Assembly: GCA_902728285.1 (NCBI GenBank)
Contig: CACVBU010000567.1
Coordinates: 1-64,000 of the forward strand
Reading direction: 5' to 3'
DNA length: 64,000 nucleotides
Source: Clytia hemisphaerica
Taxonomy: Eukaryota > Cnidaria > Hydrozoa > Leptothecata > Clytiidae
Shown in pieces: positions 1 to 64,000 of the stretch. A model generated the notes under the pieces. That model worked only from the letters and a program-made list of their open reading frames with translations, had not been told where the DNA came from and searched no databases. Every line of letters begins with the position of its first letter. Positions within the stretch are counted from its first letter, which is position 1. Both the position numbers and the translations under genes were made by a program.

Positions 1-2258
1 TGATAGTTTTCTAAGATTTCTGGCAGACTTGATGAATTAAATGTTTTTGTATTTCTTATTTTGTTCAGGAGAGATGGTCCAATCAAAGTGTTGTAGGATG
101 CTGTGATTTCAATATCGATTAAATCGACTTATGAATTTATCCCATCCATTATTCAAATGATCTGGCATACCTATTTTTATAGCTATATAGTGGAAGCTGA
201 CTTTTGAACAATTATCAAATGAATTTGATTAAACTTGGTTTGCTTGTGCTTCATGTTTTTATCCAAGTTTCTCTTGGGAATATATACAGATTAGCATTAT
301 TTTTAGTTTTCATTTAATTTGAAATCAATGGAAATTAGATTATCTTGGTAAGAGTTTTTTATATTTATTATTTATTTATTAGTTTTTAGATCATCAAAAT
401 GATTCATCATATACTCTAAAGCTTTTTAAGAGTGTCCAGGCAAGATTGACAATGATTTTTTTTGGCAACCTTAGAGTTTTCTAAACATTTTAGAAAAAAA
501 ATAACCCTCAATATATAAAGTTAAAATCTGGTTTATGGTAGCTGAATTTGATTCTCAAGCTTTCTTCCTCGCCATTTTAATTCTTTCAATTATTATTTGT
601 GATTAGATTATTTTTTTATAAGAATCGCAAGACTCAAATATTTGCAAACTTTTAAAAATCATGCTGAGCCTCAAAATATTTTTTCAGTTAAAATTATTTG
701 TCTTCCTTTATAAAATAAAACAAGGCTTAAAATTATTCTTGGGCTTTTGAAATTTGAAATTATTAGTTCTTGTTTCCTTCCTCTTTTTCTCACGTTTGAG
801 ACAATACTTGGTAGTTGAATAGAGAAAATTTTGACGATTAAATGAAAGATTTTCCAAAAATTGACAAATTTGAGGCTTTCCCGGATTTAAGTAATTCTTA
901 TGAAAACTGTGTACTTTAGATTTTATTTCCATATCACATTAAGTGGCTTTTAACTTATCGATGTAAAAGCATATAATTATGAAATATTTTATCAGTCAAA
1001 ATTTTACTCTTAAATTAGTAGCATTAATAGCAAGAAACGCAACTTGTCACTAATTATATAACTTCTAATTTCTTGTGGGAATTAGAGCTTTCAGCTGTTT
1101 GGAAAGAATTTCAGATTTCAAACCTTTGTAACTTTCCATTATTGTTGAAAGATCAAATCCCCAATAACTTGGAAGATTTAGAAATAACGTAAATTCCACG
1201 TTTTTACAACCTTTAGAAAAAAGAATTTAAATTTCCAATCAATGTGAAAATATGAAATTTTTGAACAGTATGGAAAGATGTGGAAGATTGATATTTCCTC
1301 GTATTTCCACTTTTTCGAAATATGGACTTTCTAATTGTTGGAAAGTTAGAAAGATGATATTGTGGAAAGATAGAAAGGTAACCTTACAAACTTTCCAATC
1401 GATGTGGAAAGATGAAATTTTTGATCAGTTGAAAGATGTAGAAAGTTGACATTTACGTATTTCCACTATTTTGAAAAGTGAAATTTCTAATAGTTGGAAA
1501 GTTGGAGTAATGATCTTTCCACTGATTGGAAAGTTAGAAAGATGACCTTGTGGAAAGATAGAAAGGTAACCTTATTAACTTTCCAATGGATGTGGAAAGA
1601 CCATCATTCCACTCATTGGAAAGATGTGGAATTGTCACATTTCCACGCCTTTCCACACATTGGAAATCTCTTTTTTCGCCCAGTGTTTGGCGGGGATTTA
1701 AATTTATTAATTTTGGCGAATTCTGACAAGACTTGTAGACTAGAATAGAAGATTAACCGTGAGATTTTCATGCGGGAAATCCACTTTGGGAAAAAAATTG
1801 ATCCAATGTTAATATTTGCTTAAAGTGATTTACCATTAGCAGCCTTAGCACCACCTTCGACTCTGCTCTTTGTTCATGGTCTCCGGACTCTCGGAGCAGC
1901 CGTTGCCGAGGCGTTGCGCAAGCGCCCCGAAGCTCGGCATTTCCGATTTGCCCGATTTTCTGGCTCTATATTCTTTCGGAATACTCGATGACCAAAACAA
2001 ACAAGATGGCGGCTGTTTTTTACGATTTACCTCGTGGTTTGTATTTTTTCACGTCTTTCGAGTGTTCATCCAATATATAAAGTTAGTTTGGTTTTTCTCT
2101 CCAAAGTAAATTTTACCTTAAAAATGTAACTTTTCATAAAAATACAAGGATAGGCACCTTTTTTGGTTTTCCACTTTCTTTTTATAAAAGAATAAAAAGG
2201 CTAGCTCGCTGCATCCAGCGCCAGCCAAAAATCATTTCAATCTGTCAGGCAGTCTAGT
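1..2258. other. AT-rich intergenic DNA, no gene seen
   Basis: No open frame here shows a domain or splice-bounded coding pattern. The stretch is AT-rich with long T/A runs. It holds a TGGAAAG-rich repeat patch (listed separately) and an AAGATGGCGGC motif near 2,003, which resembles a YY1-type site but has no gene start that I can recognise beside it. Confidence 0.6.
1190..1680. repeat. Degenerate TGGAAAG/CTTTCCA repeat patch
   Basis: The words TGGAAAG and its complement CTTTCCA recur many times at irregular spacing, often as TTTCCA..GATGTGGAAAG. Two near copies of a segment reading TTAGAAAGATGA.. TTGTGGAAAGATAGAAAGGTAACC start at about 1,346 and 1,534. The short open frames across it are by-products of the repeat. 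Confidence 0.6.
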
Positions 2259-2455
2259 CAGTTAGTGGAAGTACCTCGATTTTAAGTGTCTTCAAAGTTC
2301 ACAATAACGCCTTTGTTTTTATTACGGAAACAAAACGAGTGAGAACAAGTCACAAAACTAAAAGTCAGTGCTCCGTGGTTGTGAGTGACGTAGTTTTACG
2401 AAATATAAAAACGACATACTTTTTAACAACTTTTTCCTACATCATTTTTTGAAAC
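2259..2455 (+). repeat. Dispersed repeat, copy A (pair with 61,723-61,940)
   Basis: This begins CAGTTAGTGGAAGTA and shares with 61,723-61,940 a colinear series of blocks: a CTTTNTTTTTATTACG block, a GAGTGA.AACAAGTCA block, a CTC.GTGGTTGTGA block and a GACATACTTTTTA.CAACTTTTT block. The copies are diverged, lack obvious terminal inverted repeats and hold no coding frame. A second short start of the same repeat appears at about 2,479. Confidence 0.6.
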
Positions 2456-3076
2456 CTCTTGGTAACAGAATGTGTCTCTCAGTTAGTGGAAGTACTTTCA
2501 GTATAGACCTAACTAAAATTACGGGAAACACATATTGGACTTTGTACCCTATGCTGCACGCAAGCACTTAAAAGTAGGGTGGACAGGTCAAAATTTTCCC
2601 CTCAAATTTTGAAAACCAAACTAATTTTATTTGAAAGTCCTTACCTTTGTGAGAAAAATGAGGGGTCATTTGTTAAAATTGGTTAAGTAGTTCCAAAGTT
2701 ATTCCATTTTCAAACCACAAAAAAACCACCTTTTCAAGGAATCGTCTCCCTACCACGCGCAACCAAGAAATGACCTTTGGACAGCACCGAAAAACATTAA
2801 AGATGACGGGTGAATTCTAGCCTTCCGCCTGGCGGGGCGTGAGGAGTTTTGCTGGCGCGGTCTGAAAATCAGCCAGATGACTGTTAAACTTTAGCTTATC
2901 GCTAATGAGCTGGAAATGATAGCTAAAAACAAATTTCACCACTAGAAAGCTAAAATCCTCAGCTTTCAGATGGTGTATGCTGCTTAAATGAAAAAATCCG
3001 CAATCTTGTTAAAAAATTGCAATTTCTTCTTATTTTTCGAAATTCCAGACGGCCTGTAGATTTTCAAATAAAGCAG

Positions 3077-3416
3077 CAATCTTTCAAGAAATATATTGAG
3101 AATTCCGGTTATTTTGACGTTTTTCGAGATTTAAAGTTCGGGCGAGAAAGCTGATTTTGGGCTATCTCTTTAATTTAATCGAATATTTCAATTTGAGACG
3201 GGTAGGCAGTCTTCCAGGCTATATTCGGAGCCTTGCTGGACCATTTTTGAACTTTTGGATCCTCAGATCCTAAGGTCCTAAGTGTTAAGTCTAGCGTTAA
3301 AACTCAGAGTTAAAACTCTACCCTTCGAACCTACTTTAGAGCACTTACAAATCGATTGTGGTTTCAAAACACCCGGTTGGATTTCCCTTTTGTCTCAAAT
3401 ATTTCTTGAAGGATTG
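3077..3416 (+). repeat. 340-bp direct repeat, copy 1
   Basis: Nearly identical to 3,735-4,074, 658 bp downstream. The two copies differ at only a few bases. Between them lies a segment (3,417-3,734) whose ends are inverted repeats of each other (CTGAAAAACTGAAAAATGCT against AGAATTTGGGATTTTTCAGTTTCTCAG), so the whole resembles a composite element with direct repeats flanking a palindrome. No coding content is recognised. Confidence 0.8.
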
Positions 3417-3734
3417 TCTGAAAAACTGAAAAATGCTGATTTCTGCTCTGCGGGGGTCCAAAATTACCTGAAAACCTCTAAAATTCGTCTTAAAGCATGT
3501 TTCGGACCTTTGAAGGGTTGCTCCTGGCCAAAATCACTTTTTATGAAATATTAATATTTTGCAAAGGTCCAATTACGAAAAGTCCAAAACGTGAAATTTC
3601 AGGAAATTTTGACTTTTTTTTTGAGTTTTAGCCCCTAAAATTGAAGAAAGGGGATTTTTGAGCCAGAAAAATTGCTTTAAACTTGGAATAAGAACCCCCG
3701 CTGAGCAGAATTTGGGATTTTTCAGTTTCTCAGA

Positions 3735-4074
3735 CAATCTTTCAAGAAATATATTGAGAATTCCGGTTATTTTGACGTTTTTCGAGATTTAAAGTTCGGG
3801 CGAGAAAGCTGATTTTGGGCTATCTCTTTAATTTAATCGAATATTTCAATTTGAGACGGGTAGGCAGACTTCCAGGCTATATTCGGAGCCTTGCTGGACC
3901 ATTTTTGAACTTTTGGATCCTCAGATCCTAAAGTCCTAAGTGTTAAGTCTAGCGTTAAAACTCAGAGTTAAAACTCTACCCTTCGAACCTACTTTAGAGC
4001 ACTTACAAATCGATTGTGGTTACAAAACACCCCGGTGGATTTCCCTTTTGTCTCAAATATTTCTTGAAGGATTG
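3735..4074 (+). repeat. 340-bp direct repeat, copy 2
   Basis: Second copy of the 3,077-3,416 sequence. A third, more diverged and partial copy lies in reverse orientation at about 16,533-16,705 inside the transposase gene's first intron, which shows that this is a dispersed family and not a simple local duplication. Confidence 0.8.
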
Positions 4075-4524
4075 AGGTTGTGATAGATTGTAGCCTAATC
4101 TTACCCTGGGTTTACTAAAAAAACCGCGAAATTGAAAAGATGAACCAGCTCAATAGCGACAGCCATTTGTTTCAATGTGGGTCGAGAATTTTCCGGTGCC
4201 GTGGTCAGCGCTAAATCGCGTTTTCACCTTGACGTCGAAAAACATGAATATCTTTGGAAAGAAAATAGATACCTTGATGCAGTTTTTTTTTACTTCTTTC
4301 CCTGATAATTCCTGATTGATTTTAAAAAAAGAATGAACACATTTTAAAGGTAAGTACTAATGCCTTGAAGTTCATTTTTGTAAATTCTTCCTCGTTCCGC
4401 GCAAAAAATCCCGACGAGTGCGCACCCTAACTTAAGCTAAAGTCCCGCAAAGGCGGCACAAAATTCAGTTTTTTGAAGTTTGTAAAAAAAAACGCCACAT
4501 AGAAGAACTTTCAAATTCAGTATG

Positions 4525-4660
4525 CCAGACGTCTGCGCTCGATAGGATCAATCATCGCATCGGAACGGCTCGATCCAGATCGTTAAGTAATCCATCGATC
4601 ACATATTGATCCGTCATTGAGCCAATCCGATGATCGATCCTATCGAGTGCAGACGTCTGG
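4525..4660. mobile_element. Short palindromic MITE-like element
   Basis: Inverted arms start and end with CCAGACGTCTG and contain GCTCGATAGGATC on the left against GATCCTATCGAGTGC on the right, about 35 bp per arm with few mismatches. The centre is rich in GATC/ATCGAT words. At 136 bp with no coding capacity, it is best read as a fold-back MITE. Confidence 0.6.
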
Positions 4661-5324
4661 AGTATGTGAATAGATCAGTAAAAAATACAACTTTTCTATT
4701 TTTCCTTTTTTTTGCAAAAGTTCTAGGAATGAAAATAAAGGGATGATGATAATTGAATAATATCTGTGCGTTATTGGTTTGAGAACGCGAAACACGAACC
4801 CGAACTACCCATGTCTAAACTTTTCAATATATCTCCAAAACTAACAGATTTTTTGAAATTCTGTAAAAAGGTCCAAGCTCCTGAATTGTTTTACTATGTT
4901 CTGTGAAAAAATCATAAACATCAGTCAAATACTCGTTCATCTATTTAAGATTGAAGACAAAAATTTGCGAAGAAAAATAAACCTTGAGCACAAAAAAAGC
5001 TTTTTTAAACACTTTTTTCCACCGAAAAACAAATAACTTTTATAGACTTACCTTCCCCAAACATTGAAGAAGCCTCTACTAATTAAAGTAAATGAGATAA
5101 GACAAGAAGCCTGTTGGCTTGAAGGCCCAGCGAAAAGTAACGTGTTGATAAAGAGCGTGCAAAACAGCAAATGTATGACCCTGTTGACATGGATCAAAGT
5201 GAAGACAGGGAAAATTTTTCCAAAGTCACCGCTGTACTTCTCATTGGTTAGACGCTTGAAATTTTATTGAATGGTCTGCTACCAACCGGCGCAGGTTCAC
5301 CCGGTTGAATACTCTCAGGTACCG

Positions 5325-5550
5325 TGAGATTGGGTAACTTGCATCAGTGGAGGCTAACACAACATGCATAACATGCATAGCCCTCAAATGAAAGACCTGG
5401 CTGGTCACTAAAAAACAACTATGCAGCTCCGCTCGCAGCTCTACTCTACCATTTTTGTTTTGATTTAATTTTGTATTTTAATGACCAGCCAGGTCTTTCA
5501 TTTGAGGGCTATGCATGTTAGCCTCCACTGATGCAAGTTACCCAATCTCA
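5325..5550. mobile_element. Palindromic MITE, about 226 bp
   Basis: The left end TGAGATTGGGTAACTTGC is matched by GCAAGTTACCCAATCTCA at the right end. The inverted match continues through CATCAGTGGAGGCTAA and the block ATGCATAGCCCTCAAATGAA for most of each arm, leaving a short AT-rich loop. It is non-coding and sits 12 bp from the next palindromic element. Confidence 0.75.
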
Positions 5551-5562
5551 GGGGGGGGTGGA

Positions 5563-5747
5563 ATAGACCTTTTTTCAAAGAGGCCACCCTGTTGAATAAT
5601 TATGTAGTCCAGCAGAAAAACAATGATAAAACCATTCATAATTATTACAATATGCATGATACAGTAATTATGCATGGCTCTATCATTGTTTTTATGGCTG
5701 GACTACATAATTATTCAACAGGACGTCCTCTTTGAAAAAAGGTCTAT
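5563..5747. mobile_element. Palindromic MITE with TA-GACCTTTT ends
   Basis: Left end ATAGACCTTTTTTCAAAGAG and right end CTCTTTGAAAAAAGGTCTAT are perfect inverted complements. Inner arms (TGTTGAATAATTATGTAGTCCAGC against GCTGGACTACATAATTATTCAACA) also match. Taking TA as the target duplication, the element starts GACCTTTT, the same terminus as the larger element at 62,100-62,832. Non-coding. Confidence 0.75.
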
Positions 5748-6024
5748 AAAAATGTCCTAGGTGGAAAATTTCCATAAATTATGTGCGCCCATAGAAAAAT
5801 ATTTTAAAAAACCCGCGAATATATAGTGAGTGGGCGCTTTTTAACCAATTAGGTGCACTCACATATTCAGGGAGATATATCCCTGCAGGCATGTTAGTTG
5901 GAACAGACAGTAAACCAGAAAAATAATCTTTAAAAAACTTGACGATAAAATAGTTTACGGTCTGCATATCAAGGCTAATAAAATTCATGAGATTTAATGT
6001 GAGTTAACAGTTAATGTGAGTGAT

Positions 6025-6720
6025 AGATCCAGAAATGACCATTTTCACTGTTCATGCATTGTAACCATGAAAAATGTTTCAATCTAGTTCAAATTTACCC
6101 ATGAGCTGCATTTTAGTGTCAATTAACAGATTCCAGAATCAGTTTATACTTTAAATAATTATGTGAGTCGAGTTTGAAAAATCAAGCCACCGATCGTTTA
6201 ATGCGACAGATCCAGAAATGACCATTTTATTTAATATATGTGTAGAATCATGAAAAAAGTCCCAATCTTGTTCAAATTTACATATGAGGTGCATTTTAGT
6301 CTCCATTAACATGATTCCATAATCAGCTTATTTGAAATAATTCTGTGTCGAGTTTGACAAATCAAGCCACCAATCGTCAAACGAGAGACAGATCCAGAAA
6401 TAACCATTTTCACGCGTAGCATCATGGAAAAAGTTCCAATATTGTTCCAATTTACACATGGGCTCCATTTTAGTGTCCATTACCAAATTCCAGAATCAGT
6501 TTACTTGAAATAATTATGTGTTGAGTTTGAAAATCATACCACGTCCCACCACTGCTGACCACCGTTACGTTGTTTTTTGTTTAACAGCCTGAACAGCGAC
6601 AGATCCAGAAGTGACTGTTTTCTTACGTAGCATCAAGAAAAAAGTTCCAATCTTGTTCAATTTTACACATCAGCTGCATTTCAGTTTATTTATTTCTATA
6701 TCAGAAGCCATTATTTCCTA
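6025..6720 (+). repeat. Diverged tandem repeat, about 182 bp, four copies
   Basis: AGATCCAGAA followed by TGACCATTTT or a close variant recurs at 6,025, 6,208, 6,390 and 6,601, giving periods of 183, 182 and 211 bp. Each unit continues with ..TCCAATNTTGTTC..ATTTACACATG..CTGCATTTTAGT.. and ends ..GAGTTTGAAAAATCAAGCCACC. Copies differ at many positions and no coding frame runs through the units. Confidence 0.7.
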
Positions 6721-8561
6721 AAAAATTATGAAGTCCTTTTGAAAGAAACTAAAAATGAAAGTGATTTAAGGTTGAATTTTCACTCATAAAACTTTATGAA
6801 AACTTGAGCAAAGACTATAAGGTATGGCAGAATGTTGAAAAAAGGTTTATACAGAAAAATAATTACAAAATTTCTTTGGTTTGAAAGTCTCTTGACCACT
6901 AAAGCAAAGAAAATGTTCAAGAAAGTATGAATCAACCTCCTCGCTTCGACTGCCATCTTGTTTTGTTTTGAAAATTGTTTTGAAGGAGCGCGGAATCAGA
7001 AAATATATCTTTTATAGCCAGTATCCGACTTTAGCAAGCTTTTCCCTCTCCAGACGGCAAAATTAAAAAGTGTGTTACTGGTTTTAAGCGCCGTTTCTAC
7101 CAAAACGGACAGACAGATACACGGACGGAAAAGTGCTAATGAAAGGCCCTATTGCTAGCGCTGGGCCAATAAGATAAAACCTTAAAATCAACCAGAATTT
7201 ACAACCTTTCGTCCAAAGCAAAAGACGTGCTTTTCTAGCCGCCATCTTGTTTTAGAATGAGAATTATTTTCGGTTCCAGTTCCCACTGTCTTTTTTTCAT
7301 CCAATCAGATCGCGCGATTTCACTTTCGCTTTCTCTAGTCCAAAGACTGCGGGATTAGAGTCATGTGACATCTCTATTAAAAAACCTGCGCAGAATAAAA
7401 TAGAAATACAGGGGGTCACACTATTGGCTACAGGAACTGAAAGCAAACAATTATGGCCAATATTTTTGGTTTTTCTGAAGGACAAAATGTATAGGAAGCT
7501 TTACTGAAGGAGGGATAAGACTGGGACTATCTATTTAAAAGATATGGACAAAAAAAGGCACGTTTTTGGGTGATAATTAATATTTTACTTAGAAACTTTA
7601 ATTCTCTTACCCCCGTCTCGGGCCCCGCTGATATGAGCAAGGGAACCATGTTGGCCACCCCTACTGAAAATTTCAGATCAAAACAAACAAGGAATTAAAA
7701 TTAATTCCTGTAACTCGATGAAAATTGGAAAAAGCTGGTTTTTGACTGTTTCTGGTCCTAAAGTGCTATTTTTTGGTTAAAGCTATACAATTTATGTTTG
7801 GATTTCTAGAAAGCTTACCCATTCATTGTCAATATATTTTTATTTGAAAGTAATCTCTTCATGGAATAAAAAGATATATAAATCTTGTAGGGTCATTTTT
7901 CAAAAAAGTTTTGCCAAAATCGATTTTCGCCATTTTACCCTCTGCGGCACTATCGTAAAGCTAGAATCGCTTCGCATACTCTTCGCTTGAGAAGTGATTG
8001 ACGGATTAAATTTTTCACCCGCGAGGGAGATCGCAGGCGTTCTACGGGCGTTCTGCGAGCGTTCTTGGCTCAATCCTCGGACTGTGTTAAAAATGGTAGA
8101 CTCAGCTGTGATAGATAATTTCGATGGAAGTTGTTGGAATGTTTACAAGACTCTTGACAGAAAATCCTTTTTTTTATTGTCAATGATGACAGTGCCGTTA
8201 TTAATTTTGTTAGATCTGACATATTGATATTTGTAAGTGCACTTTATAGTTTTGATTCCCATCAAAGAATCATTTTCTGGTTTTCATGTTATTAGATGCT
8301 GTTTTAGAGCTTTAGAGCTAGCCTGACTTTGATTTGTGAAGCGTCTTTACGTCACTTAGAACAAAAAAACAAAGGAATTACCCATAGCCACCATTTCGCA
8401 ACAATGGGGAATCGCGATTTTACAGAAATGGGAATCCTCGTATCGAATAGAGCATCTTCTGAAAATTTCATTCTTCATCCCCATAAATGCAAAAATGAAA
8501 AACGAGGAAGCTTTCGTTTTCTGATCGTCTTTTTAATGGGCTCTTCCAATTAAAGTCTGTT
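6721..8561. other. Intergenic DNA, nothing recognised
   Basis: AT-rich sequence with two CGCCATCTTG-like words (about 6,950 and 7,240). The longest open frame (7,994-8,227) shows no domain, splice context or coding-like composition that I can defend. Confidence 0.5.
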
Positions 8562-8809
8562 ATACAAGGGGGTGGACAGCGGCAGAATTCCGAGGCAAAT
8601 TATTTTTTTGAAATTCCTGGATGTCCAATACAAAAGCAATAAAACTCCTGGATTTCCGATACAAAATCAATTTTTTGGTGGAAAAATGTGGAATTTCCAA
8701 GGGTTCAAATTAAAAATTGAGCGGAATTTCCGAAGCACTTTGAAAAATTGACTAGATTTCCGAATGTTTTTTTTATCTGCAAATTCCTGTCGTCCACCCC
8801 CTGTATCAT
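8562..8809. mobile_element. Fold-back MITE with GGGGGTGGAC ends (copy 1)
   Basis: The left end (ATACAAGGGGGTGGACAG) and right end (CTGTCGTCCACCCCCTGTAT) are inverted complements. The interior is made of repeated AATTCC/GGAATTTCC words. A related element with the same GGGGGTGGACGAC ends lies at 13,371-13,636, and both are followed by a TTTCTGGAATAGC(C/T)CAATC stretch, so the family unit may extend further right. Non-coding. Confidence 0.6.
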
Positions 8810-10485
8810 ATTTTTTCTGGAATAGCCCAATCTGCCATGAAGTGTTATAAAATTCCTTATGCCTTTTTTGGGCCAATTTCCGAGGTATAGGTGCACCTTG
8901 TCCGGACCAAAATTTATCAGGTGTGTTCTTCCAGTACGGAACTCGCTATTTCCGGTTTTTTTTTTCCTCAAGTGCAGCCTTGCGATACTGTGCAAACTGG
9001 GGTTAGGGGGGATGCCAAGAAAAAGGATTGCCAAGAAGGGGGTTTAGACCTGGCTTTCCGCACTATGCAATAATTGTAGGAAAAGTACTCTTTAGGTTCC
9101 GAACCACCCCCACCTCCCCCTTGTTAATTTTTCAAAAATTCTCCAACCCCCACCCCCTGGACCTTATTAGGACCCCTCTTTATTAATTTTTAAGAATATT
9201 TTCAGCTGTTAAGGGCCATTCCACAATTTGTCTGTAACAGGGGAGCAGACGACATGGAATTTCCCAGAGAGAAGAAAATGTATGAATTTCATTCCAAGGC
9301 AATTGAATTAAAAATGGCAAAAAAGAGTGGAATTTTCTACGCAATTTGCGAAAGTACATGGACTCATCGGAATTTCCAACCACAACCACCGTACGACAGT
9401 GGTACAGTAACAAAAATTTTCTGGAATGGTCCAAAGAGAAGGCCCCTTATTTTGCTCTAAATAGCCTGATTTTAGCCTATATTTACCTTTTTTGGGGGTT
9501 TTCAGAAGTACAATTTCCAGCCCCCCAACCCCAGATGTTTTTTTGTTTAGAAAAAAAAGAAAAAAAGGAAAAGGAAAAAAAATAGGCAGAGTTGAGTGGA
9601 TGGTGCCCAGTATTCACCATTGACCGCGTGGGTAAAAGCTAAAGATTTTATAAAACTGAGATCAGATGATCAGATGAGTACCGTAAGTTGGTCTAATGTC
9701 AACATCTATCTTCTAATTTCGACACTTCCGAATAATAGGATGGTTGGGATCACTTATAGACAAAAGATTGTTTCTTCTCTGATTGCTAAGTAAAGAAAAA
9801 TGGAAACTCATCAGCAATTCCAACATTCTGATTATTCCTACCTTTAAAGAAGGGTGTTGAAATTGCTTACGGTAATATGATAGACCTTTTGCTAGGCACA
9901 ATACCACTTTGACTCCATGATGAATTAACGACAAAAATATCTTGTAATGACTTCAAAACATTACATAATCTTAGCAAAAGCTTAGAATAAGCAGTTGGTT
10001 TTCTTTTTTCAATTGTTAATTTTTTTATTTTTTTTCTATACAAAGTCCTGCATTCTGGGGGAGTTGAGAATTTTTGGATTAAAAAAAGGTGGGAGTTGGG
10101 CTGATGACAAATTTCAGGTTGGTTTATGTAGATGGGGTTGACTTTCTGCATTTCTTCTGTCTTTTTCAATCATTTTGACACTTTATCATTTTTATTTTTA
10201 TTTTTACTGTTATTTTAGTATACAGTACCAAGGAAAATAAACATACATACTCTTTGGATCAATTTATAGAAATAGAAATAGACACATACTAGAGAAAAAT
10301 TTCAAAATTAACAAATGTCAAAAATGTAATCCTTGTTAAAAGTTTTGTAAGATTCTTGAAATTGTTTCAATATTATGTTTTGAAGTATATATCGTCGTCC
10401 ACATGACTAAAGGTTCAATCTCAAAATAAGTGTCTTGGAAAATTGGAAACCTTTTTTTTTTGAAAGAATTTTCTTTGTTTCCTAG
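8810..10485. other. Intergenic DNA upstream of NOP53
   Basis: No coding exon is supported. Weak inverted repeats occur around 9,206-9,450 (GGGCCATTCCA on the left, TGGAATGGTCC on the right). A single ATAGACCTTTT motif at about 9,882 matches the ends of the GACCTTTT element family. The NOP53 promoter probably lies in this stretch or just upstream of a noncoding exon ending at the acceptor described in the NOP53 entry, but I see no TATA box or initiator that I can assign. Confidence 0.45.
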
Positions 10486-10508
10486 ACAAGATTAGGAAAT
10501 AAATAAAT

Positions 10509-13500
10509 ATGGACAATGAGCCAATGAAAAAGAAGAAAAAAGGCAGCAAAAATAGAAAGAAAGGATGGCGAAAAAATGTAGATGTGGAGGATGTCGAACA
10601 GCACCTAGAAGATGCCAGAAGAGATGAAAGAACAGGGTACAAATTGATAATGTTTATAAAGGATAACATTGAATATGGCTATAATACAAATTTAGTTGTT
10701 TTACATGCAGATCATTACAAAAATGATATTGGTTGATCTTTAGAAAAAAATAATTTGAGGCTTGGTTGGATTTCCTCAGTGTATAAAGCTCAAACTTTGA
10801 ATTGAATTACATTTGCATAAAGCTTTTCAGGGGATATTGATTTCAGAGCTTTAAACTTGAAAATAGCTTTGTTATCTTGCTACTTTGCCAATACTATTTT
10901 GCAAAATAACTGTTTCCTTTATATCATACATAACCTTTTAAAATTGGGGTTAGTGTACTTTACGATGCACGATCCAACGATTCGCGATTCGCGATGCGCA
11001 TAAATTATGCATAAATTTTCATTATTTACGGATAAACCAATCAAGCTCATTCTCGGAAATTCACTCGAATTCGAGTTGAGGCGAGTTGAGGAATAAATAT
11101 TCGAGTTGTTCGAATCGAACTTTCGCACGTGCAGGAGAATGTCAACTGTTGTAGGGTCAGTTTGAAAGAATCAGGCAAATTGAAGAAATGGATCGTATAG
11201 AAGAGCTGAATTTCTTATTTTCTCTGCTCGACAGTGAAAAGGTAAGTCTCATTTGCTTCAACTATTTCTCACTCTAATAACATAACAAAAATGGTACCCA
11301 AAGCTTTGCTGTTTACAGCTGGGGAATCATGGTTGTTAACCCTATTATTATCAGGCTTTTTCGGATTTTGTATTCTCACTCATTCTGGTGTTTTCCACCA
11401 GCCTTGCATAACTTTTGATCTAGAAAAGGTATGGACTTGAAATTTGGCACAAATGTTCTCTATCATAAAAGAAGTTCATAGAAAAAAATTTGGGTTGATG
11501 ACGTCATCTTAAAGGTGATGACGTCATCACAAAGTTTCACAATTATCGCTGACCAATGAAAAAGTACTGTTCAATAAAATAGCAATCAAAGTTGAACGAA
11601 TGGAGATTTTTCAATTCTGTTTTAAATTTCTAAAAGCCAAAAATAATATCTTTAACATATTTGCCGGTGTTTACCATACTAATAAAATTAAGATTTAAAA
11701 TCCATGCAGAAAATGAGTAAATTTTTTCAAAAAATAATGACGTCATTTTTGATGACGTCAGCAGTTTTTGAAATTTTTTTAAATAATTTTTAAAATTTAT
11801 CATTAATACCTATAACCTGTCAAAATTTGAAGTCAGTTGGATGGCTAGATCAAAAGTTATGCTAAATTTAAGATTTTGGGATTTTACAGGGTTTTAGCTG
11901 GATTTTATGATATGCCTGCACAAAAAAGTCATAAAACCTGATCTGGTTGGTGTATAATTGTAAAATTTGGTATACATGCTGCTAATAGGATTATATTAAA
12001 AGTCAAAAACTTTCAGAGTGTTAAAAAAAATTTTCAGTGAGCTATTAGCAAAAGAGTGCCAGCCTGGTGGAAAACACACCCCCCCCCCTGATAAAAATAG
12101 GGTTAAGCGTTAAGAAGATGTATTAATCTACAACTTGTAAGTAGCTGTAAAAACTCTGTTCTGCTGTTTGCAGTACAAGACGTCCTCCCCATACATAGTA
12201 TTAATATCCAGGCCCTCCTTTTTCATGAGATCACAATGCCATTTTTATTTGATGTTTACCCCAGCTCTTTTTACTATCAATTTCTATGGTTATGCCAGTC
12301 TGGAAATGATGAGAAGTCCACACCGAATTGTTATTTGTTTAAATTGCAGCCAACGCCAAAAAAGTTCCACTCGTGGAACAGCAAGTGGATGTGGGCCTAC
12401 AGGGCTTACACTTCTGCTCCTTACCTTACGCCGATACGCCAAAAGGAATTTTACAGCCTCACGTCAAATATATTTGGTGGACTGTGCATCATTTCCAGAC
12501 TGGTGGTTATTCCAGACCCTCCAACTCAATACAATTGATAGGTTTTTCCAATCGATGGATTGGATATCGATTGGTTCCGATAATCGATAGACAATCGATA
12601 TTAAGGATTTTGAGGGAGGCTTGATTACCTATTGATTGATCGATTGGTCATTGATTGGCTTGTTAATGATCGATTGATTATCGATTGACTCTTTAAATGA
12701 GCGATTACACTGTAGAACAGATTACCAATCGTTCGCCAATCGATGATAATTATCAATCGATGATCAATCGATCAACAATCGATAGGTTGACCAATCGATA
12801 ATCAGGATTTTAAAGAAGGCTCGATTACCTATCGACCAGACTCGATCATTCGAACTAATCGAACTGATTTTCTAATCCAACTAATCGAACTTAATCGAAC
12901 CTAATCGAACGATTAAAGTTGGATTAGTCGAACTAATCGAACTTTCAGATTTTCTCCAAAATTGTGAGTGTTCGATTAAGTTCTATTAGTCCGATTAGAT
13001 TTGACTATGTTCGACTAGTTTGATTCAGATTAAGTTTGATTAGTTAGAATTAATGGAAGGACCTATCAAACTAATCCAACTAGTCGAACTTAATCGAACT
13101 AATCGCCAGACGACTTATCGAACTAATCGAACTCAAATTTTACCAAAAATTGTGAGTGTTCGATTAGGTTTGATTGGCTCGACTAATCGAACTCTAATCG
13201 TTCGATTAGGTTCGATCAAGTTCGATTAGTTCGATTAGAAAATCAGTTCGATTACAAGTTCGAATGATCGAGTCTGTCTGGTATCGATTATCAGAAGCAA
13301 TCGATATCCAATCCATCGATAGGTTATCGATTGGAAAAAGTTATCGATTGTATCGAGTGGGAGAGTCTGGGTAAATGGGGGTGGACGACACTGAATTTCA
13401 GAGGTTGAAATGATTTTGTAAATCTGGAATTTCCAAGACATTTTCTTAAAAATGAAGGGAAAACGCGTAATTTTCCAAGGCATTTTCTTAAAAATGAGAT

Positions 13501-16500
13501 AAAATGATGGAATTTCCAATACCTGTTAAAAAAATCAATCAATCAGTCAATTTCCAAGTATATATATTTTGAATTTCACATCGAAGTTCTGAGGCTTTAT
13601 TTTTTACAAAAAACCGTGTCGTCCACAGGGGGTAAACAGAAAATTTCTGGAATAGCTCAATCAGGATTAATTACCTAGGCTCAATTACGTACCTATCAAT
13701 TGATTGATGGTCATTGATTGGCTTGTAAATGATCGATTGATTTTTGATTAAGACTCTTAAATGATCAATTGGTTATCGGTTACTGCAGTACAGACTAACA
13801 ATCAATAGCCATTCGATGATGATATCTATGATATATCTATACCTATGTAAGATCAGACGTGATTAATCCATGGTGGCCAGCGACCCTTGAATTCCTTGAA
13901 ACCCTTGAAATACCCTTGATTTTTTTCCTGCCCTTGAAAATTTCCTTGAAACCCTTGAAAAATCAATATTATCTTAGGGACCCTTGAAGTGCAAGATTTA
14001 TACCCTTGAAATCCTTGAAATTTCAAATTTTCAGGCCATTTTCAGCCATAGAAATACAAAATTTTTCTCCACTGCGTGGGATATAAACATCAGTGAATCA
14101 AATGAGAAAACTTCTTTTGGAACCCTGAGATTCAAGGGTTATTCCACGTTTATTCTTTAGGAGACTTCTTCTTCTTCATTCTTTTGGAGTTTGCCCTTGA
14201 ACCTGTTAAGTGCGACTTGAATAAAATTAGATCGGCAGGTCTGGGTGATAAGATGGGTGGTTGTGAAATTGATTCTATCGTCTGAATTGTGTGCATTTTC
14301 AGCCAATCCAAAGCACTGAAAATCAAAAATTTTCTCCGTCGGGCCCAACTATAGTGGGCCCTCCTTTACCACAACTATAAGGAAAGTATCTGCTTGAAGA
14401 ATGCCTTTGAGATTATGTTGAAATCAAGGGCAAGGGATTGAGGAGACTGATTTGTTAGCTAGAAAGATTTCAAGGTCTTTGTGATTTTGTTAAAGAAAAC
14501 GTTTTAGGGGTAATTTGTGCATTTTAAGGGGGTTGAAAATTCAGCACTGGCCAATCAAAAATTCAAGCTTTCTCCTAATGTCGACAGATTTCCTTGAAAT
14601 CTTTAAAAACTAGCAAAGATCAACCACAAAACTCTAGAAACCCTTGAAAATCTGGGGTGGAAATCCCTTGAAACCCTTGAAAATTAGTCAAAAATGACCC
14701 TTGAAACCCTTGAATTTGTTGAAAAAAAGTGGTGGCCACCATGTAATCGAATAATTCAATTACCGAAGTCATCAAATTTAAAATTGAAGCTAATCAAAGC
14801 AATTATTTTTCAATTAATCGAACTCATCGAGGAGTAATCGAAGCTAATTGAGATCTGAAAAAGTTCGATAGATTTATAAACTTTAATTACCATTGATCTT
14901 CTTTGATTACCTTTGATTAATTTGATCGAAGTTATCAAAACTATTCAAACCTCAATCGAAACTAATCGAAGACTAATCGAATTCATTTAAACTATCGAAC
15001 TAATTTGAGTTTATAACATTTATTTTTAAAAAAGGGTGACCCACCCCCTATTTTGGTATCAATACCAACCGAGGATAACTCTTTTTTCTAAAAAATAGGG
15101 GGACCCACCCCCACCAATACCAACTTGACTTTTCAAAATTTTAAAGGAAAAAAAGACACCACCACCCGGCTATGGGTCTGGTACGGTTTGTGTAATTTAC
15201 GATGTGCGATCCAACGATTCACGATGCACGATGCACGATCCATGCATGATTTATGTCGATTTATGTTAATTATTTTAATTATGCACAAATAAGTTTTCAT
15301 AATGCTAGCTACAAACATCATATAACAATAACGAAAAAAAAATTAAAAAAAGAAGTGGAAATAATTTATCATAATCAGAAAGATTATAATAACTTATATC
15401 TTCTGTGTAGAAAAAACAAAAATTGATAGCGAGAGTTTGTTTTTAAAATGAAAGAAAAAGCCTTGACGTCATAGAAAAGTTTTGGCGCGAAAAATTTATT
15501 AAAAGAAAACTCATTTTTGTACGTTTATTATTTTTTAAGAACAGTGAATAAGGTAAATAAGGAATCATTGGCTACATTACTTTTGGCATGTTCTTATAAA
15601 AGCCTTTTACCAACAGAATGGCAACTGGTGTTTTTATCTATTTGATTTTTTCTCTGTTTGATGATCAAGTTAATTCATTTTATTTGATCTTTCTCAAAAA
15701 AGGTGAGTTTATACACGCGCTAAACGTCTTCCCCTAATTTACCACAACATTGTAAATTTTTGTTTATAACCCTGTCTCAATCCAATGCATTTGGTTGGTT
15801 TAATCGGAGAAACGTTTTTTTTTTAAGAAAGAAAGCAAAAAGGTTACAAGATATTCAATTCAAAGCATGGGCATGTTTTGATTTGATTTGATTGTCGAGG
15901 TTAAAATTTATACACGCATACTTTACATTGATTCTCCAGGAATACAAAAGAAGGAATTAAAACATGTGATTACTAAAACCTATAAATGCATAATTAGAAT
16001 AATTAACATAATATATGCATGGATCGTGCATCGCGCATCGTGAATCGTTGGATCGTGCATCGTAAATTACACAAACCGGGTCTGGTATCTGGATGTTGAC
16101 CCCCCCTGATTTATCTTGATGTAAGAATTTTAAGAAAATTATATTCTATTGGAAAAACTTTGACCTTTTTTGTCAAATTTTATTTTTGGGTGGCAAGCGC
16201 CCTCTGCACCCTATGTGGGAAAATTTGCAGCATTATTGTGTGCTACTTCAATAGAAATGTTAGCGTACCAATTTGAACAAACTCATAAGGGGGAAGGAAA
16301 ATTTTCTGGGGGGAACCAACCTGGAGGAAACTACAGATAAGATTTGAAAGCCAGTTATTTACCATCTAGAATTGCGAAGGTAGTGTATACAATTTCACTA
16401 CAATTTCACTGGAAATTGATTTCATTAGCATAAAAAGCTTTCATTTTTCCCTTGTACAGGAAAGGGTATGCGATGTTTGTTAGGTTTTTTAGGCTCTTAT

Positions 16501-19500
16501 ATTATGCAAATAAATGCATAGGAATAGAAATGGATCAAAAATGGTCCAGTAAGGCTAAAAAATATAGCCTAGAAGTCTGTCAACCCCTCTCAAATGAAAA
16601 TATTCGATTAAATTGAAGAGATAGTTCAAAATCGACTTGTTCGTCCGAACTTTAAATCGTGGAAAATGTTAAAATAACCGGAATTCTCAATATATTTTGT
16701 GAGAGATTGTAGTTTTACACTTTCTTCCCCCACGTCATACTCTTAGGTGCCAAATAAATGGGGGGTTGGAATAAACGAGAGTTTGGAAAATTTTTAACAA
16801 GCGCGGGTCCTTCATTTGGCACCTAAGAGTCAGTGCTGAAGAATATTCATATTTAGCAAAAGTCTGAGCTATTGGATGGATTTGGTTTTTTTGGCATGAA
16901 AGAGTCAATTTTCGCAGTGCAGTAGCAGAAAGCTGGGAGTTAAGGGGAGGTGTGATAATCAGACTTTATTAAACAGGGTTTTTCAGCCTTATGACCCCAG
17001 GAATTAAATGTTGATGTAGTAAAGATAGAATAAATCTTTTTTTGGAATTGGAAAGGCAATTAACCCAAGTCCATTTTTGTTTTACTTTCAGTATCACCGT
17101 ATGCCTTATGGCCCATTGGTTCATTACATTACACCAGAGCTTGATGACAAATTGGACCTTAGCCATTTGCGTGAAGCTTTTGCAGTTGACAATCATCAGG
17201 ATAGTATCACACTACAGGCTCAAGCAAGAGACTACCATATTGATCAACCACTTATTGTAGTAAATGAGTTTGATGACATAATTTATGAACAGTGCAAAGA
17301 AATTTTGGATGGTATTACTGGTGATACCCCAGCATGTCTAGTTAATGTTTTCCTGGATGAAGGAAAGAAATCTGTAAGTATTTTTTAATTCTTAGATAAA
17401 AGTAAACAGGGTTTTGAAACCACAATTTTTGGGCAACATAATTACCACTTTTGCAGAACAAGTTGATTTTAGAGATATTTAGTCGCTAATTTCATAAGTC
17501 ATTATCATTTTCAATGAAAATCAGTATTTAGCTTCTTCTATGTGCAAAGTCATTTAGTCGTTAGTTGTTTAGTTCTCTTTTATGTCTTTTCCAATTACTT
17601 GTAGAATAAATAAATTATTCTTCTTTTTCCTGGTAGTTGTTCAATAAAGCAAAGTATCCATGCAGAAGTCAAACGGAGGAGTCAAGTAATGCCCCTGATG
17701 GTTTTGAAACTACGCAAAATGACGACATTGTAAGTTGGAGGTGTATATTATATAGAAGTAGAAAATATTGGTTTTGCTGTCCTCTAAGCAAAACTACTTG
17801 AAACTTGCTGACCCAATTAAAAATCAATGTTTGTTCCAAGAGGCAATATCATACTGAAAAATTCCTGGATCAATAAAGCTTTTTTCACATGTACGTAAAA
17901 TTTTACTTAAAGTCTTAGGAAACCCCTTTCGTAGAGGAGCTTACGAAGAGTTTTGCTCCTCCGGACCATGCTGATGGCCGCTGTTCACATGTACGTTTGG
18001 TTACTTTGTGAAGGCATGTTTTCATTCGTAAAGCCCTCTAAAAATGACGTCATCGAAACATTCGATTCAGTTTTCGAATCTTTTCACGTTCGAAATGTAT
18101 CATTCAGTTAGGAACATTTTGCGAGTTCCTGTACGTGGCAGCAATCAAAAAAATCAAAGCGACACTCATAAAAAAATTATGTTCGTGTCATTTTTATTAT
18201 TTTTTTGCGTAGACAATACAGCAAATATATTAAATATTAGCAAACTTTGCCTTTAATGGGCTGTAAAATTATTTTGCAACGGTAGATTTTTTTCCAACTA
18301 TCAACAATTGTGGAACAATCCTATTTAAACAAAATTGACCAGCGGATTTTTATCTTTTCTTCTTCTTCATCTTCAATAAAGCACTCATACTCGACTGAAA
18401 TTAAGCACATAAGTTATTCTTATAAGTATTGATGTTCACGGAAAGCCTGTTTGCTGCGCGCTGCGATGGAGTGCATGACGTAACTCGCGCGGCAAATAAC
18501 TCTCCTTCTGTTGGATGGCAGTATGGGCGTTTTTGGCGTCACCACCCTCGAAACAGCGGGCGCCTTTATTTTCCTGCGATTCTGTCCGCCATTTTAAATG
18601 CAGTAAACACAATAGATTCAAAAGGGCGTGCTGAACGTGGAAAATCTTTGGTTTTGATCTCCTGTTTGGAAAGTTGCAATGTTTTCGATCGGAAAGGATA
18701 AGAAACTTATGTTTACAAGTGTCATTTAATTTTTGCTGGATGAGAGCTTGGCAGGACTCTGGATGGTGATCTTAACTGTCATTTGAACGTTTTTTACTTC
18801 TTTTTTTCTTCTTTTTTACGTAAGCCGCTTACGAAAAATTGCTTGTGATCGAAAATTTTTAAACCTAAGCAAATTTTTCATTAGCCCTTGCATAGATTTT
18901 TGAGCCTTACGTGAATGCTTAAGTGGAGTTTTTTCTCGTTACATGTACGAAGAATTTTCGTAACGTAAGAGAATGAATGAACACCAATTTTTTGTAAGGT
19001 CTTAAGTAAAATTTTACGTGCATGTGAAAACACCTTAAAAAAGAAATTTTCCAACCCAGTCAAGCAGTTGATTCATAACACTGCGACAGGTATCTGTCAT
19101 TTTGGAAAATTATTTTAGTAATTATATTAGTGCTCAAAAAGGGGTAAGCCACCCCATAAAACAGGTAATTTGTGGGGATTCTTCTAGATATATATAAGAT
19201 TTCACTGTCCAGATATTGTTTTTGTATTTAGCAAAAATTTCAAATTTGTTACGAATTTTTCAAAAAAGGTTTTTTGGTTCCTACACCACTTTTGTCATAG
19301 TTCACATAGTAACAGCATGACCCCCCGACCATGCCACTGACCGATCCAACTCAGCCACTGACCAACTAAACCCAAATTTAAAAAGTTATACCTCAAAATT
19401 TAAGTTGGACTGGACTGTCCTCTTTCCGATAAAAGTATTTGTTTTGTTTTTGTGAATGTTATATTACTCAAATTTTCTTTTTTTTTACAGGAGTCTTCCG

Positions 19501-22500
19501 AACCCTGTGATTTCTTTATGGACTCTTCAGTGTCGAATAACGGGATCTCATTGTCAAACACAGAAGGTGCCAACTTATTGCCAGATCCTGAAATTAATGA
19601 GGACATTGTTGTTGATAAGGTATATCAAAATACATTATTTTTTGTTTTTGTATAAAGCACAAGTTTCAACTTTTAAAATAATAAGAAAAAGATTTCTCTC
19701 TGGTACTTAGTAATTGGGGGGTCTAGAATAAGCATTTTCATTAGACTTTTCCTGATATTTCGCTGTTACACAAAAACATTCTTTATAACAATGCCCACCA
19801 TGAACCATGGTTCAATTGTCAATAAAACTGACTTTCTAAGCCAGAACTCTCTAAAAATCATTACATTTTTTTTCATGAACGCTGATGCAAAATTCCAAAA
19901 TACCAAAATTGTGACGAAGCCTGATTTTCAAAAAAACATTTTTTTACGGCCGAAAATGCCGGAAATCACCGTTTCTGCAGATTTTCATTGGATATTTTTC
20001 TTTATTATTACGTTGTTTTTTCACTCAAAAATGTTTTAAATAACAATATCAACCACCTTTCATGGTTCAATTGTTAATAAAACTGATTTTTGCAGCCGAA
20101 ACTTTCTAAAAATCACGGAAAATGACCCTTTTTAAAGAGATTTTCATTTGACTGTTTCCCCCGCTGTTTCCTTATATATTCTGGTTTTTTTTCGGTCCCT
20201 GTATGTTTCTTATTTTACTTTTCATTTCCATTCTATATACATCATAAGCAATGTGCTTGTTGAATATTGAATAAATTTTTCTCTTTTTTTTGTACTAGGA
20301 GTCTTCCAAACCTTGCGATTTCTATATGGGCCTTCCAGTGTTGAATAATGGGATTTCGCTGTCAAACGAGGAGATCACCAGCTTGTTGTTGAACCCTGAA
20401 ATTAATGGAGAATTGATCTGTGATAAGGTATAGAAATACGTGATTTATGTTTTAGGGGGTTTTATGATTTTATCATGATTTGAAATTATCATTAGGGAAG
20501 GGTTATCAATCAGGATTTTTGAACTTTTAGGGGGTCAAGCCATTAAGGGGGTTACGATTTCATACAGAGAGGGTTTTGATGTAACTTTTTAGTAACCCCT
20601 AGAATAGTTTTGCCTATCTTCGTAGTTTTTTATGAATTTATTTAAAACCATAATACTGTCATTGCAATTGCTCTTCCCTGAACAATCTACTCTCAGGTGC
20701 CCAATGAGTAGGGGGTTGAAACATTTTATCAAATTTCAATTCATGATATGCACCATTGCAATGTCTTCCGTTCCACCCAATAGCTGATTGGTTGAAAGTG
20801 ACGTATTGACTGCTTTTACGTCACTTCCAACCAATCAGCTATTGGGTGGAACGGAAGACATTGCAGTGGTGCATATCATGAATAAACGGAGGGGACCTAG
20901 TTGCCAGGCAGGGACTTGAAAATTGGGGATCTGGAAAACTCCGAGTTACGATGAATTGACATTTTATGACGTCATTTTCGTACAATTTTGACGTCATTGT
21001 GAAAATTTTAACTAGGTTGTTTTTCGAGCCTTTACGTTTTCGAGTTATTTGACATTTTTAACTCAGTTTCCACGATGACGTCCGGGGGTTGGAAAAAGTC
21101 GAAAAATTAACAAACGGGGGCCGTTTATTAGGCACCTGAGAGTGTCTAAACTGGATAAAATTTTCACCGTGGTCGCATGAGTTTTCTTCAGGGGTTACTA
21201 AAACCTTTGCAAATTTTGTAGCTAAGGGGGATTATAATTTTTTTATAGGGGTTTCGAACCCTTCACCTATATCAAGAAAATTTTAAGCAAGTCAGCCCAA
21301 TCCAATTCAGTATTGGGCATCTATTCGCTAGCTTCTCATTTTTTGCAGAAAGACAGATGACTAGGTTTTCTAAAAGATAATTCTCTATGTATTAAATACT
21401 GTCTAATTGTTTTATTTATAGGTTCCAACAAAATGTCAACGAAACATGAGCTTTATCGTCAATTTGAATGCCCTCAAAATGCAGTCCGATATTAGCGCAG
21501 ACGACAATGGCTCGTACATGAATGGTTACAGTCGACCAACATCTGTTACATTTAATGGCGACTCTTACATTATCTCCAAATATAACGGCACTTCGAACTC
21601 CTGCAAAACCTTTCATCGGAAAATCATAAGATTGCGAAAGGATGGTGGCGAAAATTACTTTCAATACTGCCTTTTGCAATACAATTTTGACGGGGAAGAA
21701 AGGAGCTTTACCGTGGCGTCTCACGGAAACGCCAAGAAAGCAGGCTCTTACAAACAGACACAAAGCAGTGTAAGAAATATGGTGAAGACGACCGGAAAGT
21801 CGAACAAGCCTTCAGAGACGATGAGGAAGGTAAATAAAGAACTGGGCGGCACACTAAAAGCCACATCATCTGGCTCCTTACCAAGGAACAATTGTCAGGT
21901 CCGCAATCTAAACAGAGCAAACAAAGGAGAAACATCTAAAAAGGACACTCTTGCTATGATGATGGAAGAGTGCAAGAAAACAATGAAATCTAGTAGATAC
22001 TTTATCCGCCGTGTCGAAGGGGCCCCTGAACCAATGTGTATTATCGGATCTGAAGCAGCATTTCAGGATTTAGACAGATATTGTTGTAAAATGCCTCAAG
22101 GGTTAAATTCAGTGTTAACAGTCGATCCGACATTCAATTTTGGTGATTTTTTTTTCACTCCGATAACATACCAAAATCTAGCAGTGTTGAGGAAGTCTAC
22201 AAACAAACCGAAGATTGATATGGGTCCAGCACTTATACACTACCGGAAGATGTTTTCTTCATATCATTACTTCTCATCGAGCCTCGTCGGAATTCACCCT
22301 GAATTAAGCGAGTTGAAATGTTTTGGAACGGACGGAGAAGCAACACTTCAATCAGCATTCTCGAAAACGTTCCCGTTCTCTGACCAGCTAAGGTGTTTTA
22401 TCCACTCCAAGAGAAACGTTGAAGAAAAGCTTAAAGAACTTGCACTTCCGATGACATCCAAACAGACCATCATCCACGACATTTTTGGCAAAGTAGAAGG

Positions 22501-25500
22501 AACCCACAAGTAAGTAAAGTTTGATTTTATTTCGGATTTAGAGAAAATCGCTATCTGTATAAAATTTGCGGTTGAGCTGCTCTGACTTGAAATTTCACGA
22601 GGACTTATTATCGCGGATGGAACAATATAGGAGATAACATGTTCACGGTTTTGTGCCTTTTGACTGCCAAATTATGCATGTGGCACCCCCAGCCCCCAGC
22701 GGCAGTTTTTAGAGGGTGCCAAAGAGGAAAGCGTGCCAAAAGGCGCCTAAAAACACTAATTTTGCCGCTCATTTCCCTTTTTTACCTCGCAGATTTTAGC
22801 TTAAGAGGAAGAATTGTCTAACATTTTCGCGCTCGCTTCGCTCGCGTCCTTTTGACACTAAATCTTTGAAGTAACAAGGCGCCAAATTACCAATTTTCTC
22901 ATTTTGCCTCCCTGTTGATGGAGCCACCAGCGCTTCTTTTATGCCAGCAAACATTTTGAAAGTAATAGTACTTAGTTTTGGTATTCTATAGTATTTTTTT
23001 AATTCCTAATCGACGTTTTTTTTCCTTTTTACTTCCCAGGATTGAGGGTTTGGCACATGCACCAGACGCCAACATGTTTGACATCTATGTTGAATCCATC
23101 AAGAATAAATGGGACGATATTGAGTTGCCTCATGTTCCAAAAAATCAATCACCCAAGTTTCACGAGTGGTTCACCAAAAATGTTGTGCCTTATATGAGGT
23201 CGCACATGTTGACTAACATCCGACAACGCAATGGCATCTCTGAAGATTTCTCCACAAACCAGAGTGAATCCCTTAACGCTAAAATTCGCCGGAAAACAAA
23301 GTATCAAGCACACGAGCTTCCAAAATTTCTCAACCTCATGCAGGAAGTATATGACACCCAATTGGAAGAAAACAGGTCAGCGTTTCACGGAGAAGGAGAT
23401 TTCAAAATATCCGAACTGTTTCCTAAATTCCAGATAGGAGACTCCTATTACAATCTTCCTGATGATGAGAGAATCACAGTTGAAAAAGCTTTCTATGAAT
23501 CTACCGTTTCTGATCAAGATGAAACACCCGACGAAGGTATCCCTGGAATCGATTGCACCTATTCGAAAAACATAATCGCAAAAGCAGAACGAATCATTGC
23601 AGCTGGTGGTGTCGTACCGTTTGCGGAAAGCGGAACATATCACGTAATAAACACCGATAGTTCGCGCCCCCATTATGTCAAACAAAAAAAAGATGGATCA
23701 TTCACATGTGACGACCGGGACCTACGCGCCGGTTGTGTGGGATTCAACGGAAGCGGTGTTTGTTCCCATACATACGCAGTCGCAAAGGTATCAGGCCAAT
23801 TAGATCGGTTTATGGCTTTTCTTAGAGCTAGTAACACATCTGCAAATTTGACCAACATAAGTAAATTTAATGTCAGCTCTGGTGCGGGTAAAAAGTCAGG
23901 GACAACCCGAAAAAGGTATATCCGAAAAGTCGAATCATCTACACCAGTTGGGGAAGTTGTAAAGCAAACTACATCCGATCATAAGCCGTATCGTTTGGTG
24001 TACTTAAAGGACCATCCTAAAGTCCGTAGTTGCGGTGGCTGCCCAGTTCCGATCGCTCGACCGAGTTCCAAAGAAGTTTTCCCCCCTCCTGATGACATTG
24101 CTATTACTCACATGGAGATAGCAACTTGGCGAGATAAGAACACCGGGCTCCTGAGAAAATCAAACAAGGCGAGCGCAAGATATTACCACCTGAGCCCTGT
24201 TTGCATAAGAAAGGGAAATAGCGGAGCAAACAAGGACTTCTCATTCGAACAGTTGGATTCCACCACCATCCAACTTTTAACAGAGCATAAGAACCTTATT
24301 AAAAAAAACTTTGGAGTGGATGTTTAGGTCTTGCTCAGTTCGTTGTTCATTCATTCATTCATGTTCGTATTGACTTTGTTTCATGTTATTTTCTTCATAT
24401 ATAGTTGACGCACTCTAATTCGATCTTCAAGGGGAATTGGATTCTCATCGAATGAGGGGAAACTCCCGAATAATAGAGCGTCGTACATGAGAGTTTCTTG
24501 TTGACTGTGACTTTCAATTTTATCGAATAAGGGAGCGCACCGAATAGTAGAACGTCGAATTAGAGAGCGTCGAATTAGAGAGCGTCAACTGTATAAGTTC
24601 GTTCATCCTCCTTTGGATAATCGCTAACAATATTTGTCAAATTACAGCGTTTGTTTAATAAATCACATTTTAATATTTGATTTACTATGGTTTGGATAAA
24701 CGACAATCATTTGTTTACACGCTTTGAGAATCGACTGCACCGTAATTCCACAAATTTGATTGACATCGTGGATTTTGCATTCTGAGATGGGTCATTTTTC
24801 ATTCTATATTTTACCATCAAGGTGTTAACGAGACTAATTTGTAAAACTAGTTATCTTTTAAGTCGGATATTAGAGTTATGTCTTAGAATTTCTTCATTTC
24901 CCAGTCATTTTCTAATCAGCGCCGCATTAGGAAGTGCGGCGCTTATTGGAGGGCGGCGCTCATTAGAGGGCGGTGGTCTTAAAATTTTTGAGGTTTTCGG
25001 TGCGGCGCTCTTTAGAGGGCGGCGCTCATCAGAGGGCGGCGCTAGATAGAGGAAATACGGTATCTAAAAGAAATCGAACGGACTGAGTCATTTCTGTCGT
25101 CCTATCGACAGTTCGTTAAATTAGTATTTTTTTAGTCTTGCTGCTAAATGTGTTTACGGCAATCGTGTAATTTAAGCTACATTCTTTATAGTTTGAACAA
25201 AATTCACGTTCTTGTCTTATCTTTTAATCTGCAATAGTTTCAAATGGAGTTATCTAACCGTAAATTTTTAATTTCGCCAGCAAATTTGTCATTGAAAATT
25301 GCTTAAAAACGTCAAGGCTTTAAAAGAGTTTGGTTAGTGTTTGAGATGTTTTTTATTTTTCATACTTTTATTAGCAGTTTTTTTAAAGTAGGAATTTTTA
25401 AAGCAGAGTCATTTTTAAAAACGAAAACTTATACATATTTTAGAACATTGTAGAAAATTGTCTTTTTCGTTTCCCTTTAGTGGCGCCTTTCCTTAGATCT

Positions 25501-28500
25501 GCTGAAATCTAGTTATCGGGTTATCTTGCGCCTAGCAATCCCCTTACTCACCACGGAGCAACCAATCTCGTAAATTTTCCTCTACACTTTTGTGCTTAAT
25601 TGTAGGGGGGGGTCACTTTGCATTTTTTGGGAAAAAAATCACCCCAATTTCACTTTATAATAACCCCCCTACTTTATGAATTTTTCCCAAAAAAGTCTGA
25701 AAAAGTGCCAAAACCTACATTTTCCTAGGGGTTTTTGGGAAAATCACCCCAATATCATTTTATAACGACCCCCCCCCATTTTATGGATTTTTCCCGGAAT
25801 ACCCACCTCCCCGCTTATTCCACCCCCTACAATTAAGCACAAAAGAGTACTCATCTTTCTTTGCGACGGGTTGGAAGAACATCTAACTCACTCTTACTTA
25901 GATAATCGTTGATGACTTTCAAGTGAAATTCTTTTCTTTCAACCATCGAAAACAATTCGTCGCATCAAAATAAGAAAGCCTTAAGTCCATTTTTGTAGTT
26001 TTGAGAAAATCAAGTTTAAAGGTTTGAAATGGCTGCCATTTTTGACCATGTTGGGCTAGCTAGCTGCTTTTTTGATATGAATATAAATGAAGAAAGATCT
26101 TTCAAGTTCTAAAGTATCAACATTGTCACTTATACCATTGCGGAGATATGAATGCTTCTTCATAGCATGTTTTTCGAGAATGGACTTAAACCTTTTTTTT
26201 CTATGTAAATTTCCTTGATTAAAACTGAAAATTTGAAAAATTTCCAGTGAAAAAGTGTCTTAACTCCAAAATGGACTTAAGACTTTCTTGCTTTAAACTT
26301 TCTTAACTTTTTTGAACTCTTTAACTAAAACCTTAATCTAAAAGGTCCTAAAGTCCAACTAAAATGACAATGGACTTAAGACTTTCTTAACTTGAGAAAA
26401 TTTCAAAAATAAAAATTCTTATTTTTCAAAAAACTTAAAATTAGGCCACTTTAGGTTGGTTTTTGATGGATTTAAGCCAAAAATTCGATAAAAAATGGGG
26501 TGTAAAGCATCGGTATGGTCATAACTCAATTTTTGAAAAAATGGACTTAAGGCTTTCTTATTTTGATGCGACGAATTGAGATGGGGTGTTTGTAATAAAG
26601 ACATAATCAAAAGCCACCGAACTAATGGCCTTTTGAGAGTTTCTGTTTCCTTTTTAAGTATTTCAGCGTTAAGTCCCTTTTTCCAAGAATTGGTCTTGAA
26701 AATACTATAGTGTATGGCTTGTTTTGCTCAACTTTGCAACCGTGCCAAAGCTAAAATAACCGGAAAATTCGGGGTCTTTGTATCTTTGGTGCGTTCAAAA
26801 TTTGAGTAATTTTAGGTAAAGTTCTGTCTTCTATACGGATTTTGCTTCACACTATTCCCTAGTAACTAACTATTCCCAGGTTCAGAAATTGAAATTTGCC
26901 CCCGCCACATTGCGCTGTTTGGATTATTAAAATCCGCATAATTACTGTAATTAGCATAATTTATGCGCATCGCGAATCGCGAATCGTTGGATCGTGCATC
27001 GTAAAGTACACAAACCCTTAAAATTGTTCACTTTTTCTAGAGGCTCAGCAGCTGATATTGAAAGCAAGGACTTGTTCTTTGTGGAAAAAGAAGTTAAAAA
27101 CCTCGGTAAGTTGGTTTATACAGAGCTCTTGTAGTCAGAATACTGGGGTCATTGTAGTCAGAATGAGTATAAAGAGTCTGGTTGACCAAGTAACGGTTTG
27201 TAGCTTCATAACATAATTGATATTGATATGCGTGGATTCAAGTTGAGAACAAATAAATATAATGAAATTTGACAAAGTATGAAAAATCACTGTACTTGCA
27301 TTAAGCTTGACTTGATCAAGGTCAGATGCCAACTGATTGCAATGAGTGATAGATTTTTATGAGTTATTTTTTTCTGAGAGGCCTTTGCAATTATTCTATT
27401 GAAACTTTAGTGCAATCTATTTGTTGGTGAAAATAATAATCTATTTCCCTGACCAAATGCTTTGATTAATGCAGATTTTTTTTTTGACAGCTCCCCCAAA
27501 AAAGTCCAAGCACACTTCTGAAGATGAAGAACATGACGAGGAAGTATATGTACCAAAGAAACAACAGTTCATGGAACAATTATACCGGGAGAAAGAAAAA
27601 GAATTGAAACGGAAGAAAGCTGAGAAAAGTAAAAAGGCAGTCAATGTCTGGGGTCAAGGTAAAAAAATAATTAGTAATATCGTTTCAATTACAAGTTTTT
27701 ATTGACCTTGCCGTAAGAAGGCCATACTTCAATTCAAGGGTCAAGGTAAAAAAGAAAATTTGTAATACCGTTTCAATTACAAGTTTTTATTGACCTTGCC
27801 GTAAGAAGTATGGCCCTCATTCTCTTGGCAAAGAATAGAAATATATATGATTTTATTTCATTGCGGGAGGGAAGCTCTGGAGAATTGGTTGCAAATGAAG
27901 GTACCAACTATATGAAATTTTTATTTTGTATAAAATATATATATTTTCTGAATTATTCAGAGGTGTTGACAGTGAAAGACGCTTATCTGGATTCGACTGT
28001 AAAGAAAGCAAAAGTGGTAAGACTTTTACCATTATTTTATTCAGTTGTACTTCAATGCCCAAATTGCTCATTAAATAGAGAAGATTTTACAGCGCTGTTG
28101 GGCGTTGTTTTTCTTTATATATAATAAACTAAGCATAATTCCAGTTCAGAACTGTTTTTTACTATCGAATGTTACTACGACAGAGAATTTTAGAGTTTTA
28201 GATTCACGTAACAGTTACTTTGAAATATAACACAAGTAAGCACTGACTAACTAGCATTGTCAACTGAAAACTTGGACTCATGTCAACATTTTGTTTGATA
28301 CAATGCTATATTTTTCTCTTCTTCAGAAACCAAATACAGTTGGAAGAGGGAAATTGGAAGGAGTTGGTGCTGTCTTACAACCTCTTCCTGGCTCGTCGTA
28401 TAATCCTGATTTTGACTCACATCAGGTTAGTTCTCAACTTCAGTTGAGCTACAATCTGACAATGTGTCTGTCTGTCTGTCTGTCTGTCTGTCACAAAAAC

Positions 28501-31500
28501 TTTAGGGCAGCCTGGAGACTTTAAAAATGGTTGGACTTGGCTGAAATTTGGCACACTTGTTCCTTGGGTGAATATCTGGGGGTGTTTTTTTCATTTTTTG
28601 AAAATTTTGATTTTTGGGGGCTGGGGACGAGTTTTTCACCAAAACGAGGCTGGCAGCTTGGAGACTTTAAAAACGGTCCGATTTGGCTGAAATTTGGCAC
28701 ACTTGTTCCTTGGGTGAATATCTGGGGGTGTTTTTTTCATTTTTTGAAAATTTTGATTTTTGGGGGCTGGGGACGAGTTTTTCAACAAAACGAGGCTGGC
28801 AGCTTGGAGACTTTAAAAACGGTCCGATTTGGCTGAAATTTGGCACACTTGTTCCTTGGGTGAATATCTGGGGGTGTTTTTTTCATTTTTTGAAAATATT
28901 GATTTTTGGGGCCTGGGAAAACGAGGCTAAAACTTTGGGGCAGCCTGGAGACTTCAAAAATTGTTTGATTTGGCTGAACTTTTGCACACTTGTTCCTTGG
29001 GTGAATATCTGGTCTACAATTGGGCCTATGAATAATTTGAAGCCACTGAATTTGGCGTTGCGCACGTTCGACTATTTTCATTCAATAAATCAAATAAATC
29101 TGCTTGCATTTTTTTGTTGAAACTTTTCGAGGAAATTAGCAAAGACTACCCATTTTCAGGGCTGAAAGGTTTTGTTTTTAAATAAGAGTGATCCTGTTTA
29201 CTGACTCATCAATTTTAATTATTAGAATTGACACGAATGTGGAACAAGATTGGTCAGAAAGAGGGAATGAAAAACATTTTTTTGCTTATATCAGCATAAT
29301 ATAACAATAGACAGACACTATATAAAACATATGTTTGATATGAAACGGGAATATTTATTTGAAAATAAAAACTTTAATATAACGGACATTATCCAGCTTA
29401 AATTGCTGCTTGTCCAGCCCAAAAATCAGAATTTTTCAAGCTTTAGCTTAGGATCAGAAATTTTGTACAACCCTGAAATCATTGAAATTTCGAGCCATGC
29501 ATTTCTCCCTCAAGAAGTTAAGAATAAATCAAATAAACAAAGTTATTGACATTTAAATACCCTGAAATGCATTGTTTTGTGACCCCTCTGTTCATCTCAC
29601 CTGTACTTTCACTGTAAGATGGAAAAAAAGTTTTTCATGCCAGGCTGTAAGTATGTGAACTTTGATGCCTCAGGCAAAATTATTGAAATATCTTGAGCAT
29701 TTTCACTTAAGCGAGTTTAACTTGATTAACCAGGTAGGTCCATAAAAGTATCACTTTTTTTCTGCAGGATCTTTTGGGTAAGGCACACACCGAAGAAGAA
29801 GAGAAATTGAAAGCAGCTGTCAAACTTAACATGCAAGTCAAAATGGTGTCAGTACAACAGCTGAAAAAACAGGTAAAATACTGGAAAACACTTTTTTAAG
29901 AATTAATTTTAGGCCAACTTTTTGTTGCCTCGACAGTCCTTGGTAGCCCCCTTGGTAACATTCCGGGTGCGCCACAAAAAAGTTTCTCTCTTTGAAACTA
30001 ATTTTCTCGAAATCTGAAAATTTTAAAAGAACCATTCCTATTTCATTGGAAAGAAGAAAGATAGACTTAAATTTTGATGGGTCATTTATTAAATTCGATA
30101 AATGAGATCAAAAGTCATGCTCGATTGAATAAAAATATTACTTTCAGAAAGGGCTCGAAAACGTTAAAAATCGACCTATCAAATTTTTACTTTAAATTTG
30201 GCAATCGCAATAGCCTTTACATGATTAAGAGCATTTTTCATTAACTAAACACATAAATTTTGAAACTGAAGGGTCGAAAGGGTTTTAAATCCTCGTCAAA
30301 ATTAATTTAATTTAGTCTTACCGAAATTTTCCTCAGATTTTTGGTTCTAGACTGCATTAAGTCTATGTAAGGCTGGATCTACCTCGAAACCCATATTTGA
30401 TGTATTTTTATGAATTCTACCAGATTTTTTGGCCTTTTTCGTCGACGAATTTTCTTCCTTTCATTGGAATTCAACCCTCCTTTAAATAAGAAAAAGTCAT
30501 TTAGACAGCTAATTATCATTTTTAATGACGGAAACGAAAATACTGATATATCATGTAATTATGCTTCTGAATAATTTGATAGGTCGATTTTTTAAACGTC
30601 TTTGAGCACTTTCCGAAAGTAACTTTTTTACTCAATTGAGCATAACTTTTAATCTAATGAATCAAATTCAATAAATGACCCATCAAAATTTAAGTCTATC
30701 TTCCTTCTTTCCAATGAAATAGGAATGGGTCTTTTAAAATTTTTAGATTTCGAGAAAATCACTTTTAAAGAGAGAAACTTTTTTGTGGCGCACCCGGTAC
30801 ATCATTCTAATTAGCAATTTCTTGACCTAATGATTCAATTATCAACGAGATATAGCCTTGTGCAGGCAAGGGAAAAGTGCTTTAAGATCTTAGCCGCATT
30901 TCGGACGACGGGTTGAATCTAACGCTTTCTTTGTTTTAGCGTTGAACACTTTTTTAGAACACTGGTGATAAATATTTCTTTCAAACTAGCATTTGTATGG
31001 AAACTGCATGGGAGATTCAATGTCGCGCAGATACAAAACATTAAATTTTAAATATTTCTATTTTAAAGACAACTTTTGAGTATTGGTATCTTTTAAAAGA
31101 TACCTTATTGGTAAAAATACGTCTGAAAAAAGTGATTTGAAAATCTGTTGGTGACAAAATGTTTTATCAACAAACCTTACAAGCCGACGAATTTTGTTTG
31201 TAGACGATTACTTTTCACCGACAATTTTTTACCGATAAGATATTTTCCAAGCTGTTTTCCTTTTAACCTTAGGGTGACATTTGGCTAAAAGAGATGTCTG
31301 AAGGGCTGAACAAGAAGAAAGGAGGAAGCGATGATGACTCAAGTGACGAAGAAGAGGATGAAACGAATGGTTTGAATACCAAACGAAAGAAAGAACGAAA
31401 AACTGGACAACAAAGACGTCGAACCAAATTGAGAAGAACTCAGGTATGCACTTGAGTAGAATGGAATTGCTTTTCTTCTACGCCAAGAAACCAAGAAACG

Positions 31501-34500
31501 GTTTTTGGTGAGGTGCTCGCTAAGTGAAACGCGGCAAGTGAAGAGATTTGGAAAGTTCAATTTGAGGTGAACTAAGGTGCATACATACAGGTATTTGTTG
31601 ATTTGTTGGCAACGGGAAATTGATGTGGCTATAGATATGCTTGACAGTGCTTAAGTTTATACTTGAGTACGGAGATGTACTGTCGAGTGCGGGATATCGC
31701 AAAAACGTCTACCACCAATTTTCAAATTAAAAAGGGATGACAAACGCGGCCGGTGTTATTCGGGTGTTTCTGTATAAAAGATTACGTCATAAATATCACA
31801 AATTGCTAAGGTACATGTTATGTTAACTCTTTTATAGGAAAAAGAAAGATTTGAAGCAAAACAATTAAACCAGAGGCTACATGATGTTTTTAGGTATGAT
31901 CGTTTTTTCCTATTGTTGAATTCTTATAGGCCATTTCACACTCGAAATGGATCATGGGTAATCAGGACTGTTGCGTCTCAATAACGGGTTTCTGTTGGCT
32001 AGACGCAAAAATCTTCACAATCTTTCAAAACTTTGGACCAATAGTAAGTCGTCATTAGCGTTCTGTGGTCCTGATTACCATTTACGCTTTGCGACTGGGA
32101 TAAGGCCTATTAGAGTTTGATACAGCACCTGACCCCGAGAATGTAGTAAACCCCGAGAATGTAGGTTTCTCAATTTTTAGCATGGTAGCCCTAACGATAG
32201 TGCAACTTCATAAAAAGTTGTTTCAGAGCTTACTGTTACATATTACTGATTATTTCTAGACATAAAATTTTAACTTGAATTGATTTTTTCAGGCGAAAAT
32301 CTGAATCGAAGTTGATTGGATACTACTCGAATTGAGACATTTTTTAAAATAAATCCCCTCTAAATCGAAATCTATTGGAATTAAGTTATGATGATAGGGT
32401 ATTTTCTTATTCCTAATGAACTAAGGAAATGTGGAAAATAGTCCATTTCAATATTTATTGTTCTAAGTTAGATATTTTAACGAAAATGTTTGACCTACCT
32501 TTTGGGGTTAGTTGACCTACAATTTGGGAGCCTTCATAACCCGACATAAAAAGTCTGTCAAATTATATAAAACTTTTTTGTTGTACTTTCATAACATGAA
32601 GGTATTATCTGACAGATGATTAATGTTGGCATTTTAAGCTTTTACAACGTGTCCCAGACCCGCTGGGACCCCAGCCCAATCAGAAAATTTGCCTAAGTTT
32701 GGAACAATAGAATTTCTATCCCCATTGGGAATTTAGTAGAAATTTTTTGACCCGATGTGGGAAAAGTTCCACCGGGGCTGTGAGGCAGGGGTGTTGTTAC
32801 ATTATTCACATACTTTAACACAGAATCTTCAACCTACAAAATAAAAACAAATTTCTTGTCTCTTCTTTTCGTCCTTTCTTTTACTTTTCATCATTTGTAG
32901 CACGATAAAATTAATATCTTGTTAATTTTTTGTCATAGTATATTTCTAAAGTATGAATTTCACTTAGAGAACAAAAATTTCCGATGAATACAGAAATTTC
33001 GCTCTCAGTAACCGAATCTTTTCACCTACATTCTGGGGGTTAAAAAGCGAAAAAATCCAATTTTCAGAATAACAAAAGCTCTTTAGAATATTGTTTTGGC
33101 ATAAAATATTTCTAAGATTTCCTGTTATAATTAATTCAATCGAAAAAATATCAACATTTTACTATTACTAGATTTAAAGCCATAAAACCAAACCTACATT
33201 CTGGGGGCTATAACAAAAATGGGAGTCAACTTCGAGGACCAAAAAAAATAGCCTATCTATCAAAAGTAATGAAACTAACCCCTGGGAAAGGATTTTGGGA
33301 GCTCAAAATTTCGTTTAAAACATTATTTTTTTAAATGCAAATCTACATCTCTCAGGTCTGATTCAAATTTCACCTACATTCTTGGGGTCAGGTGCTGTAA
33401 ACATAATAAGGAGCCAAGCCTCTATCTGCATTACTTAGCAGATCTTGATTATTATAGGAAGATTCGCATGACGATTTGCCCAGTTTCAATTACATTTGCG
33501 ATGAATATCAGACATAGTGAGCTTTTGAGCGCGTTGATTGCATACTACGTCATCTAAACGTTGTATTAGAATCCAGTCGCGCTCGTTTCCAGGCAATATG
33601 TACCAACTTATCAACCCTGGTGAAGAAATTAGAATGATATAGTAACGTCTTTAGTTGAGCCGTTCTAATACAAAAAGATATTTTACCAACCACAGATGAA
33701 ATGTATCTCATACTGTATAAAAACTCTGGCTAGAATGAGCTTGGTTTGTTTTAGAGGGAGTCTAAAAACGTGAAAAAATTTTCGCTGTAAATTTATTACC
33801 AGCCCCCTAAAAAGCCGACATCGCTACTAAGGGCTGATAGGCTTATAGGCAATGCGCTTTTGAATGAATCAGCTGAACTGTGAAGTGATTTTATCAAATT
33901 CATAGCAACTATTTAAAAAGGGCTTTTATAAAAGAAATTCAAGTAATGCACTCTAGAAAATTGATGTATTGGATTCTAAGGTTTGGTCCCCTACTATACA
34001 CGTACTTATTTTTTGTCCACATGAAACAAGACATTTTGTTTTTCATCCCCAGGCTGCGGACGATGAACAAAGAGATCCGACAAGCGGAAGAACAGCACGC
34101 GTTGCGTATACAAGAGAAAGTCAAACAACAGGAAGAGATTGAAAAGACACGCACCAAACGATTGAGCAAATACAAGTTCCAAGAAGATGGAACCACTTAC
34201 CAGCTGAGTGAAGATCTGACCGGCTCTCTGCGTGAGCTTAGGGTATGTTTGTAGGTTCAATGCGCTCTTCTTGAAAAAGATGAGTGTGATTATTTGCTTG
34301 CATTGCGTGCCCTTGTGGGTCTCGTGGGTTGCGTGGCTCGTGCCCTCGTGGGTTACGTGGGTCTCGTGCCTTCGTGCCCTCGTGGGTTACGTTGGTCTCG
34401 TGCCTTCGTGGGTCCAGAAAAAAATTACGTGGGTATCTCGTGGGTCCAGAAAAAAATTACGTGGGTATCTCGTGGGTCCAAAAAAAAATTACGTGGGTAT

Positions 34501-37500
34501 CTCGTTGGTCCAAAAAAAATTACGTGGGTATCTCGAGGGTCCAAAAAAAAGTTACGTGGGTATCTCGTCGGTCCGAAAAAAAATTACGTGGGTATCTCGT
34601 CGGTCCAAAAAAATTATGCGAGTCCTTAAAATTTGACATTGGATTTTTACGAATTTTACGTGAAGAAGCTTTTTTTAAGCTTACAAAAAACCTAAAGAAC
34701 ATAACCGATAGCGCTTGATCTAAATTTGTTTGTTTTTTATTATCTTGATCCAGAGGTTTTTTTATTCGACAATTCTCCTGGCTTCTCTCACTCTTCGAGC
34801 AATTTCTTCAAAAGTTCAATATTCTCCTTCGATCCAGAGAACGAATTTTTCAGTTATTCGAACTCCCGGTTATTCGAAGTAAATTCTTCATAAACGGGAG
34901 TCTACTGTAGACTCTTAAAAAAGAAAAAGCTCAAAAATAATTGAATGAGTGGGCTTGTCTATTTTTACATAAAGTCAATTATACAATCAATAATATTTTC
35001 TTACCAATGAAATTCACATCTCTTGTAATAAAAGATATACGTTAGGATTGTACACACTTTTGTAGGAAAAAAGTCTCTCTTGAGAAGTCTTACAAACTCT
35101 AAAGTACTTAAAGAACTCGTAAGGTTTTTGTTCGGCGCGAGTCTATACCGAGTCTATACACAGAGTCTTGGCGCAATTTTTTGGACCCACGAGATACTCC
35201 CGTAATTTTTTTTTGGACCCACGAGATACCCACGTAATTTTTTTCTGGACCCACGAGATACCCACGTAAATTTTTTTTGGAACAACGAGATACCATCGAA
35301 GGCACGAGACCCACGTAACCCACGAGGACACGAGCCACGTAACCCACGAGGGCACGCAAGGCACGCAAATAATCACACTCGAAAAAGATCATTGTAGAGA
35401 GATTCGAATTACCGGGTGGTCTATAAAAAGTTTTTTATGTTTCCCCTTACTTCGTCGGGGAAAAGTGACGAAATTTTGGACAAGTGACGAATATTTTCCC
35501 CGACAAAAATTTTCCCCGGCCTTAATGCGTTTACCAACTACCAGCAAGTGACGAATTTTTCCCCGACGAAAATTTTCCCCGACGAAGTTTTCCCCGATAA
35601 GGTATGGTACAGTTAATCTTTTACATAACTCTGAACATCCCTCAAAATTTCATTTTCAGATAACGGTCTAGAGAGTATTTTAAAAGGATTTCCCGAGAGA
35701 GGCTGCACTGTTTCTCAAAATGAGGCCCGCAAAAGATTATGAGCACTAATTTAAAAAGTGTTTAGTTTCGAAAACTTCTTCCTCATTGTTACAAATAAGG
35801 AATCAATAAGGCGAAATGAAGATGTCCTATTTATCAGAAGTAACATTAGCCCTCTGTAACCGAACTGTTTATGGAACATTGTTACTGTCGTCCAGTCTTC
35901 AGATTAGGCAACAGTAAGGGAGTCAAGTGGTTGGGTTTTCATACGCGTGTATTCTGCGAATAACGGCTATAAAGCAAATATAGAACACAAGTTTAAACAA
36001 ACTATATACAAAGGTCTAGGTTAAAGTACAAGAAAGTCGAGAAATATCGAGAAATAAGATATAAAATATACTTACTAAAAACACTTTCCACGTACATACA
36101 CTGACAGCAATATTAACATACTTTTACAAGCACGGAAATTCACTGTACATTTAACAAGAAACATACAATGAACTGTCTCAAGGGACTTACAATACATTAC
36201 AATACACAAGAGACATTATTATTCCTAAGATAATTACAAAGTACAAAGCTATTAGCAAACAATAAAGTATATAAACCTAATTAACACAAATGAACACAAA
36301 GACATTACAATAAATATAAACTGCAGCTCTGCGGCAGTTACACACCGCACCGTCAAGAATTTTAATTCTTGACCACACATAACGAAAACAAACATAAAAC
36401 AAACAAACTCTAGCAACAAAAACAACATTCAAACTAAAGTCACAAAAATCTGAAAATGAAAAATAAAACCAAAAGAACCTCATAAAAATTTTACAATAAA
36501 ATTTATAAAACATAAATTTAACATCGAATCTTTCAATCTTCTTCACACTAGACTTTTCAAATGAGTTTTCATCATGATTACTACAAAAGATATTTGCGAG
36601 GACAACTGGTTTTCGATAAAATGTATCCTTTACAGGAACAAAACAAGCATTGACTTCGGGACACGGTAAATAGTTCGATTCAGTTCGATTGACTTCCACT
36701 TTAACTAAGACAGGAGCTCGAATGCTTGGCTTCTTTAAAACAACAGGTGGTGAGATGTTCTGACTCTCTGTACCAAAGATAACAACACATTTTGGACCTG
36801 CTAATGAAGTCCGTTTAACTGCACTTAAGACAACTTCTGTAATTTCATTGACAACGTTTACGACTACGGGTTTCACTTCATTAACAACCTCAACGCAAAT
36901 ACGATTCGACGTGGCAGTGATATTCTTCAACTTACATAATTGGCTTGGTGCAGCGTCAATGACATCAAGTGCACCACGGATAACGCCCTCACAAACGCTA
37001 ACTTCTTCAGATCCTCTGTCTGATAACATTTTAAGTGAAGGACGATACCTCACCAGCAAATCTATATACCTCTTCAGGATGCGCACCAATCTTTCACGCT
37101 CCCACTGATACATTTGAACCTTGAGATTATTGCTTTTATCTTTGCCATTGTAGATATTTTTGAGAAAATTTGTCGACTCAAATATAGATTCAAGAATACC
37201 AATGCGTTCTTTGTTGTAGTTTCTCAAACTCTGAGCTGCCATTTCGAATTTCTATGATCAACTTTCCGTGTTCCAGTTTTGTCACATTACCATCAGCAAA
37301 TTAAATCTCTGTCATACATAACCATGTCGTGTATCGATAGTGTTTTTACTGTTACTGTCGTCCAGTCTTCAGATTAGGCAACAGTAAGGGAGTCAAGTGG
37401 TTGGGTTTTCATACGCGTGTATTCTGCGAATAACGGCTATAAAGCAAATATAGAACACAAGTTTAAACAAACTCTATACAAAGGTCTAGGTTAAAGTACA

Positions 37501-38649
37501 AGAAAGTCGAGAAATATCGAGAAATAAGATATAAAATATACTTACTAAAAACACTTTCCACGTACACTAACATACACTGACAGCAATATTAACATACTTT
37601 TACAAGCACGGAAATTCACTGTACATTTAACAAGAAACATACAATGAACTGTCTCAAGGGACTTACAATACATTACAATACACAAGAGACATTATTATTC
37701 CTAAGATAATTACAAAGTACAAAGCTATTAGCAAACAATAAAGTATACCTAATTAACACAAATGAACACAAAGACATTACAATAAATATAAACTGCAGCT
37801 CTGCAGTTACAAACATGTTAACTATAAATTGGATGACTACAATATTCTCATTGAAGAGAGAGGTTTATTTTATTTTTCTACACAATAAGCTCTTATTCAC
37901 TTCGCAGCTTTTCCTTTCCTTTAGCCCGAAGGTAACCTTATCAAAGATCGATACAGAAGTTTACAACGAAGAAATATCATCGAAGTTCGAAGACCTGTCG
38001 TGTAAGCAAGCTTCCATTCTTAAAAAAGTTATATTTCTTGTTGAACCAAATACAGTTGACTCTCTCCAATTCGATTTTTAAGGGACCAAAAATCTTCCTC
38101 GAATTAGGGAACGATTTGAGGCAAAGAGAGTAATTTAAACCACCTTCCAGCTGAGGAAACAAACTTTTCGTTCGAAATACAGAAAGATTCGAATTATATT
38201 CGAACGAAAAGTTTGAAATAGAGAGCGTTGACTGTATAGTTCTTTGAATGTATAATTCATTGCCGTAGAGGTGTATACACTGAGTGTTACCATGGGTAAC
38301 CTACAAAATCAAATTACCTTGAGTGGATGAATTTTCGTGGGACTTATTTTCGCGAATTGCCCCCTTCAACTAATTTTTCATTTTCCTAACGTTTTGCCAA
38401 AAATCTAGGGTCTTTAGCAAAATACTGATTTAAAAAAAATTCGCGAGCATTAAATTTTGAAGAAAGAAACTCGCGAAATATACTCCTTACGAAAATGAAT
38501 CCACTTGAGGTAGCTAGAAATTCTTCATTTTCTTTGAACTGTTTCTCTACAGACCTCATCGTCGTTACAAACGTAAAGTAGTAACAAGGCGCTCTTACCT
38601 GGCACCCACAATACGCGATTTCAACCCAACACGGAAGAAAGGAACCTAA
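10509..38649 (+). CDS. NOP53: NOP53 (GLTSCR2/PICT1) ribosome biogenesis factor, 12 coding exons
   Basis: Nucleolar protein needed for late 60S subunit assembly; in animals it also binds RPL11 and 5S RNP. Exons: 10509-10636, 27041-27105, 27491-27658, about 27839-27900, 27961-28016, 28327-28425, 29768-29872, 31273-31443, 31838-31893, 34053-34242, 37925-38001, 38553-38649, giving about 420 residues (human 478). Family marks: N-terminal basic KNRKKGWR and EQHLEDARRDERT; DLFFVEK (exon 2); IYDF (exon 4); SYNPDFDSHQ (exon 6); acidic-then-basic exon 8; C-terminal LSEDLTGSLRELR joined to PEGNL..DR..SLQRRNIIE and a basic tail. A splice acceptor at 10,484-10,485 suggests an upstream noncoding exon. A donor directly after the stop and an acceptor at 39,383 suggest a 3' UTR intron. 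The exon 3/4 junction does not connect in frame with plain GT/AG sites. Intron 1 holds the 16-kb transposon. Confidence 0.9.
10938..10946. repeat. 9-bp target site duplication of the 16-kb element, left copy
   Basis: TTAAAATTG immediately precedes the left TIR and is repeated without change at 27,018-27,026 immediately after the right TIR. Confidence 0.9.
10947..11010 (+). repeat. Left terminal inverted repeat of the 16-kb MULE
   Basis: 64 bp, 63 matching the inverted right end. The interior is itself repetitive: GATGCACGATCC, CGATTCGCGAT and CGATGCGC give a run of CGAT-centred words every 7-8 bp, a plausible array of transposase contact sites. Promoter sequences of the transposase gene are expected in or just inside this TIR, as in other MULEs. 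Confidence 0.92.
11188..24327 (+). CDS. MULE-type transposase with SWIM-like zinc finger, 7 exons
   Basis: Exons 11188-11241, 17092-17373, 17637-17729, 19491-19619, 20299-20427, 21422-22509, 23040-24327 sum to 3,063 nt: 1,020 residues and a stop, every junction GT/AG and in frame. The DDE core is visible: Asp464 in VDPTFNFG, Asp533 in GTDGEA followed by a RCFIHSKRN segment, Glu668 in NQSESLNAKIRR, matching the MULE pattern. A Cys-x8-Cys-x8-Cys-x-His cluster at residues 815-835 (ending GVCSHTYAVAK) is a SWIM-like zinc finger, the usual C-terminal partner of this transposase family. Residues 19-229 match nothing I know; exons 4 and 5 are a tandem exon duplication. A region around residues 275-335 with spaced Cys/His could be a diverged FLYWCH/WRKY-type finger, which is unproven. 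No internal stop or frameshift was seen, so activity is plausible. Confidence 0.9.
11340..12102. mobile_element. piggyBac-like MITE in transposase intron 1
   Basis: The ends CCCTATTATTATCAGG and CCTGATAAAAATAGGG are inverted with one mismatch and are flanked by TTAA on both sides (11,336-11,339 and 12,103-12,106). TTAA duplications and CCC/GGG tips are the piggyBac signature. A subterminal inverted block GTGTTTTCCACCAG is shared by both sides. At 763 bp with no transposase, it is non-autonomous. It carries four perfect TGACGTCA palindromes (11,499; 11,519; 11,738; 11,753). Confidence 0.8.
12168..12511 (+). other. GC-richer stretch with open frames, possible captured exon
   Basis: Within AT-rich intron sequence, about 12,346-12,495 rises to near 50% GC by eye and stays open in all three forward frames. 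It starts right after an acceptor-like TTAAATTGCAG. Joined to exon 1 phase it would read ..KFHSWNSKWMWAYRAY.., while another frame reads ..PLVEQQVDVGLQGLHFCS... I recognise neither. It may be a relic of captured host coding sequence or an alternative exon of the transposase gene. Confidence 0.3.
12512..13370. mobile_element. Fold-back element rich in ATCGAT/AATCGAAC words
   Basis: The left end CCAGACCCTCCAACTC and right end GAGTGGGAGAGTCTGG are imperfect inverted repeats. The inverted similarity continues through CCAATCGAT..GGATTGGATATCGATTG over about 75 bp. The interior (12,850-13,260) is a dense series of TAATCGAAC and its complement GTTCGATTA. No target duplication was found. Confidence 0.6.
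13371..13636. mobile_element. Fold-back MITE with GGGGGTGGAC ends (copy 2)
   Basis: Ends GGGGGTGGACGACAC and GTGTCGTCCACAGGGGG are inverted. It abuts the previous element and matches the family seen at 8,562-8,809, including internal GGAATTTCCAA words and a downstream TTTCTGGAATAGCTCAATC. Non-coding. Confidence 0.55.
13862..14740. repeat. CCCTTGAAA word-rich repeat block
   Basis: ACCCTTGAAA(T/A) and CCTTGAAACCCTTGAAA recur in clusters at 13,886-14,020 and 14,590-14,725, at both ends of an otherwise unremarkable stretch. GGTGGCCA words lie outside both clusters, in the same and in the reverse sense. This may be another element with repetitive subterminal regions, but the ends are not clear. 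Confidence 0.4.
14741..15010. repeat. AATCGAA/CTAATCGAA low-complexity block
   Basis: Degenerate repeats of CTAATCGAA and TTCAATTA.., similar in style to the interior of the 12,512-13,370 element. No coding or terminal structure. Confidence 0.45.
15184..16078. mobile_element. Non-autonomous MULE relative nested in transposase intron 1
   Basis: TIRs of about 63 bp (starting CGGTTTGTGTAATTTACGAT at both ends, 2-3 mismatches) are flanked by a perfect 9-bp target duplication GGTCTGGTA at 15,175-15,183 and 16,079-16,087. The TIR shares CGATCCAACGATTC and the CGAT-word layout with the TIR of the 16-kb element, so it belongs to the same or a sister family. The 895-bp body has no transposase frame; it would depend on a transposase supplied in trans. 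Confidence 0.9.
16533..16705 (-). repeat. Inverted partial third copy of the 340-bp repeat
   Basis: Read on the minus strand this matches the first half of the 3,077-3,416 unit (..TATATTGAGAATTCCGGTTATTTT..GATTTAAAGTTCGG..GATTTTG..CTATCTCTT.AATTTAATCGAATATTT..). Divergence is higher than between the two direct copies. Confidence 0.7.
16739..16830. mobile_element. 92-bp MITE with ACTCTTAGGTGCC ends
   Basis: ACTCTTAGGTGCCAAATAAA on the left and TTTGGCACCTAAGAGT on the right are inverted. The larger element at 20,689-21,143 has nearly the same tips (ACTCTCAGGTGCC), so this is a deleted member of that family. Confidence 0.65.
17880..19030. mobile_element. Inverted-repeat element in transposase intron 3, about 1.15 kb
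   Basis: The left end reads TTTCACATGTACGTAAAATTTTACTTAA and then AGTCTTA; the right end carries the inverse (TAAGGTCTTAAGTAAAATTTTACGTGCATGTGAAA), about 35 bp with a few mismatches. The interior has a higher-GC patch around 18,440-18,600 but no recognisable product. Non-autonomous; target duplication not resolved. Confidence 0.6.
19491..20427 (+). repeat. Tandem duplication of a 129-bp transposase exon
   Basis: Exons 4 (19,491-19,619) and 5 (20,299-20,427) are both 129 nt and phase 0. The two 43-residue products align without gaps: ESS(E/K)PCDF(F/Y)M at the start, NNGISLSN in the middle and PEIN..(I/L)..DK at the end. The intervening intron is unrelated in length. Being symmetric phase-0 exons, either could be skipped without breaking frame. 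Confidence 0.9.
20689..21143. mobile_element. 455-bp element with ACTCTCAGGTGCC ends, carrying a nested MITE
   Basis: ACTCTCAGGTGCCCAATGA at the left and TTAGGCACCTGAGAGT at the right are inverted. Its interior contains the palindromic CCAAT/CRE MITE at 20,739-20,883. Located in transposase intron 5. Confidence 0.65.
20739..20883. mobile_element. Palindromic CCAAT/CRE MITE, copy 1
   Basis: ATTCATGATATGCACC..GCAATGTCTTCC..ATAGCTGATTGGTTG..GTGACGTA forms the left arm and is mirrored by TACGTCAC..CCAACCAATCAGCTAT..GGAAGACATTGC..GGTGCATATCATGAAT. About 65 bp of near-perfect arm on each side. Each arm has a perfect CCAAT box (ACCAATCAGC) and a TGACGT(A) half-CRE. Other copies lie at 47,323-47,477 and 54,710-54,863. 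Confidence 0.85.
24400..24593. mobile_element. Mariner-type MITE with (C/T)AGTTGACGC ends (24.4 kb copy)
   Basis: TATAGTTGACGCACTCTAATTCG at the left and CGAATTAGAGAGCGTCAACTGTA at the right are inverted, with TA at the outer edges as the presumed target duplication. The right arm is partly tandemly repeated (CGAATTAGAGAGCGT). A relative lies at 38,051-38,236. It begins 73 bp after the transposase stop codon, so it lies in the transposase 3' UTR if the AATAAA at 24,657 is used. Confidence 0.6.
24657..24662 (+). terminator. Candidate poly(A) signal of the transposase gene
   Basis: AATAAA, 330 bp downstream of the transposase stop. Because it lies inside NOP53 intron 1 in the sense direction, it could also cause premature polyadenylation of host transcripts. 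Confidence 0.4.
24915..25060. repeat. GC-rich GGCGGCGCTC array
   Basis: Units of the form AGGGCGGCGCTCATTAG or GTGCGGCGCTC(T/A)TTAG recur about six times over 140 bp, standing out sharply from the AT-rich surroundings. No coding or RNA function is evident. Confidence 0.6.
25584..25848. mobile_element. MITE with ACNCTTTTGTGCTTAATTGTAGGGGG ends
   Basis: The left ACACTTTTGTGCTTAATTG and right CAATTAAGCACAAAAGAGT are inverted over about 26 bp including the G/C run. The interior contains repeated TTTTTGGGAAAAATCACCCCAATNTCA. Nested in the 3' part of the 16-kb element. Confidence 0.65.
25950..26579. mobile_element. Inverted-repeat element with CAATTCGTCGCATCAAAATA ends
   Basis: About 41 bp at the left (CAATTCGTCGCATCAAAATA, then AGAAAGCCTTAAGTCCATTTT) matches the right end in reverse with almost no change. 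The interior repeats ATGGACTTAAGACTTTCTT several times. Non-coding; nested in the 3' part of the 16-kb element. Confidence 0.75.
26954..27017 (-). repeat. Right terminal inverted repeat of the 16-kb MULE
   Basis: Inverted copy of 10,947-11,010 with a single mismatch six bases from the tip. It is followed by the 9-bp duplication (27,018-27,026), then 14 nt, then NOP53 exon 2, so it now forms part of the region where that intron's branch point would be sought. Confidence 0.92.
27018..27026. repeat. 9-bp target site duplication of the 16-kb element, right copy
   Basis: TTAAAATTG, identical to the left copy; one of the two copies belongs to the original NOP53 intron 1. Confidence 0.9.
27651..27808 (+). 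repeat. 70-bp tandem duplication carrying the NOP53 exon 3 splice donor
   Basis: 27,651-27,720 and 27,738-27,808 are near-identical (GGGTCAAGGTAAAAAA..TTCAATTACAAGTTTTTATTGACCTTGCCGTAAGAAG), separated by 17 bp. The first copy includes the last 8 bases of exon 3 and its donor, so a second donor-like CAAG/GTAAAA is present downstream. The unit's own ends are partly palindromic (GTCAAGGTAA against TTGACCTTG). Confidence 0.85.
28466..28492. repeat. (TGTC)n microsatellite
   Basis: Seven uninterrupted TGTC tetranucleotide units in NOP53 intron 6, directly preceding the 146-bp tandem array. Confidence 0.85.
28506..29015 (+). repeat. 146-bp tandem repeat in NOP53 intron 6
   Basis: GGCAGC(T/C)TGGAGACTT starts copies at 28,506, 28,652, 28,798 and 28,939 (periods 146, 146, 141). 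Each unit continues TTTGGCTGAAATTTGGCACA, CTTGTTCCTTGGGTGAATAT and CTGGGGGTGTTTTTTTC. The first three copies are almost identical and the fourth is diverged and shortened. Open frames up to 145 residues through it arise because 146 bp lacks stops in some frames; they are not genes. Confidence 0.9.
29963..30797. mobile_element. Element with long (about 210 bp) inverted arms in NOP53 intron 7
   Basis: CCGGGTGCGCCACAAAAAAG at the left is answered by CTTTTTTGTGGCGCACCCGG at the right, and the inverted similarity runs inward past the TTTCATTGGAAAGAAGAAAG block and a GATGGGTCATTTATT block to AATCGACCTATCAAA. Arms are moderately diverged, centre about 390 bp. No coding frame and no clear target duplication. 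Confidence 0.75.
31925..32110. mobile_element. MITE with TATAGGCCATTTCACA ends, copy 1
   Basis: Begins TATAGGCCATTTCACACTCG with ATGGGTAATCAGGAC following; ends ..CTGATTACCATTTACGC..GGCCTAT in reverse sense. A second copy in the opposite orientation is at 38,709-38,884. Both lie within the NOP53 region (intron 9 and just after the stop). Confidence 0.65.
32121..33399. mobile_element. 1.28-kb inverted-repeat element in NOP53 intron 9
   Basis: TACAGCACCTGACCCCGAGA at the left is mirrored by TTGGGGTCAGGTGCTGTA at the right. Near both ends, and in the interior, CCTACATTCTGGGGG (or its complement) is repeated. It begins 11 bp after the preceding MITE. Non-coding. Confidence 0.65.
34282..35380. 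mobile_element. Non-autonomous element with 9-bp TSD and minisatellite TIRs
   Basis: GAGTGTGATTATTTGC at the left and GCAAATAATCACACTC at the right are perfect inverted tips, flanked by the perfect 9-bp duplication GAAAAAGAT (34,273-34,281 and 35,381-35,389). Inward, both arms are arrays of CGTGGGTTACGTGGGTCTCG and about 32-bp ACGTGGGTATCTCGTGGGTC + A-run units (about 34,310-34,620 forward, 35,180-35,360 reversed). The 9-bp duplication fits a MULE-like mechanism. It starts 40 bp after the NOP53 exon 10 donor. Open frames across the arrays are repeat artefacts. Confidence 0.85.
35450..35600. repeat. TTTTCCCCGACGAA repeat cluster
   Basis: TTTTCCCCGAC(G/A)AA and AAGTGACGAA recur about six times over 150 bp in NOP53 intron 10, between two larger mobile elements. 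Some words are inverted relative to each other (TCGTCGGGGAAAA at the left). Confidence 0.6.
35880..36342 (-). repeat. LTR (3' LTR in element orientation)
   Basis: 463 bp. The minus-strand open frame of the element continues into this LTR and ends there. Confidence 0.88.
36277..37242 (-). CDS. Open frame of the LTR element, gag-position, function unknown
   Basis: A 321-codon frame starts about 108 bp inside the 5' LTR and ends within the 3' LTR. The first 200 residues are Lys/Arg/Glu-rich and look helical, followed by a Val-rich stretch and a Tyr/Phe/Cys-rich tail in the last 90 residues. There is no CCHC knuckle, aspartic protease, RT or integrase motif. Its position suits a gag-like product of a non-autonomous element, but I recognise no gag family. 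The tail that overlaps the LTR may be read-through with no function. Confidence 0.45.
   Translation of the reverse strand: MAAQSLRNYNKERIGILESIFESTNFLKNIYNGKDKSNNLKVQMYQWERERLVRILKRYIDLLVRYRPSLKMLSDRGSEEVSVCEGVIRGALDVIDAAPSQLCKLKNITATSNRICVEVVNEVKPVVVNVVNEITEVVLSAVKRTSLAGPKCVVIFGTESQNISPPVVLKKPSIRAPVLVKVEVNRTESNYLPCPEVNACFVPVKDTFYRKPVVLANIFCSNHDENSFEKSSVKKIERFDVKFMFYKFYCKIFMRFFWFYFSFSDFCDFSLNVVFVARVCLFYVCFRYVWSRIKILDGAVCNCRRAAVYIYCNVFVFICVN
37350..37811 (-). repeat. LTR (5' LTR in element orientation)
   Basis: 462 bp, about 97-98% identical to the other copy by eye, indicating a fairly recent insertion. Confidence 0.88.
38051..38236. mobile_element. Mariner-type MITE with CAGTTGAC ends (38.1 kb copy)
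   Basis: TACAGTTGACTCTCTCCAATTCG at the left and GAAATAGAGAGCGTTGACTGTA at the right are inverted, TA at each outer edge. The interior contains an inner inverted pair around ATTCGAACGAAAAGTTTG. Lies in NOP53 intron 11, starting 50 bp after the exon 11 donor. Confidence 0.65.
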
Positions 38650-38708
38650 AATCAGGTAATATAGACTGGAGTCGTTTATAATAAGTGTTATACAGTGATA
38701 TAGGTGTT

Positions 38709-38884
38709 ATATAGGCCATTTCACAGTCGCAAAGCATAATGGGTAATCAGACGACTTACTATTCAAAGTTCAAAGTGTTGAAAAATTGTGAAGATCATTG
38801 CGTCTAGCCAACAGAAAGCCGTTATGGAGGCGCAATTAGTCCTAATTACCCATGATCCATTATTTCGACTGTGAAATGGTCTAT
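38709..38884. mobile_element. MITE with TATAGGCCATTTCACA ends, copy 2 (reversed)
   Basis: Shares with 31,925-32,110 the tips, the GACTTACTAT..AAAGTT block, TTGTGAAGAT, GCGTCTAGCCAACAGAAA and the ATTACCCATGATCCAT block, but in the opposite orientation. It falls in the putative 3' UTR intron of NOP53. Confidence 0.65.
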
Positions 38885-39383
38885 GATAATGCGAAAACTG
38901 ATATGGGATAATGCTAGTTTGTTATCCTACTCTCTCTATTTTTGAATTTAGTCGTCCTGCGTGACAGAATCAGCTAATATAATAAGTATGATGATTACAC
39001 TTTTTTTTTAGAAACAAACTATTTAAAAACATAAGGCTTCGATGGCCAAATTGTTAAGAGCAAGCTCAGAACATTTTAAGGCTTTGTAAACCCTAGAACA
39101 CTCAATTTCTTGAGAAAATGGACAAAAATACTCAAAAAATGGTGAAAATAAGAACATTTTTAGGCTTAAAGCTCAATGGGAGCTCAATAAGTTAAGAACA
39201 TCCGTAGGCCTCAAAAATTTTGGATGCTCTTATAAAAAAACGTGTATGAAAACCTAAAAATAAATAATATTTCCAAGATTCCATGTTTTACTTTTGTCAA
39301 AAAGTCTTGACAAAAATAACCGAAATATTTCGCCATGTTTAAGACAAGGTGGATTTAAAATCAGAAATCTCTTATCTTTTTAG

Positions 39384-39800
39384 GATATTCTGGACAATGT
39401 GATAATTATTACTGGAAGCGAGACTCTCCATCTCGACGAAGCGGACTTGTATGATGTGGGTTATTTGCTTCGTTTCTTAAACACTTTGCGGCTATCATGC
39501 CATTCTGCTGACTGTGTAAGCGACAAATTCAGAGTGGATTATATACTTTTTGTGCTGGAATAGTTTTTTATCTGTCATATTTTTTAAACTATTTTATACA
39601 ATGGAGTTTTATATGGAGAATGATGATGCGATCCTTCCTGGGCCTAATATAGGCTCTATCTTTAAAACTGATAACTTACTACTAGCACTACAATTAGTTC
39701 TCAGCATAAAGAGACGATTTATGGAATTCAGAAGGCTTGCTTTTGGCTATATCTGCAAAAGAAATTTTGTTAAGATGTCTGAATAAAGTTGACATGGCCA
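39384..39800 (+). other. NOP53: Putative 3' UTR exon of NOP53
   Basis: The NOP53 stop codon is followed within 7 bases by a donor (AATCAG/GTAATA at 38,655-38,656). The first good pyrimidine-tract acceptor downstream is TATCTTTTTAG at 39,383, and AATAAA follows at 39,782. This is inference from motifs alone. Confidence 0.35.
39782..39787 (+). terminator. Candidate poly(A) signal of NOP53
   Basis: AATAAA about 400 bp into the putative 3' UTR exon. Confidence 0.35.
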
Positions 39801-40689
39801 GAATATTTGTCAGAAAATCAAGAATTTTCCATGATTTCAACTCCCTTTCCCCTCAAACTTCAATGGTTAAACTGGTGGCTTTGGCTGACTTCTACATTGA
39901 AGTTATTGAGGGGAGGGGGCAAAGGAAATTGTAATATTTCAATTAAAAGATTTTTTGACCTTTCTGTCAATATATTCTGGATTCTTGATCTTAAATTCTC
40001 GTATAATAGTATTAGATTAGGTTAGGTTCAATTTGAATTTGTAAGAGAATTATTGTTGTACAATAACGATGCTTAGGAGGTGAAGAAAATGACTGAAAAT
40101 AAACCATGAAAAAAAGAGAATATACAAATAGTTTTTTTTTCAAACCAAGAACTTTATGGCCGTCTCAAAAATGGAAATTCCTCTTACTAAGAGGAATCTT
40201 CATTCTATTATGTTTGGATTATATTGACAAACAAATGGGTTCAAATGTTTACTGTGTTTCGAATGTTTTCAAACAAACATGCGGCAAATATTTTGTTCGA
40301 ATTAGTTTCTCATTTATAATAGTGTCGTTCGAAAAACCCTTCATGCGGAACAGTGCTGTGAAATCAGGCGTTACAAAAAGAAGACTGCGGCTTTTAATGA
40401 TTTTTTGACGAATAGATTAAGATTTTGTTGTTGTTTTTATCTTTTAGATAAATATAATAGCAACATTCAATATCAGGGTGTACACATTTCAATATTGGTG
40501 GACCGATGTTATTCTGATTCGAAATATTTGAAATACGCTTCTTTTTTTCAATTTACAGTGTGTTTTAATTATTGTGCTGATCATAATAGTTCAATTTAAA
40601 TTAAAATTTTATTCAATGTAATAAAGTTGATAGGTGGTAATAATCAATTGAAATGGATGAAGTATTATGATTGGTCGTTGGTCGGTCAC
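39801..40689. other. Intergenic DNA between NOP53 and the CAP gene
   Basis: AT-rich; no exon, repeat family or regulatory motif that I can support. It should contain the promoter of the downstream secreted-protein gene. Confidence 0.4.
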
Positions 40690-40698
40690 ATGATCATT

Positions 40699-43600
40699 AT
40701 GAAGCGATTTGTATGGTTCATTTGCTTATTGTCGTGTTATCAACACGTCTCGTCAAAAGACGGTGAGAATATTAACTTGAAATTTTGTGTCTTTCTTTGA
40801 ATTACGTTTTAATTTTTTGGTTAGGATGCCTCAGAAACAGCCCTACCTTGATGTAGGTGTAATGATAAATGCAAATGCACTTTCAGTGTCAAAAGTTCCT
40901 GCGTCTCGGACGGATTTCCGTCTAAGCGGAGTATATAAAGAGGTTTCTTCGTCCCAATATTTGCATGATTTACCAAATTTCAAGAATATTTTTTAATATG
41001 CTTTGTAGAGTAGAATCCATTTTCCGTCTCAGACGAAAATCTTTGTTTTGACCACTTATCGACCTGACCACTGTACTCGAAAAGAACAATTTACTTATTA
41101 TGTGATTTTGACTATTTTTTAGAAAAGAACAGTGGTTCGGTCAAAGGGAATGAACTATCGGATACACAAAAAGTAGCCTTACTTCAATTACACAATGCAT
41201 TTCGATCCATGGTTCAACCATCCGCTTCTAACATGTATAAGATGGTTTGGGACGATGACCTTGAGCGTATTTCTAAAGATTTTGCTGGTAAATGTATAGT
41301 AGCTCATAATCCTGAGCGACATAAAGAAGCTAAACGATTTGATTGGGTTGGGGAGAATATTGCATGGGGTACTGGATCTTGTGGAGATAAAGATTGTGGA
41401 GATGTTTATGAGGGAGTTAAAAGATGGTTTACGGAGAGTAAAAGTTATAATTACGATAGTGGCGAATGTTCTGGTAAATGTACGCTTTATACTCAAATGG
41501 TGTGGTGGGAAAGTAATAAACTTGGTTGTGGCGCTAAACGGTGTGGTGACCGTACTATATTAGTTTGTAATTACGCACCGGGCGGTAATTATGTTGGACA
41601 ACGCCCTTATACTCATGGAAAACCATGCTCTAAATGTCCCGACAATTTAACGTGCGAAGATAATTTGTGTGTTGAGAAAACGCAACCGAGTGAGGAACTG
41701 ATGGATAAAACCTCTAAAAAATGCATTCAAGGTGTCTGCCCGGGAAGCAGTCATCAACAATCATGCCCAGCCCCAGGTACATGTCCTGCAATGGATGGGT
41801 GCCCGAACACGTGCAAGCTGCCAGCAACCACGCCCCTTCCACCTTGTCCTCCACCCGGCACTTGCCCCGCCTCTGCTCATTGTCCTAATACCTGTTTACA
41901 GCACCACGAGAAAACATGCCCACCTGCAGGGACTTGTCCGGCACCTGTAGGTTGTCCTGATACTTCCTGTAATGTAGTCACCACCAATGTTCCGTTGATT
42001 GCTTCAACACAAGTGGCACCCATGGCTGGTGGTAATCAAGGTTAGTGTTCATTTTTCATGCTCACGTTTTATATATAAAACATTGAAGTTTTTTGGAATT
42101 TTTAACTTTTAACTTTTTGATGATAAAGCTCCTTAATGTATTTTTAGGGGAAAATTAATTTTCAAAGCTAGAAAATGATGTTGATTACTTTTTCCTTTTT
42201 CTTTAGTTTTTTTTAAATTGCAACTGACAAAATCTCAAAAAGATCTTCTGAATTTTTTTCCTTTTAGCTACGAATCTTGGTCCTGGATGGACACCAACAC
42301 AGGCTAGACTCATGCAAATCGATACAGGGATGACCAGTCTAGTCTGGGGAATTGATGAAACGGAGAAAGCTTTTATTTTATCAGAAGAGAACACGTTACG
42401 ACCTGTCAATCCTTCCGCTATTACAAGTATACGTCACGTGACTGCAGGAGAGGCTGGTGTATGGTCAATTGATGATTCTGGACGAATTTACTTTCGAATG
42501 GGAACAAGCGCTTATAATAGACGAGGTATATTTCGTAAAAATACAGGTCGCAGCTGGTCGCAGTCATACATTTTCTGCTGCTCTGGCTTTTTTCAATTCC
42601 ACGTTTTTTTTTTCTGAAATTGTATGATACTCCTTCACTTGGTAGAGCACTCTTTAAATGACATATTTTAGTTTTAGTTTTGTATGGTCGAGCTTTACGA
42701 TATGTTAATCAATAGTCAGTCAATAGTCAGTCAATAGTCAGATTCCGCTCGATGGTCTCTGTTTAAAGCTTGTTATTTGGCCTATTTGGAGTAGAAATAG
42801 ACCTGTTTGCATTTTTTTTTCAATTTTTGTGTATTTTACAGACCAGAATAAAAAGGTCCTAAAATCACTATTTCTTTAATATAGTTTAATTTAGTCATGA
42901 TATTGATACGATGATTTACTAATTGTTTGCAAAAAAATCATCTCATGTTTATTAGGTGTTGAATGGAAAGCGATTCCAGGGACATTGAAACAAATCGATT
43001 CTGGACCACGTGGTACAGTATGGGGCGTCAATAGGAATGGCCATGTTTTTCGAAGAATCGGTATTCAGTAAGTCATAGTATACAGTTAACTCTCGCTTAT
43101 TCGAATTTTTTTGAATATTTCTGTAATTCGAACTTGTTTCCACTCCCCGACAAGGAGAAACGTATAGTGTTATGGATATCTTCTTAATGAATTATTGTTA
43201 CTAAACTTTGTCCAATTGCTAGTGGGGAGCAAAATTGCTTCCTCTAAGAAAAAATCACCCCAAAAAAAATTAATAGCTAATCCTTACTGTAGTCACTGAA
43301 ACCTTTCACCTTCCGAAATTGATATCCATATTATCATGGTAAACCTAAAAATGTAAAAGCAGCAAATGGACAAAACAGAAAATAAAAGAGACTGCTTATG
43401 TTGAACTTTTGTCATCTTTTCGTGACTTCGTCAAATATCAGCCTACATATTTCACGACGTGTTGAATATCGAAAAAAATTCATGTATCAATACTTCTTTT
43501 AAAAATACCTTTTTTGTTTCTTAAACTCCTATAGAAACGGAGATTTAGCCGGCACCGGATGGGAGCGTATCGAAGGTGAACTCAAATATGTTTCATGTGG

Positions 43601-46600
43601 AGAGTTCGGTTGCTGGGGTATACGGCGCGAAGACGACAGTGTGTGTTTCCGTAAAGGTATATCTGAAACGGCGCCACAGGGCCAGCAATGGGTGCCCATC
43701 CCTGGTCGTTTGAGAATGATTGAAAGTGGCCCGAACGGTGTGACTGTTGGATTGAACGATGATAACGATGTTTTCGTTAGAAAAGGTGAGTGCTATGTTG
43801 GAAGAAATGCTAAACCTGTATTTATTTTACTCTTCTACAAAATTTCCGTAAACTATATACTTTTTTAGGAGAACCATAAATCAAACAATTGGCACAAGTA
43901 TTCCCATAGGTGTATTTAACCCACTGAAAGACTTATCTAGTTTAAATTGCTTGCAGCAAAACGGACTCTAAATTCACATTGATATTTGGAAAAGGGGTAG
44001 TGGAATGCTACTTTGTCAGACCGTTTTGTAATTATACTCTGTCTGCGAAGATTGTAGTTATTTGTATTTGAAGTTTCATAATAAGTAAAACATGTTGACA
44101 ACAGGTTAGAATGATAGCTTAGAGAACCACATTTTCTTACCCACTCTGAAACCTCTGGCTCAGATTGGTTTTGATATTTGTTTTGGTTTGACCATTATAA
44201 AAATGAGAAAAAGAGAATATTGGGAATGAGCTTTGTCGGTATTTTGCCAAGTTTACCACAAAGTTGTTCTTTTTCAACTTGTCTTCTCCCTGACCTTCGT
44301 CTTCGTCAAAAACCTGATTTGACTTTTATTTTTACAAAGACAACATAGAAGAACCATTTTTAGCCGACATGAGACCTATTTGGGTAAAAGAAACTTAAAA
44401 AAAAAACATTTCTTTTTCCTGACTATGTAACATTTCTTTTTCTTTCTTTTTCTTTCAGGCATCCGTATTGACAATCCACAAGGTACGGAATGGGTTCGTT
44501 TGACCATCAAATTATTGCACGTGACAGTTGGTGATCGTGGTGTGATCGGTATCAAACAAGATGGCATGGTCGCCGTTCATACACGTAAGATTATTCACTT
44601 TTTCTCACATAAGTGTTCCCGTTTCATTTCATATCATGACAGTGTCTGCCTATTGTTGTATTATGCTGATATAAACTAAAAAATGTTTTTCGTTTCCTTT
44701 TTCTGACCAATCTTGCTCCTCCAATGTGAAAAAGTGATGAGTAAGCAAACGATATCACTCTTATTTAAAAACAAAACCTTTAACACCGCAGCAAACCGTT
44801 GTATGAAGGTAGAGCGTTCAGTTACGGTGCGTAAGGTTCGACCCCTTACCAGGTCATACCAAAGACTTCAAAATGGTACTTGATTCTCAGCAATCAAAGA
44901 GGAGGAGGACTAATCATCAAGTAGATAGCTTTTTTGAAAGAGGGGCTTTTGAGTCTCTTCTGGCTACGGTCGCAAGACACTTAATGATACATGAAACTGG
45001 TGACGAAGGGGGGTTTATCTCTTCTCTCAACCTAATATGATTGTTTGTTATTATCATGAAAATTGTTAAAACAACGAAATCTTTGAACTAGAATCTAAAA
45101 ATGCATGTCAATTTGTTTGTCCGGATATTTTAGTTCAGCGTTGGAATAAAAATTGTCGAATTCATTTAAAATGTTATCGATTCGATAGTTATGCTCCCTG
45201 GTATCCTTTTCTCATATTTTAAAAGTTTTTTAGATTTTTTTTTCTTTACAGAATTGACGTTCGCAGAATTTCAAATGCAATCTCCTATCCCAACTATGCC
45301 TGCAACAGTAATCGCCCACCACCCAACTACCATGCGCCCTCATACAAAGGTTTTCCACCCTACCTCCTCACCAATGCACCTTCCTTCAACTACACCTCAG
45401 TTGATTCAGGAACCGGACGATCGGGAGCACGATTCAACGGCCACAACGGCAGACTTTTTAAAGAAAATCAAACAGAGCACCGTAAAAAGTAAAGAGAAAA
45501 CTAACTTGAATATTACCCCAGATATTGCTTCAAAAATTTTAAAACTCATTGAAACGAAAAGTCAGAGTTACGAGAAAGCACATAAATCAGCTGCAGCTAT
45601 AGATCAACCAAAACCCAAATCTGAATTGGAAGAACAAGCTACGCCAGCCGCCCAAGATGACACACCCACTGCCAAATCAACGCCCCCTGAGACACACTTA
45701 AAGGACGAAGAAAACGTTCAAGTTCCTGTAATTAAACAGCACGACGAAGAGACAAAAGCAACTAGCATTACTTCTCATCATTTGCCATCAACAGAGGATG
45801 ATGTAGAATACCCAGCGCCTAAGCTAGGTATGTTTAAATTGAAAACTCAACCTGTCGCGACGAACGCTTTAGAGAAGGAACCGATCGTCCGAAAAATCTC
45901 CACAGCGGTGGCAACACCTCAATCGAATGCTCCTGTTGCTCAACCAAAACCGGTTGAAAGTGTCATTACTAAAACCTTAGCAGATTCTCCTCGGCCTGCA
46001 GGTCCCTCGATCATGCAACCAGTCGTTCAACGTGTCGTTCAAGTACAGCCTGCCGTTCAAGTACAGTCTGTCGCACCAGTTGTTCAAGCTCCGATAGTTC
46101 AGAATCAAGCACCGATCGTTCAAGCTCCACCAGCACCAGTTGCTCAGATTCAAGCACCGGTTGTCCAAGCCGTACCTGCTGCTGCACCTCAAGCACCTGT
46201 AAGTCTACCTCACCTGCAAGCCTTTTCTCTGTACAATAAACATAAGATGCATGTAAATACTTTAACCTTTCCAGTTTCCAGCGCGCAACATTTTTCTATC
46301 TTCAGCCCGTCTGCGTACAACATTTTTTGCAGAAAATGCAATTTTCACAAGATCGGTCATAACTTTTTATGAACTTTAAGTGAACTTCAGGGAAAACCCA
46401 TCATAAATTTTTTGAAAGCCCTACCTTTCTCCTTTCTAAATATGTTTAACTGAGTGCTCAAATTAGATTTGGACAGAAATTATGAAACTAAACATAAGGT
46501 GTAAAAAGTCATTTTTAGTGCAAAAGTTAATAAAACTTCGATTGTTTCTTATCGGAAATTTCACATTGATTCTGATTTTTTAATCAGTTTTACCGTATCT

Positions 46601-49600
46601 CTAACGGTTTAAACGGGATCCGACCAAATGTAAAGGTCATTTTCAAAACGTAACAGATACGTTATTCGGGACGTATGCAGGACGTAAGAGATACGTCTTT
46701 TGGGCGTCTTTTGGACGTCTTTTGGGCTGGAAAGGTTAATAAGAAAACCGATTAAAACTAGTGAGGAGTTTCTATTTATCTACAAGCCTCTGAACGCACT
46801 TTGAAATCATAGATATATGGAATTTTAAAAAGCCTTGGTGGCTACGAGATCTTCAATGTCAGTCTCTAAATGTACAATGTTAGCGTTGAAACATAATGAA
46901 CAAAGTTCATTATTATATTAAAATTAATCACTTTACTCTGTGCTTGTGTAATCACTTTACTCTGTGCTTTTGTAATCACTTTTCTCTGCGCTTTTGTTCG
47001 AAACCTAGATTCAATCAAAACAAAAAAAGCTGATAAAATTATTCAATACTCCATCTTTCTAGACGATCACGATTTCACATGAGCTTGCACGTTCGTGTTG
47101 CGCCGTACCGGACAGCGTGTGTGCCATACCACGGGATTGTGCCGGTTACATTGAGTGCCGTGGTTATGATGGGAGTTATAAAGCATGCACCAGAGGGACG
47201 GTATTCAATCCACTCACCAATATCTGTGATAATCCAAGAAATGTCGATTGTGAAACCTCCAAACAAGGTTTGTCTTACTCGGAATTTCGATTCTTCATAG
47301 TAGTAATTATTTTATTAGACTTATTCATAAATATGCGCCATTGCAATGTCTTCTGACGTTACATGGATTCAATAGCTAATTGGTTGTAAGTGACGTAAAA
47401 TCAGTCACTAACGTCACTTTCAACCAATCAGCTGTTGAGTCCGTGGAAGACATTGCGTAATGATGCATATTATGAATTTAATAGTCTTCCTTCGAAACGT
47501 CGTAGTAGAGGCTTGGATAATCTCAATGAATAGTGAACAATTCAATGAAACATACAATGATAAATGTTTTTTTTATAAACATAACGCTTATAAGCATATG
47601 AAGGCCAGCCTGAAATATTTTTCATGTGGTCAATTTTGCAATGGGTAGATATAAAAATATAATATGATAAAGGCCAAATCAATTATTTTTCTACAATTTT
47701 GTACCAACCCATATATTTATTTCAATCCAGTTACACCAAACATGCAAAGTCAAATCCAACAGCCGCAAGCAGTAGCAACTTCGTTCATTCAACAACAACA
47801 ACCACCACAACAAGCTTTTACAGCAACCACAAGTGAAACAGAACCAGGTATTGAATCATAAATTTATTACAAGTTTGTACGAAAAACGACAAACCAGCAG
47901 ATAATAAAATATTTGAATTTTCAAATAAAACTGCAAGGTTGCTTGCAACACTATGAATGTATAATAGAGCTACCGTCAAGAAAAACAAACCGACAATTCA
48001 GAATATTCAAAAATTCAAAACCAAAATTTCTAACCAAATTCAAAAAATTCACATTTATTTCTTTTTCTTCAGTAGTCTCAGCACCTGTTACAATCGATCA
48101 ATCTCAACAACAACCACCACTAATCACCGCCCCTCCACCCGTTGTATTGGAAGCACCACCGGTACCACCTCCGCCACCCCCTCCCCCTGCACCCATGGTC
48201 CAAACCTATGCTCAACCACAGCCTGTACAGCAAATACAACAGTCGGTTATGGCTGCGCAACCTGTGACCGCTGAATCGAGTAATGAGAACATCCAACCAA
48301 GAGTGCAGCCACCCAAATCAGGTAAATAATAACGATAGTTATTTAGATTCGCCAAGTAAGTTCCAATCTGTCAATTATTTCAAATTTGAAAAAAAGATTT
48401 CTTCACATTGAATCGGAGAGAATATTTGGTCAAAACTTTCAAATATTTAAAATCTTTCGTAATTGAGAAATGTTTTCATCAGAAGTCTCAATCTTGGTCG
48501 AAAAAATAATTGTTGAAAAGTCTTTCGTCAAATACTTTAACTTGGGAAAGTGTTTCGTCAAATACTTTGAATGTGATCTTATTTTAATTTGAGAAAATCT
48601 TTCGTCAAATTATCTTGAGAAAATCTTATACTTGAAAATCTTTCGTCAAATACTTTGAATTTGAGAAAATCTTATTTTAACTTGAGAAAATCTTTCGTCA
48701 AATACTTAAAAATCTTTCGTCAAATACTTTGAATTTGAGAAAATTTTTTGAGAAAATCTTTCGTCAATACTTAAAATCGCTCGTCAAATACTTTGAATTT
48801 GAAAAGAAAATCTTTCGTCAAATACTTAAAAATCTTTCGTCAAATACTTTGAATTTGAGAGAATCTTTTGAGAAAATCTTTCGTCAAATACTTAAAAATC
48901 TTTCGTCAAATACTTTGAATTTGAGAAAATCTTTTGAGAAAATCTTTCGTCAAATACTTAAAAATCTTTCGTCAAATACTTTGAATTTGAGAAAATCTTT
49001 CGTCAAATACTTAAAAATCTTTCGTCAAATACTTAAAAATCTTTCGTCAAATACTTTGAATTTGAGAAAATCTTTCGTCAAATACTTAAAAATCTCTCGT
49101 CAAATTAAAAAATCTTCGTCAAATATTTTGAATCTTGAGAGAAAATCTTTTGAAAAAATCTTTCGTCAAATACTTAAAAATCTCGTCAAATACTTTGATT
49201 TCGAAATACTTTTGAGAAAATCTTTCGTCAAATACTTAAAAAAATCTTTCGTCAAATACTTTGAATTTGAGAAAATCTTTCGTCAAATACTTAAAAATCT
49301 TTCGTCAAATACTTAAAAATCTTTCGTCAAATACTTTGAATTTGAGAGAATCTTTTGAGAAAATCTTTCGTCAAATACTTAAAAATCTCTCGTCAAATAC
49401 TTTGAATTTGAGAAAATCTTTTGAGAAAATCTTTCGTCAAATACTTAAAAATCTTTCGTCAAATACTTTGAATTTGAGAAAATCTTTCGTCAAATACTTA
49501 AAAATCTTTCGTCAAATACTTTGAATTTGAGAAAATTTTTTGAGAAAATCTTTCGTCAAATACTTAAAAAAAATCTTTCGTCAATACTACTTAAAATCTT

Positions 49601-52600
49601 TTCAAATCTCAAATACTGAAATCTTTTGAAAATCTTTTAATTAAAGTCAAATACTTTGATTTGAGAAAATCTTTCGTCAAATACTTAAAATTTTTTCGTC
49701 AAAATCTTTTCGTCAATACTTAGAAAATCTTTCGTCAAATACTTAAAAATCTTTCGTCAAATACTTAAAAATCTCTCGTCAAATACTTTGAATTTGAGAG
49801 AATCTTTTGAGAAAATCTTTCGTCAAATACTTTGAAAAAATCTCTCGTCAAATACTTTGAATTTGAGAAAATCTTTTGAGAAAATCTTTCGTCAAATACT
49901 TAAAAATCTTTCGTCAAATACTTTGAATTTGAGAAAATCTTTCGTCAAATACTTAAAAATCTTTCGTCAAATACTTAAAAATCTCTCGTCAAATACTTTG
50001 AATTTGAGAGAATCTTTTGAGAAAATCTTTCGTCAAATACTTAAAAATCTTTCGTCAAATACTTTGAATTTGAGAAAATCTTTTGAGAAAATCTTTCGTC
50101 AAATACTTAAAAATCTTTCGTCAAATACTTAAAAATCTCTCGTCAATACTTGAAAAATCTTTTGAGAAATCTTTCGAGAATCCTTGAAAATCTTTCGTCA
50201 AATACTTTGAATGGAGAGAACTTTTGAGAAAATCTTCGTCAATAACTTAAAAATCTCTCGTTCAAATACTTTGAATTGAGAAAATCTTTTGAGAAAATTT
50301 TCGTCAAATACTTAAAATCGTAGAAAATTTGGAGAAAAAAATCTTCGTCAAATCGTAAAAATTTTCGCAAATACTTAAACGCTTTCGGAAAATCTTTCAA
50401 ATTGAAACACTTTTCGTCAAATACTTTGAATTTGAGAGAATCTTTTGAGAAAATCTTTCGTCAAATACTTTGAATTTGAGAAAATCTTTTGAGAAAATCT
50501 TTCAAAGCGCCGGGCACTTTTGTAGCAAAGTGACGTTAGATTGCTGCTACGCTACAATGCAACATCTTTTCGTCAATCTATATTTTTACATACAAAATAC
50601 AAGGTATATTGTACTCTTTTTAACCAACCAGATTGCTGATATTTTTTGGATCGCCGATAATTGAAATTTTTTCGTCAAATATTTTAACTTGAGAAAATTT
50701 TTCATCAAATACTTTTGAGAGAATTTGAGCGAATCTTTTATTTGGTCGAAATATTTTTTTCAATATTTGAAAATCTTGAGAAAATCTTCTGTCAAGTTTT
50801 ATTTTTCAGAAAGTCTTCCGCAAGATATTTCGTCAAATAGGAATAGGAAAATCTTTCATCAAATGTTTCAATTTTGAGAAAGGTTTTTGTCACACACTCT
50901 GAATTAGAGAGAATCTTTCGTCAAAATTTTTAACCTTTTTACATGTTCCGTCAAATGGTTACATTTCGAGAAAATATTTCGCCAAATATTATTATTTTTT
51001 CGTCGCGGCCACACGACAAGATAATATAAAAGGTTTTTTTTTTATTTTTGAGAAAATCTTCTGTAAAATGTTGACAATCTTTCGTCAAAAGTAATTTGGA
51101 GATCAGCCAATTACCAATTGGTGTTTCAATATTAGAAAGTCTTTCGTCAAATTGTTACATTTTGACGAAATCTACCCTACCAAGGACTCGGGGCTTAAAT
51201 AACTGACCTGACTAGCGGCACATCCCCGTACCTCTTTTCGCTTAAGTTTACATACCTAATCGATGACTATTTCCCTTTCCAGATGATGATGGTGTGTTAC
51301 GTGAAGTGTGGTTCAATCTTGGACTTTCACCTTTGTTGACGACACTAACCAACAACCCACGTTTCCCTTCATCTCCGGATGAATACATCATCTTGGATAA
51401 GTTTGAAGCACCTCCCAATGCTGGTGATGGTTATGGACAACGATTGTCTACATATTATAAAGTAATACATTTTTCTATATGTTATATTATTCAATAATCA
51501 TTAACTTTCATGTATTTAGGTATCTCTCTCCCTCTTTTAACTTTCATGTCAAGCTTTAAAACGTTGGGAATAGTTAAATTCATGCAGAAAAGAATATATA
51601 TTTATTCTTGAAATGTCCATAAGATTAACAAAGGTTTAACCTCTAATTTAACATGCTTCAAAAATATTCATTCTACTCGGGCTAAAATGGTTTCGTAAAC
51701 CACCAGTATTCCTGGTCACACTCGCATTGCTTGGTAACTCTAAAAGCAACACCGACTTACTGATTTATGTAAATACGAAAAAACCTTTAATATTTTTCAG
51801 GCACCATTGACGGGCAATTATGTGTTTTACCTAGCCTGTGATAACGAATGTGAGTTATGGATGAGCCCGGATACCGAAGAAATACGTTCCAATCTCGTGT
51901 TGGAACTGAAGAAAGGACATTATACATCTTTCAGACAATGGCACAAGTGAGTAAACAAAAATCGAAGCTTATTTTTTAAGAGACGCAGTAGTTTAAGTAG
52001 TTTAATGGTTATCAGCCTCGACCGTATAGGATGTTGGAGTTAAATCGCATACCGTAGCGATTCTAAAAATATACATCAAAATTACTGTTTGTCCGAGTTT
52101 TAATCCCATTGCATTAATTGCTTTTGCACGTTATTTACACTTATTGACAATACAAAGTAATAATTTGCGCGCATAACGAATCAAGATGAAAAGGATTGTG
52201 GGATTGAATTTCTGTCAAATGTTAAAAATAATAATTATGACATTTGCATAGCAGTGCGCTATTCCCACTCGGTGTTTTGATTCACTTAGAATTAGTGGAT
52301 GTACCTTCGCGCCCGGGTCGACCCTTGCCATGTGAGGGGAATCGGGTACCATGCTTAGATACAAAGGTGAACGGATATATGCCGTGCTCTGTGGTGTGAG
52401 TGTTAAAACTTGTCAGGTTCGATCATGTAAGGATACACTGTCCTCCCGAGTCGTCCGCGTAGAGTTACACCAGCAACTCTATACTCTCAGGTACCTAGGA
52501 AGGTCTGAAATGCTGGGAGCTATCTATTGTTTAGACTAAGTTTGAAGTTTGGGAATAGTCTAGCAAGCTAGACGACTAATTCTGACATAGTAGAAATAAA

Positions 52601-53692
52601 AAAAAAAGTAATGGAGGGAGCAAATTTAAGTCTTAGTTTATACAAACTATTATCATATAGCTACCTACTGTATTACACGCATTATAAACGAATCCAGTCA
52701 AGTTTGGGAAGAGTTAAGAAACTTGAATTTTTTAACAAATAATGTTAACATTATAGTGTTAAAATTTTCTTTTTAGGTATCCAGACCAACAAACATCACG
52801 GGAGATCGCACTACAACAAGGAGAATATTATTTCTTGGAAAGTTTCATGAAGGAAGGTTCTGGTGGAGATGACCTGAGTGTAGGTGTTCGTCTTCCCGAT
52901 GGTAAATTCGAGCTACCAATATCATCGAATCTCTTCCTAGTGCCAGGTAAGGAGTTTATGTTGCACATTCCTAACTTTTTCTTTTTCTCTAGGAATGGCA
53001 CTTACGAAGATAGTTAGTAAATTGTTACTGAAAAAAGTCGCTTATCGTCGTTAATTCTTTGAATATAATAGCCTTTTGCAATGGTATAGTGAATATTCCA
53101 GACAATTAATTCATTTATTGTTTCATTCGTTCCAGGTGAATCAAGTTCATCCAGTGATTCTGTCTCCAAACCACCGCCAGTTTCTCCATCCGTCAGTGCT
53201 GGTGAAACGGTTTCAAAACCGGGTGAAGAACAAACTTCAGATTTTATCGGGAACACGGAAGCAACCAGTACATATAGAGCAGAAGATCTCGATCCACAAC
53301 CTCAACATTTAGTTGAAGCGATACTCAACGAAAAACCGTTATTAAATAAACTTCAGAACGAGGCTGACCAAGATTATGAAGCAACGGTTGCTAACAATCC
53401 AAATAATATTCCTGGCAGTGATATGTATCTCCGTCATAATCCAGATACTAATCTCGAACCTAAGTTATCACTTATGGAGAGTATAAAGCGAAACCATATT
53501 CCCCGTAATATTCTAATGAATTTGAGAAAGAATAGAACTATGTTATCTCCATCATCTTCAGACAAGGTGCGATCTATAAAACGTGATATTAAAGAGGATA
53601 GTAATGATGATTTGAATCGAAAAGCGAAAGTGAAATTAAAACGAGCCTTGCTGAAACGTTTAAAATATCTAACCCACAAAGCGGTGAAATGA
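40699..53692 (+). CDS. Secreted CAP / tectonin / chitin-binding / PA14 multidomain protein, 14 exons
   Basis: Exons 40699-40762, 41123-42040, 42268-42525, 42956-43067, 43535-43785, 44459-44584, 45252-46198, 47063-47267, 47731-47847, 48073-48321, 51283-51461, 51801-51946, 52777-52946, 53136-53692; 4,299 nt in frame, 1,432 residues. Order: signal peptide (1-20; an in-frame ATG at 40,690 would add three residues); CAP/SCP domain (about 39-190) with His83, Glu99 in GEN, Glu126, and TQMVW, but Leu143 where the family usually has the GHYTQ His; Cys-rich hinge (to about 205); three 17-residue CPxxGTCPxxxxCPxTC repeats (about 240-310); six tectonin repeats (331-576, a likely six-bladed propeller); Pro/Thr/Gln/Val-rich linker (577-892); chitin-binding type 2 domain (about 903-954); Pro/Gln-rich linker to 1082 with nine consecutive Pro; PA14 domain (about 1086-1240); Lys/Arg-rich tail. 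Probably an extracellular glycan- or matrix-binding protein. I know no named orthologue. Confidence 0.9.
44783..44890 (+). repeat. tRNA-derived SINE-like fragment
   Basis: GGTAGAGCGTTCAGTTACGG resembles a pol III A box and GGTTCGACCCC, about 30 bp further on, is a good B box. The sequence continues CAGGTCATACCAAAGACTTCAAAATGGTACTTG, like the conserved non-tRNA body of some invertebrate SINEs. The 5' half of the tRNA is poor and no tail was resolved. Lies in intron 6 of the CAP gene. Confidence 0.45.
46925..46999. repeat. 25-bp tandem repeat, three copies
   Basis: AATCACTTTACTCTGTGCTT plus GTG(T)/TTGT is repeated three times in intron 7 of the CAP gene. Confidence 0.75.
47323..47477. mobile_element. 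Palindromic CCAAT/CRE MITE, copy 2
   Basis: Same family as 20,739-20,883: ATTCATAAATATGCGCCATT on the left and ATGATGCATATTATGAAT on the right, with inner arms TAGCTAATTGGTTGTAAGTG and CACTTTCAACCAATCAGCTG. A TGACGTAA and an ACGTCA word persist near the centre. In intron 8 of the CAP gene. Confidence 0.8.
48470..50960 (+). repeat. 2.4-kb minisatellite in intron 10 of the CAP gene
   Basis: Built from two interleaved modules: AATCTTTCGTCAAATACTT (19-20 bp) and TGAATTTGAGAAAATCTTTTGAG or variants. Higher-order periods of about 60-110 bp are visible, with the best copies from 48,830 to 50,130 and decayed copies at both flanks. It shows no terminal inverted repeats. The modules are nearly stop-free in one forward frame, producing open frames of up to 195 codons that are not genes. 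Confidence 0.92.
51983..52056 (+). repeat. tRNA-like sequence, possible decayed SINE head
   Basis: TAGTTTAATGGTTATCAGCCTCG resembles a tRNA D-arm region, and the following GGATGTTGGAGTTAAATCGC resembles an anticodon-to-TpsiC stretch with a damaged B box. It cannot fold as a complete tRNA as written. In intron 12 of the CAP gene. Confidence 0.3.
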
Positions 53693-54482
53693 GGTCGAAT
53701 TCTGTGTTAACAACTTGTTGTGGATAAGCTAACGGTTGAAGATATTTAATTTTCTGGCAAAGACTATTCAGTGAGAATCTTCCTCGTCAAGATAATATGT
53801 TTACAGTAGTGTTTATTCATTCTTTATTGATCGAGGAAAGACTTGGTAACGTTTTGAGCTGGCTGACTTTGTCGCCAAAACAGTATCATTTTATTGATCC
53901 AATTATACGAAATGTAACTTTCATATGAAAGACCCCAGGCTCATTGCCTATTGGAGATTCAAACTTTTAGGATTTTATAGTAAATTTTATTGGTAATGTT
54001 TTGGTAATTTTTGAATTTCATCTCTCAAGTAACCTGAGATCAGATTGTGATTGTTTTCTGCCCACCACGCTGAATCTCTAAAGGAATGGATAAAAACATA
54101 ACAATCTGACGAATATGCAATCTCGAATTTGTAAGGACCGCGCTCCTTTAATAAGACTGGTTGTTTAAAAATAGGGCGCCGTATCAGGAAAATTTAGTTT
54201 TTGACTTTCCGGTGCACAACAAGATTCTTGTTGTAGAATTTTCCGCGGGAGGACTTTTTTCCTCAGATGGTTAATTTTCAAGCGTTTTCAGAGGTTTACC
54301 GTGCGCGCGTACGAAAATTATTACCAGCTGTTATCAGGTTACCCTCGAGTGGCCGTTTTGGTGGATCTCTGGCTAACTGTCGAGTTCGATTGGTTAAATT
54401 AAGCCCGCCCCTTTAAGTTGCTTACCTAACAAAACCTAGATTAGTATTTTTGTACAATATTTAAGTATTTTTATAATTTGTA

Positions 54483-54488
54483 AATAAA
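54483..54488 (+). terminator. Candidate poly(A) signal of the CAP gene
   Basis: AATAAA in AT-rich sequence about 790 bp after the stop codon; no better signal was seen closer. Confidence 0.35.
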
Positions 54489-54709
54489 CAATACAATAGA
54501 TAAACGATAAAGGATGATTTCAAAAAGAATATTGTCAATTACATTCCATTATTTAATCTGCAATTAAAATTCCGTGAATTTTTACTTGACCATGAAAACC
54601 TCAAAACAGGATTTTGCTAGTCTTTTATCACCACACCACCGTAGGCTTCTGTTCATCCTCTAGCGAAAAAAGTTTCTTATAGAGTTTCTTATATATAGGA
54701 AGTATATCA

Positions 54710-54863
54710 ATTCATGTTATGCACCATTGCAGTGTATTCCAACATTACATCACGGACCCAATAGCTGATTGGTTGTAAGTGACGTAAAATCAGTCAATAC
54801 GTCACTTTCAACCAATCAGCTGTTGGGTCCTTGAAAGACATTGCAATGGTGCATATCATGAAT
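54710..54863. mobile_element. Palindromic CCAAT/CRE MITE, copy 3
   Basis: ATTCATGTTATGCACCATTG on the left and CAATGGTGCATATCATGAAT on the right, inner arms CCCAATAGCTGATTGGTTG and CAACCAATCAGCTGTTGGG. Almost the same length as copy 2 and closer to it in the centre (AAGTGACGTAAAATCAGTCA) than to copy 1. Confidence 0.82.
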
Positions 54864-57374
54864 AGAGATCTGTGATTCAGACTACCAATATCGTAAATAT
54901 ATGAGTCTATTTCCATGTTGACGTTGTTTCCTTGTCACATTTCGTTGTTTTATCATCCATTCAAGATATATGGGTAGTTGTTTGTTTGGATACAGGCTTG
55001 AACAGTATAGACAAACATTTTATATAAGAGTTATTCCGAGAAAAATTTCCAGAGATCATCATTTTTTCTCTCAACTGAAAAAGTTCAGATTGCATCATCA
55101 ACCTCTGAAATTTTTGTAGGAATATTAAAATTCACCTAAAAATATGTTAGATGTTAGATCACCGACCTATGTAGAAATTTCAGAGGATAAGAGATAGCTA
55201 GTAGTAGAAAGCCTTGTGATCTTGAAAATTGATGGACATCGTAATGTCAATATAACTGTCTATTCTGTTAAGTTGTTGTTGATGATCTTATCTAGATGTT
55301 TATCTTTCAGATCAGGACTCGATGTTAACATATAATCAAAGACACTTTAACTGGGTTTAAGTGTGTGTAAAGTGATTGGCGATTTGTGTGTGAAATGTTT
55401 TGTGAGATCGTTTGATGTAAGTGTTTAAAGTTCTGTGAGCATCTGCATTTCTTTGCTAGTTAAGGCCAAGGCAAACCGGTCTAACATTCAATCCAACATG
55501 GCAAAAGCTGTTGAGTGTAATTTTGGATGAAAAACTAAAAAAAGTTTACTTTCAAATGTTGAGAGTCTTTGATCTTGCCGCAAATGTTGGATTCAATGTT
55601 TAAAACCAGAGCAAACTTTTAGCTTTGCTGTAGGCAACTTATGATTTTACCGAGCTCTTGTCTGGGAGCATCTACTGTTTTTCTTGGTTAGTTACTCGAG
55701 TTACAACTTATGATTTTATCAATATACATAGCAGAATAACTAGAATATTTGCAGGGTATACAATTTTGTCTCAGTTATGTATATCGTTGAACATCTTGTT
55801 CGAATGAGATAGCTGGCAATATATAAGGGTGAAAAATTGCATTTCAACGCCTTTTACTTTTAATGCGTTTGGAATTTCGAATTCTATTGTTTATTTAGAT
55901 TTCAACACCCAATACGAATTCTTAAAACTTTATAGCTTCCCCCAGTGGGGATGAGAGCTCGCTGAAGTTTTCAAATAGGGATCAAATTTAGAAGACTTAG
56001 AGGGTAGCTTCCTTCACAGGGGACCATTTTTTTAAGGGGAATGGGCTCCACCAAATCAATGATACGGGGTTGTATTTGAATTGCGGAGAGCTTACTATTT
56101 AAATATGAGGCTCATGACCTAAATCTAGGCTCACTTGTGGCCTCATTTTTGGGCATTTGACAAGGTCAAGAAACCGGATTTTTTAGTAAGATTTTCATTG
56201 TCCTTGAGGGTTGTACTAATCACCTGTAAAAATTCAGCCATGAGGCACGTGACCTAAATTTAAGCCCTTTTTTGACCTCTAAGACTTGTGGTCTAATGAA
56301 AAGGCCAACAGCTCTCAAACTATCATAAGGGCAGATACGAAGCAAGTCAGTCGTAAAAGATTATAATTTAAACGAAAATGTTAACGTTTTGACTATTGGT
56401 TAAAGGCACTTCGATATTTCCTTTGAGTATATCTATATATTTTTGAAAATTCGAATGAAAATTGAAATTTTTGGCTGAGATTTTGGTGAAATAGTCTCTC
56501 TAAGGGTGGCAAAAACGTCAAAAATTAGACAACATTTCCGAAATTCAGTCTCTTTGGTCGAGTTTGATTGGTCAATCTTCGAACTTTGGCTCGGACATAC
56601 CTGTCATCTCGCAATCCTAACCCCGGGATTCAGATTAAAAAGGTACCCTATTTTTAAAACAGTGATTTGGTTTAATAATGAGGTTTTAGCTCTTGTTTTG
56701 AACAACTTCAAACAATTACCAGTCGGAAGTTAATTAAAAAGGAATCTTAATTCTCACTTAATTGCCTTTTCTTTGTAAGATATGAATGTTGGATACGAGT
56801 TTAAAAGGTCGTGAGAGTGATTTGATTGTTATAATTACTAAGATGTTTTAATAAATGCGTAATATTTGAAAATTGTGGCTAAGAACCATCTCGTTAGTAG
56901 TACGGTATCTCCAATATGTTTTTTGTTATTTAATTTGATTGGACATGTACAAGGGCACACAAAATTGAATATAGTCTCTTCTTGGGTCGGGTTGAAAAGC
57001 ATACTCTAACATATTTCTGAATGGAAAGGAGCTTTGAATACACGGGTTGCAAAATTATATCAGTGCAGTCAAAACATGTGATTACTCGAAAAAGTTCACG
57101 TGATTTTACTCCCATGTTACTTGCTTTACAACTTACAGTTAATTACTTTTTTAGTGTAAAATAAATTCCAACCAATCAGAAATTAATGTCATGGAACAAG
57201 CACATAAAAATTTCGAGTTAAAGCGTGATTTTTCCTCAGACTTTAGTTTTGCAACCTTTGTATTTACTTAAATATGCAGTACTATTTTACCCGAGGGTGA
57301 CTGAATGTGCTTATTAAAACAATTTATTTTGTTTTCAGATTCTGCAGAAAAATTTATGATTTTAATGTAGTGAG

Positions 57375-58406
57375 ATGCTTGGAGTAGGAATAACGTCAGC
57401 TGTTGTCTTCCTATGTCTACTACTTGGTATCATTGTTATCTTGGGAATCACCAATATTGTATTAGGGAGATTCCATCGTTGTTGTGATCCCCATGATGGT
57501 TGCTGTGCACAACAGAAAACAAATGATGGGGATTTCTCGAGTGATTCTTCCTCTAGTGAAGATGAAAATGAAGATTTGAAAGAGAAAGGAACAAAAGGAA
57601 CAGACATTCGAATTACTATATCAACAAATACTGACAGTGGAGTTGAAAATGATTCTGAGTGTGAATCCAATCCTTGTTTTCCTCCAAGCGTGAATGATGA
57701 AGATTCTAGTCAAACAAAAATCGAGCATAATCCAAGCAATGGGTTCTATGCTAGATTTATACAAAGAAATGGTACTAAATCGAATGATGAGAAGAAGAAG
57801 ATTTCTAGGTTACAATCAGCTCCTGAGAATCAAAATTATGGCACAATAAACAATGCGCTATTAGTATTACACCCGTCTTTACAGCAACGCTCTATGTCGC
57901 TTAAAAGTTTTTTCTCTTCAACGTCTATATTGACAATCAATGATAAACAAAAGGAACACATTGGGAATGCTGCAAATCTGCCAGACCCTGTCGCAGTACA
58001 GATACTGATTGTTTATGATGAATCTTCAAGAACCTTAAGTGCTGGTGTTCGACAACTTGAAATGACTAGTAACAACAACATTAGCATTTATTGGCAAGTC
58101 TCTGTAGAAATACACGATCTTCATAATGCAGCTCGTAACTTAGATAGAGTGAAATCGAAATATAAAACTGGTGTTAAACCAAGTTTTGCATGTAATTTGG
58201 ATATCGAAGGATTCGATTTGAATAATTTTGAAAGAATGATGGTTCGGTATAAAGTGTTTGTTCGGAAACGGATTAGAACGGCAAAAAAACAGTTTGTAGG
58301 GCAGGTGGATGTTGAGTTAAAGGAAATGGTTGATATGAACAAATATACTATCTTTGAATGGCGCGAAGTTAAGAACCCGTTTGTTATTGAAGAACGTTTG
58401 ATATGA
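57375..58406 (+). CDS. Single-pass membrane protein with C-terminal C2-like domain
   Basis: One coding exon of 343 codons, preceded by a TTGTTTTCAG acceptor at 57,338, so a noncoding 5' exon is expected upstream. Residues 4-31 form one hydrophobic segment, followed directly by FHRCCDPHDGCC, a juxtamembrane Cys cluster suited to palmitoylation. Residues 55-80 are Ser/Asp/Glu-rich and the region to about 200 is polar and probably disordered. Residues 205-320 fit a synaptotagmin-like C2 fold: VQILIVYDESSRTLSAGV, a strand with YWQVSVEIHDL, KSKYKTGVKPSFACNLDIEG, ERMMVRYKVFVRK and KKQFVGQVDVEL. The Ca-binding Asp set is largely absent, so calcium binding is doubtful. Probably a membrane-trafficking adaptor of the synaptotagmin/extended C2 class; the exact family is unknown to me. 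Confidence 0.78.
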   Translation: MLGVGITSAVVFLCLLLGIIVILGITNIVLGRFHRCCDPHDGCCAQQKTNDGDFSSDSSSSEDENEDLKEKGTKGTDIRITISTNTDSGVENDSECESNPCFPPSVNDEDSSQTKIEHNPSNGFYARFIQRNGTKSNDEKKKISRLQSAPENQNYGTINNALLVLHPSLQQRSMSLKSFFSSTSILTINDKQKEHIGNAANLPDPVAVQILIVYDESSRTLSAGVRQLEMTSNNNISIYWQVSVEIHDLHNAARNLDRVKSKYKTGVKPSFACNLDIEGFDLNNFERMMVRYKVFVRKRIRTAKKQFVGQVDVELKEMVDMNKYTIFEWREVKNPFVIEERLI

Positions 58407-59466
58407 AATCGGTGGATCATAATCTGGTACATCATTCTATATCTCTGGCATTTCCCCAAAGTCTGGGAATTTCAATTGAAATCTCAAGCAATGGGGATAG
58501 AAATTCCATGCTCAAAAGATCCAGTAGGCTTGAAACAGTTTTAGAGTTCAAGTTTTTCCACTGAATTTCAAATGGGAATGAAATCAAAGTCAATTTCCAA
58601 TGGGGGCTGAAATTGTATACATCAAAGACGAAATCTTGGCGACCGAATGGGGTCTGGGACACGGAGTTATGTCATTCGCAAAAAATTTCTTCAAAAATGA
58701 ATGAAATATAATTACTGGAATAATATTTTTAACGATTATAGACTATCATTTTGGTAAAGTTTTTAATTTTCAATTAAAATCCTAAATATTATAGCAGATG
58801 TGATATTTTTTATTTTTTTTTTGAATTTTAGGTGCAAAAAGTAATTAAGAGTCAGCCGATCTGTTAAACATCACTGACAGCTACATAATTGGTTTTTATC
58901 GTTTGCAAAATTAAACCATAGCCAAAAATCATAATTTGGTCATTACTATTCCATTCGTATTTTGGCTAATAGAAAACAATTGTTCTTGATAGGTGAATTG
59001 ATATTTTTAGCACCATACACCCTTGGGGGGGGAGAGCTCTCAAGGTAAACGATCTACCGTATGTGCGGTCCTTAAGGGTCCCTTTTCCAAGCTTCTCAAA
59101 ATGCACTGTAAGGGTCGATTTTTCGCCCAAATTCACTCAAATTTGGCTGAATCTTTTGTGCACTGTGCACTTGTGGACTGTGCTTGTCCGATTTCAAAGG
59201 TCTAATTTTGGGCCGCACGTACGGTCGTTTTTGAATCGAGTGCCCCCCCCCCGGCCAATTAGAGGTGGCAATTTTCCATTTCAATATTACATTAGTGTCC
59301 ATCTAGAAACGACCCGTGACGCATGATGATTTGTGATATATCTCAGTTTCCTAACCAGGGTCACTTTGCACCACTTTTGGATTTCACTAAAGGGCGACGG
59401 TACAATCGTGATGAGTACAGAGCTATAAAAAGAGCGAACTAAAGAAACTTTGGTTCTAAGTTTGAC
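58407..59466. other. 3' flank of the C2 gene, nothing else recognised
   Basis: No AATAAA is evident; ATTAAA occurs near 58,774. The stretch from 58,440 to 58,670 contains repeated GGGAATTTCA/TGAAATTCC-like words, possibly an old repeat. No coding exon supported. Confidence 0.4.
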
Positions 59467-59469
59467 TCT

Positions 59470-60480
59470 ATTTGGCCAAGGACACTTGTAATAGCGTAAA
59501 GTCAATGAAGTATAAGCCCGAGGGGCTAGAAGCGAATCTCTAACCTTTCTCTAGCAGTTCCTTTGTTTTCGAGTGATATTTTTTTGAAATTTAGCCGTAA
59601 ATTTTAGTTTCAATCTGTCATTTGTGTAAAAACCAGGCGGATCGCTCAAGACCGCGTAACTTTGGTAGGATTTTGTTGGCTTCAAATCCTACCAGAAGCA
59701 GCCACCGACCTAAAATTTGCAAATATCTGTTCTGATTTGCCAGCTGGAAGGATTTCCAAGAAATTAAGAACAGTTCCTCGTTTTCCAGGCGAGAAATTTT
59801 TACTTCAGAACAGTTATATTTTTTCAGCTAGGAGGTAAAAAAACTTTCAGAACAGATACGAAATTACCAGGCGATTAATTTTACGCGAGTTAACTGTTCT
59901 TATCTACCAGGGCTGACAAAATCTTATAAGAACAGATCGCTAAATTCCAGCTTGACATTGAAGGACTTTTAAGAACAGAAACTTAATTTCCAGCTAACAG
60001 TTCGAACAGATCCACAATTTCCAGATGTTTTGTAGAACAGATGGAGAATTTTCAGCTGCCACTCCAGGCAACCACATTCAGGACTTTTTTTAAATTCCCT
60101 CAGAACAGATAGGAAATTCTTAGACACGTTATTTATAAATATAAGATATCAGACTATTTTTTCATAAGAACAGATCATATTTTTCCAGCTGGTCCCAATC
60201 TTCAGTAGAACAGATCATATTTTTCCAGCTTGTCCCAATCTTCAGTAGAACAGACCATATTTTTCCAGCTGGTCCCAATCTTCAGTAGAACAGACCACTT
60301 TTTTCCAGCAGACTTTTTTCTTTAGTTCGGTAAGAACAGACCGCCATATCCAGCTGGAACGTGCCTTCAGAACAGATATTTTGAAGTCCTCCTTCGGTGG
60401 ATGCTTTCGTCCTACCAAGGAGATTCGATTCTAGCCCTTCGGGCTTATACTTCATTGCGTTAAAGTGTCCTTGGTTTGGC
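59470..60480. mobile_element. 1-kb fold-back element with internal GAACAG/CCAGCTGG arrays
   Basis: The left arm TTTGGCCAAGGACACTT..GTCAATGAAGTATAAGCCCGAGGGGCTAGAAGCGAATCT is mirrored by AGATTCGATTCTAGCCCTTCGGGCTTATACTTCATTG..AAGTGTCCTTGGTTTGG (about 75 bp). The interior carries more than a dozen AGAACAGA words alternating with TTCCAGCTGG words. From 60,167 to 60,305 this becomes a regular 40-bp tandem repeat (AACAGATCATATTTTTCCAG, then CTGGTCCCAATCTTCAGTAG). Non-coding. Confidence 0.7.
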
Positions 60481-60899
60481 TCTTTTGTGTGTACCTATAG
60501 CATATCAATCCAAAATAAAAGCCCCCTGGCTAAGATCAAGAATTAAAAGCACTGGAGCGCCAAAATCGCCAAAATCGGATATTTCTGCAGTAATAGCCAC
60601 GTTTTTGTGATTTTGGCGATTTTGATTGTTATTTATGGGAGCATTTGGATTGATATGGGGTGTAAGCACGGTAATATTTTTGCAATTTTGTATTTTCATC
60701 CGTGTGATGGTGGTGTGGTGGGATTGTGGTGAAATTTCCGCAGATTTTCTGACACGATAGACCTCTTGCACAGCTTGTAAATGTGATGTAGTCGTAGTGG
60801 ATGAAAGTATGATACAACTTTGAGCGCTGACAGTACAATCCCCATCAAAAACATTTATAAATCAAAGAGTTTGGACCACCGCCGGAGGAAATTCGAAAG

Positions 60900-61410
60900 C
60901 AACCGGCGAGGTGATCTTTTTTTTCCGATGTGTTCTGAGAGCATATTTCAGCTAGAAATTTTGATCTGCTCTGATCAGATCTTCGAAAATTAATTAGTTA
61001 GAAATGTCTAGAAATGATGATGTGTTCTGACGAGACAGGGGTATAATCAAGGTCATCTAACGGGTTCTTGTTGTCTAGGTAACCCTAGAAAGCTTCAGAA
61101 CACATCTTTTAAGGAGACAGGGGTATAATCAAGCAAAAATTGGTGTAATCTTGTTGCCTAGTAACCCTGGAAATTTTTAGAACACATCTTTCGTTTCGGG
61201 GAGATAAACAAATATCTTACAAGTTTGTCTTTGGTTTGTCTTGGCGAACTGTTTTTCCTAGATTTTAGAACACATCTAACCATAAATAAGTTTAGGAGGG
61301 AGACAAATAGTGCGATAAAAGTTTCCTAGAAATCAGAACACATCATTTGTATGAAAAATTGAAAGGTCATAACATTTCAGACATTTGGTCTCTTAGAAGA
61401 TAAAGAACAC
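60900..61410. repeat. AGAACACATC(T) dispersed word array
   Basis: TCAGAACACATCTTT, TTAGAACACATCTTT, TTTAGAACACATCTAAC, TCAGAACACATCATTT and AAAGAACACATATT occur between 61,090 and 61,415, with inverted counterparts GATGTGTTCTGA at 60,930 and 61,020. Spacing is 60-110 bp and GGAGACAGGGGTATAATCAAG is shared by two of the units. No ends were found. Confidence 0.5.
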
Positions 61411-61722
61411 ATATTCTCTAAAAAATCCCTTCGCCGGCTGCTTCTGGGTGAAGAATGCGGATATGCGGACCGACGGTGCGGATGGTAAGGCCTACGGAAA
61501 TAAAAAACGAAAGTGAAAGCCCAGTAATAACATTCAAATATGGCGGCAAGACTTGCACATAAATTTCTGCTCCTCCATCTCTGATCTTTGTGTCTTTTCT
61601 TGGGGTTCATGCTCTTGTATCCTCGTGGTTTTGTCTATTTCTTGCCTTTTTTAACTGGTATTTCATTTATTTGTTGTTTCACATTCAACGTTCAGTTATC
61701 AGACAAAACTCCAAGCACTTTT

Positions 61723-61940
61723 CAGTTAGTGGAAGTATGTCATCCGATTTTAACCATTTTAAGCATGTTTAAAGTTGTGTTCACAACAACGACTTTCTTT
61801 TTATTACGAAAACCAAAGGAGTGAAAACAAGTCATGAAAGTCAGCGCTCTGTGGTTGTGACATTGTTTACAAAATTGTTAAGATAAATTGACATACTTTT
61901 TAGCAACTTTTTTCTATTCATTGCATTTTTTGAAATATGG
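61723..61940 (+). repeat. Dispersed repeat, copy B (pair with 2,259-2,455)
   Basis: Same block order as copy A: CAGTTAGTGGAAGTA, CTTTTTATTACGA, GAGTGAAAACAAGTCA, CTGTGGTTGTGA, GACATACTTTTTAGCAAC, TTTTTTGAAA. Same orientation, nearly 60 kb away. Confidence 0.6.
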
Positions 61941-62099
61941 GCCAGCCCAGGTCCAAGTTTGGTTTGCATAGCCGTCAACTTTGCCTCACATAAATATCAG
62001 GGGGGTCCGGGGTAAAAAATCCGAAGCACGGAGGCCGTCGTTCAATTCATAGAGGTCGCCGTAGAAATCATCGATGTCGTCATCTATTACAGACTATAA

Positions 62100-62832
62100 T
62101 AGACCTTTTCGCCTTTGCGTCCGCCATATTGAATTGTATGCAAAAATTATGGTTGCCGAATTGCCGTGGTGAAATTCCCTTAGAAAGTATGCAAAACATA
62201 TGCAAGTTTACACAAAGATTAAAAAGACAACAAAGCATCTTATATATAAATATTATAATCATTAGAACAATAAAAGATGGAATTTCTTAATCCAAAAGGA
62301 AATATTTACAGAACAACAAAAGCCTTTTAGGAATTTGTTCTTAAAGACATTGCATATTCTGTTTTCATGCCATTAAAAAATTCCACGAAGACGGAGTACA
62401 CACATCAAACTTTCAAAACACGCAAACTGAAAGCAGTAATTATGACGTCACACTTCATCAATGTTTTGATTTGATCATTTGGCGGCTCTATTCCCAGGAG
62501 AATAATTTGCCGTCAGCCGAATAAGGATTGTTTTTTACCTTCGCGGGTGATTTTTCAGTTTGAGTTTATGTCTAATGTTATGGTTTTTTGAAGTGCTTGT
62601 TCTAAGAGATGAGTGAATATAATTGTTTTTAGTTTTCAAAAGAAGCAAATTTAATCTTTCTTCTACAAGATTACACTTTAATATAATGCCAATTATGCAT
62701 ATAAGTTTTTATTTAATACTTTCTTTTTGCATATGTTTTGCATACTTTCTAAGGGAATTTCACCACGGCAATTCGGCAACCATAATTTTTGCATACAATT
62801 CAATATGGCGGACGCAAAGGCGAAAAGGTCTA
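62100..62832. mobile_element. 733-bp DNA element with 106-bp perfect TIRs
   Basis: 62,100-62,205 and 62,727-62,832 are perfect inverted copies, beginning TAGACCTTTTCGCC. With TA as duplication the tips are GACCTTTT, shared with the MITE at 5,563-5,747. Interior of about 520 bp has no transposase. Perfect arms imply very recent insertion or ongoing gene conversion. It is inserted in a region of TAGAGGTCG-type tandem repeats. Confidence 0.85.
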
Positions 62833-62959
62833 TAGAGGTCGTAGTGGGTCGTAGTGTAAAATTCAACATTTTAAGATCTGGTCTTTGATTTATAACATTA
62901 AGGTCTGGAAAATAAACGAAGGTCTGGAAGATGACGAAATTTCCGTCTAGCATATAATC

Positions 62960-63087
62960 ATATCATAGAGGTCGTCGTCCAACCGTAGAGGTCGCCGTCC
63001 AACCGTAGAGGTCGTCGTTCAACCGTAGAGGTCATCATTCAACCGTAGAGGTCGTCGTACAACCGTAGAGGCTGTCGTACAACCGTA
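62960..63087 (+). repeat. Tandem 21-bp CAACCGTAGAGGTCGTCGT array
   Basis: About six units of CAACCGTAGAGGTCGTCGT(C/T) with small changes. Related words are seen at 62,015-62,085, 62,833-62,860 and 63,832-63,870, so one array seems to have been split by two element insertions. Confidence 0.8.
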
Positions 63088-63831
63088 CCGTAGAGTCGTC
63101 TAATCTCGACATACGTCTTGCAATCTCGACACCGGATCTGTAAAATAATCAAAACAAACCTTGAATGAAATTCTTGGTATCATTCTTATCGAACAAGTTC
63201 ATCCATCAAACTAGAAGTTCAGTAAACATTGCAATCCTTTCAATTAAAAAAACAGCCAAATTATAAGCAGTTTTACACAACACACGAAACGCATGCAAAC
63301 TTCCTCGTAACTTTCTCGTGTCCATCATTAAAATTTTACAACTTTATTACGCTTCAAGTCACGTCATAAAAATAATTCTCGCGCTTAGCCTGGTTTCCCC
63401 TTCCTTATATATAAAAACACACGCTCTAGGCGCTAACAGGCCGCACGCCGTGATTGCCAGTATGGCGGTCACATTAAATTCAAAAGGAAACCGGGTTCTT
63501 TTTATTATTTTCGGTTCACGGTAAAAATGTCTACTAAAAAATTCCTCGCGTGCAAAATGTTATGTTGTTGTGATTTGGACATCTTCGTTGAAAGTATGCT
63601 AATTAGTTTTTAGCGATTACTACATCGTTAAAGTTTTCTTTTCAAATATAAGTAATAACACTTCACATTTCTCATATTATATTAACAATCTGTATCAGAG
63701 AGAGAGTACATTTTAGTGATTGATTGATAACTTTGGTATGTATTTGTTTATGTTTGATTTTTTATTTCGAAGACCAGCCTACAGCTATGTCGAGATTGCA
63801 AGACGTATGTCGAGATTAGACGACTCTACGG
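63088..63831. mobile_element. 744-bp DNA element with 44-bp perfect TIRs and TA duplication
   Basis: The tips CCGTAGAGTCGTCTAATCTC and GAGATTAGACGACTCTACGG are perfect inverted repeats over 44 bp (63,088-63,131 and 63,788-63,831), flanked by TA on both sides. The TA target suggests a Tc1/mariner-type mechanism. No transposase frame inside. The first bases of the TIR (CCGTAGAG) equal the unit of the flanking tandem array, so either the element targeted it or the array grew from the TIR. Confidence 0.85.
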
Positions 63832-63960
63832 TAGAGGCCGTCGTTCAACCGTAGATCCATTCGTTGTCATCTAACCAGTCGTAATCAGTAAAATCGTTTA
63901 TAGAGATTGTAGGAGAGGCCTGGAATCATCGAGTTAGGAATTTTCGAGTTAGCTATATTA

Positions 63961-63991
63961 TGACGTCATAAAAGTGCAAATTATGACGTCA
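63961..63991. promoter_or_regulatory. Two perfect TGACGTCA palindromes
   Basis: TGACGTCA at 63,961-63,968 and 63,984-63,991, 23 bp start to start, at the very end of the window. They match the CREB/ATF consensus, but no gene start is visible beside them; they may belong to a mobile element cut off by the window edge. Confidence 0.35.
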
Positions 63992-64000
63992 TTTGACTCC

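What the first reader, a model, noticed from the sequence alone, without database searches (positions are those of the whole stretch)
10947..27017. Complete, possibly active 16-kb MULE inside a ribosome-biogenesis gene
Seen directly: 64-bp TIRs with one mismatch, a perfect 9-bp target duplication, and a seven-exon gene that stays in frame for 1,020 codons with the DDE triad (D464, D533, E668) and a SWIM-like Cys/His cluster. Known: these are the hallmarks of Mutator-like elements, which usually span only a few kb. At 16 kb, with six introns and a 210-residue unrecognised N-terminal region, this is an unusually large and complete animal MULE. Inference: it may represent an undescribed family.
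Basis: partly seen in the sequence, partly recalled or inferred. Interest (0 to 1): 0.92.

Follow-up and report, generated by a model that had tools for sequence, protein, structure and literature searches.

The report
Large Mutator transposon in a jellyfish
This is a large cut-and-paste jumping gene of the Mutator type that sits in an intron of a ribosome-assembly gene of what is almost surely a jellyfish, with a few near-identical copies and short followers elsewhere in the same genome; some distant cousins carry a protein kinase joined to the jumping enzyme, which is unexpected.

Summary
Window 10947-27017 has 64-bp inverted repeats (98%) and a perfect 9-bp target duplication. The seven-exon model gives 1020 codons, and the DDE triad is invariant in every aligned relative covering it. 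A modelled relative's catalytic domain is closest to the transposase ISCth4. It is a Mutator-like element (MULE), not a domesticated locus. The genome, Clytia hemisphaerica by inference, holds exon 6 of this family at 5 places, copies about 1% apart, two with intact frames and three with 9-bp duplications. Short followers share the ends: 12 of 14 complete loci have exact duplications. An RNA-seq-derived protein confirms splicing of the last intron in a sister copy.

Corrections: 2.4 kb of the 16 kb is later nested inserts, so the shared element is 13.66 kb. The first 143 residues (exons 1-3) lack support. The host gene is NOP53; the element lies in intron 1, 23 nt before the acceptor.

New lead: two homologues carry a kinase ahead of the same transposase, a third its tail, and two Clytia loci repeat that order. 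The window family lacks it. Joint mobility was not shown.

The parts
10938..10946 (.). left target site duplication TTAAAATTG
27018..27026 (.). right target site duplication TTAAAATTG
10947..27017 (+). whole MULE insertion, 16,071 bp (13,659 bp shared with at least one other copy)
10947..11010 (+). left terminal inverted repeat, 64 bp
   Evidence: I4
26954..27017 (-). right terminal inverted repeat, 64 bp
   Evidence: I4
11188..11241 (+). exon 1 (ATG), predicted only
   Evidence: present in the 4 other exon-bearing copies; no homologue found
17092..17373 (+). exon 2, predicted only
   Evidence: no homologue found
17637..17729 (+). exon 3, predicted only
   Evidence: no homologue found
19491..19619 (+). 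exon 4, tandem duplicate of exon 5
   Evidence: exons 4 and 5 find each other at 74-76% nt in the copies
20299..20427 (+). exon 5, linker homologous to P0002, P0003, P0010
21422..22509 (+). exon 6: N-terminal part of transposase, D464 and D533, C554/H557
   Evidence: splice to exon 7 matched by transcript-derived protein P0020 of a sister copy
23040..24327 (+). exon 7: E668, SWIM-like C815/C824/C833/H835, C-terminal Cys/His cluster, stop
15184..16078 (.). nested 895-bp non-autonomous element with related TIRs and 9-bp TSD GGTCTGGTA; window copy only
   Evidence: (I2)
11340..12101 (.). later insert absent from the other fetched copies (762 bp; TTAA at the borders)
20741..20880 (.). later foldback insert (140 bp, 67-nt arms 97% complementary)
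   Evidence: (I3)
25958..26573 (.). later insert (616 bp, 42-nt perfect inverted repeats)
   Evidence: (I7)
10509..10636 (+). host gene NOP53, first coding exon
   Evidence: (PF07767 E 2.9e-10)
27041..27105 (+). host gene NOP53, second coding exon; its acceptor ends 23 nt after the element

Best explanation
It is an autonomous, recently mobile Mutator-like DNA transposon family, in a genome that is almost surely that of the hydrozoan Clytia hemisphaerica. The spliced gene makes a transposase with an RNase H-like DDE core, a CxxH motif, a SWIM-like finger and a C-terminal Cys/His cluster. By analogy with studied MULEs it binds the 64-bp TIRs, cuts the element out and joins it to a 9-bp staggered target (inferred). 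The same enzyme, or a close sister, moves about 0.9-kb followers that share only the ends (inferred). The window copy landed in NOP53 intron 1 just upstream of the 3' splice site. Shown here: the ends, TSDs, copies, open frames, catalytic residues, fold match of a relative, constraint on exons 6-7, and splicing of intron 6 in a sister copy. Not shown: transposition, expression of the window copy, and the role of exons 1-4.
Against: The window protein is below the Pfam gathering scores (MULE 16.9 bits against 27.6). Constraint is not significant for window-C359 (p=0.25) or window-C850 (p=0.5), both broken copies. Three of five exon-bearing copies are broken, and C359 has no TSD. The followers' ends are only 83-92% like the autonomous ends, so another transposase may move them. 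P0020 begins in exon 6, so the one known transcript does not support exons 1-5, and it fits C850 better than the window copy. No empty site was found; only the right flank was searched.
Confidence: 0.93

Rival explanations
1. The locus is a domesticated transposase gene kept by the host, with the TIRs as relics.
For: Open frame and constraint on exons 6-7.
Against: Perfect TSD and near-perfect TIRs; five exon-bearing copies at different sites, three with different TSDs, about 1% apart; two copies open, three decayed, as for a mobile family.
Confidence: 0.03
2. A dead family: it was mobile recently but all copies are now silenced or defective in a way not visible in the sequence; the short followers are moved by a sister transposase.
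For: Follower ends differ by 8-17% from the autonomous ends; a second family, about 59% identical in protein (245 of 413 aligned), is in the transcript set (P0023); the long copies carry nested inserts.
Against: Two intact frames, near-perfect TIRs, exact TSDs, and a sister copy represented in the transcript set.
Confidence: 0.4
3. The true protein starts at M238 in exon 6; exons 1-4 are a modelling artefact or belong to an alternative transcript.
For: P0020 starts at that M; P0001 and P0012 open there too; exons 1-5 show no excess constraint (6/687, p=0.58); no homologue of residues 1-240 was listed.
Against: Exon 5 and its join to exon 6 are homologous to the linker of P0002, P0003 and P0010; the modelled borders are GT-AG and keep frame for 1020 codons.
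Confidence: 0.4

Closest known systems
Mutator-like elements (MULE superfamily), animal members such as Muta1 of Aedes aegypti (PMC5225508, passages seen)
   Same: DDE transposase, inverted repeats, 8-9 bp TSD, several near-identical full copies
   Different: Muta1 was shown active in yeast; per the passages 13 of 14 Aedes families have an N-terminal FLYWCH finger and Muta6 a C-terminal SWIM. Here a SWIM-like finger, seven exons, and 13.66 kb.
Ghost clade, cnidarian sub-group (Dupeyron et al. 2019, PMC6446971; abstract, section 4 parts 1-2 of 3 and passages seen)
   Same: Cnidarian MULEs; SWIM listed for the arthropod Ghost group
   Different: Ghost-Cnidaria is listed with a 177-bp TIR and no TSD stated; no complete Ghost element was recovered there. 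No Ghost sequences were at hand, so clade membership was not tested.
ISCth4 (an IS256-family insertion sequence; the family label is recalled, though PMC5225508 calls IS256 the prokaryotic family related to MULEs)
   Different: Bacterial; 13% identity over the aligned part; the model is of relative P0001, not of the window protein
TRADD-N (DEDD2 clade) fusions to Mutator/Mule transposons (PMC8195603; passages and section 11 seen)
   Same: Host-type domains joined to MULE transposases have been reported in animals
   Different: Those are death-pathway domains; the relatives here carry a protein kinase, and neither was found in the window family

Membership tests
Mutator-like element (MULE) | DDE transposase with Mutator-type catalytic domain | tested here: met
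   D464/D533/E668 invariant; relative P0007 just passes the PF10551 cut-off, 27.7 against 27.6; window exon 6 alone is below it, 16.9; best fold match of P0001 is ISCth4
Mutator-like element (MULE) | Terminal inverted repeats | tested here: met
   64 bp, 98%
Mutator-like element (MULE) | Target site duplication of 8-11 bp, mostly 9 | tested here: met
   9 bp in window, C338 and C850 (the last with one extra C); C359 none; 12 of 14 complete followers exact at 8-10 bp, the other 2 with one mismatch
Mutator-like element (MULE) | Zinc finger (SWIM, FLYWCH, CCHC or C2H2) in many members | tested here: inconclusive
   C815-C824-C833-H835 invariant in 13 of 13, but the Pfam SWIM model matches only 1 of 12 relatives, at E 0.78: SWIM-like by pattern
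Autonomous, active MULE | Transposition observed | not testable with these tools
   no bench data; sequence signs only
Ghost clade of MULEs | Groups with Ghost in a transposase tree | not tested
Undescribed family (absent from Repbase/Dfam) | No entry with the same TIR or transposase | not testable with these tools
   no such library here; proteins of the family without a functional name exist in public sets
Kinase-carrying MULE relatives | Protein kinase coded upstream of the transposase | tested here: not met
   no significant tblastn match of the kinase parts of P0002 and P0003 in the window or in 5 fetched copies (best E 6.3); met in P0002 and P0003; P0014 has the kinase tail only, 26.9 bits against a cut-off of 31.7

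The most novel reading that the evidence does not exclude
The window family is a kinase-less branch of an animal MULE lineage whose ancestral mobile gene joined a protein kinase, and a second conserved domain, to the transposase. In P0002 and P0003 the kinase keeps its lysine, HRD and DFG motifs. Two diverged Clytia loci (C417, C120) repeat the order kinase then transposase on one strand. The kinase would travel inside the element and tune transposition or host signalling, and the window family replaced that end with new exons.
Probability: 0.35. Interest if true: 0.8.

Novelty: new member of a known kind. Interest (0 to 1): 0.5.

Why it matters
Complete MULEs from cnidarians are little described: Dupeyron et al. 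recovered no complete Ghost element, the group with cnidarian members that they newly define (PMC6446971, section 4), and a survey of 100 animal genomes calls MULEs rare there (PMC8277862, passages). [quoted passage not shown] Clytia is a laboratory jellyfish, so activity can be tested directly. The kinase relatives raise a testable question: does a transposon encode a signalling enzyme with its transposase?

Tried and rejected
Domesticated locus: rejected on multi-copy TIRs and TSDs. Captured host gene in the N-terminal region: Pfam and PDB sequences gave nothing (the one PDB row, E 0.5, is noise). The protein search with residues 1-240 scored none of 2019 candidates at E up to 1, but it also failed to list P0002, P0003 and P0010, which share the linker, so its silence is weak. 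Kinase remnants in the window family: none significant. Empty site or haplotig of NOP53: the right flank matches only itself; the left flank was not searched. PDB profile search with A1: no relative at E up to 1 that makes sense (3 rows, best 0.1). The window N-term is not similar to the middle domain of P0014 or to C417. A TIR pair enclosing kinase plus transposase at C417 was not found within the 12 kb fetched; outer DNA and most of C120 could not be fetched. Literature on kinase-MULE fusions: searches (3 of 3 papers listed; 20 of 160 listed; 15 of 46 listed) showed none that I recognised as such; subscription journals are not in that library. Dupeyron's main text has no occurrence of 'kinase', 'intron' or 'exon'. 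Clytia, coral or hydrozoan MULEs: searches (3 of 3; 6 of 6; 12 of 540; 8 of 72), listings only apart from PMC6446971, PMC8195603 and PMC9168764, showed no paper on Clytia MULEs. PMC9168764 (passages) gave no element length. In one search I first fetched the wrong side of the C691 end; one search fetched the right one. An earlier count gave 15 complete followers and 13 exact TSDs; a recount gives 14 and 12, used here.
Full report
WHAT IS THERE. The element runs from 10947 to 27017 between two copies of TTAAAATTG. Its 64-bp ends are 98% complementary. I rebuilt the seven exons at 11188-11241, 17092-17373, 17637-17729, 19491-19619, 20299-20427, 21422-22509 and 23040-24327: 3063 nt, 1020 codons and a stop, introns GT-AG, the last in a different phase from the others.

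HOST. One homologue, P0022, is named by its source as a Clytia hemisphaerica protein. Its longest contig has 1,930,919 bases, the exact length of contig C455 of this genome, and it matches the C455 copy at 100% over two of its three aligned pieces and 98.9% over the third. The genome is therefore almost surely that hydrozoan (taxonomy).

COPIES. The 74-base left end finds 42 places, with 40 of 245 candidates scored, so a lower bound; 11 places are 97-100% identical. Exon 6 DNA is at 5 places: C394 (window), C338, C455, C850 and C359, where it is split; 6 of 6 candidates were scored. C691 and C542 hold right-end pieces without any of the exons in what was fetched; the C542 piece lies at the start of its contig. 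TSDs: C338 GGTAGAACC on both sides; C850 CCAACAATG with one extra C; C359 none; C455 has lost its right end. Noncoding DNA differs by 0.99-1.46% among the five copies, and by up to 2.07% with the C691 piece. The 3063-nt frame is open without gaps in the window and C338; it is broken by small deletions or one-base changes of length in C850, C455 and C359. Splice sites of the other copies were not checked one by one.

SIZE. Four stretches of the window copy, 2412 bp in all, occur in no other fetched copy, so the shared element is 13,659 bp. One of them, 15184-16078, is itself a follower with related ends and its own 9-bp TSD GGTCTGGTA. Other copies have their own inserts: C850 spans 39 kb, and C359 holds what looks to me like a reverse-transcriptase frame inside its last intron (no family search was run on it).

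FOLLOWERS. 31 of the 42 places have ends 83-92% like this one; I fetched 20 loci, which cover 22 of the 31. 14 of the 20 loci have both ends 0.2-0.95 kb apart; 12 of these 14 have exact 8-10 bp TSDs, and two have one mismatch. Two of the 12 (L027, L028) share the same TSD and may be one insertion copied with its surroundings. The script allowed 48 combinations of length and offset; by my own arithmetic a chance exact match is then below 0.001 per locus. The ends differ enough that these followers may be moved by a sister transposase.

SELECTION. Window against C338: exons 13/3063, noncoding 124/10239, p=5.7e-5; exons 6-7 alone 7/2376, p=1.4e-5. Window-C455 gives p=0.0045 and C455-C338 p=0.00057. 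Window-C359 (p=0.25) and window-C850 (p=0.5) show nothing. Exons 1-5, tested for window-C338, show no constraint (6/687, p=0.58). pN/pS is 0.23 for window-C338, on 7 synonymous and 6 other changes, and 0.74 for window-C850. The numbers are small.

N-TERMINAL REGION. Exon 5 (residues 187-229) matches the linker ahead of the transposase in P0002, P0003 and P0010; exon 4 is its tandem duplicate. For exons 1-3 (residues 1-143) no homologue was found, with the limit told under Tried and rejected. The transcript-derived protein P0020 starts at M238 and runs through the exon 6-7 junction without a gap, 433 of 438 identical; it fits C850 best. TCONS names are Clytia transcript identifiers from a TopHat2/Cufflinks set (PMC12221839, passages).

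HOST GENE. The flanking exons belong to NOP53 (PF07767, E 2.9e-10 and 1.8e-11 for two frames). Exon 1 ends at 10636 and exon 2 starts at 27041, and they join in frame. The element has the same direction as the gene. Its right end is 23 nt before the acceptor, 9 of them the TSD, so any branch point farther upstream was displaced; that the duplicated TTAAAATTG may serve instead is a guess. The right flank has no second match in the genome.

KINASE RELATIVES. P0002 and P0003 carry Pkinase (E 1.5e-27 and 2.7e-29) ahead of the linker and transposase, with lysine, HRDLK, DFG and APE motifs. P0014 has the tail of the kinase (26.9 bits, below the cut-off of 31.7), a further stretch and the same linker. 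In this genome P0003 finds 35 matches, 35 of 272 candidates scored. At C417 a kinase frame (1181668-1182399, minus; Pkinase E 3e-26) lies upstream of a MULE-like transposase frame (1174439-1175998, minus); at C120 a kinase (205052-206077, minus) lies upstream of a transposase match (197030-198628, minus). The two kinases are 54% identical to each other and 32-34% to P0003; C417 also has a stretch like the second domain of P0014 (30%, E 2.9e-13). Six further kinase matches on five contigs have no transposase match listed on the same contig. In C417 the kinase has DLG in place of DFG. The C417 transposase frame matches PF10551 only weakly (15.5 bits). I found no inverted repeats around the C417 pair in the 12 kb read, so linkage within one mobile unit is unproved there; in P0002 and P0003 it rests on single predicted proteins.

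VERDICT. An ordinary kind of element in an unusual state: complete, large, intron-rich, young and still open. New member of a known kind; the kinase relatives are the more surprising lead.

Noticed in passing
G000:C417:1172501-1184500 (L064, L065) and G000:C120:197030-206801 (L066 in part): Protein kinase frame upstream of a MULE-like transposase on the same strand, twice, in diverged copies, with a second conserved domain at C417; same order as in homologues P0002, P0003 and P0014.
   Followed up: partly
window 19491-20427: Exons 4 and 5 are a tandem exon duplication (43 codons each), and the intron between them holds a pair of 93-nt direct repeats (D4); could be alternative exons.
   Followed up: partly
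window 10637-27040: The insertion lies 23 nt upstream of the NOP53 intron 1 acceptor; without it the intron would be about 324 nt (coordinates).
   Followed up: partly
G000:C373:260937-266169 and G000:C656:16532-22540: Related transposases in the same genome with long open frames; transcript-derived protein P0023, about 59% identical, shows that a sister family is in the transcript set. Whether P0023 comes from one of these two loci was not checked.
   Followed up: no
window 41068-42614 and 47063-47353: CAP domain, tectonin and CBM_14 chitin-binding frames downstream of NOP53.
   Followed up: no
window 48681-50661: Long repetitive stretch that reads as repeats like NLSSNTLNLRKSFEKIFRQILK in more than one frame.
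   Followed up: no
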